In this document: positions 1 through 45,357 of the stretch, in pieces
Position numbering within the stretch: the first letter of the stretch is position 1
How the letters are laid out: the number at the start of each line of letters is the position of its first letter
Source of the DNA: Betaproteobacteria bacterium
Lineage (GTDB): Bacteria > Pseudomonadota > Gammaproteobacteria > Burkholderiales > SG8-41
Direction: 5' to 3'
Assembly (NCBI GenBank): GCA_016199545.1
Contig: JACQGN010000334.1
Location: forward strand, 1 to 45,357
DNA: 45,357 nucleotides
Made by a program: the position numbers and the translations under genes
Notes under the pieces: model-generated
Database searches by the model: none
The model's input: the letters and a program-made list of their open reading frames with translations, nothing else
Told to the model about the DNA's origin: nothing

Positions 1-38
1 AGCAGCCTGTCGGAGCTTTAAGTCCGACAGGCTGCTAG
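1..38. repeat. 38-nt palindromic hairpin repeat, left copy (AGCAGCCTGTCGGA-loop-TCCGACAGGCTGCT)
   Basis: 14-bp perfect inverted repeat; near-identical 38-nt copy at 45320-45357. Confidence 0.9.
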
Positions 39-66
39 AGCGCCCGCTTTGCGCGTAGCGTTCGCC

Positions 67-1620
67 ATGCTGTTCAACTCCTACGCCTTTATTTTCCTGT
101 TCTTGCCGGTAACGCTCGCCGGTTTCTTCCTGCTCGCGCGCGCGGGTCCCAGGCTTGCTGCGGGATGGGTCACCGCGGCATCACTCTTCTTCTACGGCTG
201 GTGGAATCCGCTCTACGTCGCCCTGCTCGCGGGTTCGATCCTCTTCAACTACGCGCTGGGGCTCGCCATCGTCCGCTCGGAAGCGGCGGGGCGCGCGGCA
301 CACAGGAAGCGGCTGCTCGTCTTCGCGGTCGCGGCCAATCTCGGCGTGCTCGCTTACTACAAGTACGCCAACTTCTTCCTCGATAACGTCAACGCGGCTC
401 TCGGCACCGCCGCAAGCCTCGGCGAGATCATCCTTCCGCTCGGCATCTCCTTCTTCACCTTCACCCAGATCGCGTTTCTCGCCGACGCCTACCAGGGCAA
501 GGCGCGCGAGTACAGCCTGGTGCATTACGGCCTGTTCGTGACCTATTTTCCGCACCTCATCGCAGGGCCGGTGCTGCACCACGGCGAGATGATGCCGCAG
601 TTCGCGCAGCCCGCCATCTATCGTCTCAATCACGACGACATCGCCGCGGGGCTCACGATCTTCGTCATCGGCCTGTTCAAGAAGGTGATCATCGCGGACG
701 GCGTCGGCGCTTACGTGGCACCGGTGTTCGACGCGCCGCAATCGGGGTTGACCCTGACGTTCCTCGAGGCCTGGTGCGGCGCACTCGCCTACACCTTTCA
801 GCTCTATTTCGATTTTTCAGGCTATTCCGACATGGCGGTGGGGCTGTCGCTGCTCTTCGGTGTGCGGCTGCCGATCAATTTCCACTCGCCCTACAAGGCG
901 GCGAACATCATCGAATTCTGGCGGCGCTGGCACATGACGCTGTCGCGTTTCCTGCGCGACTATCTGTATTTTCCCCTGGGCGGGAATCGCCGGGGGCGCG
1001 CGCGGCGTTACCGCAACCTCATGATCACCATGCTGCTGGGCGGCCTGTGGCACGGCGCCGGATGGACGTTTGTCATCTGGGGCGGCCTGCACGGCGTGTA
1101 TGTCATCGTGAACCACGCGTGGCGCGCGCTGCGCCGCCGGCTGGGGCACGACCTCGACCGTCCCACGGCCCGCGGGCGCGCGCTCGGGTGCGCCGTCACC
1201 TTTCTCGCAGTCGTGGTCGGTTGGGTGATCTTCCGTGCGAGCAGCATGGACGCGGCGCTTGCTCTTCTCAAGGCGATGGCCGGGATGAACGGCCTGGTGG
1301 TTCCGGATGCGTGGCTGCCGAAATGGGGCGTGCTGGGCGAATGGCTCGCGCGGCACGGAGTCGTCTTTGGCGCGACGCCGGCACTTGGGCGTACCGGCGT
1401 CGTGCATTGGATCTGGATTCTGCTGTTCGTGGTGTGGTGCGCGCCGAACACCCAGCAGGTCATGGCGCGTATCAGGCCGGCGCTCGGTGTTCCGCCCGAG
1501 CCCGCCACGCGGTGGCGCTGGCGCCCCACCGCGTTGGGCGCGGGCGCCATCAGCGCGATGGCGCTCGCGGTGGTGCTCAACCTCAACCGGCATTCCGAGT
1601 TTCTCTATTTCCAGTTCTAG
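67..1620 (+). CDS. MBOAT family O-acyltransferase (AlgI-like)
   Basis: Multi-TM protein with SYLNFWRRWH-like 'IIEFWRRWHMTLSRFLRDYLYFPLGGNRRG' and 'LLGGLWHGAGWTFVIWGGLHG' MBOAT motifs; the ORF opens at a TTG (49) but ATG 67 is more likely. Confidence 0.9.
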   Translation: MLFNSYAFIFLFLPVTLAGFFLLARAGPRLAAGWVTAASLFFYGWWNPLYVALLAGSILFNYALGLAIVRSEAAGRAAHRKRLLVFAVAANLGVLAYYKYANFFLDNVNAALGTAASLGEIILPLGISFFTFTQIAFLADAYQGKAREYSLVHYGLFVTYFPHLIAGPVLHHGEMMPQFAQPAIYRLNHDDIAAGLTIFVIGLFKKVIIADGVGAYVAPVFDAPQSGLTLTFLEAWCGALAYTFQLYFDFSGYSDMAVGLSLLFGVRLPINFHSPYKAANIIEFWRRWHMTLSRFLRDYLYFPLGGNRRGRARRYRNLMITMLLGGLWHGAGWTFVIWGGLHGVYVIVNHAWRALRRRLGHDLDRPTARGRALGCAVTFLAVVVGWVIFRASSMDAALALLKAMAGMNGLVVPDAWLPKWGVLGEWLARHGVVFGATPALGRTGVVHWIWILLFVVWCAPNTQQVMARIRPALGVPPEPATRWRWRPTALGAGAISAMALAVVLNLNRHSEFLYFQF

Positions 1621-1683
1621 GGATTCGTCGCATTCCGACTCGACAAATTCTCATGAAAGACTGCGTGCAAGCTTCCTGCCAAC

Positions 1684-2895
1684 ATGAACAGCATCCTTCA
1701 ACCGGCTGACACGATGACGAGTCGCGCTTACGTGGCGCTGGTGCTGGGATCGTGCGCAGCCATCCTTGCGGCGGTGTTGACGCTGAACCTGATGCTCGCC
1801 TACAACAATATCCGCCACGACAAGAACGCGCTCGCCAGCGCATGGCAGCAGCGCACGCGGGGTGTGACTTACGCGCCGCCGATCAACGACAATCGCCTGT
1901 TCAAGACGTTGCGGCTGAACGATCGCGTTGGCGAAATCAATGCCATCGTGTTCGGATCGTCGACCACGATGGGCATACGCGAGGCCGCATTCGCGCCGCC
2001 CCTTCGCGCATACAACTTCGCGCAGAGCGGCAATTCGCTGGTGGCGGTGGTCGGCGAAGCCGAATACGTCGTCGCTCGTTGGCCCGAGCGCATCCGCTAC
2101 CTGGTGATCCCGCTCGACTGGGCGCTTGGTTTCACTTTCGATCCAGGCACGCCGAGCGCAACGGAGCTGTCGCCGGAGGCGGTACGCGCCGCGACGAACG
2201 CCGGGCGCCGGCGCGACGGGTCGCTCGCCCAAGTGCGCGATGCGCTGTCCTTGCCGCGCGTAAAGGACCTCATGACCATCGCGGGGGATGTGCTTCGGGC
2301 CGAACATAAGGCGACGGCGTTCCGGCAGTTCTTCTTTGAACCGGCCGGCGAGGCGTATCGCTGTGCGGACGGCACCCCGGCGCGCGACTACGACACCCTG
2401 TACCGCGGCCTGTGCAACGGGTTTCGCTTCGACGGCAGTGCGACATTTGCCGACCAGCGGCGGATCGATGCCCGCAACGCCCGCGCGCTCCTCGCGGCCG
2501 CGGCGGCATCCGGGTCACAGTACGCGATGGCATTGCGCCGTACGCGCGGCGAACCGCATGCGCCGACGCTCGAGCGCCTCGCGGCGCTGGCAAGGCGCTT
2601 CGCGCGCACCGGCGGGGCCACGGTCTTTTTTCTGCCTCCGCTCATGCCGGGCCTGGAACAGGCGCTGCTCGCGTCTGCGCACAGCGGCCCCGCGCTCACG
2701 CGCACCAAGGAGGCCCTTGCGGCGTGGGCCGCACGCGAACGCCTGACGTTGATCGATGCGGGCGCGTCCGAGAAGTTCGGCTGCGCGGCTGACGAGTTCA
2801 TCGACCCACACCACGCGCTGCCTGCATGCTATGCGCGGGTATTCGCGCGGCTGCCGGGGGCAGTGCCAGGCACTGTGCGGACGAGTGCGGACTGA
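1684..2895 (+). CDS. SGNH/GDSL-like protein, probable periplasmic partner of the MBOAT acyltransferase
   Basis: N-terminal TM segment followed by 'AIVFGSSTTMGIRE' (GDSL-like block I) and C-terminal 'FIDPHHALPACY' D..H-like block; directly downstream of MBOAT; start could be 1714. Confidence 0.6.
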   Translation: MNSILQPADTMTSRAYVALVLGSCAAILAAVLTLNLMLAYNNIRHDKNALASAWQQRTRGVTYAPPINDNRLFKTLRLNDRVGEINAIVFGSSTTMGIREAAFAPPLRAYNFAQSGNSLVAVVGEAEYVVARWPERIRYLVIPLDWALGFTFDPGTPSATELSPEAVRAATNAGRRRDGSLAQVRDALSLPRVKDLMTIAGDVLRAEHKATAFRQFFFEPAGEAYRCADGTPARDYDTLYRGLCNGFRFDGSATFADQRRIDARNARALLAAAAASGSQYAMALRRTRGEPHAPTLERLAALARRFARTGGATVFFLPPLMPGLEQALLASAHSGPALTRTKEALAAWAARERLTLIDAGASEKFGCAADEFIDPHHALPACYARVFARLPGAVPGTVRTSAD

Positions 2896-2923
2896 CCGAT
2901 CGCGGCGCTCGAGGAGCACCCCA

Positions 2924-4327
2924 GTGACAACAGCGGCACGGATGCAACGCTGGTGGTGGATTTACGCGCTCGCGGCCGCCACCTACCTGCCCACGCTCGC
3001 CTTCCATTACGTCGGCGAGGAGGCGATCTTTGCGATCAGTTCGCTGGAGATGTGGTACCACGGGGAATGGGTGCGCCAGTTGCTCTACGGCGGCGACCTG
3101 AAGCACAACCCGCTCTACAACTGGCTGATCATTCCGCTCGCGAGCGCCGTAGGCTGGGAGCACGTGCTGGTGGTTGCGCGCGCGCTCACGGTCTGCGCCA
3201 CGGTGGCGACCGGCCTCGTCATTGCCTGGCTTTCGCACGCGCTCTACCGCAACGCGACATTCGCGGCGGTTGCGGCGCTCGTGTATGTCACGTTCGCCGA
3301 CGTGTTTTTCTACCGTGGGTGGCTCGCTTACGTCGACCCTCTGTTCGCGTTCTTCATTGCCGCAGCGCTTGCCTGCCTCTGGGTCGGCTGCGAGCGGCGG
3401 CGGGCGTCGCTCCTCGCGGTGGCGGTCGCCTCGCTCACGGCGGCTTTCATGAGCAAGGCGTTAACGGCATACGTCTTCTACGGTACGGCGGCGTTCGTGC
3501 TGCTGTTTACGCCACGCTACCGCGCGGTTCTGCTCGCCCCCGCGTCGTGGCTCATCCACGCGCTGGGAGCCGCACTGCCCGCGGCGTGGCTTGCGTTCGT
3601 GCCTGCCAACACCGGGCAGGGTGGGCGCATGTTTGCGGAAATTCTCGCCAAACTCGCGCCAGAAGGCCCTGGCGAGTACTTGTTGAAACTCGTGACCTAT
3701 CCGCTGGAGACGCTGGCGCGGCTCGTTCCCGCGCTGCTCCTTGTTGGCTATTACCTGTGGCGGCGCCGGAGCGAATTCAACCCGCGCGGCGACCCTCACC
3801 TGCGCAACGCAGCGTGGATCTGCGTGCTCAGCTATCTGCCGTACTGGCTCGCGCCGCAAAGCAGCGTGCGCTACCTGCTGCCGCTCTATCCGCTCGTGGG
3901 GCTGCTGCTCGCGCGCGTGCTGTGGCTGCTGGGCGAGGAGGCGCTGCGCAACCTGGGGCGGTGGCTGATCGCGGCGATCGCGCTGAAGCTCGTCGCGGTG
4001 CTGGTGTTGTTTCCCTACTACCAAAGCCGGTATCGCGGCGAGAATTACGCGGCCGCCGCACGCGACATCCACGCTCGAACCGGCGGCCATTCGCTATATG
4101 CGTCGAACGTCAGCGCCAGCGGCTTGTCGGTCGTGGCGCACATTGACATTCTGCGCCTGCCGCAGCCGCCGCTCACTTTCCCACCGGCGCACTGGGAATC
4201 CGGGTTTGTGATCGCGTACGAGCCGGACCCGAAACTGGGCGAGGTGAGCCGGCAGTATCGACTCGGCGGCAACGACCTCTACCTGCTGTGCCGCGGGGCG
4301 GCGTGCGCGGGCGGGCGCCGCAGGTAG
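2924..4327 (+). CDS. ArnT/PMT-like integral membrane glycosyltransferase (GT-C)
   Basis: 'YVGEEAIFAISSLEMWYHGEWV...LKHNPLYNWLI' matches the ArnT-type first periplasmic loop; many TM segments; GTG 2924 or ATG 2942 start. Confidence 0.75.
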   Translation: MTTAARMQRWWWIYALAAATYLPTLAFHYVGEEAIFAISSLEMWYHGEWVRQLLYGGDLKHNPLYNWLIIPLASAVGWEHVLVVARALTVCATVATGLVIAWLSHALYRNATFAAVAALVYVTFADVFFYRGWLAYVDPLFAFFIAAALACLWVGCERRRASLLAVAVASLTAAFMSKALTAYVFYGTAAFVLLFTPRYRAVLLAPASWLIHALGAALPAAWLAFVPANTGQGGRMFAEILAKLAPEGPGEYLLKLVTYPLETLARLVPALLLVGYYLWRRRSEFNPRGDPHLRNAAWICVLSYLPYWLAPQSSVRYLLPLYPLVGLLLARVLWLLGEEALRNLGRWLIAAIALKLVAVLVLFPYYQSRYRGENYAAAARDIHARTGGHSLYASNVSASGLSVVAHIDILRLPQPPLTFPPAHWESGFVIAYEPDPKLGEVSRQYRLGGNDLYLLCRGAACAGGRRR

Positions 4328-4412
4328 GCGGGCGGGCGTAGCCCCTGTCGAGGCTCATCGCGGTCGCGATAAACTCTGCGTCGCAGCCTACCGGAACCGC
4401 GCGGGGTGGCGG

Positions 4413-5504
4413 TCACCCACGCGGCTCGCCCCCCAGTGCCTGGTTGATCGCCGCCATGACCCGCGACGCAGGCAGGTGCTGCAGGCAGTCGCTGAAGCTC
4501 GCGATCGTGCGCCCGCAGCCCTCGAGCATGCAGGGTGCGCAGGCGGCCGCGCCCTGCACCAGAATCACGTTGCTGACTTGTTGGCTGCCGCAGCGCCGCC
4601 ATGGGTTGGATTCAATCGCGTGGCCGCGCGGCCATGGACCCCACTTCACAGTGTTGGACGGACCGAACAGCGCGACGGTCGGCACGCCCAGCGCGGCGGC
4701 AATGTGGGTCATCGCGGTATCGGGGCCCACGTAGACGCGAGCGCGGCTCGCAAGGCACGCAGAGGCGCCGAGCGTAAGTTTCCCGGCCGCATTGACCGTG
4801 CCCTCCGGCATCTCGCGCGCAAGCTCTGCGACGTACTCAAGCTCCGGCTTTTCACCGCCGCCCGACAACACGATTGTCTGCCCGCGCCCGGCCAGCCACC
4901 GAGCGATCTCAATCCACCCGCGGTGATGCCACATCTTGTAGTTGAATTTCGGATAGGGGTGCAACAGCGCGATCGGCCGCATTGGGGTGCCTGACAGCAG
5001 CCGATCGACCTGGGCGGCGTCGTCATCACTCCACGTCACGGCGACTTCGCCATGCGCAGGGACTCCGAGCTGCGCTGCGAGCGCCAGGCACATGCGCACC
5101 GTATGGGTATTGAGATCGTCGAATGGCGCCCAGTGGTGAAGGAGCAGCCGCTTCCAGCGCTCGCTGCGCCTCGCGTCCAGCAGGCCCGCCCGCCAGCGGC
5201 CAGCAATAAATGCGTAGAACGTCGGTCGATCCCCGCGCAGAGCGGACAGCGCGAGATCGTAATGCCTCAGCAACTTGAGGGTAAACGCGAGGTGCGCGAG
5301 CCAGCCCGGCCGCTCGGGCACGGTGAGGATGCGCCTGAGGTCCGGATTTGCGGCGATTACGCCCTGTGTTCCCTCGAATACCAGCACATCGAGCGCGGTC
5401 TCCGGCCAGGCCCGCTTGATCGAGCGCATCAGCGGCGTAGCGAGCAACACGTCGCCGATGCGGCGCGTGACGATGATGAGGACACTGCGCGGTGGCGTCC
5501 TCAC
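4413..5504 (-). CDS. Glycosyltransferase family 9 (heptosyltransferase-like)
   Basis: 'VLIIVTRRIGDVLLATPLMRSIKRAWP' and 'YVGPDTAMTHIAAALGVPTVALFGPSNTVKWGPWP'. Confidence 0.88.
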   Translation of the reverse strand: MRTPPRSVLIIVTRRIGDVLLATPLMRSIKRAWPETALDVLVFEGTQGVIAANPDLRRILTVPERPGWLAHLAFTLKLLRHYDLALSALRGDRPTFYAFIAGRWRAGLLDARRSERWKRLLLHHWAPFDDLNTHTVRMCLALAAQLGVPAHGEVAVTWSDDDAAQVDRLLSGTPMRPIALLHPYPKFNYKMWHHRGWIEIARWLAGRGQTIVLSGGGEKPELEYVAELAREMPEGTVNAAGKLTLGASACLASRARVYVGPDTAMTHIAAALGVPTVALFGPSNTVKWGPWPRGHAIESNPWRRCGSQQVSNVILVQGAAACAPCMLEGCGRTIASFSDCLQHLPASRVMAAINQALGGEPRG

Positions 5505-5518
5505 TGGCCATCGACCCA

Positions 5519-5539
5519 GTGAACAGTGAACTGTGAACG
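5519..5539. repeat. Degenerate heptanucleotide repeat (GTGAACN x3)
   Basis: gtgaaca gtgaact gtgaacg. Confidence 0.75.
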
Positions 5540-5580
5540 AAGAAGGGAAAGGACCAAATCGCCGAGCGCTCTCTTGTTAA

Positions 5581-5615
5581 TCACCGTTTACTCTTAACCG
5601 TTGACCGTTCACCAT
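5581..5615. repeat. Degenerate heptanucleotide repeat (TCACCGT/TTACTCT/TAACCGT/TGACCGT/TCACCAT)
   Basis: Period-7 similarity over 35 nt; encodes the C-terminus of the GT2 at 5581-6360. Confidence 0.65.
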
Positions 5616-6360
5616 TTTTTTCGGCGATGAGCATGAGCTTGGCGTAGCGGTAGTAGGAATTCTCCGCATTCGAGATGGCAAGCATCAGGCCCTCGCGCCC
5701 GTCGAGAAAGCCCGCCCGCAGAAAGTAAGTCCGGAGGAATGCCCAGCCTCCGTGCAGCAGCGCCGTGACTATCGAGGCGCGGCGCCCGCGCGCGTGCAGG
5801 TTACGCGCGGTCATGGCCGAGTACACGTTCATCTTGTCGATGAGCTGATCGAGATCGGTGATGGTCTCGTGATATATCGGCGCCGCGAGCCTGCCGGTGG
5901 CGCCGTTCACGATGAGCCGGTCGTGCCCCTGATCGTCAGAAAAGCGCGCCGCACCGCGGCGAAAGAGCCGCCCTACGTAATCCGGCCACCATCCCGAGTG
6001 CCGCATGTAGCGTCCGCAGAAGCTCGATCGGCGCGGCAGCGCGAAGGCGGCCTTGGCTCCTGGCTCCGCGATGGCCCGCACGATCTGCGCGCGGAGTTCG
6101 GGGGTGACCCATTCGTCTGAGTCGAGCGAGAGCATCCACTCGCCTGTCGCGAGGTCGAGCGCGCGGTTCTTCTGCGGCCCGTAGCCGGGCCAGTCCGCGG
6201 TCTGGTGCACCCGGGCGCCGAGTTCACGGCAAATATCAAGCGTGCGGTCGGTGCTGCCCGAATCGACGACCACGATCTCGTCCGCCCAACGCAGAGAGTC
6301 GAGGCAGCGCCGGATGGTCGGCTCGGCGTTCCGGGTGATGACGATGGCGGAGACGCGCAT
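5581..6360 (-). CDS. GT2 glycosyltransferase, WaaE/KdtX-like
   Basis: 'MRVSAIVITRNAEPTIRRCLDSLRWADEIVVVDSGSTDRTLDICRELGARV...GYGPQKNRAL...LSLDSDEWV'; upstream in-frame extension is a period-7 repeat so start set at 6360. Confidence 0.85.
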   Translation of the reverse strand: MRVSAIVITRNAEPTIRRCLDSLRWADEIVVVDSGSTDRTLDICRELGARVHQTADWPGYGPQKNRALDLATGEWMLSLDSDEWVTPELRAQIVRAIAEPGAKAAFALPRRSSFCGRYMRHSGWWPDYVGRLFRRGAARFSDDQGHDRLIVNGATGRLAAPIYHETITDLDQLIDKMNVYSAMTARNLHARGRRASIVTALLHGGWAFLRTYFLRAGFLDGREGLMLAISNAENSYYRYAKLMLIAEKNGERSTVKSKR

Positions 6361-6376
6361 TGCGGGGAAGGCGGAA

Positions 6377-6397
6377 GGATGAAGGATGAAGGATGAA
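6377..6397. repeat. Heptanucleotide tandem repeat GGATGAA x3
   Basis: ggatgaa ggatgaa ggatgaa, just upstream of GT2 start at 6360. Confidence 0.9.
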
Positions 6398-6436
6398 GGG
6401 CCCACAGTGAGTGGATCGCCTCTTACGCACTGTCCG

Positions 6437-7663
6437 CTAGCCATTACCTTTTGATTTTAACCCGGCATACAGCACGCCGGTGAGCCACGCGTAGAGCAGC
6501 CCTTCGGTGTGGTCGAGCAGCAGCGAATTGAACAGGCAGCCGGTAACCATGGTGAGGACCAGCGCGCGCGCAAGATGCGTCTCCGGCGCCGATGCGAGTC
6601 GCCCCGAGAGCCGCCATTGCGTAGCGAGCAGCCACAGGAATGCGGCGAGCCCGATCGCGCCCAGCTGCACCGCGAGATGCAGGAACTCGTTGTGCGGGTT
6701 GCGCGAGGGCGCAAGCGGCGTGCCCTCCACATGCCGCGCGTACGCCCGCGGAAAACCGCCGGTCCCGACCCCTACCCACGGGTGCTCACGCACGATCGCG
6801 AGGCTCGCGCGATAGAAGTCGAGGCGGTCGCCTACGGACGACGCTCGGCCGCCTTGGCCGGATTGCCAGGCGGAGAATTCCTGCCACCCCTGTCCGAACC
6901 GCTCGTGCACCAGGCCGGGCATGAAGTGAACGAGGGCCGCCGTCACCGCGACAGCGATCCCACTGCGCGCGAGGCCACGCCAGCGTTTCCATGCGTAGCC
7001 GCCGTAGAGCACAAGCACGGCGAGTATAAGTTGGCCGGTGCGCCCCGGCACCATGAAGATCACATTCACCGCGGCGAGCACGGCGAGCGCAGCCCAGCAG
7101 GCGCGCGCCCACCGTGACGCGGCCTGCCCGGCGAACTGGGCAAAGAGATAGGCGCCGAGGGCCATCAGAATGTTATGGGTGAGGCTGTGCTTGAAGACGA
7201 TCGCAGCCGCCGCATCGACACCCGACACCTTGTCGTGAGGCAGGACGCCAAAGTGGATGAGATAGGAGAGAAAGAGGACGAATGCGAGGCCCGCCGCCAG
7301 CGTGCGCAGGGCATGCGCACGGGCTGGCGCATCGCGAAAGCTGAAGGCGAGCAAGGCGACGAGCAACAGGTCGCTGTACTTGAGCAGGTACAGCACACCG
7401 TCACCCGGGTCGCGCTCCCCGTAGAGCGTGCCGGCGGCGAGCAGCGCCAGAAGCGCGAGCGCCGCGAGGGCGACCGGATTGGAGCGAATCGCCTGCCACT
7501 TGGCGCGCCACGCGCCGCTCGCGACCCAGCCGGCAACGAGCAGGGCGAGCAGCGCGTTGTCGAACGCCACGGAGATGGGGATTGAAAACCCGAGGGCAAT
7601 CCCGGACCAGCGAGCCACGCGTTCAGCGTGCCCGCTCAACGCCCCGTATACTCCGGCACCCAT
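6437..7663 (-). CDS. waaL: O-antigen ligase (WaaL/RfaL family) membrane protein
   Basis: Multi-TM, large loop with 'EHPWVGVGTGGFPRAYARHVEGTPLAPSRNPHNEFLHLAVQLGAIGL' (Wzy_C/O-antigen ligase signature); start uncertain (7663 or GTG 7618). Confidence 0.82.
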   Translation of the reverse strand: MGAGVYGALSGHAERVARWSGIALGFSIPISVAFDNALLALLVAGWVASGAWRAKWQAIRSNPVALAALALLALLAAGTLYGERDPGDGVLYLLKYSDLLLVALLAFSFRDAPARAHALRTLAAGLAFVLFLSYLIHFGVLPHDKVSGVDAAAAIVFKHSLTHNILMALGAYLFAQFAGQAASRWARACWAALAVLAAVNVIFMVPGRTGQLILAVLVLYGGYAWKRWRGLARSGIAVAVTAALVHFMPGLVHERFGQGWQEFSAWQSGQGGRASSVGDRLDFYRASLAIVREHPWVGVGTGGFPRAYARHVEGTPLAPSRNPHNEFLHLAVQLGAIGLAAFLWLLATQWRLSGRLASAPETHLARALVLTMVTGCLFNSLLLDHTEGLLYAWLTGVLYAGLKSKGNG

Positions 7664-9453
7664 TGCGAGAGTTCGGCCCTGACCGTCTCGTCGGACGGGA
7701 CATCGGCGCGGCGAAGCCAGCACGCAAGCCGCGCGAGCCATTCGCCGTCCTCCTGCCGCACCTTGGCGATGCGCAGCTTCGGGTGCGGCGTGGGAAGCGA
7801 ATTCTCGTCCGCGCCGAGCAGTTCTTCGTAAAGTTTTTCGCCGGGCCGCAAACCGGTGTAGGCGATCGGGATGTCGCTTTCATTGAACCCGGACAGCCGG
7901 ATCATCTCGCGCGCGAGATCCACGATGCGCACCGGCTCACCCATGTCGAGCACGAATACCTCGCCGCCCCCGCCCATGAGGCCCGCCTGCAGCACAAGCT
8001 GCACCGCCTCCGGGATCGACATGAAATAGCGCGTGATGTCAGGGTGCGTCACGGTCACCGGCCCGCCGCGGGCGATCTGCTCGCGGAACCGCGGAATGAC
8101 GCTGCCCGTGCTGCCGAGCACGTTGCCGAAGCGCACCAGCACGAAACGCGTCGCGCCAGCCTCCTCCTGCAGCGCCTGGCACACCATCTCGGCGAGGCGC
8201 TTGCTCGCACCCATGACGTTGGTGGGGTTGACGGCCTTGTCGGTGGAGATCAGCACGAATTTCTCCACTCCATACGCGATTGCCGCCCGCGCCAGCGCCC
8301 GGGTGCCGAGGACGTTGTTGAGCACCGCCTGCCAGGCGTTCTCGCTTTCCATCAGCGGCACGTGCTTGTAGGCCGCGGCGTGAAAGATCACCGACGGTTG
8401 ATGTGCGGACAGCAGTTGGCCGACGCGGGATTCATCCTTGATGTCCCCAATTGCGCAGAGGATCGGGACCTCGGGCATGCGCTCGCGAAACTCCTGCTCG
8501 ATCGTGTAGAGCGCGAATTCGTTCAACTCGAAGAGGACGATCCGGCGCGGCCCGAATCTCGCCACCTGCCGGCACAGTTCGGCGCCGATCGAGCCGCCGG
8601 CCCCGGTCACCATGACCGTGCGCCCGTTGATCCAGCTCTTCAGCCCCGCGGTATCGAGCACGACCACATCCCGTCCCAGCAGATCGTCGAGCTCGACGTG
8701 GCGGATCTGCGAGACCGTCACGCGCCCGCTCATCAGGTCATCGAACGAAGGCACCGTCAGTACCTTGAGCCCCGCCTCGTTGCAGCGCGCGACCACCTGG
8801 CGGCGTGCCTGGTGCGAGGCGGAGGGCATGGCAATGATGGCGTGCGTCGCTCCGAGCTTCTCCTTCCACGCCGCGAGCTCGTCGCTGCGCCCGAGGATGT
8901 TGATCCCGTGCAGCTCACGGCCGCGCACCGATGCGTCGTCGTCGAATACACCGACCACATGCCACTGCGGGCTGCGCCCGAGTTCCTTTATCAGGTTCAC
9001 CGCAGCCTCCTCGGTGCCGATGACGAACACCGGTGCGCGATCGCCGGGCAGGAAGTTGCCCAGGCTGCGTTCCTTCCACGCCCGATACGCGAGCCGGCTG
9101 CCGCCCATGATGACGATGAGGAAGATCGGATTCGTGATGAGAACGGAGCGCGGGACACCGATCTGAAGCATGACGAGGAGCGTCAGCGCCACAATCGATG
9201 CGGTGACGGCGGCGTAGATGATGCGTTTCAGGTCCGGCAGGCTTGCGTAGCGCCAGATGCCGCGGTAAAGCGCGAAAGCATGGAAGACGATCGCATTGAC
9301 CGGCACCACGCACGCGAGTGACTGTACTGCGATGTCCACGTAGTTGTCCGGGACTTCGAAGTTGAAGCGCAGCCAGAACGCAAGGAGCCAGGCAACGATG
9401 CTCGCGGCGAGGTCATGCACGACGGCGAACAGCGTGCGCCAGTGGTACTTCAC
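7636..9453 (-). CDS. Membrane-associated nucleotide-sugar 4,6-dehydratase (WbpM/FlaA1/CapD family)
   Basis: N-terminal TM region, 'VMVTGAGGSIGAELCRQVARFGP', 'ISTDKAVNPTNVMGASKRLAE' (MxxxK catalytic motif), 605 aa. Confidence 0.92.
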   Translation of the reverse strand: MKYHWRTLFAVVHDLAASIVAWLLAFWLRFNFEVPDNYVDIAVQSLACVVPVNAIVFHAFALYRGIWRYASLPDLKRIIYAAVTASIVALTLLVMLQIGVPRSVLITNPIFLIVIMGGSRLAYRAWKERSLGNFLPGDRAPVFVIGTEEAAVNLIKELGRSPQWHVVGVFDDDASVRGRELHGINILGRSDELAAWKEKLGATHAIIAMPSASHQARRQVVARCNEAGLKVLTVPSFDDLMSGRVTVSQIRHVELDDLLGRDVVVLDTAGLKSWINGRTVMVTGAGGSIGAELCRQVARFGPRRIVLFELNEFALYTIEQEFRERMPEVPILCAIGDIKDESRVGQLLSAHQPSVIFHAAAYKHVPLMESENAWQAVLNNVLGTRALARAAIAYGVEKFVLISTDKAVNPTNVMGASKRLAEMVCQALQEEAGATRFVLVRFGNVLGSTGSVIPRFREQIARGGPVTVTHPDITRYFMSIPEAVQLVLQAGLMGGGGEVFVLDMGEPVRIVDLAREMIRLSGFNESDIPIAYTGLRPGEKLYEELLGADENSLPTPHPKLRIAKVRQEDGEWLARLACWLRRADVPSDETVRAELSQWVPEYTGR

Positions 9454-9617
9454 GTTCGTTGCTCCGCGCGGTGCCGGCCTGCCTCCAGCAGTCCGGCGGC
9501 AAGGTGATGCGCGGTCAGGCGGACGGCGACCAGTACGCCGCGCACGACATCCGTGAGCGAGACCGCGAGCAGCGAAGTCGTGAATGCCGCGAGCGGTGCC
9601 CCGGCGGCCAACGTCAT
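9450..9617 (-). CDS. Small 55-aa hydrophobic ORF in the usual position of a WbpL/WecA-type GT; possible remnant
   Basis: ATG 4 nt after the stop of the upstream epimerase; MTLAAGAPLAAFTTSLLAVSLTDVVRGVLVAVRLTAHHLAAGLLEAGRHRAEQRT. Confidence 0.35.
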   Translation of the reverse strand: MTLAAGAPLAAFTTSLLAVSLTDVVRGVLVAVRLTAHHLAAGLLEAGRHRAEQRT

Positions 9618-9621
9618 CTTG

Positions 9622-10641
9622 TCAGGGGCTCTTATTCTGCAGGCGAGCATGCGCGAACGCATGATACCACCGCGCTGTTTCCGCAAGGCCCTGCGCGAGC
9701 GAGAAGCGCGGCCGCCAGCCGAGCTCATTCCGGATTCGCGAGCCGTCCACCTGGAGGGAACCGGTGAGTTTTTCCATCTCTTCGCTCTTGCCGAGCACGG
9801 CTGCGCCGAGCTTGAGCAGCGGCACCGGGCAGGGAAAGATCCGCGCCCTCGCTCCCAGTGCAGCCGCAACCGCCCGCATCAGTTCCGGCGTCGAGACATC
9901 CTCGCCGTCGCTGACAAGATAGGTCTTGCCTCCCGCGTTCGGCGCTTGCAAGCACGCGAGCACCGCAGCGACGAGATTTCCCAGGAAGATCATGCTGCGC
10001 TGATTGCGTATCGACGCGAGCGGAAGCGGCCAGCCCCGCCCCGTCGCATTCAGCAGCCGCAGGAAATTGCCCTTGACACCGGGCCCGTAGATCAGAGGGG
10101 GTCGCAGCACGATCGCTTCGGTCCCGGTTCCACTCGTCACCCGCCAGATCGCCTGTTCCGCCTCCCACTTGGAAATGCCGTAGGCGTCTTCCGGATGCGG
10201 CGGGTCGAGCTCGGTGAAACCGTGCCTAGTGGTGTTCTCTCCGTTCACCTTGATCGAACTCATGAACACAAAACGGCGGACATGCGCCGTCACGGCCGCG
10301 CGCGCGAGTCGCTCGGTGGCATACACGTTGACGCGCCGGTATTCCGCAAGCGAGTCCCGGGCGGTTTCGTGAAGCACGTGCGTGCGCGCCGCGAGATGGA
10401 TTACGCTATCAGCCCCGAGCAGCGCTTGTGTCCAGTCGGTGCCTGTCCCGATGTCGCCTACCGCGACAGCCTCGGCGCCGCTCGCCGGATCGCCAACGTC
10501 GGCTGCACGCACCGCAGCCCGCACACGATAACCGCCCTGGAGCAGCGCGCGACCCAGAGCCGCGCCAACGAAGCCACTGGCCCCGGTGACAAGAATGATG
10601 GCACCCCGGGCGTGTTGCGCCAAAGACGTTACTTGAACCAC
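9622..10641 (-). CDS. NAD-dependent epimerase/dehydratase, WbpV-like (UDP-sugar 4-epimerase/4-reductase family)
   Basis: 'IILVTGASGFVGAALGRALLQGGYRVRAAVR', 'YGISKWEAEQAI', 'LRPPLIYGPGVKGNF'; located next to WbpM-type gene. Confidence 0.85.
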   Translation of the reverse strand: MVQVTSLAQHARGAIILVTGASGFVGAALGRALLQGGYRVRAAVRAADVGDPASGAEAVAVGDIGTGTDWTQALLGADSVIHLAARTHVLHETARDSLAEYRRVNVYATERLARAAVTAHVRRFVFMSSIKVNGENTTRHGFTELDPPHPEDAYGISKWEAEQAIWRVTSGTGTEAIVLRPPLIYGPGVKGNFLRLLNATGRGWPLPLASIRNQRSMIFLGNLVAAVLACLQAPNAGGKTYLVSDGEDVSTPELMRAVAAALGARARIFPCPVPLLKLGAAVLGKSEEMEKLTGSLQVDGSRIRNELGWRPRFSLAQGLAETARWYHAFAHARLQNKSP

Positions 10642-11750
10642 ACGGTGCGGTTGACGTAATCGGTGTAGCTCAAAATGATGCGCACGACCTTGAGCGAGAC
10701 GTTGTCTGCCTCGTAGTCGGATGGGATCCGGAACGGGCGCTGATGCCGCGCGTAATGCTCGACGGTGACATCGATTGCCGCGAGGACCTCATCCGGTTTC
10801 AGTCCGCTCATGATGAGCGTGCCTTCGTCCATACCTTCCGGCCGCTCGTGGGCCTGGCGGATCATCACTGCCGGAAAGGCAAGCAGCGATGACTCCTCGG
10901 TCAGCGTGCCACTGTCCGAAAGGACGCAGCAGGCATGGGTCTGCAGCTTCACGTAGTCGAGGAAGCCGAGGGGCTTCAGGAATTCGACCCTGGCGGGCAG
11001 CGCCTTGCGATCAAGTGCTGCAAGCTTGTTACGGGTGCGCGGGTGCGTCGAGACGATCACGCGCTTGCCGTGGCATTTCACGATCGCGCCGAGACTCGCG
11101 AGCAGGTCTGCGAGATTCTCGGGGGTCTCGATATTCTCCTCGCGATGGGCGCTCACCAGGAAATAGGCGCGCGGCTCGAGCTTCAGCCGCTGGAGGACGC
11201 GGGAAGCGTCAATCTTGGGCTCGTAGTGGACGAGCACTTCGCGCATCGGGGAGCCGGTCTTGATCACCGTTTCCGGGCGGATGCCTTCCCGCAGCAGATA
11301 GCGCCGCGCATGCTCGGTATATGGCAGGTTGATGTCGCTCACGTGATCCACGATTCGGCGATTGACTTCCTCCGGCACTCGCTCGTCGAAACAGCGGTTG
11401 CCCGCTTCCATATGAAAGACCGGAATCCTGCGGCGCTTGGCCGCGATTGCGGCGAGGCAGGAATTGGTGTCGCCGAGAAGTAGCAGCGCGTCGGGACGCT
11501 CCCGCGCCATCAATTTGTCGGCGCGGTCGATCACTTTTCCGATGGTTTCCGCCGCCGTCCTGCCTGCCGCGGCCAGAAAGTGGTCCGGTTTTCTTAGTTC
11601 GAGCTGCTCAAAAAAAATCTCATTGAGCTCGTAGTCGAAATTCTGCCCAGTGTGCACGAGCACGTGGCGCACCTGCCGATCGAGTTCAGCGATCACGCGT
11701 GACAGCCTGATGATCTCCGGCCGCGTACCGACGATCGTCATGACTTTCAT
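10629..11750 (-). CDS. fnlC: UDP-N-acetylglucosamine 2-epimerase family (FnlC/WbjD-like, UDP-L-FucNAc synthesis)
   Basis: 'MKVMTIVGTRPEIIRLSRVI', 'LLLGDTNSCLAAIAAKRRRIPVFHMEAGNRCFDERVPEEVNRRIVDHVSDINLPYTEHAR', 'SDSGTLTEESSLL'; adjacent to fnlA/fnlB-like genes. Confidence 0.88.
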   Translation of the reverse strand: MKVMTIVGTRPEIIRLSRVIAELDRQVRHVLVHTGQNFDYELNEIFFEQLELRKPDHFLAAAGRTAAETIGKVIDRADKLMARERPDALLLLGDTNSCLAAIAAKRRRIPVFHMEAGNRCFDERVPEEVNRRIVDHVSDINLPYTEHARRYLLREGIRPETVIKTGSPMREVLVHYEPKIDASRVLQRLKLEPRAYFLVSAHREENIETPENLADLLASLGAIVKCHGKRVIVSTHPRTRNKLAALDRKALPARVEFLKPLGFLDYVKLQTHACCVLSDSGTLTEESSLLAFPAVMIRQAHERPEGMDEGTLIMSGLKPDEVLAAIDVTVEHYARHQRPFRIPSDYEADNVSLKVVRIILSYTDYVNRTVWFK

Positions 11751-11846
11751 CTTGCTGATTCGGGCATTCGGCATCTTGTGCAATTAGGGTTTCTTGCCCT
11801 TGGTCGGCGAATCAACTCACACAACCAACCTGTGGTATGGCCGGCA

Positions 11847-12947
11847 TCAAACGGGCTCGGGGTACGTATCCGGTTTCGAGGGATCGAAAATCTCGCTCGC
11901 CCAAAACAGGGTAATCAGGCGCTCATGTCCCATATTTGTAATATTGTGAGTGTGTAACGTCGGCATGTCCACGTACTGAGGGAGGTCACCGCAGACACGG
12001 TACTCAGTAATTTCCGTGCTAAACAGCTTGCGCACGCGAATCAGGGCATTTCCCGATATCACGAGAAAGCGCTCGATTTTGGCCATGTGGTAGTGGTTCC
12101 CACGCGTAACGCCTGGGGGGGTCGTCGAGATGAAACACCCTCCCTCACGTTCACTATTCACTGCTTCGAACAGGCGCCCGCGATCGTCGGTGCGTTGCAC
12201 CGGTGTCATAGGGTAGCGTCCGGGGAAGAGGAAGGAACGATAGGTATTGAAGAGTTCGAGGTCGAGTGCGGTGCCAAGCTTCGGAATCACGTGATTCGCA
12301 TAGCGCCCGGCCATCTCCTGCAGGCGGGCAAGCAGCGCGCCTACGGACAGCGGAATGCCGGTGACGCGATGCTCTCCGGGGGTGGGGTGCCTGATGAGAT
12401 CGCAGATGACGCCCGCAACGCGCTGCGCGTGCACGAGTTCAAGCTCCCGGTCTTCGAGCACGCGCGGCGCCTCGCCGCACGCCAGCTGATGGCAGAAGGT
12501 CGCGACTACCGAGTTGTAAAACGGCCGCCCGCACTCGCCGAAGACGTGGGGCAGGATCAGATTCGTGAATGTGCCTCCGGAGGCGGCCGCCCAGTTCGCG
12601 AGAAGTTCCGCAGACACGCGCTTCGAGCGTCCGTACGCCGTATCCGATGACTGGTGGATTGACGAGGCGAGGATCACCTGTGGCCGGACCCGCGACGCCG
12701 CAAGTGCGGCAACGAGCTGCTTCGTGAGGTCCACGTTGGTGTGCTCGAGCCGCACATCGTCGCCCCGGTTCACGCCGGCGAGATGCACTATGGAGTCACA
12801 GGTTGCGACAAAGCGTTCGAGCTGGCGTCCATTGCTGAATACCTCGCGCGGCGCCGGGTCAACGATCTCCCGGTCGTCCGCATGCAACGCGCAGCGCAAG
12901 TGCCAGCCGAGGAAGCCGCTACCTCCGGTGACGCCGATTCGTGGCAT
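11847..12947 (-). CDS. fnlB: Bifunctional SDR-cupin reductase (FnlB/WbjC/CapF-like)
   Basis: N-terminal SDR 'VTGGSGFLGWHL' and 'YGRSKRVSAE' plus C-terminal cupin 'TTPPGVTRGNHYHMAKIERFLVISGNALIRVR...MPTLHTHNITNMG'. Confidence 0.9.
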   Translation of the reverse strand: MPRIGVTGGSGFLGWHLRCALHADDREIVDPAPREVFSNGRQLERFVATCDSIVHLAGVNRGDDVRLEHTNVDLTKQLVAALAASRVRPQVILASSIHQSSDTAYGRSKRVSAELLANWAAASGGTFTNLILPHVFGECGRPFYNSVVATFCHQLACGEAPRVLEDRELELVHAQRVAGVICDLIRHPTPGEHRVTGIPLSVGALLARLQEMAGRYANHVIPKLGTALDLELFNTYRSFLFPGRYPMTPVQRTDDRGRLFEAVNSEREGGCFISTTPPGVTRGNHYHMAKIERFLVISGNALIRVRKLFSTEITEYRVCGDLPQYVDMPTLHTHNITNMGHERLITLFWASEIFDPSKPDTYPEPV

Positions 12948-13977
12948 TTCCCGCTTTGCCCCTCTTTATTTCCGCTCTGATCTCGGGCAGCGTCAAAAGA
13001 AGGCGTTCCACCTGGCGCAAGTTCAGTCGTTGCGTATTGTGGGACGTGTAGTCTTGCGTTTCAGCCTCCTTGCGATCCCCCTCGGTGAAGTACTTCTTGT
13101 AGTCGAGGTCGCGGTCATCCATGCGGACGCGGAAATATCCGCCCAGATCCTCGGCGCGGCGCAGCTCTTCCCTCGTGGCGAGCGTCTCGAACAACTTCTC
13201 GCCATGACGCATCCCGATAACACGAGTCTTGACATTGGAACTGAACAGCCGCTTCAGCGCGCTTCCCAGATCATCGATCGTACACGCCGGCGCTTTCTTG
13301 ATGAAGATGTCGCCCGGGCGCGCAAGCGCGAAGGCGATCATCACCAGCTTGATCGCATCGGAGAGCGGCAGCATGAAACGTGTCATGCCCGGCTCGGTCA
13401 CCGTGAGGGGGGATTGGTCGAGCAGCTGCTTAACGAACAGCGGAATGACCGACCCGCGGGAGTACATCACGTTGCCATACCGTACCGCCGCCACGATAGT
13501 CCCGAAGCCGGTTCTCCGGCGGGACGCCGCCTGTGCGACTTTCTCCATCAGCGCCTTGGTCATTCCCATGGCGTTGATGGGGTGAACGGCTTTGTCGGTG
13601 GACAGGCAGATCACGCGTCTTACCTTGTTCGCGATCGCCGATTCGATGACGTTATGGCTGCCGATCACATTCGTGGAAACCGCCTCCATCGGAAAAAAAT
13701 CGCATGAGGGCACCTGCTTGAGCGCCGCAGCGTGAAATACATAGTCAACATCGGTCATGACCTCGTCCACGCTGTCGCGATCGCGCACATCCCCGATATG
13801 GAACTTGACGCGCGAGTTATCGAGCTCCAGGCGCATCATTTCCTGCTTGAGTTCGTCGCGGCTGAAAATGCGGACTTCCTTGAAACTGACCTTGAGCAGA
13901 TGGGCGAGCAGCGCGTGGCCGAAGGAGCCGGTCCCGCCGGTGATCAGGATGGTCTTGTCTCGAAAATGGTTGGGCAT
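12919..13977 (-). CDS. fnlA: UDP-GlcNAc 4,6-dehydratase/5-epimerase (FnlA/WbjB/CapE-like)
   Basis: 'KTILITGGTGSFGHALLAHLLK', 'STDKAVHPINAMGMTKALMEKV', 'RHGEKLFETL'. Confidence 0.9.
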   Translation of the reverse strand: MPNHFRDKTILITGGTGSFGHALLAHLLKVSFKEVRIFSRDELKQEMMRLELDNSRVKFHIGDVRDRDSVDEVMTDVDYVFHAAALKQVPSCDFFPMEAVSTNVIGSHNVIESAIANKVRRVICLSTDKAVHPINAMGMTKALMEKVAQAASRRRTGFGTIVAAVRYGNVMYSRGSVIPLFVKQLLDQSPLTVTEPGMTRFMLPLSDAIKLVMIAFALARPGDIFIKKAPACTIDDLGSALKRLFSSNVKTRVIGMRHGEKLFETLATREELRRAEDLGGYFRVRMDDRDLDYKKYFTEGDRKEAETQDYTSHNTQRLNLRQVERLLLTLPEIRAEIKRGKAGNATNRRHRR

Positions 13978-14007
13978 GGGGGACAAATCGCCGGGCGGGT
14001 CATTATA

Positions 14008-15240
14008 TCAAGGCAGCCATCGTGTTTCGTCGGGTGTCGACATCAGCTGCTCCAGCCGGTCGAGCAGCTGGTCCCGGGCAAAGTGAGCCTCGTAATAGAG
14101 GCGTCCGCGCATTCCCATCTGTTCGCGGCCAACCTTGGGCATCGCGTAGAGCTCGAGTACCCGCTCGGCTAGTGCGGCAGGTTCCTCGGCGTCACATACG
14201 AGCCCGGCACCGGATTCCCGAATGATGCGTGCCCCTTCGCCATCGAGCATGCCGACGACCGGCCGCCCGCACGCCAGATAGGACTGCAGTTTCCCGGGTA
14301 TCGTGAGCGCGAAGATCGGGTCCCGCTTCAGGCAGACCAGCATCACGTCGGCCTGCATGAACCAGGCGGGCATTGTGGAGAGGGGATGGTTGCCAAACAG
14401 GTGCACGGTTCGCTCCAAGCCGCGATGCTCTATTTCCTGCCTGACCCAGTCGCGCAGCCGACCGTCACCTAATATGATCCACTGAATATCGGAATGAGAC
14501 CTGAGTTGCTCCGCGGCGGCAAGGACGTTGGGAAAGTCTTGCGCCGCGCCGACGTTTCCTGCGTACATGATGCGGAAGCCCGCGGGCAGCGGCATCGGGG
14601 GTGCTAGATCAGCCTGCCGTACCCCGTCGAATATCGGCTCTGCCCAGTTGGGGAAGTACACGATCTTGCGTGCCGCAACTCCCATCCGCACCACGCTCGG
14701 CTCAAAAGCACGCGACTGCACCAGTATCCGGTCGCTGTGCCGGTAAATGCGCTTCACGAGCCACGAAACTGCCCGGATCACGAACCGGCTCCTGATAGCG
14801 CCGGCCGCAGAGAGACTCTCCGGCCACAGATCGAGCACCCACAACAGTACCGGAGACCCGCGCAAGAGCTTCAGCACCAGCGCTGGTAGCGCCACCGTGA
14901 CGGGAGACACCTCATAGACGAAAATGAGGTCGAAATTTCCGCGACACCGAAAGGGCGCGATCAAGCTCGCAAACAGCGCGAACGACAGATAATTAATGGC
15001 AAGGCGGAAGCCGCTTCCGCTCCCGCGGGGAATGAGCGGCACACGGACCACGGGAATACCATCGAAATTATCGGCGCCGCGCTCGATAAAACCATACCCG
15101 GGAAAGAAACGTCCAGCCGGGTAGTTTGGTTTCCCGGTCAGTACGACGACCTCGTGCCTGCGCCCCTTCAGCGCCGTGGCAAGGTCGTTGATCCGGAAAT
15201 TTTCCGGCCAGAAATATTGCGTGACGATCAGGATGCGCAA
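14008..15240 (-). CDS. wbuB: GT4 glycosyltransferase, WbuB-like (putative L-FucNAc transferase)
   Basis: 'MRILIVTQYFWPENFRINDLATALKGRRHEVVVLTGKPNYP', 'LLWVLDLWPESLSAAGAI'; first gene of fnl cassette. Confidence 0.85.
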   Translation of the reverse strand: MRILIVTQYFWPENFRINDLATALKGRRHEVVVLTGKPNYPAGRFFPGYGFIERGADNFDGIPVVRVPLIPRGSGSGFRLAINYLSFALFASLIAPFRCRGNFDLIFVYEVSPVTVALPALVLKLLRGSPVLLWVLDLWPESLSAAGAIRSRFVIRAVSWLVKRIYRHSDRILVQSRAFEPSVVRMGVAARKIVYFPNWAEPIFDGVRQADLAPPMPLPAGFRIMYAGNVGAAQDFPNVLAAAEQLRSHSDIQWIILGDGRLRDWVRQEIEHRGLERTVHLFGNHPLSTMPAWFMQADVMLVCLKRDPIFALTIPGKLQSYLACGRPVVGMLDGEGARIIRESGAGLVCDAEEPAALAERVLELYAMPKVGREQMGMRGRLYYEAHFARDQLLDRLEQLMSTPDETRWLP

Positions 15241-15554
15241 GCGGGACCCCGCGAGCTACAAGTTCCGTTGCTCCGGCAGGCGGCGACGGGATTCAGGGGT
15301 GCGCAATCCAGGCCGGGACCCATTATCGGCCTTGCGGGCAGAGATCCATGCACTGTGCGGCCGGCCCGTCGCCGTAGCCCCTGACGGTCGGGCGCCGCCC
15401 GTGGAATCGTGTGAGCATTGACTGAAGTTTACGACAAGTGACTTTCGATTCGAAGGTCGGCACGATCCGCTTCTGCCCGGAGCTTCCATGCAATCCCTAT
15501 ATAATCGGCGAAGGTTGCCAATGGGTCGAAACGCCTCCGAGGTAAACGCTGACG

Positions 15555-16472
15555 GTGAAAGCACTTTGGGGTTGTCTTAAGTATTTCCCGCCGGGACTTC
15601 TTACCTGGATCAAACAGCACTCCAGTGCGCGTCAGCGTCTCTGGATCCGGGAGACGTTCGGGGGCAGCTACACCAGCATTCCCGACAGGATTCAATCGGT
15701 ACCGGACGGCAGGCGCTTTCGCATCGGACCGGATCTGATTTACTGGCCCATCGATACGGGAGTCGGGTTCGAGCCCGAAGCGACCCATATTTTGCGGCAC
15801 CTGCTGAGGGCGGGTGACGTGAGTGTGGACGTGGGTGCCAACTTCGGGTGGTACACGACTTTGTTTGCGCAGATCTGTCCGCAAGGGCGGGTTTATGCCT
15901 ATGAGCCGGTACCCGAAACCTTCGGGCGCTTGCTTGAAACGCTGGCTCTGAATGACATGCGCGGGAACGTCACGGCACTTCAGGCTGCAGTATCGAATGC
16001 CGCCGGTACCTGCTCGATCTTCACGTTCGAGAAAAGCTCGGCCTATTCGTCCCTGTCGTCCCGCGGCGAGTTCGGAGAGAGAAGTCAAAAAGCCGTCGAG
16101 GTTCCAATGGTTACTCTCGATCAGAACCTTTCCGAACAAGGCGTATCACACGTGGATTTCCTGAAATGCGACACGGAGGGCTCGGAACGCATGGTGCTCC
16201 TGGGGGCACGCCGGTTCCTGGGTGCACCTGACGCGCCGATGATATTCATCGAACTGAATGAGCCCGCGTTCCGCGCGTTCGGCTATGGCAGGGATGACGT
16301 CCGGCAGGTCCTGTGCAGCCATGGATACGATCGGTTCTACGAAATTATTTCCGCACGCGAGTTGCGGTCACTGCACACACCGCAAGCATTCGAGCTGGCG
16401 GGTAGTGCGCTGTGCGCGAAGGGAAGCACCATCGTCGAGCGTTTGGCGGGGACCGATGTCGAAATCCAGTGA
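15555..16472 (+). CDS. FkbM family SAM-dependent methyltransferase
   Basis: 'VSVDVGANFGWYTTLFAQICPQGRVYAYEPVPETF' and 'VDFLKCDTEGSERMVLLGA'. Confidence 0.88.
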   Translation: MKALWGCLKYFPPGLLTWIKQHSSARQRLWIRETFGGSYTSIPDRIQSVPDGRRFRIGPDLIYWPIDTGVGFEPEATHILRHLLRAGDVSVDVGANFGWYTTLFAQICPQGRVYAYEPVPETFGRLLETLALNDMRGNVTALQAAVSNAAGTCSIFTFEKSSAYSSLSSRGEFGERSQKAVEVPMVTLDQNLSEQGVSHVDFLKCDTEGSERMVLLGARRFLGAPDAPMIFIELNEPAFRAFGYGRDDVRQVLCSHGYDRFYEIISARELRSLHTPQAFELAGSALCAKGSTIVERLAGTDVEIQ

Positions 16473-16536
16473 GAATCTTCGCTGACCAGCTGATGCTCTC
16501 TCGGCGTGGGTGGCCATCGCGGAGCGCGGCTCCGTT

Positions 16537-17451
16537 TTATGAAAGCCCGGTTCTTGAGCGAAGGTCTTCGAGAAATGCAACGCGCTCCGGGGAAAGACGC
16601 CAATTTCTTGCGGTGACGCCGTAACTCCTGAACGACAGCGTCACCCGATATAGACGCGGCACCATGCGCATGAGTCTCAGAGCCAGTTGTTTCAAGTTCC
16701 ACTTTGCGAGAAGCGCGAGCCGTCCGATCAGGCCGGCCTTGATCATTCCGCGACGATAGAGCCTGCGGATTTGAACGAGGTGCATCACATTGGACGCAAG
16801 CGCTTTCTCGACGTTGGCCTCGCGTTCTTCCTGGTAGATCATGAGCGCCTCTTCTATGAAGCAGCCGCGGTAATTGTCGTCAAGACCCCAGGTGAGCGGT
16901 GCATCCTCGCCGATTCGAAACGCGGGGTCGTAGCCGATTTCGCGCGCGACGCTGAGGCGGCATGCAAGCGTGGGGTGGACGAAATATCGCGGCAGGCCGG
17001 GCGAGCGCGGATGGAAGCCGCGCACGCCCTTGATCACGAGATCGTTGTCGACCACCACTGCATACGAGCAACAGAAGTCGAAGCCCTCGAGCCGCGCCCG
17101 GTTAATCCTTTCCAGGCGGTCCGGGAAATACATGTCGTCGATGTCCCAGACCACCATCCAGTCGCCGCGGCTGGCGTCGAGCGCGAGATTGCGTGCGTGG
17201 CCGCGCCCCCGGTTGGGTGTGTAACTGAAAAGCCGGATCCGCGGATCGGATATGGCGTTGACCACTTCCACGGTATTGTCGGTCGAGCCGTCATCAACGA
17301 CGATCCATTCCCAGTCCGTGAAGGACTGGCTCTTGAGGGTGTAGTAGGACCTCCTGACGAACGCCGAGCTGTTGAAGACGGGCGAGAGGATCGAGAACAC
17401 GGGTTTGCGTTGTGCAATGGCGCCAGATGCCGAGCGTTCCTTGTCGGTCAT
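16537..17451 (-). CDS. GT2 family glycosyltransferase
   Basis: 'PVFSILSPVFNSSAFVRRSYYTLKSQSFTDWEWIVVDDGSTDNTVEVV', 'WDIDDMYFPDRLERI'; start uncertain (17451 or 17535). Confidence 0.87.
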   Translation of the reverse strand: MTDKERSASGAIAQRKPVFSILSPVFNSSAFVRRSYYTLKSQSFTDWEWIVVDDGSTDNTVEVVNAISDPRIRLFSYTPNRGRGHARNLALDASRGDWMVVWDIDDMYFPDRLERINRARLEGFDFCCSYAVVVDNDLVIKGVRGFHPRSPGLPRYFVHPTLACRLSVAREIGYDPAFRIGEDAPLTWGLDDNYRGCFIEEALMIYQEEREANVEKALASNVMHLVQIRRLYRRGMIKAGLIGRLALLAKWNLKQLALRLMRMVPRLYRVTLSFRSYGVTARNWRLSPERVAFLEDLRSRTGLS

Positions 17452-17513
17452 GTGCTCGATTGGCGGCGCGCCATCAGGCGTCGGGGGAACCTCGGGAAAA
17501 CGCGCTGACAAAT

Positions 17514-18227
17514 TCAACCCGCCTTCCCGGGCCATGGCTTGCGCTGCATCTCCCGGTAGCGTTCAGGTGTCCCGATATCCACCACCTCGGAGTCAACGCG
17601 AAATCCATAACATTTGCCGTCCATTGCAGCACGGGGGAAGACGTCGCGCTCCAGCGAGAACGGCGTTGCGAATTCCCAGGTCAAGGGCAGCGCTTTCCGC
17701 AACAAATAGATGCCGGCGTTGATGAAAAACGTCCTCTGAGCCGCCGCCGGTTTTTCCATGAAACGCAGGATCCGGCCATCCCCAGCGACCTCGACCGCTC
17801 CGGCATCGGTGCGGCCGCGCGAAGCCGCGAGGACCATGGACAGGTCAGCGGGTTTCGATTCGTGGAAGGTGAGAAAATCCTGGAAACGAACCCGGCAAAG
17901 CGAATCGCCATTCAGGACGAGCACCGGGTCGCTTCGAATTAGCCCTGCCGCCGCCTTGAGCGCGCCTCCAGTGCCCAGAGGGACGGTTTCTTCGGAAAAC
18001 ACCAGTTCGGCGTCCTTCCTGGTGCGATAGTGGGCGATGATCTGTTCCCGCAGGTAACCCACGCACAGGATAATGCGCGGGACCTGCTGGGCGACGAGAT
18101 CATCTATGAGCAGGTCGAGGAATGGCCGGCCGTTGATGACGGCCAGGGGCTTCGGCCGCTGCCCTATGACCCCGCTTAATCGCGTGCCGAAACCGCCGGC
18201 AAGCACCATCGCGTCCATTGATTTCAC
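17514..18227 (-). CDS. Sugar-1-phosphate nucleotidyltransferase, HddC-like
   Basis: 'AMVLAGGFGTRLSGVIGQRPKPLAVINGRPFLDLLID', 'PLGTGGALKAAAGLI', 'LNGDSL', 'FINAGIYLL', 'VVDIGTPERYREM'. Confidence 0.85.
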   Translation of the reverse strand: MKSMDAMVLAGGFGTRLSGVIGQRPKPLAVINGRPFLDLLIDDLVAQQVPRIILCVGYLREQIIAHYRTRKDAELVFSEETVPLGTGGALKAAAGLIRSDPVLVLNGDSLCRVRFQDFLTFHESKPADLSMVLAASRGRTDAGAVEVAGDGRILRFMEKPAAAQRTFFINAGIYLLRKALPLTWEFATPFSLERDVFPRAAMDGKCYGFRVDSEVVDIGTPERYREMQRKPWPGKAG

Positions 18228-18301
18228 GGCAACCCGTACAGCGATGAGCTTGTTTCGAGTTTAGCAGTCGCGGCGGTCGCCGGACATTTCAGTCGTCGGA
18301 G

Positions 18302-19282
18302 TCATTTCAGTTCCGCTCGCCCAAGCTTTGCAGACTGGCGGTACCACATCAAAGTGCGGCGCAGTCCCTCGCGCATGTCGATGCGGGCACGGAATCCCAA
18401 TAGGCGTTCCGCCTTGCTCGTATCGACAAGCCGCAGCGGAATCATTGTCGGCTTGGTCGTGTCGAACTTGATTCTTGCGTTTTCGTAGCCGTCGAGCTCC
18501 AGCATCATCTTCAGCAGATCATGTACTGAATATCCCTGTCCCAGTCCGATGTTAATGGCCGCGTAACGGTCAAGCCTGGCGGCGGCCAACACCATGGCCT
18601 CCACCATGTCGTCCACGTAGATTGCGTCGCGGACTTCGCTGCCGTCACCCCAGACCTCCAAAGGATCCCAGCGCTCGACAGTCTTGCGGATCAGTGCCGG
18701 AATGACGTGGGACGTTGCCAACTCAAAGTCGTCGTGTGGCCCGTACACATTGGTCGGCCGAAGCACTATCGTTGTCATGGGCTTCGCCAGCTTCTCGCCG
18801 TACATCTGGCAAAGAATCTCCGCAAAACGCTTCGTCCACCCGGCAAAGAAGTACTTGTGAAACGGCTCGCCTGCCAGCAGCTGGTCTTCCGTCATCGGTT
18901 TGTCCGAAACGGGATAGGCCACCGTGCTACCGAGCCAGATAAACTTCTCCACTCCCGCTGCGTAGGCTGCTTCCAGCATCTGGGCGCTGATTAATATGTT
19001 GGGGGTGACGTGGATCATGGGGGTGGCCGAAATCATGGCCGCGCCGGAGGATATGGCCGCGCACAGATAGACGTACTGCATTCCTTCCACGGCGCGTCGG
19101 CAGTCGTCCGCACGAGTGAGGTCGCATTGAAGGTACTCGATGCCGGGGTACCTGATCGCCGGTTCGCTGCGGTGAAGCGTTGCCCGCAGCATGGCGCCCT
19201 CCTTGAACAGGCGCTCGAGGAGATTGCTGCCGATCAAGCCGGTTGCGCCAGTTACCAGGATGCGTTTGTCGGGGAATAGCAT
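18302..19282 (-). CDS. Extended SDR, GDP-fucose synthase (Fcl)-related, noncanonical active site
   Basis: 'KRILVTGATGLIGSNLLERLFKEG', 'VVLRPTNVYGPHDDFELATSHVIPALI' Fcl-like; YFFAGWTK where YxxxK is expected. Confidence 0.8.
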   Translation of the reverse strand: MLFPDKRILVTGATGLIGSNLLERLFKEGAMLRATLHRSEPAIRYPGIEYLQCDLTRADDCRRAVEGMQYVYLCAAISSGAAMISATPMIHVTPNILISAQMLEAAYAAGVEKFIWLGSTVAYPVSDKPMTEDQLLAGEPFHKYFFAGWTKRFAEILCQMYGEKLAKPMTTIVLRPTNVYGPHDDFELATSHVIPALIRKTVERWDPLEVWGDGSEVRDAIYVDDMVEAMVLAAARLDRYAAINIGLGQGYSVHDLLKMMLELDGYENARIKFDTTKPTMIPLRLVDTSKAERLLGFRARIDMREGLRRTLMWYRQSAKLGRAELK

Positions 19283-19306
19283 GTCTTGATGGTCATCGAG
19301 ATCGTG

Positions 19307-20269
19307 TCAGTTCACGAGAAAGCCGTGCTCGCGATAGATGCCCGCGATCCTGCCGCAAACGGGCTGAGCCAAGCGGCCGAGCCCACTTGCCTCTGAGTTT
19401 TCGATGACATGTTCTGCCTTGAGCATGCCGGGAATCGCGGTCGATACGCAGTCGAACGACAGGCAGAATCGTAGCGCGAACTGGGAAGGCGTTTCCCCGT
19501 TCTTCGAGTCGATCAGCGCGGTGAAGAGATGATGCGCACTCGCCCACCGTTCGAGCTGCCCCGGACTCCAGCGACGGCGGTGATCGGAGGGATCAAAGTC
19601 GGCGGTGGCGGAGTAGCGTCCGGTCAGGAAGCCGAATACGAGCGGTGTGCGCACGATTACCCCGACGTTGCGCCGTGAACAGAGATCGAACAGACCGTTT
19701 TCGACCGCACGCTGGTCCAGCAGATTGAAATTGACTTGCAAGCAATTGAAACCGAGGTCGCGCACTGCTTCAAACCCGTCGTCGGGAGCGCGCAGCGACA
19801 AACCGAAGGCGCGGATCCTGCCCGCCGCTTGCAGCCGCTTGAGCGTGCCTACGATACCGCTGTCCGATTTCAGTAATTCGAGCGGCGGGCTGTGTAGCTG
19901 GTAGAGGTCAACGTAGTCGGTCTGCAGGCGGCGTAGGCTGGCTTCGAGCGAGCGCTCGATGTGCGTCGCTGAAAAATCCTGGTCGCCCGCCGCATTGAGG
20001 AGGCCTACCTTGGTGGCGATCACCACGCTTGATCTGACCGGGCGAAGGGCTCTGCCCAGCACCTCCTCGCTGTGGCCGAATCCGTAGAAGTCCGAGGTAT
20101 CAAAGAAGTTGATCCCGAGCTCGACCGCCCGCAGCAGCGCGTTCCGGGATTCATCCTCGTCAGCCGGCCCGTAGGCGACCGCGCCCTTTGCGTTACCCCC
20201 GATTCCCCAGGCACCGAAACCGATCTCCGACACGCGGATGCCGGTGGCGCCGAGCTCCCGGTAGCGCAT
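19307..20269 (-). CDS. Aldo/keto reductase
   Basis: 'MRYRELGATGIRVSEIGFGAWGIGG', 'FFDTSDFYGFGHSEEVLGRAL', 'DYVDLYQLHSPP'. Confidence 0.93.
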   Translation of the reverse strand: MRYRELGATGIRVSEIGFGAWGIGGNAKGAVAYGPADEDESRNALLRAVELGINFFDTSDFYGFGHSEEVLGRALRPVRSSVVIATKVGLLNAAGDQDFSATHIERSLEASLRRLQTDYVDLYQLHSPPLELLKSDSGIVGTLKRLQAAGRIRAFGLSLRAPDDGFEAVRDLGFNCLQVNFNLLDQRAVENGLFDLCSRRNVGVIVRTPLVFGFLTGRYSATADFDPSDHRRRWSPGQLERWASAHHLFTALIDSKNGETPSQFALRFCLSFDCVSTAIPGMLKAEHVIENSEASGLGRLAQPVCGRIAGIYREHGFLVN

Positions 20270-20273
20270 TCTG

Positions 20274-22340
20274 TCAGTAATGGCCCGCGAGTTCGCGCTC
20301 CACGGTATCGTTGCCGTAGAGGTAGGCGCCCTTCTTGTTGCCGTACCAGATCACCTCCCGGTACCAGTCTTGCCATGAGTGGTAGACGATCCTGGTGCGG
20401 TCGATGCGGTTGACGTGCGCGCGCTCCTCGAGCTGGATCGTCTCGCCGACCAGCACCGAGCGGTAGAATTCCCAAAGGTTGTATGATGTTTCGAACTCGA
20501 GGTTCTCGGTTTGAAACGGAAGCTTGACGAGATTGCGGTTAAGCTCGACCGCTTCGTGAAGCAGCTTGGGCGGAAGCTGTAAGAACCGCGACTTGAGGAA
20601 CCCGGTAAGCAGGGTTTCCGCTTCGCGGTAGAAGCCGGCAAGCTTGTCCTCGACACACAGCTTGATGAGCATGTATTCGTCGGCCGGCCAGTAAATGTCG
20701 AGCCAGGTCGCCGAATGGCAGTACTCCGGCCCGCCGTCCTGGATGTCGCGCGCTTTTGCGATGAAGAAATGCTTGATCTCCGAGATGATCGGAAAGCGCT
20801 CCGCGCGCTCGTCGAGAAAGGCCTCGAACATCTCGCGGTACGACACGCCGCACGCTTCGTGCAAAACGATGAGCGGAATCTGCATGACCTTGTCGAAGTG
20901 CAGGAAGGCCGTCATCCAGCAGAACGTGCGCGTGCGCACCCAGTCCTCTCGCGGCATGGATGCGGTGGCGACCACCAGCTCCTGCATCTCTGATATTTCC
21001 TCCTGCGATTCCGCGAGCGAGCCGTGGATGTTGATGATTGCCGACTCGATGATTTCCATCCCGTATCTCTTCTGATATTCGGGATCGCCCATTTCGGCGT
21101 TGGGTAGGATGGAGAGGTTGTTGAACTGGATGCGGTTGTGCTGGCCGTTATCGATCACGTGCGAGACGCCGTCCGCGAAGGTCTCGTAGGTTTCCCCGGG
21201 AAGGCCGAGGATCAGGTCGGAGTAAGTTTCCACGCGGTCCCGCGTGAAGCGCCGTTGCAGCTCCTGATACGAATCGGTGGAGATGTTCTGACGCTTGATC
21301 GCCTTTAGCGTCTCTGGATCCATCGACTGCAGGGATATCGCTACACCCTTGTTGAGCCCGGCGTCCGACAGGAGTTTTTGCACCTTGTAGGCGCGCTCCG
21401 TGCCGTTCTTGGTATTCTGGACCGAGAGCGCCTTCGGGTAGCCGTGCTTGTGCTTGGTATCGGCCACGTATTGCGTGATGTCGTAGTCGCGGCTCAGCAT
21501 CCCGTAGTTGGCGTCGCAGCAGAAGATGAACTCGACTTTGTTCCGCGCGAACCAGTCCACCTCCTGCAGCAGGCGGTCCATGCCGAACTGGCTCACCTTG
21601 GCGGCGATCGCGGAGCCCCAGTCGCAGAAGGTGCAGGCGAACGGGCAGCCCCGGTTGGTTTCCCACAAGACCAGCCATTTCTCGTCTGGGTTGGCCTGCA
21701 TCAGCGGTTCGAACACCGTCCCGAGATAGGGCGAGGGGATGACCGCAATGTCCTTCAGCCGCTCGGCGCGCAGGTTGTGTACGAATGTTCCATCGCGACG
21801 CAGATAACTGATCGAGGGGACACCATCCCACGTGCGCGAGGGGAAGTTCTCCAGGATGCCGAGGAAGATCGGCTCGCCTTCCCCGTGTACCGCGAGATCA
21901 ATGAACGGATTCGCACGCAGGAACTGCTCCGCGCGATCGGGCACCTGCGGCCCGCCGAACACGATCAGCGTTTCAGGTTGAAGCTGCTTGACCTGGCGCG
22001 CGATCTCCAGGGAGATGCGGATGTTCCAGACATAGGTGCTGAACCCGATCACGCCTACGCCAAGCACTTGCTCGACGGCGCGTTTCAGGGGGATGCGGGA
22101 GTAGATCGGCAGCGGGAACGTGTAGCGCCCGGGGTGTTTCGCATACGCCTGCACGTAGGCCTGCAGCAGACCGGCGGCATACGGCAGGTAATTCTGCCCG
22201 GAAAAACTGTTGTTGATCTGGACCAGCCCGACCGTGAGCGGATCGCGGTTCTCGACCGGTACGGGGATCGTGCCCACTGCCTGCTGCCGGATGACGCCGT
22301 GTTCGGTGAGCCGGTGGTGGAGCTTCTGGATATTGCTCAT
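20274..22340 (-). CDS. B12-binding-type radical SAM protein (688 aa)
   Basis: N-terminal B12-binding-like domain ('VGVIGFSTYVWNIRISLEIARQVKQLQPETLIVFGGPQVP...LAVHGEGEPIF'), radical SAM CxxxCxxC 'NRGCPFACTFCDWG', long C-terminal domain. Confidence 0.92.
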   Translation of the reverse strand: MSNIQKLHHRLTEHGVIRQQAVGTIPVPVENRDPLTVGLVQINNSFSGQNYLPYAAGLLQAYVQAYAKHPGRYTFPLPIYSRIPLKRAVEQVLGVGVIGFSTYVWNIRISLEIARQVKQLQPETLIVFGGPQVPDRAEQFLRANPFIDLAVHGEGEPIFLGILENFPSRTWDGVPSISYLRRDGTFVHNLRAERLKDIAVIPSPYLGTVFEPLMQANPDEKWLVLWETNRGCPFACTFCDWGSAIAAKVSQFGMDRLLQEVDWFARNKVEFIFCCDANYGMLSRDYDITQYVADTKHKHGYPKALSVQNTKNGTERAYKVQKLLSDAGLNKGVAISLQSMDPETLKAIKRQNISTDSYQELQRRFTRDRVETYSDLILGLPGETYETFADGVSHVIDNGQHNRIQFNNLSILPNAEMGDPEYQKRYGMEIIESAIINIHGSLAESQEEISEMQELVVATASMPREDWVRTRTFCWMTAFLHFDKVMQIPLIVLHEACGVSYREMFEAFLDERAERFPIISEIKHFFIAKARDIQDGGPEYCHSATWLDIYWPADEYMLIKLCVEDKLAGFYREAETLLTGFLKSRFLQLPPKLLHEAVELNRNLVKLPFQTENLEFETSYNLWEFYRSVLVGETIQLEERAHVNRIDRTRIVYHSWQDWYREVIWYGNKKGAYLYGNDTVERELAGHY

Positions 22341-22435
22341 CAGGGGGTGTCTGCCGCCTCAAGTGTACATGCAAAACGATTCGGAATTTTGCTCCGATTC
22401 AGATGGTTACGCAACCCGGACCGGCTCGCGCCCGG

Positions 22436-23476
22436 TCAGCCACCATGGTCCTGGTGATAATAGACGATCTGCGAGCCGAGGAAGTCGAAATGCACCGGCA
22501 CATGAAGCAGCGACTGCAATGCGGCTTTGATCGCGGGTTGATGCTCGGGTGACGCGAAGAACATCATGAAGCCGCCGCCGCCTGCACCCAGCAACTTGCC
22601 GCCGAGGGCACCCGCTTTCATTCCGGCCTGGTAGATCGCGTCGATACCGGAGTTGGTGATCTGCGAGGACATGCCGCGCTTGATTTGCCACTGCTCGTGG
22701 AGCAACCGCCCGAAGTCCTCGATCCGGTCGCGGTTGTCGAGCAGCGCGGCCTCGGCCTGGTCCACGAGCTGCATCATTTGCCGCAGATCAGTCTTCTTGC
22801 TGGGGATGTTCTCGATCTGTGCCTTGGCGATTTCCGACGCGGTGCGCGCCTGGCCAGTGAAGAACAGCATGATGTGCTGCCGCAACCGTTCCATCTTCTC
22901 CGGTGGAAGAATGAGCGGCTTGACGAGGATTTCGTGCATGCCGCCGAAATCCACGCGATTAAAGCCGCCAAACGCCGCGCTGGTCTGGTCCTGTGAGCCG
23001 ACGCTCTCGTTGATCAGGTCCTGTTCGACGTGGATCGCATTTATGGCCAGCTGGCGCTTGCTTGGCATCTCGTGCTTGAGTGCGTACAGCGCATGAAGCA
23101 GGCCGACGGTGAACGTCGAGCTCGATCCAAGCCCGGATCGCGCCGGCACATCCGCGTGGTGCACGATATCCACGCCGCCATCGAGCTCCATGAACCTGAG
23201 GCAGGCGCGCACTGCGGGGTGCTGGATTTCCTCTATCGTCTGCGCCTCCTCGCGTTTGTAGTAGCGGATCAGATATTTGAACGCATGGAACGGAGGCAGG
23301 TAGCGACAGGTGATGTAGCAGTACTTGTTGATCGCGGCCGACAGCACGGCACCGCCGTGCTCGCGGTACCATGCGGGATAGTCGGTGCCGCCGCCGAAAA
23401 AAGACACCCTGAACGGTGTTCTGCTGATGATCACGGTTTCGTTCCAGGAGTTGCCAGGCCGCCAGTCGTTGCTCAA
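22436..23476 (-). CDS. GHMP family sugar-1-kinase, HddA-like
   Basis: 'IISRTPFRVSFFGGGTDYPAWYREHGGAVLSAAINKYCYI', 'ARSGLGSSSTFTVGLLHAL', 'GGKLLGAGGGGFMMFF'. Confidence 0.9.
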   Translation of the reverse strand: MSNDWRPGNSWNETVIISRTPFRVSFFGGGTDYPAWYREHGGAVLSAAINKYCYITCRYLPPFHAFKYLIRYYKREEAQTIEEIQHPAVRACLRFMELDGGVDIVHHADVPARSGLGSSSTFTVGLLHALYALKHEMPSKRQLAINAIHVEQDLINESVGSQDQTSAAFGGFNRVDFGGMHEILVKPLILPPEKMERLRQHIMLFFTGQARTASEIAKAQIENIPSKKTDLRQMMQLVDQAEAALLDNRDRIEDFGRLLHEQWQIKRGMSSQITNSGIDAIYQAGMKAGALGGKLLGAGGGGFMMFFASPEHQPAIKAALQSLLHVPVHFDFLGSQIVYYHQDHGG

Positions 23477-23988
23477 TCCACGAAATGACCGAGCTCGTCA
23501 CGCCGGGAAAGAATGGGGTGCTTTACCGGCCACCACATCTTGAATCGCGGATCGTTCCAGGTGTAGGTGAACTGGCCCTTGGGATTGTAGTAGGTGCTCT
23601 GCTTGTAGTGAAAGATCGCCTGGTCGCTCAGTACGACGTGCCCGTTGCCGTACTTGGGCGGCACCAGAACCTGCAGGCGGTTAACATCGGATAGCGTAAA
23701 CGCTTGCCACTTCCCGAATTCCTTCGATTGTTCGTCGCCATTTACGACCATCAGGTAGAACTTGCCGTAGAGACAGGAAATGAGCTTCCAGGTTTCCGCG
23801 TCCCCGTGAATGCCGCGCAGCACGTGGCGCGAAGACACCGAGATGTCGTCCTGTACGAACTTAACGGTAATCCCGTGCTCGTGATAGAGCTTCTCGTTGT
23901 AGGTCTCGACGTACTGCCCGCGGAAATCCTCGAACACTTCGAGGTTGATCAGCAGCACGCCATCAAGTTTGGTCTTGCTGACTTGCAT
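23473..23988 (-). CDS. dTDP-4-dehydrorhamnose 3,5-epimerase-like (RmlC-fold) sugar epimerase
   Basis: 'FEDFRGQYVETYNEKLYHE...VKFVQDDISVSSRHVLRGIHGDAETWKLISCLYGKFYLMVVN', 'LVPPKYGNGHVVLSD'. Confidence 0.85.
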   Translation of the reverse strand: MQVSKTKLDGVLLINLEVFEDFRGQYVETYNEKLYHEHGITVKFVQDDISVSSRHVLRGIHGDAETWKLISCLYGKFYLMVVNGDEQSKEFGKWQAFTLSDVNRLQVLVPPKYGNGHVVLSDQAIFHYKQSTYYNPKGQFTYTWNDPRFKMWWPVKHPILSRRDELGHFVD

Positions 23989-24049
23989 GAATTACCTGTG
24001 ATTCGTGCCCGCAGCGGTTTCGCCCCGGCTCACAAGAGTGAGCGAACAA

Positions 24050-24973
24050 TCAGGCGGGTTTCCATACCACGAACGAGTAGCCTTCGTGGTAAAGACTGCC
24101 GAAAAACATGCGCCTGACTTCGAGGATCCTGATTTTCCCCTCGGTTTCGAGCGCCTTGAGGCGCGGCAGGAAGCCTGAGAGATAGCCGCGTTTGCGATGA
24201 TACCTGAGCGCGAGATAATCGGCCAGATTACCCTCATCATAGAGGTCCTCGATGGGTTCCATGTTGATGCAGATCTGCGGCCGTTTCTCAAGCAGGAACT
24301 CAATAAAGGGGCCATGGCGCGGACCCACCTGTTCAAGCGCGCACAGGCTCATGACAGCGCTGTGTGGGTCGAGCCTGAGTTCACGGTCCGGATTGAAGAA
24401 ATCGAACCGGATTCCCGCGATGTCGAGATCGTGCTTCTCCCCGATAAGATTGACCATCTTGCACGCCGACTGCGACCAGTCCAGCCCATACAGCTTCAGG
24501 TTCGGAATCTGCTTTCCCAACGCCACCAGATTGAAGCCTGTTCCGCAGCCGAACTCATATGCCGAGCAAACATCCCGGAAGTATTTCTGGAAGTAGAAGG
24601 CGCGGCATACCTGGAAGAAAGCGAGCTCGAAAGAAGGGTTGCGCGGCAGAACGTAACGCTGGTCAAGCCGGGCGGGCTGGCCCGGCTTAATGAACTTCGG
24701 CACCAGCGCCTCGAGTTGGAACTCGGAAGCGACGAAGTTCTCCAGGTTCTCTCCCCAGCACCGCTCCCACACGCCCGCGCGCTGCTGGCCCACCTGGGTC
24801 GGCGCGTCAGAGTCGACGTGCTTGATGACGCCGAGAACGATCTCGTCGCGCCGTTGCGGCGAAGGCTCCTCGTACGTGAAGTCCACGTTCTCGATCAGCC
24901 CCCGGCACGTTTCGGGTAGTGCACCCGGCGCTACCCCGAGGGTCCGGGCGAAGTCCGTCTCGGAATGTTCCAT
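24050..24973 (-). CDS. SAM-dependent methyltransferase-like protein (class I)
   Basis: 'SAYEFGCGTGFNLVALGKQIPNLKLYGLDWSQSA' motif I; C-terminal 'HEGYSFVVWKP'. Confidence 0.75.
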   Translation of the reverse strand: MEHSETDFARTLGVAPGALPETCRGLIENVDFTYEEPSPQRRDEIVLGVIKHVDSDAPTQVGQQRAGVWERCWGENLENFVASEFQLEALVPKFIKPGQPARLDQRYVLPRNPSFELAFFQVCRAFYFQKYFRDVCSAYEFGCGTGFNLVALGKQIPNLKLYGLDWSQSACKMVNLIGEKHDLDIAGIRFDFFNPDRELRLDPHSAVMSLCALEQVGPRHGPFIEFLLEKRPQICINMEPIEDLYDEGNLADYLALRYHRKRGYLSGFLPRLKALETEGKIRILEVRRMFFGSLYHEGYSFVVWKPA

Positions 24974-24978
24974 GCCGG

Positions 24979-26022
24979 TCAGAACGGGCCTTTGAACTTG
25001 TTTTCGTAGCTGTAAAAGTCCTCGTGCGAGAGGTCAGTTTCCGAAAGCTTGAGCATCGCTTCAACGGCCCGGATGATGCTCACTGCATTGGGATAGAACT
25101 CGTTCTCGAGGGGCCGCGCGCAGGGGCAGGGCGTAGGCGCAAACCCGATGCGGCGGATCGGGGCCCGAAGCTGACCCATGCAGGCTTCGTAGACCGTCGC
25201 CGCCACTTCCGCGCTGAATCCGCAATGGGTCCAGTCATTGTCGGCGACGATGCAATGGCGGGTCCTTTGCACGGAGTCGATGATCGTCTGGCAGTCGAAC
25301 GGCGAAATCGAGCGGACGTCAACCACTTCCACGCCCACCCCGCGCTTTTTCAGGATTTCGGCCGCCTTGACCGCCTCGACATTCATCCACGAGGTTGCGA
25401 CCACTGTAATGTCGCTGCCCGGGTGTATCACCTTCGCGCCGTCGAGTCGTATCTCGTCGCTATGTTCGGGCACCTCGCCCACGACGTCGTAGAGCCAGCG
25501 GTGCTCGATGAAAATCACGGGATTGTCGTCGCGGATCGCCGCCACCAGCATGCCCTTGGCGTCCCGCGGCGTGGAAGGCATGACCACTTTCAGGCCGGGA
25601 ATATGGGCGAACCACGACTGCAGCGTCTTGCTGTGCTGGAATGACTGTCCCCAGCCGCGTCCAATGATGGCGCGGATCACCATCGGCACGGCGAACCTGC
25701 CGCCGGAGCCGTAACGCTGGGTGGCGATCATGTTGACCAGCTGGTTCAGGCCGAGGAGCAGGAAGTCCACCCGCATGTGCACGTGGATCGGCCGCATGCC
25801 GGCGATTGCCGCGCCGAGCCCGAATCCCGTCATGGCGTCTTCGGCGAGCGGCGTGCTGAAACAGCGATCCAGGCCGAATTCCTCGACCAGCCCCTTGGAA
25901 CTCATGAAGGTGCGTTTGTGATCGGCCACGTCGATGCCGTAGACGAAGACCCGCGGGTCGCGGCGCATTTCCTGCGCCATGGCTTCGTTCAGAGCCTCCC
26001 TGTAGGACATCAGCCGGCTCAT
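24979..26022 (-). CDS. TPP-dependent dehydrogenase/transketolase-like E1 component, beta subunit
   Basis: 'FSTPLAEDAMTGFGLGAAIAGMRPIHVHMRVDFLLLGLNQLVN', 'FQHSKTLQSWFAHIPGLKVVMPSTPRDAKGMLVAAIRDDNPVIFIEH'. Confidence 0.93.
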   Translation of the reverse strand: MSRLMSYREALNEAMAQEMRRDPRVFVYGIDVADHKRTFMSSKGLVEEFGLDRCFSTPLAEDAMTGFGLGAAIAGMRPIHVHMRVDFLLLGLNQLVNMIATQRYGSGGRFAVPMVIRAIIGRGWGQSFQHSKTLQSWFAHIPGLKVVMPSTPRDAKGMLVAAIRDDNPVIFIEHRWLYDVVGEVPEHSDEIRLDGAKVIHPGSDITVVATSWMNVEAVKAAEILKKRGVGVEVVDVRSISPFDCQTIIDSVQRTRHCIVADNDWTHCGFSAEVAATVYEACMGQLRAPIRRIGFAPTPCPCARPLENEFYPNAVSIIRAVEAMLKLSETDLSHEDFYSYENKFKGPF

Positions 26023-26978
26023 GCGAGAACATCCTCGTAGAGGGCTTGCGGCTGGCTGAACTGCGCCTCGTCCGCGCGCTTAATGCTGCCCTCGACCTGT
26101 TCGTCGATGGTCCGCTCGATTGCCGTAATTTCTCCTTCCGAAAACCATTTCCCGAGCTTTTTGCGCTGGAGCTCTACTGGGTCGGCCTTGCGCCATCTTT
26201 CAAACTCCGCCCGGTCGCGATAGCCGGAGTTGAAATCCTCGTTGGTGCCGACGTGCTCGAGGTAACGGTAATAGGCAAGACGAAGGAATGATGGCTGCTG
26301 ATATTTGTTCATCGCTCCGATCGCCTGCAGCGCGAGGTTGTAGACGGCTTCAGGGTCGGTGGTCTCTGACGAGAAAACGTTACAGTTGAATTGCCTGACG
26401 ATTTCGATGATGGATTTGTAACCGTGCCGCTGTTCGGCGGGAACGTGCACGGCGAGACCGTTGTCCTCGTACACGAACAGCACCGGCAGCTTCATGACGC
26501 ACGCCGAGTTGAGCGATTCCCAGAACACGCCTTCGTCCACCGCCCCGTCGCCGAAGAACACGGCGACGACCTTGCCGTTTTTCTGCATCTTGTTGGCATA
26601 GGCGGCGCCCACCGCCACGGGTATCGTCGTGCCCACGATCGCCGACGTGCAGATCAGGCCGTGATCGACGGCTGTCAGGTGCATCGAGCCGCCTTTGCCC
26701 TTGGCCACGCCGGTGGCCTTGCCGTACATCTCGGCAAAGAACGCATCGGTCTCGCTGGTTTTGGCGAGGTAGATGCCGTGGCTGCGGTAGGTGCCGAGGA
26801 TCTGGTCCTGCGGGCGTAGCGCCTGGCACACGCCCGCAGCGATCGCCTCCCCGCCCGTGGACATGTGCATCGGCGTTTTCATCTTGTCGCTGGCGTAGTC
26901 CGCGCGGATCGCGGCCTCCGCCCGCCGTATCAGGTAGGCCTTTTGGTAAAGGTACCGGTTGAGTTCTTTCTCTTTCAT
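26019..26978 (-). CDS. TPP-dependent dehydrogenase E1 component, alpha subunit
   Basis: TPP motif 'FFGDGAVDEGVFWESLNSACVMKLPVLFVYEDN', 'KGKGGSMHL'; ATG overlaps Nudix stop (ATGA). Confidence 0.93.
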   Translation of the reverse strand: MKEKELNRYLYQKAYLIRRAEAAIRADYASDKMKTPMHMSTGGEAIAAGVCQALRPQDQILGTYRSHGIYLAKTSETDAFFAEMYGKATGVAKGKGGSMHLTAVDHGLICTSAIVGTTIPVAVGAAYANKMQKNGKVVAVFFGDGAVDEGVFWESLNSACVMKLPVLFVYEDNGLAVHVPAEQRHGYKSIIEIVRQFNCNVFSSETTDPEAVYNLALQAIGAMNKYQQPSFLRLAYYRYLEHVGTNEDFNSGYRDRAEFERWRKADPVELQRKKLGKWFSEGEITAIERTIDEQVEGSIKRADEAQFSQPQALYEDVLA

Positions 26979-27580
26979 TTGGCTTTGGGCCTGCATTCAG
27001 GGAATCTGGACAACAGGTAGCTTGCGATTACCGCTACCGGCAATGCGACGTAAATACCGCCCTCGGTGATGAGCTCTACCACCTGGGTAAGCGGTACGCA
27101 GTGTACGCTCTCGACTTCACTGTCGTGCGGCTTGCGCCGCTCGAATTCCTGAAGCGAGAGGTCTACACGGAACACGTAAACCAGCTTCGGCACCCGGTTT
27201 GGCGATGTTGACATCGGTGCCATCGCCCTGAATCGTGCTTCAGGGATCGCGATGCCGGTCTCCTCGGCGAATTCACGCGCCGCGCCTGCAACCGGCAATT
27301 CGCCGTCTTCGATGGCGCCCGCCGGCAGCTCGAGCGTGGTGTCGCCGATGACGGGGCGCTTCGCCCGTATCATCACGATGCCGGCGTCTTCGACCACCGG
27401 CAGCACGATAACCTGGGACGAATGATATTCAGTGGTGTAGTATCCGCCGCGGTCGCGCACGGTAAACCACTCGTTTTCGTGCAGCGTGGTGACGGGTGTG
27501 AGCCCCGGACAGGCGATGGCGGTCAGCCGCGCGTCCCAGTCTCCATGCGGCGGATAGGAAACGGGATTGGCGAGCCTCAC
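26975..27580 (-). CDS. Nudix hydrolase
   Basis: Perfect Nudix box 'GAIEDGELPVAGAAREFAEETGI' (GX5EX7REUXEEXGU); GTG start 2 nt after upstream stop. Confidence 0.9.
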   Translation of the reverse strand: MRLANPVSYPPHGDWDARLTAIACPGLTPVTTLHENEWFTVRDRGGYYTTEYHSSQVIVLPVVEDAGIVMIRAKRPVIGDTTLELPAGAIEDGELPVAGAAREFAEETGIAIPEARFRAMAPMSTSPNRVPKLVYVFRVDLSLQEFERRKPHDSEVESVHCVPLTQVVELITEGGIYVALPVAVIASYLLSRFPECRPKAK

Positions 27581-27581
27581 T

Positions 27582-28592
27582 TTACCGGACAAGAAATACT
27601 TCTCCCGCCCGCACCCGTTGGCGCCAGTAGTCAAGCAGATCCTGCATCGTCCGTTCGAACGGGATCTGCGGTTCCCAGCCGGTGTGTTTCTGGAATTTCC
27701 GGGTGTCCGGCACCTGCAGGTCGGCATCGATGGGGCGCAGCCGCCCTGCATCGGTCTCGACTTTGAGGTCCTTGCGCTCGCAAAGCGACATGAGGTGCTT
27801 GAGCATCTCGCCGATGGTACAGGAGTAACGCCCTCCGATATTGTAGTACTCCCCGGGCACGGGGTTCACGGTGAGCAGAATGTGATAGGCGCGCACGGCA
27901 TCGCGCACGTCCGACCACGTGCGCAGCGATTCGAGATTGCCGACCTTGATTACGGGCGGAATCATGCCGCGCTCAATCATGGCGATCTGCTTGGAAAACG
28001 TGGATTCCGCGAAAACGTCGCCGCGCCGCGGGCCGGTATGAGTGAACATTCGTGTCGTCAGGACTTTCTGGCCGTAGGCCTCGGCGTGGAAGCGGCCAAC
28101 CAGGTCGGTTCCGACTTTCGAGATCGCGTAAGGGGAAGCCGGGTGAAACGTGCATTCCTCGCTGATCGGCACCTTCTCCCGGGGAACCCGGCCGTACACC
28201 TCGGACGAGGAACACACGTGGATTACTGGATCAACGCCGGGAAGCCGCCGCAATGCTTCCAGCACGCGCTCGGTGCCTTGGATATTGGTGTCGTAGGTGT
28301 CAAGCGGAGAGGCAAAACTCGTTGTCGGATAGCTTTGGGCTGCCAAATGAAAAACGTAATCGGGCATTGCCTGCTCGACCACGTTCTGGATCGAGATGTA
28401 GTCCCGTAGATCGCCGTACAAAAAGAAAACGCGATCGCGCCGGTTGGCCCGCTCGAGCAGATGCTTGACGTTGTCGAGCGCGCTGCGCCAGCGGCACATG
28501 CCGTAGATATCCCAATCGGTGTGCTCGAGCAGGTAATCGGCAAGGTGAGAGCCGACCATGCCCGAGATACCGGTGATCAAGGCTCTTTTCAT
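27582..28592 (-). CDS. GDP-mannose 4,6-dehydratase-like (Gmd family) SDR
   Basis: 'MKRALITGISGMVGSHLADYLLE', 'SSSEVYGRVP', 'YAISKVGTDLVGRFHAEAYGQ', 'HTGPRRGDVFAESTFSKQIAMIE'. Confidence 0.85.
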   Translation of the reverse strand: MKRALITGISGMVGSHLADYLLEHTDWDIYGMCRWRSALDNVKHLLERANRRDRVFFLYGDLRDYISIQNVVEQAMPDYVFHLAAQSYPTTSFASPLDTYDTNIQGTERVLEALRRLPGVDPVIHVCSSSEVYGRVPREKVPISEECTFHPASPYAISKVGTDLVGRFHAEAYGQKVLTTRMFTHTGPRRGDVFAESTFSKQIAMIERGMIPPVIKVGNLESLRTWSDVRDAVRAYHILLTVNPVPGEYYNIGGRYSCTIGEMLKHLMSLCERKDLKVETDAGRLRPIDADLQVPDTRKFQKHTGWEPQIPFERTMQDLLDYWRQRVRAGEVFLVR

Positions 28593-28919
28593 TGCCATCG
28601 AGGGTCTTTGCTGCTGCCGTTGCGTATTCACGCTCGGGCGGGCGGGGGGAACAGAAGCCTCATTTTACGATAATCGACCACTGTTTCCAATGCTTCGGCT
28701 TCCCAATCGATGCCGCGTGCATTAATATTCGACTCGGCGCAAACAAGAACCGCCTCGCTCCCGCAGTCGTCTGACTCACGCGGACGCGATCAACCCCGGT
28801 GCCTGTATGCAAGCGCCATCGGCGCTACGCGCCGGGAGCGGTATGGCACGACGCGGTGTTATCGGCGAATTGCCAGTTCGCATGCACGGATTCTGGATAG
28901 CTTGGGCGGGCCCGCTGTT

Positions 28920-31406
28920 GTGACAGAGCAACCTCTCGTATCAATTCTCTCTTTTTGCAAGGATCGCGCCTCGACGATACGACGCAGCATCGAGAGCGTC
29001 TTGAGCCAGTCCTATCGCAACATCGAGTTCGTGGTCCAGGATGGCGCCTCGACCGACGGCACCGTCGAAATCCTGAAAAGTTACAACGACCCCAGGATCA
29101 AGGTCATTTCCGAACACGACACCGGGCCTGCCGAGGGGTTCTGGAAGGTGATGAACCGTTGCGAGGGCGAGTTTATCGGGACCTGCCTGTCGGACGAGGA
29201 ACTGGTGCCAGGCGCGATCGAGAAGGCGGTGGCGTACTTACGGGAGCACGCCGATGTCGGCGCACTCACGTGCGACGGCTGGGTCACCGACGCGAACGGG
29301 AAGATCATTGACGAGTTCAATGCGGGCGACTTCAACCTCGTGGATTATCTATTCGGGAAGTACTGTCCGTTCTGGCCGGGCAGTTTTTTCCGCAGGCAGG
29401 CGCTTCTCGACGTCGGCCTGAAAACCCACGACTGGACCATCGAATGCCTTGAGTTCGAGACTTGGTGCCGGCTCGGCGCCCAGCATGTCGTCAAACACGA
29501 GCCGATTCGGATGTCGAAATATGCGGTGCACGAAGGGCAGCTCAGCAACACGCGGCAGTACTTTCACGAGCACTTCGACAATCGCGCCAGGGTGATCCGC
29601 GCGATGTTCTCGGCGCCGGGCTTCTTCGGCGAGGATGAAATCAAGCTCAACGGCTGCCTGTACAACCAGCTTTACCTCCTTTACAACCACGTCCGGGCGC
29701 ACCGGCTGGCCGACCAGGAGAGTTTGCTCCTGGAGCGGATCAGGCAGGTGAAGTCCAGCATTCCAGTACTGGACCGCGTGGGCTATCGCGAATACTTCAA
29801 CTTCCTGGACGGGACGCGAAGGGGCTGGAGTTCGGCGGGCGAGGGTTCAGCAGTTATCCGCAGGATACGGGGAATCTGGGTGAAGATCGCGCTCACCATT
29901 CCGTCCTCGGTCCGCCAGCGTCTTCCGACGCGTGCCAAGGAATCGGTGCGCAAGATTTTCACGACCCTGCTGCATCTTGCCATCACGACTAAGGCATCTC
30001 TCGGACAAATCGTCCGGAACCGGCGAGGGCCTGCAGAAGAAGCCGTACCGGTCGCCGTCGAGCCGGAGTTCTCGCCCCTGCTCTACCACGATGTGGCGGC
30101 GCTCTACTACGCGCGCGGCCAGATTTACCAGGCGTTGGAGAACTGGAAGAAAGCGGAGGCGCTTGACGACGCGACGATAGACGGCCTCGCGTGCCAGGCG
30201 AGGCTCATGCTGCCGGAAGCCACGTACGAGACCCTGCTTGAAGGCCAGCGGCGGTGGGCGGAGAAGCACGCCAACCCGATACCGTCGCTGCCCGGGATTT
30301 CGGTCCGGCCGTACGACCGCAAGCGGAAGATACGGGTGGGATATTTCTCGTCCTTTGCGGAAAGCTACGTCATGCGGGTAATCGTGCTTTCGGTCTTGAA
30401 GCACGTCAACCGCGAAAGATTCGAGATCTTCGGCTACGCCCCGAGCCTGGCGCCCGCTGATGTCGAGGCGCATTTCGACCGGTTCGTCACGACCGGGGCC
30501 GCTTCGGACCGGGAATTTGTCGAGCTCGTCCGCTCCGACCAGGTTGATATCTTTATCGAGACGACGGGTTTCTCTCCGTTCAATCGATTCGCCGCAATGG
30601 CGTCCCGGTGCGCCCCCATCCAGATCTCATATCTGAACCACACGGGCACCAGCGCGGTGCCGAACGTTGATTATGTTCTCGCCGACGGGATCTCCGTCTT
30701 GCCGGGCGAGGACCAGTGGTTCACGGAGAAGGTCTGGCGCCTGCCGGGCAGTTTTCTCTGCTACAACTACGACGATTTCGCGATGCCGCCCGTGGCCGAG
30801 CGCCCGAGTAAGAGCCGAGGCTATGTCACCTTCGGCTGCTTCGGCAGCGGCGGCAAGATCGGGGACGCACTGGTAGCCCTCTGGGCCGAGATTCTCAAGA
30901 GAGCGCCAGGCTCGATGTTGTTCTTGCGAAATAGGCAGCTGACTCCCGACGACAATCGGCAGTTCATGATTGACCGCTTCCGCCGACACGGCATTGAGAA
31001 GGGCCGCTTGAGGCTGATGGGAGGCGCCAGCCATGCGACCCTACTGAAATCCTATGACGGGGTGGATATCAGCCTCGACACGTGGCCCTACTGCGGAGGC
31101 AATACGATCGCAGAGCCGATATGGCAGGGCGTTCCGGTCGTTACCCTCAGAGGAAATCGGTTCTCGGGCCGTTACGGAGCCTCCCTGGTGGCGGCAAGCG
31201 GCTGTCCGGAGCTTATTGGGACAACACCCGACGAATATGTGAATCTTGCGGTCCGCTTGAGCGAGCAGCCGGACAGACTCGACTATTATCGGGCCAACCT
31301 GCGGAAGCTGTCCCGTGAATCCAGCTTAGTTGACGCCAAGCGATTTGCGCGCAACCTTTCCGCCGCGTTCGTGGAGATGATGAATATTCTGCACCGGACG
31401 CGGTAA
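28920..31406 (+). CDS. Fusion protein: N-terminal GT2 glycosyltransferase + C-terminal GT41 (O-GlcNAc transferase/SPINDLY-like) domain
   Basis: GT2 'VSILSFCKDRASTIRRSIESVLSQSYRNIEFVVQDGASTDGTVEIL'; GT41 'RCAPIQISYLNHTGTSAVPNVDYVLAD', 'WFTEKVWRLPGSF', 'YVTFGCFGSGGKIGDALVALWAEILKRAPGS', 'DISLDTWPYCGGNTIAEPIWQGVPVVTLRGNRFSGRYGASLVAASGCPELI'; GTG start proposed. Confidence 0.9.
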   Translation: MTEQPLVSILSFCKDRASTIRRSIESVLSQSYRNIEFVVQDGASTDGTVEILKSYNDPRIKVISEHDTGPAEGFWKVMNRCEGEFIGTCLSDEELVPGAIEKAVAYLREHADVGALTCDGWVTDANGKIIDEFNAGDFNLVDYLFGKYCPFWPGSFFRRQALLDVGLKTHDWTIECLEFETWCRLGAQHVVKHEPIRMSKYAVHEGQLSNTRQYFHEHFDNRARVIRAMFSAPGFFGEDEIKLNGCLYNQLYLLYNHVRAHRLADQESLLLERIRQVKSSIPVLDRVGYREYFNFLDGTRRGWSSAGEGSAVIRRIRGIWVKIALTIPSSVRQRLPTRAKESVRKIFTTLLHLAITTKASLGQIVRNRRGPAEEAVPVAVEPEFSPLLYHDVAALYYARGQIYQALENWKKAEALDDATIDGLACQARLMLPEATYETLLEGQRRWAEKHANPIPSLPGISVRPYDRKRKIRVGYFSSFAESYVMRVIVLSVLKHVNRERFEIFGYAPSLAPADVEAHFDRFVTTGAASDREFVELVRSDQVDIFIETTGFSPFNRFAAMASRCAPIQISYLNHTGTSAVPNVDYVLADGISVLPGEDQWFTEKVWRLPGSFLCYNYDDFAMPPVAERPSKSRGYVTFGCFGSGGKIGDALVALWAEILKRAPGSMLFLRNRQLTPDDNRQFMIDRFRRHGIEKGRLRLMGGASHATLLKSYDGVDISLDTWPYCGGNTIAEPIWQGVPVVTLRGNRFSGRYGASLVAASGCPELIGTTPDEYVNLAVRLSEQPDRLDYYRANLRKLSRESSLVDAKRFARNLSAAFVEMMNILHRTR

Positions 31407-31414
31407 AGTTCTTG

Positions 31415-32566
31415 TCAACTTTGCCCGGAGCCTCTGAAAAATCCAGTCAGGCGTCGCGATAGCCTGCCGACACGCCGCCTCACGGCCGAGTAGATCCGGC
31501 GCATCTCTGTACTTCCTCCATTTCGGACGTCGCCGGGACTGGTAAACACTCCGCCTTGTTGATCGAAATATCGTTTCAGGTAATCGTCGTAGCTTACCTT
31601 CTTCCCGCCCGCCTCGGGGGTCAGCAGCTCCAGAAGCGCGTGGCAGTCGGTCTTGTCCTGCAACTGTCGCTGATGGGCCAGGATCAGCTCCGCCGCACAG
31701 TCATTGAGGCAGTAAATTTCGAGGAATGCGGCCAGCTTAAGCAGCTGGGCCGGTGTCACTGTGGCACGACGGCACTGGTTGGCGGGAATCATGAGGTCGC
31801 GGAAATAGAGGGCGTCCCCGTCCATGATCTGCCCGTGGGTGGTGTACGCGAAGAAACGCTGGCCCTCGGGAGTGCGGTAGTCCGCCAGGCCGGGATACGG
31901 CAGAGCGCGACGACTCTGATGGGTGAATTGCAGGCTATAGAGCCGGAAGCCGAACCGCCGCACGTACTCATCGAGCTGCCAGTAAGCGGGGCAGCCGTTG
32001 ATTTCTTCCTGGAATCGCACCTCCGACAGGATGCCGAGGAGCAGCCCGTCTTGCAGGTATGGTTCGCCGCCCATGAGGACATCGAGCTCGGCGCCCTCCA
32101 CGTCCAGCTTGATGAAGTCTATGTTGCGGACGCCGAACTGTTGCAGCGCTCCAACGAGCGTCTGAAGCTTTATGGTTCTCTCGCCGACCGTGATGCCGTT
32201 ATCGCGGTTTAACAGGCGTGCAAAGTAGCTCATGTTCGTCTTGTACAGTCCGCTGCTCGCGCTCAACTTAGTTTCATAGAGGGTGGCTTCACCCTCGGTT
32301 CGCCCCAGCGCGCAGGGGACATACTTCACGTTCGTTGCCGCGGATGCGTTCAGCCGGCGACATTCCTCCTCGTCCGGCTCGAAGCAATAGATGTGGAGAT
32401 GCTTCCCGAAGACCTCCCATTCCGGATTAAAGCCCCACCGCGCGCCGACATCCACGATCGTGACGGGATCGTCCCGGAAAACATCTGTCGTTTCCACCAG
32501 ATATCGCGTCATCGGCGGATTGTGGTTGATTGCGATCGTGTGCATTCTGCGCTCAGCGTCGGGCAT
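31415..32566 (-). CDS. FkbM family methyltransferase
   Basis: 'VTIVDVGARWGFNPEWEVFGKHLHIYCFEPDEEEC', 'IDFIKLDVEGAELDVLMGG'; start uncertain. Confidence 0.82.
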   Translation of the reverse strand: MPDAERRMHTIAINHNPPMTRYLVETTDVFRDDPVTIVDVGARWGFNPEWEVFGKHLHIYCFEPDEEECRRLNASAATNVKYVPCALGRTEGEATLYETKLSASSGLYKTNMSYFARLLNRDNGITVGERTIKLQTLVGALQQFGVRNIDFIKLDVEGAELDVLMGGEPYLQDGLLLGILSEVRFQEEINGCPAYWQLDEYVRRFGFRLYSLQFTHQSRRALPYPGLADYRTPEGQRFFAYTTHGQIMDGDALYFRDLMIPANQCRRATVTPAQLLKLAAFLEIYCLNDCAAELILAHQRQLQDKTDCHALLELLTPEAGGKKVSYDDYLKRYFDQQGGVFTSPGDVRNGGSTEMRRIYSAVRRRVGRLSRRLTGFFRGSGQS

Positions 32567-32854
32567 GGAAAAAGTCGTTATGCGGCTCAACGCGATTGCA
32601 ACCAATCACGACCGAAAAACGGGCCCGTCTCGAAATCGCGTTTTGGCAGGGTGACGCAGTTTGCGCTATGCGTTTCTTACTGCTTGCCTTCCGGCAGTAC
32701 CACGCGAGTAGTGAGCCGTACTCGCCCGGTGTTGCAGCTTCGCAGCCAGCGGGAGCATCGCGCAAATTTCAGCACTGCATTATAATCGTAATCGGCTGAC
32801 TTCTTATGTGCTCGCCGTTTTGATGTTCATAAGTAATCCGGCGCTTGTGCAGGA

Positions 32855-33829
32855 GTGATGGGTCGTAATTTGCCTTTTTCGCGCATGACAGACCGATTGC
32901 CAGCCGCCCATGACGTTGCTCCGCCGTTGAGTGTTGTTGTTTTCGTCAAGAACGCCGCCGCCACGATCGAGCGCGCGCTCACGAGCGTTCTCGAGCACCA
33001 AAGTTTGTCAGCTGAATTGCTGGTGCTCGACGGGGGCTCAGCCGACGGGACCGTCGGGATCATTCGCGGCTACCAGCAGCGTATTGCGTTCTGGCGCAGC
33101 TTCCCGGATGGCGGTCCGGAGTTTGCGATAAGAGAAGGGATCGAACGCGCGTCGGGCGAGGTAATCTGCCTGCTCCCTGCGGACGACTGGCTGGAGCCAG
33201 GCGCACTCGATCACGTTGCGCGGGAATTTGCCGACGATCCCGAGCTGGATGTGTTGTCGTGCGGTGTGCGGATTGTCCATTACGAGGGGGGTGAGAATCT
33301 GGCTGTGGATGCTGAGTTCCTCGATCCAAAGGATCTCGAATTTAGCGTCTACAACATTGTGCGTCGGGTGCTCTCGGGCGGGCGCTTTATCCGTCGCCGC
33401 ATTTGCCGCCAGGTCGGCGGGTACAATCCGGACTACAGTATGTCGAATGACCTCGAATTTTTTATTCGCGTGATCCTCGCCCGACCGAAGGCAAAGGTCC
33501 TCCCGCGGCTGGTCTACACTTATTGCCGACACCCCGCGTCCCGGACGTTGGGGGGTGACCCGGACATGGTCATGGCCATGATGCGCGGTAATATCCGGGT
33601 TGCCGCACACCACCTGGCGTGTTCCTCGCTGCTACCGGACGAGCGGCGCGAACTGCGCGGTTTCCACGGACGGTGTTGTGCGCGCCTGGCGTGGATGTCC
33701 TTGGCGCGAAGGAAGCCCGTGGAGGCGGTTACGGTGTTATATCAGGCCGTCAGGGAGAACTGCATGTGGCCGATCCAGGTGGTCTATTGGCTCGTCCAAT
33801 ACGCTCTGAGATCGAAGCCCTTGATGTGA
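32855..33829 (+). CDS. GT2 family glycosyltransferase
   Basis: 'PLSVVVFVKNAAATIERALTSVLEHQSLSAELLVLDGGSADGTVGII', 'LLPADDWLEPGALDHV'; start 32855 or 32885. Confidence 0.88.
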   Translation: MMGRNLPFSRMTDRLPAAHDVAPPLSVVVFVKNAAATIERALTSVLEHQSLSAELLVLDGGSADGTVGIIRGYQQRIAFWRSFPDGGPEFAIREGIERASGEVICLLPADDWLEPGALDHVAREFADDPELDVLSCGVRIVHYEGGENLAVDAEFLDPKDLEFSVYNIVRRVLSGGRFIRRRICRQVGGYNPDYSMSNDLEFFIRVILARPKAKVLPRLVYTYCRHPASRTLGGDPDMVMAMMRGNIRVAAHHLACSSLLPDERRELRGFHGRCCARLAWMSLARRKPVEAVTVLYQAVRENCMWPIQVVYWLVQYALRSKPLM

Positions 33830-33837
33830 GGGAATTC

Positions 33838-34659
33838 ATGTCGCAGACTTTCCTCATCCGAGCGATTGGCCAGCAGCCACTTCTCAATTTTGGCGAGCTT
33901 TGGGCTTTTCGTCATCTCTTTTACATCCTGGTGTGGCGCGCGCTTCGGGTTCGGTACCAGCAGACCGTGATCGGTGTTGCATGGGCGTTGCTGCAGCCGA
34001 TCCTGTATACCTTCGTGTTCACGGTTATTTTCGGGCTGCTGGTGTCCATTCCGACCAACGGACAGCCGTATCCTGTTTTTGTGATGAGCGGGCTTGCCGT
34101 ATGGTTGTTCGTTGCGCAAGCGTTCAATCAGGCGAGCGCGAGCATGTTCAACAATGCGCACTTGATCAATCGGATTTACTTCCCGCGGATAATCCTGATC
34201 CTTGTTGCCATCGCCGTGGCGCTGGCAGATTTCTTGTTGGCATTTGCCGTCCTCGTCGTGCTCATGATCTGGTATGGCATTGTGCCGACGATGGGGGCGC
34301 TGTATTTCTTGCCCATGATGTTGCTAGCGGTCATGACCATACTGGGATTGTCGCTATGGCTTAGCGCGCTTTACGTACCTTATCGGGATGTGGGACATCT
34401 GCTGCCCTTTATGACAACGATCTGGATGTTTCTCTCGCCGGTCATCTATTCGAGCACCCTGTTGCCGCCGAAGTACCAGCTCCTCTATGCGCTGAATCCG
34501 ATCGTGGTCGTGATCGATACCAGCCGGTGGGCGTTCGCGGGCGGTCCCCCACCACAGGGATGGATGATTGCCGTCTCTTGCGGCGTGGCCGCGTTCTTGT
34601 GCGTGACGGGGTATTGGTTTTTTCGCCGGCAGGAAGCGACCTTTGCCGATGTTGTCTGA
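33838..34659 (+). CDS. wzm: ABC-2 type polysaccharide exporter permease (Wzm)
   Basis: 'RALRVRYQQTVIGVAWALLQPILYTFVFTVIFGLL', multiple TM, directly followed by ATPase gene. Confidence 0.93.
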   Translation: MSQTFLIRAIGQQPLLNFGELWAFRHLFYILVWRALRVRYQQTVIGVAWALLQPILYTFVFTVIFGLLVSIPTNGQPYPVFVMSGLAVWLFVAQAFNQASASMFNNAHLINRIYFPRIILILVAIAVALADFLLAFAVLVVLMIWYGIVPTMGALYFLPMMLLAVMTILGLSLWLSALYVPYRDVGHLLPFMTTIWMFLSPVIYSSTLLPPKYQLLYALNPIVVVIDTSRWAFAGGPPPQGWMIAVSCGVAAFLCVTGYWFFRRQEATFADVV

Positions 34660-34674
34660 AGCGCGGAGAGCACA

Positions 34675-35475
34675 TTGTCGAAAGTCGCGCTGAGCGTTTC
34701 GCGTCTGGGCAAGTGGTACGCCGTTAACGATCTGCGTTACCGCAGAAGTCTGTCCGAGCTGATAATCCAGGTGTTCGCGGCTCCGTTCAGGAGAAAGGCA
34801 GACGTGCGCTCCATCCACCAGGCGCCAGATTCGATCTGGGCGCTGCGGGATATTTCCTTCGAAGTGCAGTCGGGCAGGGTCCTGGGGGTCATTGGACGCA
34901 ACGGCTCGGGCAAGAGCACGTTGCTGAAAATCCTTGCCCGTATCACGACGCCAACGGAAGGCGCGGCGGAGCTTCGCGGCCGCGTCGGCGCATTGCTCGA
35001 GGTGGGAACCGGGTTTCACCCCGACCTGAGCGGTCGGGAAAACATTCTCCTGAACGGCACGATGATAGGGATGACCCCGAAGGAGGTCAGAAGGCGGGAA
35101 GAGGAAATCATCAAGTTTTCAGAATGTGCGGATTTCATCGATACGCCGGTCAGGCATTATTCAAGCGGAATGTTCATGCGCCTCGCGTTCGCGGTGGCCG
35201 CTCACCTTGAAGCCGAAATCATGCTGGTGGACGAGGTGCTGGCGGTCGGTGACGAGGCGTTCCAGCAAAAATGCAAGGCAAAGATCCGGGAAACGGCTTT
35301 GAACGGGCGCACCGTGCTGTTCACGAGCCACGACATGGACTCCATCAAGAAAATTTGCCATTCATGCTTGGTCCTTGACCACGGCAAGGCCGTCCACGTC
35401 GGTGATGTTGACGAAGGCATACGGGTCTACAAGGAGATCTGCGGGATTGCACTGCAGCCACCTCTCAATACCTGA
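34675..35475 (+). CDS. wzt: ABC exporter ATPase (Wzt), short form without C-terminal carbohydrate-binding domain
   Basis: Walker A 'GVIGRNGSGKSTLLKIL', signature 'YSSGMFMRLAFAVAAH', Walker B 'EIMLVDEVLAVGD'; ends at 266 aa. Confidence 0.93.
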   Translation: MSKVALSVSRLGKWYAVNDLRYRRSLSELIIQVFAAPFRRKADVRSIHQAPDSIWALRDISFEVQSGRVLGVIGRNGSGKSTLLKILARITTPTEGAAELRGRVGALLEVGTGFHPDLSGRENILLNGTMIGMTPKEVRRREEEIIKFSECADFIDTPVRHYSSGMFMRLAFAVAAHLEAEIMLVDEVLAVGDEAFQQKCKAKIRETALNGRTVLFTSHDMDSIKKICHSCLVLDHGKAVHVGDVDEGIRVYKEICGIALQPPLNT

Positions 35476-35568
35476 CGCGCGGCGGGACACGGCTAGGATT
35501 CGGGCAATGCCCGCTATGCGGGACCGGGCGCCGCAAAGCCGCCTTCCGGGAAAACCGTCCGGGAACGC

Positions 35569-36612
35569 TCACTCCATCAGCCGGCGCGCCTGTGCGACGT
35601 GGGTGCGATACGCGTCAAAGATGTTCTTGAGCGCCTTCTTCATACCCACCCTTGGTTTCCAGCCGAGTTCGCGGCAGGTGTTGTCGATCCGGGGCACGCG
35701 ATGCTGCATGTCCTGGTAGCCCTCGCCGTAGTAGGCCGCGGACGCTACCTCGTCCAACTTGACTTTCTTCGCACGGGTGCGGTACTCCCGATAGGTCAGG
35801 GCGAGGTCGACCATGGTCTTCGCCAGGTCCCTTATCGACAGGTTATTGGCGGGGTTCCCGATGTTGTAGATCTTGCCGCGTGCTATGCCGTTCTTATTGT
35901 CAATAATCTTCATGAGGGCGTCGATGCCGTCGTCCACGTAGGTGAATGACCGGTGCTGCCTGCCTCCGTCCACGAGCTTGATGTGCTCGCCGCGCACGAT
36001 GTGGCCGAGGAACTGCGTCACCACACGCGAGCTACCCTCTTTGGCGGTGTGCAGACTATCGAGACCGGGACCAATCCAGTTGAATGGCCGGAACAGCGTG
36101 AAATTGAAGCCGTGCTGGGCGCCGTACGCCCAGATGACACGGTCCATGAGCTGCTTCAAGCACGAGTAAATCCAGCGCTGCTTGGCAATAGGCCCCAGGA
36201 CAAGGTCGGAACTTTCAGGGTCGAACTGCTCGTCCCGGCACATGCCATAGACTTCGGACGTGGAGGGGAAGACCAGTCGCTTCCCGTACCTGACGCAGGA
36301 GCGCACGATCGGGAGGTTGGCCTCGAAGTCGAGCTCGAAGACCCGCAGCGGTTCCTTCACGTAGGTCGCGGGAGTCGCGATCGCGACCAACGGGATCACC
36401 GTGTCGCACTTGCGGATGTTGTACTCGATCCACTCCTTGTTGATCGTGATGTCGCCCTCGAAGAAGTGGAATCGCGGCTCGTCCAGCAGATCATTGATGC
36501 GGTCGGTCTGCATATCCATGCCGAAGACCTCCCAGTTGGTGTCGCTGATGATGCGCTTCGAGAGGTGGTGGCCGATGAATCCGTTGACCCCCATTATCAG
36601 TATTTTCTTCAT
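35569..36612 (-). CDS. ArnA decarboxylase-domain-like SDR (UDP-glucuronate decarboxylase / UDP-4-keto-pentose synthase family)
   Basis: 'KILIMGVNGFIGHHLSKRI', 'VIPLVAIATPATYVKEPLRVFELDFEANLPIVRSCVRYGKRLVFPSTSEVYGMC', 'WIYSCLKQLMDRVIWAYG', 'FTLFRPFNWIGPGLD', 'YQDMQHRVPRIDNT'. Confidence 0.85.
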   Translation of the reverse strand: MKKILIMGVNGFIGHHLSKRIISDTNWEVFGMDMQTDRINDLLDEPRFHFFEGDITINKEWIEYNIRKCDTVIPLVAIATPATYVKEPLRVFELDFEANLPIVRSCVRYGKRLVFPSTSEVYGMCRDEQFDPESSDLVLGPIAKQRWIYSCLKQLMDRVIWAYGAQHGFNFTLFRPFNWIGPGLDSLHTAKEGSSRVVTQFLGHIVRGEHIKLVDGGRQHRSFTYVDDGIDALMKIIDNKNGIARGKIYNIGNPANNLSIRDLAKTMVDLALTYREYRTRAKKVKLDEVASAAYYGEGYQDMQHRVPRIDNTCRELGWKPRVGMKKALKNIFDAYRTHVAQARRLME

Positions 36613-36735
36613 CTTTCGCTTTCAGCAGTCCATACGCGCGGCCGCGGATTTGTATAAAATCTTACTCACATTCCAGAGGCGTCGTGAACGCCGGTGGCGT
36701 ATTGCCTGGAGTCATGATGTATTTCGGAGGTGACA

Positions 36736-37194
36736 GTGACCAAAAGTGCGTCCCACGTGAAGATCAGGCCGGTTACCGCAAACGAGAGCCGGCAGTGGCC
36801 GAAGGAAGTCATCGTGCGGCTGGAGCCCCCTTTTGTCGACCCGCGCGGTGCCATTCAGCCCCTGGTGGATCTTCCCATGGAGAGCTGCGTTCTGATCAGC
36901 TCGAAGAAAGGAACAGTTCGCGCGAATCACTACCACCAGACCGACTGGCACTTCTGCTACGTGTTGTCGGGTTCGATCGAATATTATCACCGGCCTCATG
37001 GTTCCGATAGCGTTCCGGAGAAGGTGGCAATCGGGACCGGCCAGATGTTTTTCACGCCCCCGATGGTGGACCACGCGATGGTGTTCCCCGAGGACACCGC
37101 GTTCCTCACCTTGGGGAGAAACTCACGGGCGCAGGAAGTCTATGAGGCTGACGTCATACGCATCCCGCCGATTCACGAGCTCAAGCCATCTTGA
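36736..37194 (+). CDS. Cupin-domain protein
   Basis: 'KGTVRANHYHQTDWHFCYVLSGSIEYYHRP' and 'MFFTPPMVDHAMVF'; GGAGG upstream; GTG start 36730 or 36736. Confidence 0.85.
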   Translation: MTKSASHVKIRPVTANESRQWPKEVIVRLEPPFVDPRGAIQPLVDLPMESCVLISSKKGTVRANHYHQTDWHFCYVLSGSIEYYHRPHGSDSVPEKVAIGTGQMFFTPPMVDHAMVFPEDTAFLTLGRNSRAQEVYEADVIRIPPIHELKPS

Positions 37195-38435
37195 GTTCGA
37201 CCTGTCAGCGGCGCGCGACTTGTCGGCTTTGCTCGAGCGCCGATCTCGAGAAGGTTCTCGCCCTCGGCCACACCCCGCTTGCCAACGCGTTCGTGCGGCG
37301 TGAATCGCTCCCGGAGGCGCAGCCGACCTATCCGCTCGACGTATACCTGTGCAGGGACTGCGCGCACGCGCAGCTTCTCGATGTTGTGGACCCCGCGGTG
37401 CTCTACAAGGATTATGTGTACGTGTCGGGCACTTCACCAGTCTTTGTGCGGCATTTCGAGGAATACGCCCGCTATATTGTGAACCGGTTTGCGCTGCCGG
37501 CAAACGGACTGGTGGTGGAGATAGGCTCCAACGACGGCACGCTGCTTCGCTGTTTCAAGGAGCATGGCCTGCGAGTGCTTGGCATCGATCCTGCCGAGCA
37601 GATCACGCGTGGCGCGATCGCGTCGGGAATCGACGGCATAGTTGGTTTTTTTACGCCAGAGCTTGCGCACGAGATCCGGCGTGACCGGGGCCCCGCCGAC
37701 GTGATCGCCGCGAACAACGTCATGGCCCACATTGACGACCTCTCGCAGGTGATGGACGGGGTGCGCCGCCTCCTGGGGCCGGACGGGATATTCGTGTTCG
37801 AGGTCTCCTATCTCAAGGATGTTGTCGAAAACACGCTGTTCGATACGATTTACCACGAGCATCTCGACTATCACACGGTTCAGCCGCTGGTTGGGTTTTT
37901 TCGCCGCTGCGGTCTGGAGTTGATCGATGTGATGCACGTGGATTCCCACGGCGGCTCGCTGCGGGGCGTGGTTCAACTTGCAGGCGGGCCGCACCGCGTC
38001 GAGCCGTCGGTTGCCGCTTTCATCGAGGGCGAGCGGCGGATGCAGCTCGACCAGCCTGCTGCCTTTCACCGCCTCGCGCGGGAGATCGAGCGGATCAGGA
38101 CTGAGCTGCTGGGGCAGCTGCGGCGGCTCAAGCAGGAGGGCAAACGGATCGCGGGTTTCGGCGCTCCCGCCAAGACGACTACCCTCATGTATCACCTGGA
38201 GCTCGAACCTGATGTCATCGACTTTATTGTCGATGACAGTCCACTGAAGCAGGGACTCTACACGCCCGGTATGCATATTCCGGTCGTACCGACCAGCGAG
38301 CTCTATGTGAGGCGCCCGGATTACGTAGTCATCCTGGCCTGGAATTTTGCGCCGACCATCGTTCAGAAGCACGCCGCCTTCCGCGAGGCCGGGGGCCATT
38401 TCATCATCCCGCTTCCCAAAGTCGAGATCGTGTAA
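37191..38435 (+). CDS. Sugar C-methyltransferase (TylC3/NovU-like, Zn-binding N-terminus)
   Basis: 'CRLCSSADLEKVLALGHTPLANAFV...LCRDCAHAQL', 'VVEIGSNDGTLLRCFKEHGLRVLGIDPA', 'FDTIYHEHLDYHTVQPLVGFFRRCGLELIDVMHVDSHGGSLRG', 'IAGFGAPAKTTTLMYHL'. Confidence 0.92.
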   Translation: MSSTCQRRATCRLCSSADLEKVLALGHTPLANAFVRRESLPEAQPTYPLDVYLCRDCAHAQLLDVVDPAVLYKDYVYVSGTSPVFVRHFEEYARYIVNRFALPANGLVVEIGSNDGTLLRCFKEHGLRVLGIDPAEQITRGAIASGIDGIVGFFTPELAHEIRRDRGPADVIAANNVMAHIDDLSQVMDGVRRLLGPDGIFVFEVSYLKDVVENTLFDTIYHEHLDYHTVQPLVGFFRRCGLELIDVMHVDSHGGSLRGVVQLAGGPHRVEPSVAAFIEGERRMQLDQPAAFHRLAREIERIRTELLGQLRRLKQEGKRIAGFGAPAKTTTLMYHLELEPDVIDFIVDDSPLKQGLYTPGMHIPVVPTSELYVRRPDYVVILAWNFAPTIVQKHAAFREAGGHFIIPLPKVEIV

Positions 38436-38448
38436 TTGATCGATTGGC

Positions 38449-39384
38449 GTGATCAGACTCGGACTCATCGGGGCCGGACGCTGGGGCCGCAATTTCATCC
38501 GGACGATAACCAACCTGGATGGCGTACGGCTCACGCGGCTTGCGAGCCGCAACCCCGAAAGTAGAAATCTGGTCGGTTCGGACTGCGTCGTCAGCTCGGA
38601 CTGGCGCGAGCTCCTCGACGCCAGCGTCCTCGATGGCGTCATCATCGCAACCCCGCCAGCGCTGCATGGGGAGATGGCCAGCGCCGCAGTTGCGGCGGGA
38701 CTTGCGACACTGGTGGAGAAGCCGCTGGTGCTGGCGCTCGCCGAGGCGACGACGTTGCGCGACTTGGTGCGCGCGCGACGCGGCTTGCTGATGGTGGACC
38801 ACACCCATATTTACCATCCAGCGTTCGGGGAATTGAAGAAGCAGGCGACTAAACTCGGGCGGGTCCGCACGATCGATGCCGAGGCGGGCAACCATGGTCC
38901 TTATCGCGACGATGTTCCAGTACTGTGGGATTGGGGCCCCCACGATGTCGCGATGTGCTTGGACCTGTTGCGCGAGCTCCCTCGCGAAGTGAGGGCAACG
39001 CGCGTGGCGCACGAACGAGTGGGTAATGCGGAGGCGGAGACTGTTCGGCTCGATCTTATCTTTGCAAACGGCGTGGAAGCGCGCATCAGGATCAGCAACA
39101 TGATAGCCAAAACGCGCCGCCTCGCGGTTCACTGCGACGATGGCGTTCTCGTCTACGACGACCTCGCGCAAAACAAACTCGTGCTGCACCAGGAAGTCCG
39201 AGGAGCATTGCTGCAACCAGCAGGGATACCGATCACCGTTTCGCCGGAATTGCCCTTGCGGCGCGTCGTAGAGGCTTTTGTCACGGCGATCACCGAGGCA
39301 ACCGACAGAAGCGCAAGCCTGGATCTTGCAGTGGAGGTGGTCGCGGTACTCGAACAGTGCGACAAGGCACTTGTTGCAAGCTGA
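38449..39384 (+). CDS. Gfo/Idh/MocA family oxidoreductase
   Basis: 'IRLGLIGAGRWGRNFIRTI', 'VIIATPPALHGEMASAAVAAGLATLVEKPLVLALAEA'; GTG start. Confidence 0.9.
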   Translation: MIRLGLIGAGRWGRNFIRTITNLDGVRLTRLASRNPESRNLVGSDCVVSSDWRELLDASVLDGVIIATPPALHGEMASAAVAAGLATLVEKPLVLALAEATTLRDLVRARRGLLMVDHTHIYHPAFGELKKQATKLGRVRTIDAEAGNHGPYRDDVPVLWDWGPHDVAMCLDLLRELPREVRATRVAHERVGNAEAETVRLDLIFANGVEARIRISNMIAKTRRLAVHCDDGVLVYDDLAQNKLVLHQEVRGALLQPAGIPITVSPELPLRRVVEAFVTAITEATDRSASLDLAVEVVAVLEQCDKALVAS

Positions 39385-39408
39385 TTTGGCTGTGACGAAC
39401 GCCGCCGC

Positions 39409-40317
39409 CTAGACGTCGGTCGCTTGCCGCCTCATGATGGCAGTGAGGTCGCACAGAAACGCCCGAAGCTGCGTTTCCCAGTCCGCCATTTCGACGCCGA
39501 ACACCCGCTTTATCTTTTCCTTGCTAGTGGCGGCGTTGAGCGGTCTTGCGGCAGGGAGGGGATATTCGGCAGTCGTGATGGGGCGCAGAAGCGGCGTGCC
39601 CGCGGAGGCGGGGGCTATCTCCCGTGCGATTTCGAAAATGCGCTTCGCGAATTTGAAGCGCGTTGTGTAGCCCTGTGCGGACAAGTGGTAGATCCCGGTT
39701 TCCTGCCTCGCACGCTCGGGTTGGCGCAACAGTCCGGTGGTGGCCTCGGCGAGCGAGTGCGCCCAGGAGGGTGAGCCGACTTGGTCGTCGACGACCACGA
39801 GTTCGTTTTTCTCTCGCCCCAGCTTGAGCATGGCCAGCACGAAATTCGGCGCCTGTGCGCTGTAGATCCAGCTGGCCCGCAGTATTAAATGAGGGCCACC
39901 GACCGCAGCGATCGCGCGTTCTCCGGCAAGTTTGGTCCTGCCGTAGACGTTGACGGGGTTGGGCAGATCGTCCTCGGTGTACGGTTCCGAGTGTGCGCCG
40001 TCGAAAACGTAATCCGTCGAGTAGTGAACAAGAAGGGCGTCGATGCGCCTCGCTTCTTCCGCGATCACCCCCGGCGCGATGCCGTTCACCCGCATCGCCA
40101 GATCAGGCTCCGATTCCGCCTTGTCCACTGTTGTGTAACCGGCAGCGTTGACGATGATTTCGGGTGCGACTGCCCGTATCGCCTGCCTGATCGAATCGGG
40201 GTTCGCGAGATCCATTTCGCGGCGCCGGGGTGTGGTGACCGGGCCCAGGGGTTGTAGAGCCCCCGCCAGTTCCCGGCCAAGCTGCCCGGTCGCCCCCGCG
40301 AGGAGCATCCGGCTCAC
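39409..40317 (-). CDS. rmlD: dTDP-4-dehydrorhamnose reductase
   Basis: 'MLLAGATGQLGRELAGAL', 'YSTDYVFDGAHSEPYTEDDLPNPVNVYGRTKLAGE'. Confidence 0.95.
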   Translation of the reverse strand: MSRMLLAGATGQLGRELAGALQPLGPVTTPRRREMDLANPDSIRQAIRAVAPEIIVNAAGYTTVDKAESEPDLAMRVNGIAPGVIAEEARRIDALLVHYSTDYVFDGAHSEPYTEDDLPNPVNVYGRTKLAGERAIAAVGGPHLILRASWIYSAQAPNFVLAMLKLGREKNELVVVDDQVGSPSWAHSLAEATTGLLRQPERARQETGIYHLSAQGYTTRFKFAKRIFEIAREIAPASAGTPLLRPITTAEYPLPAARPLNAATSKEKIKRVFGVEMADWETQLRAFLCDLTAIMRRQATDV

Positions 40318-40859
40318 GGGGAAAGCTCGGCCCGGTTAAAAGCAACACCTTGGCGGTCTTTGGCCGAGAGCACCGGCTCGCCTTGCAGCGGCCAGGCGAC
40401 ATTGAGCGTGGGGTCGTTCCAGGCAATGCAGCGCTCGTGCTGCGGCGCCCAGTAGTCTGTCGCCTTGTAGAGCGTCTCGGCGTAATCGCTGGTTACAAGG
40501 AACCCGTGTGCGAAGCCGGCCGGCACCCAGAGCATGTGCCGGTTCCTGTCCGACAGGACGTTGGCGGTCCAGCGGCCGAAGGTCTGTGAGCTCTTGCGCA
40601 GATCGACGACGACATCGTAGATCTCGCCCGCGGCGGCGCGAATCAGCTTGCCCTGGGGCCGGCGAATCTGGTAATGAAACCCGCGCAGGACGTTTCTGGC
40701 GGAACGGGAATGGTTATCCTGCACGAAATGCGCGTCGATGCCGGCCTGCTCGATGAAGGCGCGTTCGTTGTAGCTCTCGTAGAAGAAACCGCGCTCGTCG
40801 CCGAATACCTCGGGCTCGACGATCAGCACGTCGGGGATATCGCTCGTGATGACCCTCAT
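40314..40859 (-). CDS. rmlC: dTDP-4-dehydrorhamnose 3,5-epimerase
   Basis: 'PEVFGDERGFFYESYNERAF', 'FVQDNHSRSARNVLRGFHYQIRRPQGKLIRAAAGEIYDVVVDLR'. Confidence 0.95.
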   Translation of the reverse strand: MRVITSDIPDVLIVEPEVFGDERGFFYESYNERAFIEQAGIDAHFVQDNHSRSARNVLRGFHYQIRRPQGKLIRAAAGEIYDVVVDLRKSSQTFGRWTANVLSDRNRHMLWVPAGFAHGFLVTSDYAETLYKATDYWAPQHERCIAWNDPTLNVAWPLQGEPVLSAKDRQGVAFNRAELSP

Positions 40860-40866
40860 GGCCGGG

Positions 40867-41733
40867 TCACTCCCGCAAGACGCTCGTGAGGTAGCGGCCG
40901 TAGCCGTTGTCGCCGATCGCCGAAGCCAGAGCCTCAAGCTGAGCGGCCGCGATGAATCCCATGCGGTAGGCGATCTCTTCAGGGCATGCAATCTTGAGTC
41001 CCTGGCGTTTTTCGATGGTTTCGATGAAGAGCGACGCCTCGAGCAGGGACTCGTGCGTGCCGGTGTCGAGCCACGCGATGCCGCGGCCCATGGTGGCCAC
41101 TTCAAGCTCGCCGCGGCGCAGGTATTCCCGGTTCACGTCCGTGATCTCAAGCTCGCCGCGGGGGGAGGGTTTCAGGTTGCGCGAGATATCGACGACGGCA
41201 TTGTCGTAGACCGCGAAACCCGTCTGCGCGTAGCGCGATTTGGGTCGCGTAGGCTTTTCTTCGATCGAGACGACCCTGCGGTTCGCATCAAATTCGACGA
41301 CGCCGTAGCGCTCCGGGTCGTTTACGGGATATGCGAAAACCATCGCGCCGCGCGTGCGGCGGGCCGCGGCCTGCAGATCACCCGCCAGATCGTGACCGTA
41401 GAAGATGTTGTCGCCCAGGATCAACGCGCACGGGCCGTTGCCGATGAAGTCCGCGCCGATGATGAAGGCCTGAGGGATGCCTTCGGGCGCGGGCTGGACG
41501 GCATAGGACAGGTCGAGGCCCCATGACCGGCCGTCGCCCAGCAGCCGCTCGAAACGCGGCGTGTCCTGCGGCGTCGATATCACCAGGATCTCGCGAATGC
41601 CGGCGAGCATCAGGGTCGATAACGGGTAGTAGACCATCGGCTTGTCGTAGACCGGCAGCAGCTGCTTGGAGACGACCCTCGTCGCGGGATACAGTCGCGT
41701 CCCGGAGCCGCCGGCGAGAATGATGCCCTTCAC
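40867..41733 (-). CDS. rmlA: Glucose-1-phosphate thymidylyltransferase
   Basis: '[54 protein letters not shown]'. Confidence 0.96.
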
Positions 41734-42800
41734 GGTCGCGCCCGCTTACCGTAGTTCAGGTCGATCCAGTCGCGATAGGCTCCGCCCGCCACGCCTGCTA
41801 CCCAGTCCGCGTGATCGAGATACCATTCGACCGTCTCGCGGAGGCCGTTCTCAAACGTCCGGCGCGGCTCCCACTGCAACTCGGCAAAAATCTTCCCGGC
41901 GTTCATTGCGTAGCGACGATCGTGGCCTGGACGATCCCGGACATGAGTGATGAGTGATGAGTGATGAGTGATGAGTGCGTTCGGGCGGATGTCGTCGAGT
42001 ATGCTGCAGATCGCGTTGACAACCTCCAGGTTGGTCTTCTCGCTGTTGCCGCCGATATTATAGGTTTCGCCGGGACGCCCCTTGTGCAGCACCAGTCTCG
42101 CCGCCTCGCAGTGATCGCCGACGTGGAGCCAGTCGCGGACGTTGCGGCCGTCGCCGTAGAGGGGCAGCGGCTTGCCCTGCGCTGCGTTGAGAATCGTGAG
42201 CGGGATCAGCTTTTCCGGAAACTGGTACGGGCCATAGTTATTGGAGCAGTTGGTGGTGAGCGTCGGCAGGCCATAGGTATGGTGGTAGGCCCGTACGAGG
42301 TGATCGGCCGCGGCCTTCGATGCCGCATAGGGACTGTTTGGTGCGTAGGGCGTCGTTTCAGTGAACGCGGGTTCATCGGGCCCGAGCGATCCGTACACTT
42401 CATCGGTGGAGACGTGCAGAAAGCGGAAGCAGGAGCGCTCCGGTTCCGCCAATGACGACCAGTGCGCACGCGCCTCCTCCAGCAGGCTGAAAGTGCCGAT
42501 GACGTTGGTTTGCACGAACTCTGCCGGGCCGTGGATCGAGCGGTCGACGTGGCTCTCGGCGGCAAAATGGACGATCGCCCAGGGCCGGTGCTCCGCCAGC
42601 AGGCGTGCGACCAGCGCACGGTCGCAGATATCCCCTTTCACGAATACGTGCCGCGGATCATCCTCGAGGCTGACGAGGTTCGCGAGCTTGCCGGCATAGG
42701 TGAGCTCGTCGAGGTTCACGACCGGCGTACCCTCGGTCGCGATCCAGTCGAGCACAAAATTCGAACCGATGAATCCCGCACCGCCGGTGACGAGGATCAC
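41730..42800 (-). CDS. rmlB: dTDP-glucose 4,6-dehydratase
   Basis: '[19 protein letters not shown]', '[15 protein letters not shown]', '[22 protein letters not shown]', '[16 protein letters not shown]'; GTG start at 42800. Confidence 0.95.
41943..41977. repeat. Heptanucleotide tandem repeat ATGAGTG x5 inside rmlB
   Basis: Five perfect copies; encodes '[12 protein letters not shown]' on the minus strand. Confidence 0.97.
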
Positions 42801-42995
42801 TGCCGAATTCCTCTGGCAGTCAGCGCAGCACGGCGCCGTGCAGTCCTGAGCGCGCCGGTCGCCTGCGGAATGTCGGTGATGCTGGGAATGTGCAAACGTC
42901 GCGTCCGGTTTTGTGCGCCAGGGCGGATATTCTATGCGCAAGGGGCGTTTGCGTGTAGTCTTATGCGGCGTCGCGCCCGCGCCAGAACAAGAGCG

Positions 42996-43946
42996 ATGGA
43001 AAGCATTCTGCTGGTCAAGACATCGTCGCTGGGCGATGTCATACACAATCTGCCCGTTGTCAGCGATCTGCGACGTGCGGTGGCTGTCGACTGGGTGGTG
43101 GAGGAAGCGTTTGCGACAATCCCGCGCCTGCATCCTGGCGTGGCGGACGTCATCCCGGTCGCGATCCGCCGCTGGCGCAGGTCGCTGGGACGAGGGAGCA
43201 CCTGGCGGGAGATCGGGCAGTTCGTGCAGCGCCTGCGCGCGAAGCGCTATGATGCAGTGATCGATACCCAGGGGCTGTTCAAAAGCGCGCTCATCACGGC
43301 GGCAGCCCGCGGCACCCGTTACGGACTCGACTGGGCGAGCTCGCGTGAGCCACTGCGGCTCTTCTATGACCGGACATTCGGCATCCCGTGGACGCTGCAC
43401 GCGGTGGAACGCAATCGCACACTCGCGGCGCGGGCACTGGGGTATGACTTGTCACCGCATCCCGAATATGGAGTTCATGCGCGCGCCGCATTCTTCCCAT
43501 GGCAGGCGCTGCAACGCTACGTCGTCCTCCTGCATGCGACCAGCGCCGCGAGCAAGCTATGGCCGGAGCCGTCGTGGATCGAACTTGGAGCGCGGTGCCT
43601 GCAACGGGGGCTGGGGTGCATACTGCCGTGGGGAAGCGAGGGCGAGCGGGCGCGCAGCGCGCGGCTTGCTGCGGCGCTGCGTGGCGCAGTCATACCGCCT
43701 GCGCTCACTTTCGACGAACTTGCGGGGCTGTTTGCGGGCGCACATGCCGTCGCGGGCGTGGACACGGGGCTTACGCACCTCGCGGGTGCGCTCGGCGCGC
43801 CCACGGTCGGAATCTATTGCGCAACCGATGCCTCCGCCACCGGACTGTACGCCTGCCCGCGAGCCGTGAATCTGGGCGGCATCGGCAGGCCGCCCACGGT
43901 CGACGAAGTCATGAGCGCGCTGGAAGAATACGCGAGCACACCATGA
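42996..43946 (+). CDS. waaC: Lipopolysaccharide heptosyltransferase I
   Basis: 'ILLVKTSSLGDVIHNLPVVSDLRRA', 'YDAVIDTQGLFKSALIT', 'AVAGVDTGLTHLAGALGAPTVGIYCATD'. Confidence 0.93.
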   Translation: MESILLVKTSSLGDVIHNLPVVSDLRRAVAVDWVVEEAFATIPRLHPGVADVIPVAIRRWRRSLGRGSTWREIGQFVQRLRAKRYDAVIDTQGLFKSALITAAARGTRYGLDWASSREPLRLFYDRTFGIPWTLHAVERNRTLAARALGYDLSPHPEYGVHARAAFFPWQALQRYVVLLHATSAASKLWPEPSWIELGARCLQRGLGCILPWGSEGERARSARLAAALRGAVIPPALTFDELAGLFAGAHAVAGVDTGLTHLAGALGAPTVGIYCATDASATGLYACPRAVNLGGIGRPPTVDEVMSALEEYASTP

Positions 43947-43981
43947 AACATTTCCCACCGGAGCAGATTGCGGGCGCTTGC

Positions 43982-44009
43982 CACCGGTCACCGGTCACCG
44001 GTCACCGGT
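43982..44009. repeat. Heptanucleotide tandem repeat CACCGGT x4
   Basis: caccggt x4 followed by partial cacc, ending 7 nt before the waaA GTG start. Confidence 0.97.
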
Positions 44010-44016
44010 CACCAGC

Positions 44017-45261
44017 GTGAAGCGCTTCGCCTACACGCTGCTGCTCTACGCGCTGCTGCCGGGCGCGTTGTGGCATCTCGTGTGGCGTGCACGGCGCCAG
44101 CCGGACTATCTACGCCACGTCCCGGAGCGGTTCGGCTACTACCGGCAGGCGCGGCCCGCACAACCGGTGATCTGGCTGCACGCAGTATCGGTCGGTGAAA
44201 CACGCGCCGCCGAACCGTTGATTCGCGCGTTGCAGAAACACCATCCGGACCACCGCATCCTGCTCACCCACATGACGCCGACGGGCAGAAAGACCGGCAG
44301 CGCGCTGTTCGACGACAGCGTGTTGACCTGCTATCTGCCCTACGACTTTCCCGGCGCGGTTGCGCGCTTCCTGGAGCGGTTTCGTCCGCGGGTAGGGGTG
44401 CTGATGGAGACCGAGATCTGGCCCAATCTCGTCAACGCCTGTGGCGAGCATCGTGTGCCACTTTATCTCGTCAACGCGAGGCTGTCCGAGAAGTCGTGGG
44501 CGAAGTACCGGAAATTTCCGGACCTCGCGCGGGCGAGCCTGCGGCAGTTTGCCGGCGTCGCCGCGCAAGGCGCGGACGACGCGCGTCGCCTGCGTGGGTT
44601 GGGCGCCACTGCTGTGTCCGTCGCCGGCAATCTCAAATTCGACGTCGCCGTGCCGCCGGAGCAGGTGACATTGGGCGGAGCCTGGCGCGCAGCATGCGGC
44701 TCGCGGCAGGTGCTGCTCGCGGCCAGCACGCGCGACGGGGAGGAGGCGCTGTTGCTTGACGCAATGGCGGCACTCGATGTGCCGGAGCTCTTGCTCGTGA
44801 TCGTTCCGCGCCATCCGCAGCGCTTCGACGAAGTGGCCGCGTTGATCGAGCGCCGCGGATTCCGCTATCAGCGGCGCTCGGCGGGTTTTGCGGTCGATCC
44901 GGGCACGCGCATCATCCTCGGCGACAGCATGGGCGAAATGCCCGCGTATTACGCGGCGTGCGACGTCGCCTTTGTCGGCGGAAGCCTGCTCGCGTACGGG
45001 GCACAAAACCTGATCGAGGCGTGCGCCGTGGGTAAACCGGTGCTGGTGGGGCCCAGCACTTACAACTTTGCGGACGCCGTGGAAGGCGCGGTGGCGGCAG
45101 GAGCAGCGCTGCGCGTAAGCGATGCGACGGAACTCATGCGCGCGGCGCGACAGTTATTGCTCGATGCGGAAGCGATGCGACGGATGAGGGAGGCAGCGCT
45201 CGTGTTTTGCAAGGCGCATCAGGGCGCCACGCAGCGTGTGCTCGACCTGATTCGGTGGTGA
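44017..45261 (+). CDS. waaA: 3-deoxy-D-manno-octulosonic-acid (KDO) transferase
   Basis: 'WLHAVSVGETRAAEPLIRALQ', 'MTPTGRKTGSALF', 'VLMETEIWPNLVNAC', 'FVGGSLLAYGAQNLIEACAVGKPVLVGPSTYNFAD'; GTG start after the heptamer repeat. Confidence 0.95.
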   Translation: MKRFAYTLLLYALLPGALWHLVWRARRQPDYLRHVPERFGYYRQARPAQPVIWLHAVSVGETRAAEPLIRALQKHHPDHRILLTHMTPTGRKTGSALFDDSVLTCYLPYDFPGAVARFLERFRPRVGVLMETEIWPNLVNACGEHRVPLYLVNARLSEKSWAKYRKFPDLARASLRQFAGVAAQGADDARRLRGLGATAVSVAGNLKFDVAVPPEQVTLGGAWRAACGSRQVLLAASTRDGEEALLLDAMAALDVPELLLVIVPRHPQRFDEVAALIERRGFRYQRRSAGFAVDPGTRIILGDSMGEMPAYYAACDVAFVGGSLLAYGAQNLIEACAVGKPVLVGPSTYNFADAVEGAVAAGAALRVSDATELMRAARQLLLDAEAMRRMREAALVFCKAHQGATQRVLDLIRW

Positions 45262-45319
45262 CGGTGAATCGCCGCGGCGTAACGGGGAATGCTCCTACCC
45301 TTCCGCCGATACCCCTTTT

Positions 45320-45357
45320 AGCAGCCTGTTGGGCAGCTAAGCCCGACAGGCTGCTAG
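45320..45357. repeat. 38-nt palindromic hairpin repeat, right copy
   Basis: agcagcctgttgggcagctaagcccgacaggctgctag; same length and outer arms as 1-38. Confidence 0.9.

Follow-up and report, generated by a model that had tools for sequence, protein, structure and literature searches.

A predicted E2-independent E1-type carboligase in a GDP-heptose-type operon of a betaproteobacterium

E1-like protein pairs add two-carbon branches to keto sugars using pyruvate (PMC12247030; PMC4425429). AviB1/AviB2 (AAK83190/AAK83191), Pau11/Pau12, KbDH, and the kosinostatin and aldgamycin enzymes (alpha-keto acid dehydrogenase 2 pairs) each place E1 alpha and beta subunits in a deoxysugar pathway. In known E1-type branching the two-carbon unit goes onto C3 or C4, and ketone carboligation has been observed in vitro for KbDH (PMC12247030). 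YerE, of yersiniose synthesis, is likewise ThDP-dependent and adds a two-carbon branch to a 4-keto nucleotide sugar destined for a surface polysaccharide (PMC12247030), but it is a single chain of the decarboxylase superfamily, whereas the enzyme described here is of the two-subunit E1 type. A 2025 review places E1-type enzymes mainly in specialised metabolites and YerE-like enzymes in LPS (PMC12247030). The remainder of our locus resembles the DdahA/B/C and WcbK pathways, which also comprise a dehydratase, an RmlC-like epimerase, an Fcl-like reductase, a heptose kinase and a nucleotidyltransferase; in Campylobacter, DdahA, DdahB and DdahC convert the heptose to a 4-keto form, epimerise it and then reduce it (PMC7949155). 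No ThDP enzyme is described for these pathways, however, and their products are unbranched 6-deoxyheptoses (PMC7949155). Our search of the open-access literature turned up no account of an E1-type enzyme branching a heptose, and no link to the Coxiella O-antigen as a precedent.

We analyzed a 45,357-nucleotide stretch of DNA from a betaproteobacterium (the window), in which an E1 alpha/beta gene pair lies inside a nucleotide-sugar operon; the pair, its motifs and the operon genes given below are all on the minus strand. The E1 beta-like subunit of the predicted ThDP-dependent carboligase (24979..26022, 347 aa) contains Transket_pyr (4e-36) and Transketolase_C (2e-32) Pfam domains, and the E1 alpha-like subunit (26019..26996, 325 aa) contains E1_dh (PF00676, 2e-50), while all matches of the pair to the NCBIfam PDH E1 models fall under the cut-off. 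These are thus two genes with E1_dh and transketolase-type domains and not an acetolactate-synthase-type single chain of the YerE kind. An alternative start of alpha at 26978, the boundary chosen in an earlier note on this DNA, is an ATG that overlaps the Nudix stop codon as ATGA and is plausibly the translationally coupled start. The pair is close in length to Pau11 (325 aa) and Pau12 (345 aa). Both genes are real and intact, and the motifs that the earlier note had quoted are present as given, namely GDGAVDEG...YEDN in alpha and TPLAED and QHS in beta. The ThDP/Mg motif GDG...N of alpha (G149-N179, 26460..26552) is invariant in a seven-sequence alignment. In beta, the ThDP-activating Glu61 (TPLAE, 25840..25842) and the catalytic His130 (QHS, 25633..25635) align with E59 and H128 of Bacillus stearothermophilus E1 beta, and both are invariant among 112 homologues. 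The domains and ThDP catalytic residues are those of the alpha2beta2 E1 of PDH and BCKDH, from which the window pair differs in having no E2/E3 partners, a C-terminal extension of beta and other residues in the active region.

Since the domains and catalytic residues are identical in kind, and the genome does hold E2 and E3 genes elsewhere, the pair might serve as E1 in an ordinary dehydrogenase complex, for a 2-oxo acid or acetoin, with distant partners. Several lines of evidence make this reading very improbable. No E2 adjoins the pair, and the E2 and E3 proteins of the same genome, used as queries, have 0 matches in the window, bearing out what had been noticed from the letters alone. The same-genome queries also returned 0 E2/E3 matches across 37 listed orthologous loci, whereas E2 was found in six control loci that served as a positive control. 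Searched by protein family, the genome has five PF00676 matches, the window's included; its three E2 genes lie on C95, C144 and C173, none of which is the window contig; as the assembly is 78.7% complete in 349 contigs, absence of an E2 elsewhere is not absolute. C95 and C144 each carry another complete E1 pair beside their E2 (L015 and L016, respectively), and the third E2 shares contig C173 with an E1-family gene and an E3-like gene.

Phylogeny also separates the pair from dehydrogenase E1s. To place it, we drew on 400 genomes of an actinobacterial family resembling Streptomyces and chose E1 pairs by gene context; these presumed-Streptomyces pairs stand in for AviB1/B2 and Pau11/12, whose own sequences are not in the tree, and their genus is judged from the deoxysugar genes, among others. 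Two of them (L180 and L183) have an NDP-hexose 2,3-dehydratase and a DegT aminotransferase as neighbours, the L180 and L177 pairs adjoin a MocA-type oxidoreductase, and the L186 and L188 pairs adjoin RmlC. Two pairs on named Streptomyces plasmids (L101 and L105) group among the stand-ins. Concatenated alpha and beta trees were built from 95 pairs, with the beta tail removed beforehand, and then, with more care, from 46. The window pair and the Streptomyces deoxysugar-cluster pairs form one superclade with support of 100/100; although certain rows deviate in letter composition, the dividing branch is long and recurs. None of the nine pairs that adjoin an E2 or lipoyl gene in the 46-pair tree falls inside the superclade, nor does a small actinobacterial clade with one member beside a ketosynthase. 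Because the pair groups with the deoxysugar pairs and not with E2-linked E1s, orthology to a dehydrogenase complex is not what the tree shows. The earlier note had called for a comparison with acetoin and pyruvate dehydrogenase E1 and AviB1/B2; ours, with E2-linked E1s and the AviB1/B2 stand-ins, places the pair with the latter. Within the superclade, the window clade (100/100) is distinct from the Streptomyces clade (100/100); AviB1/B2-type pairs belong to antibiotic clusters and act on hexoses or pentoses, while the window pair has its own supported clade, GDP-heptose genes and surface-glycan-type loci. One superclade member on a Streptomyces griseofuscus plasmid (L101, pSGRIFU1, 13986-16032) has a GPY tail and, in place of sugar genes, has condensation-domain, acyl carrier and ketosynthase genes nearby, so carboligases acting on other acceptors may also belong to the superclade.

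The same division is visible at individual residues of beta, which are missing in dehydrogenase E1s. H82-x-R84 (25771..25779) is diagnostic of the carboligase superclade, being present in 96/96 superclade sequences and in 0/14 of the E2-linked set, of which 12 have an E2 or lipoyl gene on the contig and two (L182 and L191) were included by clade position. In the GRGWG motif (residues 121-125, 25648..25662), R122 and W124 occur in 94-98% of the superclade and 0% of the E2-linked set, and R175 and D34, together with these two, also split the groups fully or nearly. Beta ends in Gly-Pro-Phe (24982..24990), at the close of a C-terminal extension of about 20 residues; a GP[FY] terminus is found in 88/96 superclade betas and 0/14 E2-linked ones. 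The HxR motif and GP[FY] tail are both common to the window pair and the Streptomyces deoxysugar-cluster pairs. H82 and R84 would lie beside the active-site strand near the substrate channel, as judged from the alignment, and may have a role in acceptor binding. In our model of the beta monomer the body is confident, but the C-terminal GPF has a pLDDT below 50 and the placement of the tail is not shown by the model. We dropped the idea that the window protein has lost an E2-contact residue named in the B. stearothermophilus E1 beta, as the residue numbering did not match the chain. Together, the tree, the diagnostic residues and the absence of E2 lead us to reject an E1 of an energy-metabolism complex, and the reading of the pair as an E2-independent carboligase of a nucleotide-sugar pathway is well supported by these sequence comparisons.

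The operon runs in the order dehydratase, Nudix, E1 alpha, E1 beta, methyltransferase, RmlC-like epimerase, kinase, radical SAM, aldo/keto reductase (AKR), Fcl-like SDR and nucleotidyltransferase; the spacing between genes ranges from -22 to +95 bases (computed with a Nudix start of 27583; the GTG is at 27580). The Nudix and methyltransferase genes that had been seen to flank the pair are both present by Pfam. The Nudix hydrolase (26975..27580) likely starts at the GTG at 27580, after the dehydratase stop, and the longer listed ORF, to 27751, is too long. The class I SAM methyltransferase (24050..24973; Pfam, fold search and a model of pLDDT 92) lies directly downstream of E1 beta, a position kept in related loci. 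Counts in a promoter and terminator scan were not above those of shuffled sequence. Elsewhere in the window, a second nucleotide-sugar set (9622-13986) with Polysacc_synt_2, Polysacc_synt_C and UDP-GlcNAc 2-epimerase families looks like a pathway to UDP-N-acetyl-fucosamine, and an 898-aa ORF (28710-31406), transcribed away from the operon, joins GT2-type and GT41-type glycosyltransferase domains.

Several of the operon genes point to a heptose as the acceptor. The predicted source of the 4-keto acceptor is a DdahA/WcbK-like GDP-D-glycero-D-manno-heptose 4,6-dehydratase (27582..28631), whose best solved match is the enzyme of that name, 7us5, at 359 bits versus 140 for the E. coli GDP-mannose dehydratase 1db3; a profile of 14 clade members again ranks 7us5 first. 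These solved-structure comparisons disfavour GDP-mannose as its substrate. The RmlC-like 3,5-epimerase (23473..23988) best matches 8db5, a GDP-4-keto-heptose 3,5-epimerase, and the GHMP-type, HddA/WcbL-like heptose kinase (22436..23476) best matches the heptose kinases 3k85 and 4usk, with the NCBIfam HddA match under the cut-off. The HddC/WcbM-like sugar-1-phosphate nucleotidyltransferase (17514..18227) has 6jq8 and 5xhw, of the 6-deoxy-D-mannoheptose pathway, among its top solved matches, alongside mannose-1-phosphate guanylyltransferases. A GmhA candidate, under the model cut-off, is found elsewhere in the genome. Because the dehydratase, kinase and epimerase best match heptose enzymes and the top matches of the nucleotidyltransferase include heptose-pathway proteins, the acceptor is most likely GDP-6-deoxy-4-keto-heptose. 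The earlier proposal of a carboligase acting in a nucleotide-sugar pathway without an E2 therefore stands, but its acceptor, a GDP-4-keto-6-deoxy-hexose, gives way to a heptose as the more likely sugar.

We propose that the pair, presumably an alpha2beta2 E1-type ThDP enzyme, would function without E2 and E3 to decarboxylate a 2-keto acid, most likely pyruvate, and form hydroxyethyl-ThDP. The hydroxyethyl carbanion would then attack the C4 ketone of free GDP-6-deoxy-4-keto-heptose supplied by the DdahA-like dehydratase, giving GDP-4-C-acetyl-6-deoxyheptose with a tertiary alcohol (acceptor + 44.03 Da), which could be tailored by epimerisation, methylation and reduction and built into a surface glycan. 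On the gene content and alignments, we consider this transfer of a pyruvate-derived two-carbon unit to C4 of the heptose probable. An unlikely but substantive alternative is a pathway carboligase with another acceptor or geometry: it might ligate at C3 or at the carbonyl of a side chain, use a glycosyl-linked sugar, or lengthen the chain instead of branching it. Aldgamycins and kibdelomycin are branched at C3 (PMC12247030), post-glycosylation branching has been proposed for avilamycin and paulomycin (PMC4425429), and four related loci hold a second distinct E1 pair. In addition, the operon encodes an Fcl-like SDR, a probable C4 reductase (18302..19282), which could use up the 4-keto intermediate, so branching could occur at another carbon or intermediate. 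Against this, a 4-keto-forming dehydratase directly adjoins the pair in many loci. The donor might also differ from pyruvate, being 2-oxobutyrate, a hydroxy keto acid or, as for transketolase, a ketose. YerE relatives do take varied keto acids (PMC12247030), and the superclade-specific H82 and R84 appear from the alignment to lie near the substrate channel; however, known E1-like sugar-branching pairs are described as two-carbon-branch specialists (PMC12247030), and eight related loci hold a full separate split transketolase that would cover hydroxyacetyl transfer, which leaves a donor other than pyruvate improbable.

Reduction of the new side chain had been assigned to the operon's AKR (19307..20269; Pfam, co-occurrence). 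In the paulomycin cluster, Pau11/12 do have an AKR of their own, Pau7, by which the acetyl branch is reduced (PMC4753412, PMC4425429). Our comparison makes the assignment doubtful here. An AKR is present in 5/37 listed loci, each time with a B12 radical-SAM gene (p = 5e-5), and because of this constant co-occurrence it more likely serves the radical SAM step. In the window that enzyme is a B12-binding radical SAM protein of the KedN5-like C-methyltransferase family (20274..22340; NCBIfam, under the cut-off). The two genes (window 19307-22340) travel together in 5/5 AKR loci and may constitute a separate tailoring module. A FabG-like SDR is commoner (13/37 listed loci), and none was seen in the window.

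The operon is not confined to this genome. A beta-alignment scan of 85,488 species genomes gave two sharp tiers, with at least 37 loci at 57-72% identity and then a fall to 43-52%. Among the matches listed, members of the tight tier come from about 20 phylum-level groups, including Elusimicrobia, Deltaproteobacteria/Myxococcota, Omnitrophota, Nitrospina, Planctomycetes, Chloroflexi, Verrucomicrobia, Marinimicrobia, a betaproteobacterium, many candidate-phyla-radiation lineages, and Thermoplasmata and Nanoarchaeota archaea; nearly all of these genomes are metagenome-assembled, and individual taxon assignments may be wrong. The best alpha matches in 250 genomes of the window's own order, its own genome aside, reach 38-41% identity. 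Cultured relatives carrying a pair include Azospirillum lipoferum 4B (L102) and Solidesulfovibrio magneticus RS-1 (L104). Recurrence of the same operon in divergent sequences argues for its horizontal transfer. At least one heptose-pathway gene occurs in 30/37 listed loci, with the dehydratase in 21, the heptose kinase in 23 and RmlC in 11, and with GmhA, HddC and HddC-GmhB fusions present too; the other seven have no recognised heptose gene, several being on short contigs. In 11/37 the dehydratase gene immediately precedes that for E1 alpha, and the heptose kinase frequency compares with 1/43 in second-tier (sister) loci (p = 1.6e-9).

Related loci show further variety. A 20.3-kb IMG/VR phage contig (L197) with a major head protein carries Fcl, RmlC, Fcl, dehydratase, heptose kinase, E1 alpha, E1 beta and methyltransferase genes within about 8 kb, and a 47.9-kb phage contig (L198) with UvsX-, SbcC/SbcD- and DNA polymerase-like genes has a related heptose operon. 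The second E1 alpha/beta pair, in L025, L047, L048 and L052, is 41-43% identical to the window beta and has its own clade, which suggests two carboligation steps in one pathway. The split transketolase pairs lie within the same operons (L021, L022, L031, L033, L035, L043, L048 and L049), while as sugar-branching candidates split transketolases have been listed from Streptomycetes only (PMC12247030). Sister E1 pairs of the second tier (L056-L097) accompany GmhA-like, HldE-like and 4,6-dehydratase-like SDR genes, with an acetolactate-synthase-like enzyme as well in eight loci, and apparently belong to a parallel heptose-type pathway. In the window's order, E1 pairs of four loci (L011-L014) lie next to a radical SAM gene and, in most cases, the gene of a conserved protein of about 463 aa; a flagellin-like gene near one of them (L013:16989-18485) hints at flagellin glycosylation.

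It is possible, and we suggest it tentatively, that undescribed, nine-carbon C2-branched heptoses made by dedicated E1-type carboligases form a widespread, mobile surface-glycan unit of uncultured bacteria (including the candidate phyla radiation), some archaea and phages, with two carboligases in some loci. If so, E1-type branching would reach both surface glycans and heptoses in many phyla and some phages. Where loci of this kind hold an E1 pair annotated as pyruvate dehydrogenase, the pair should not be read as energy metabolism. The locus also yields a testable enzyme, a sequence signature for further finds and a source of tertiary-alcohol-forming carboligases.
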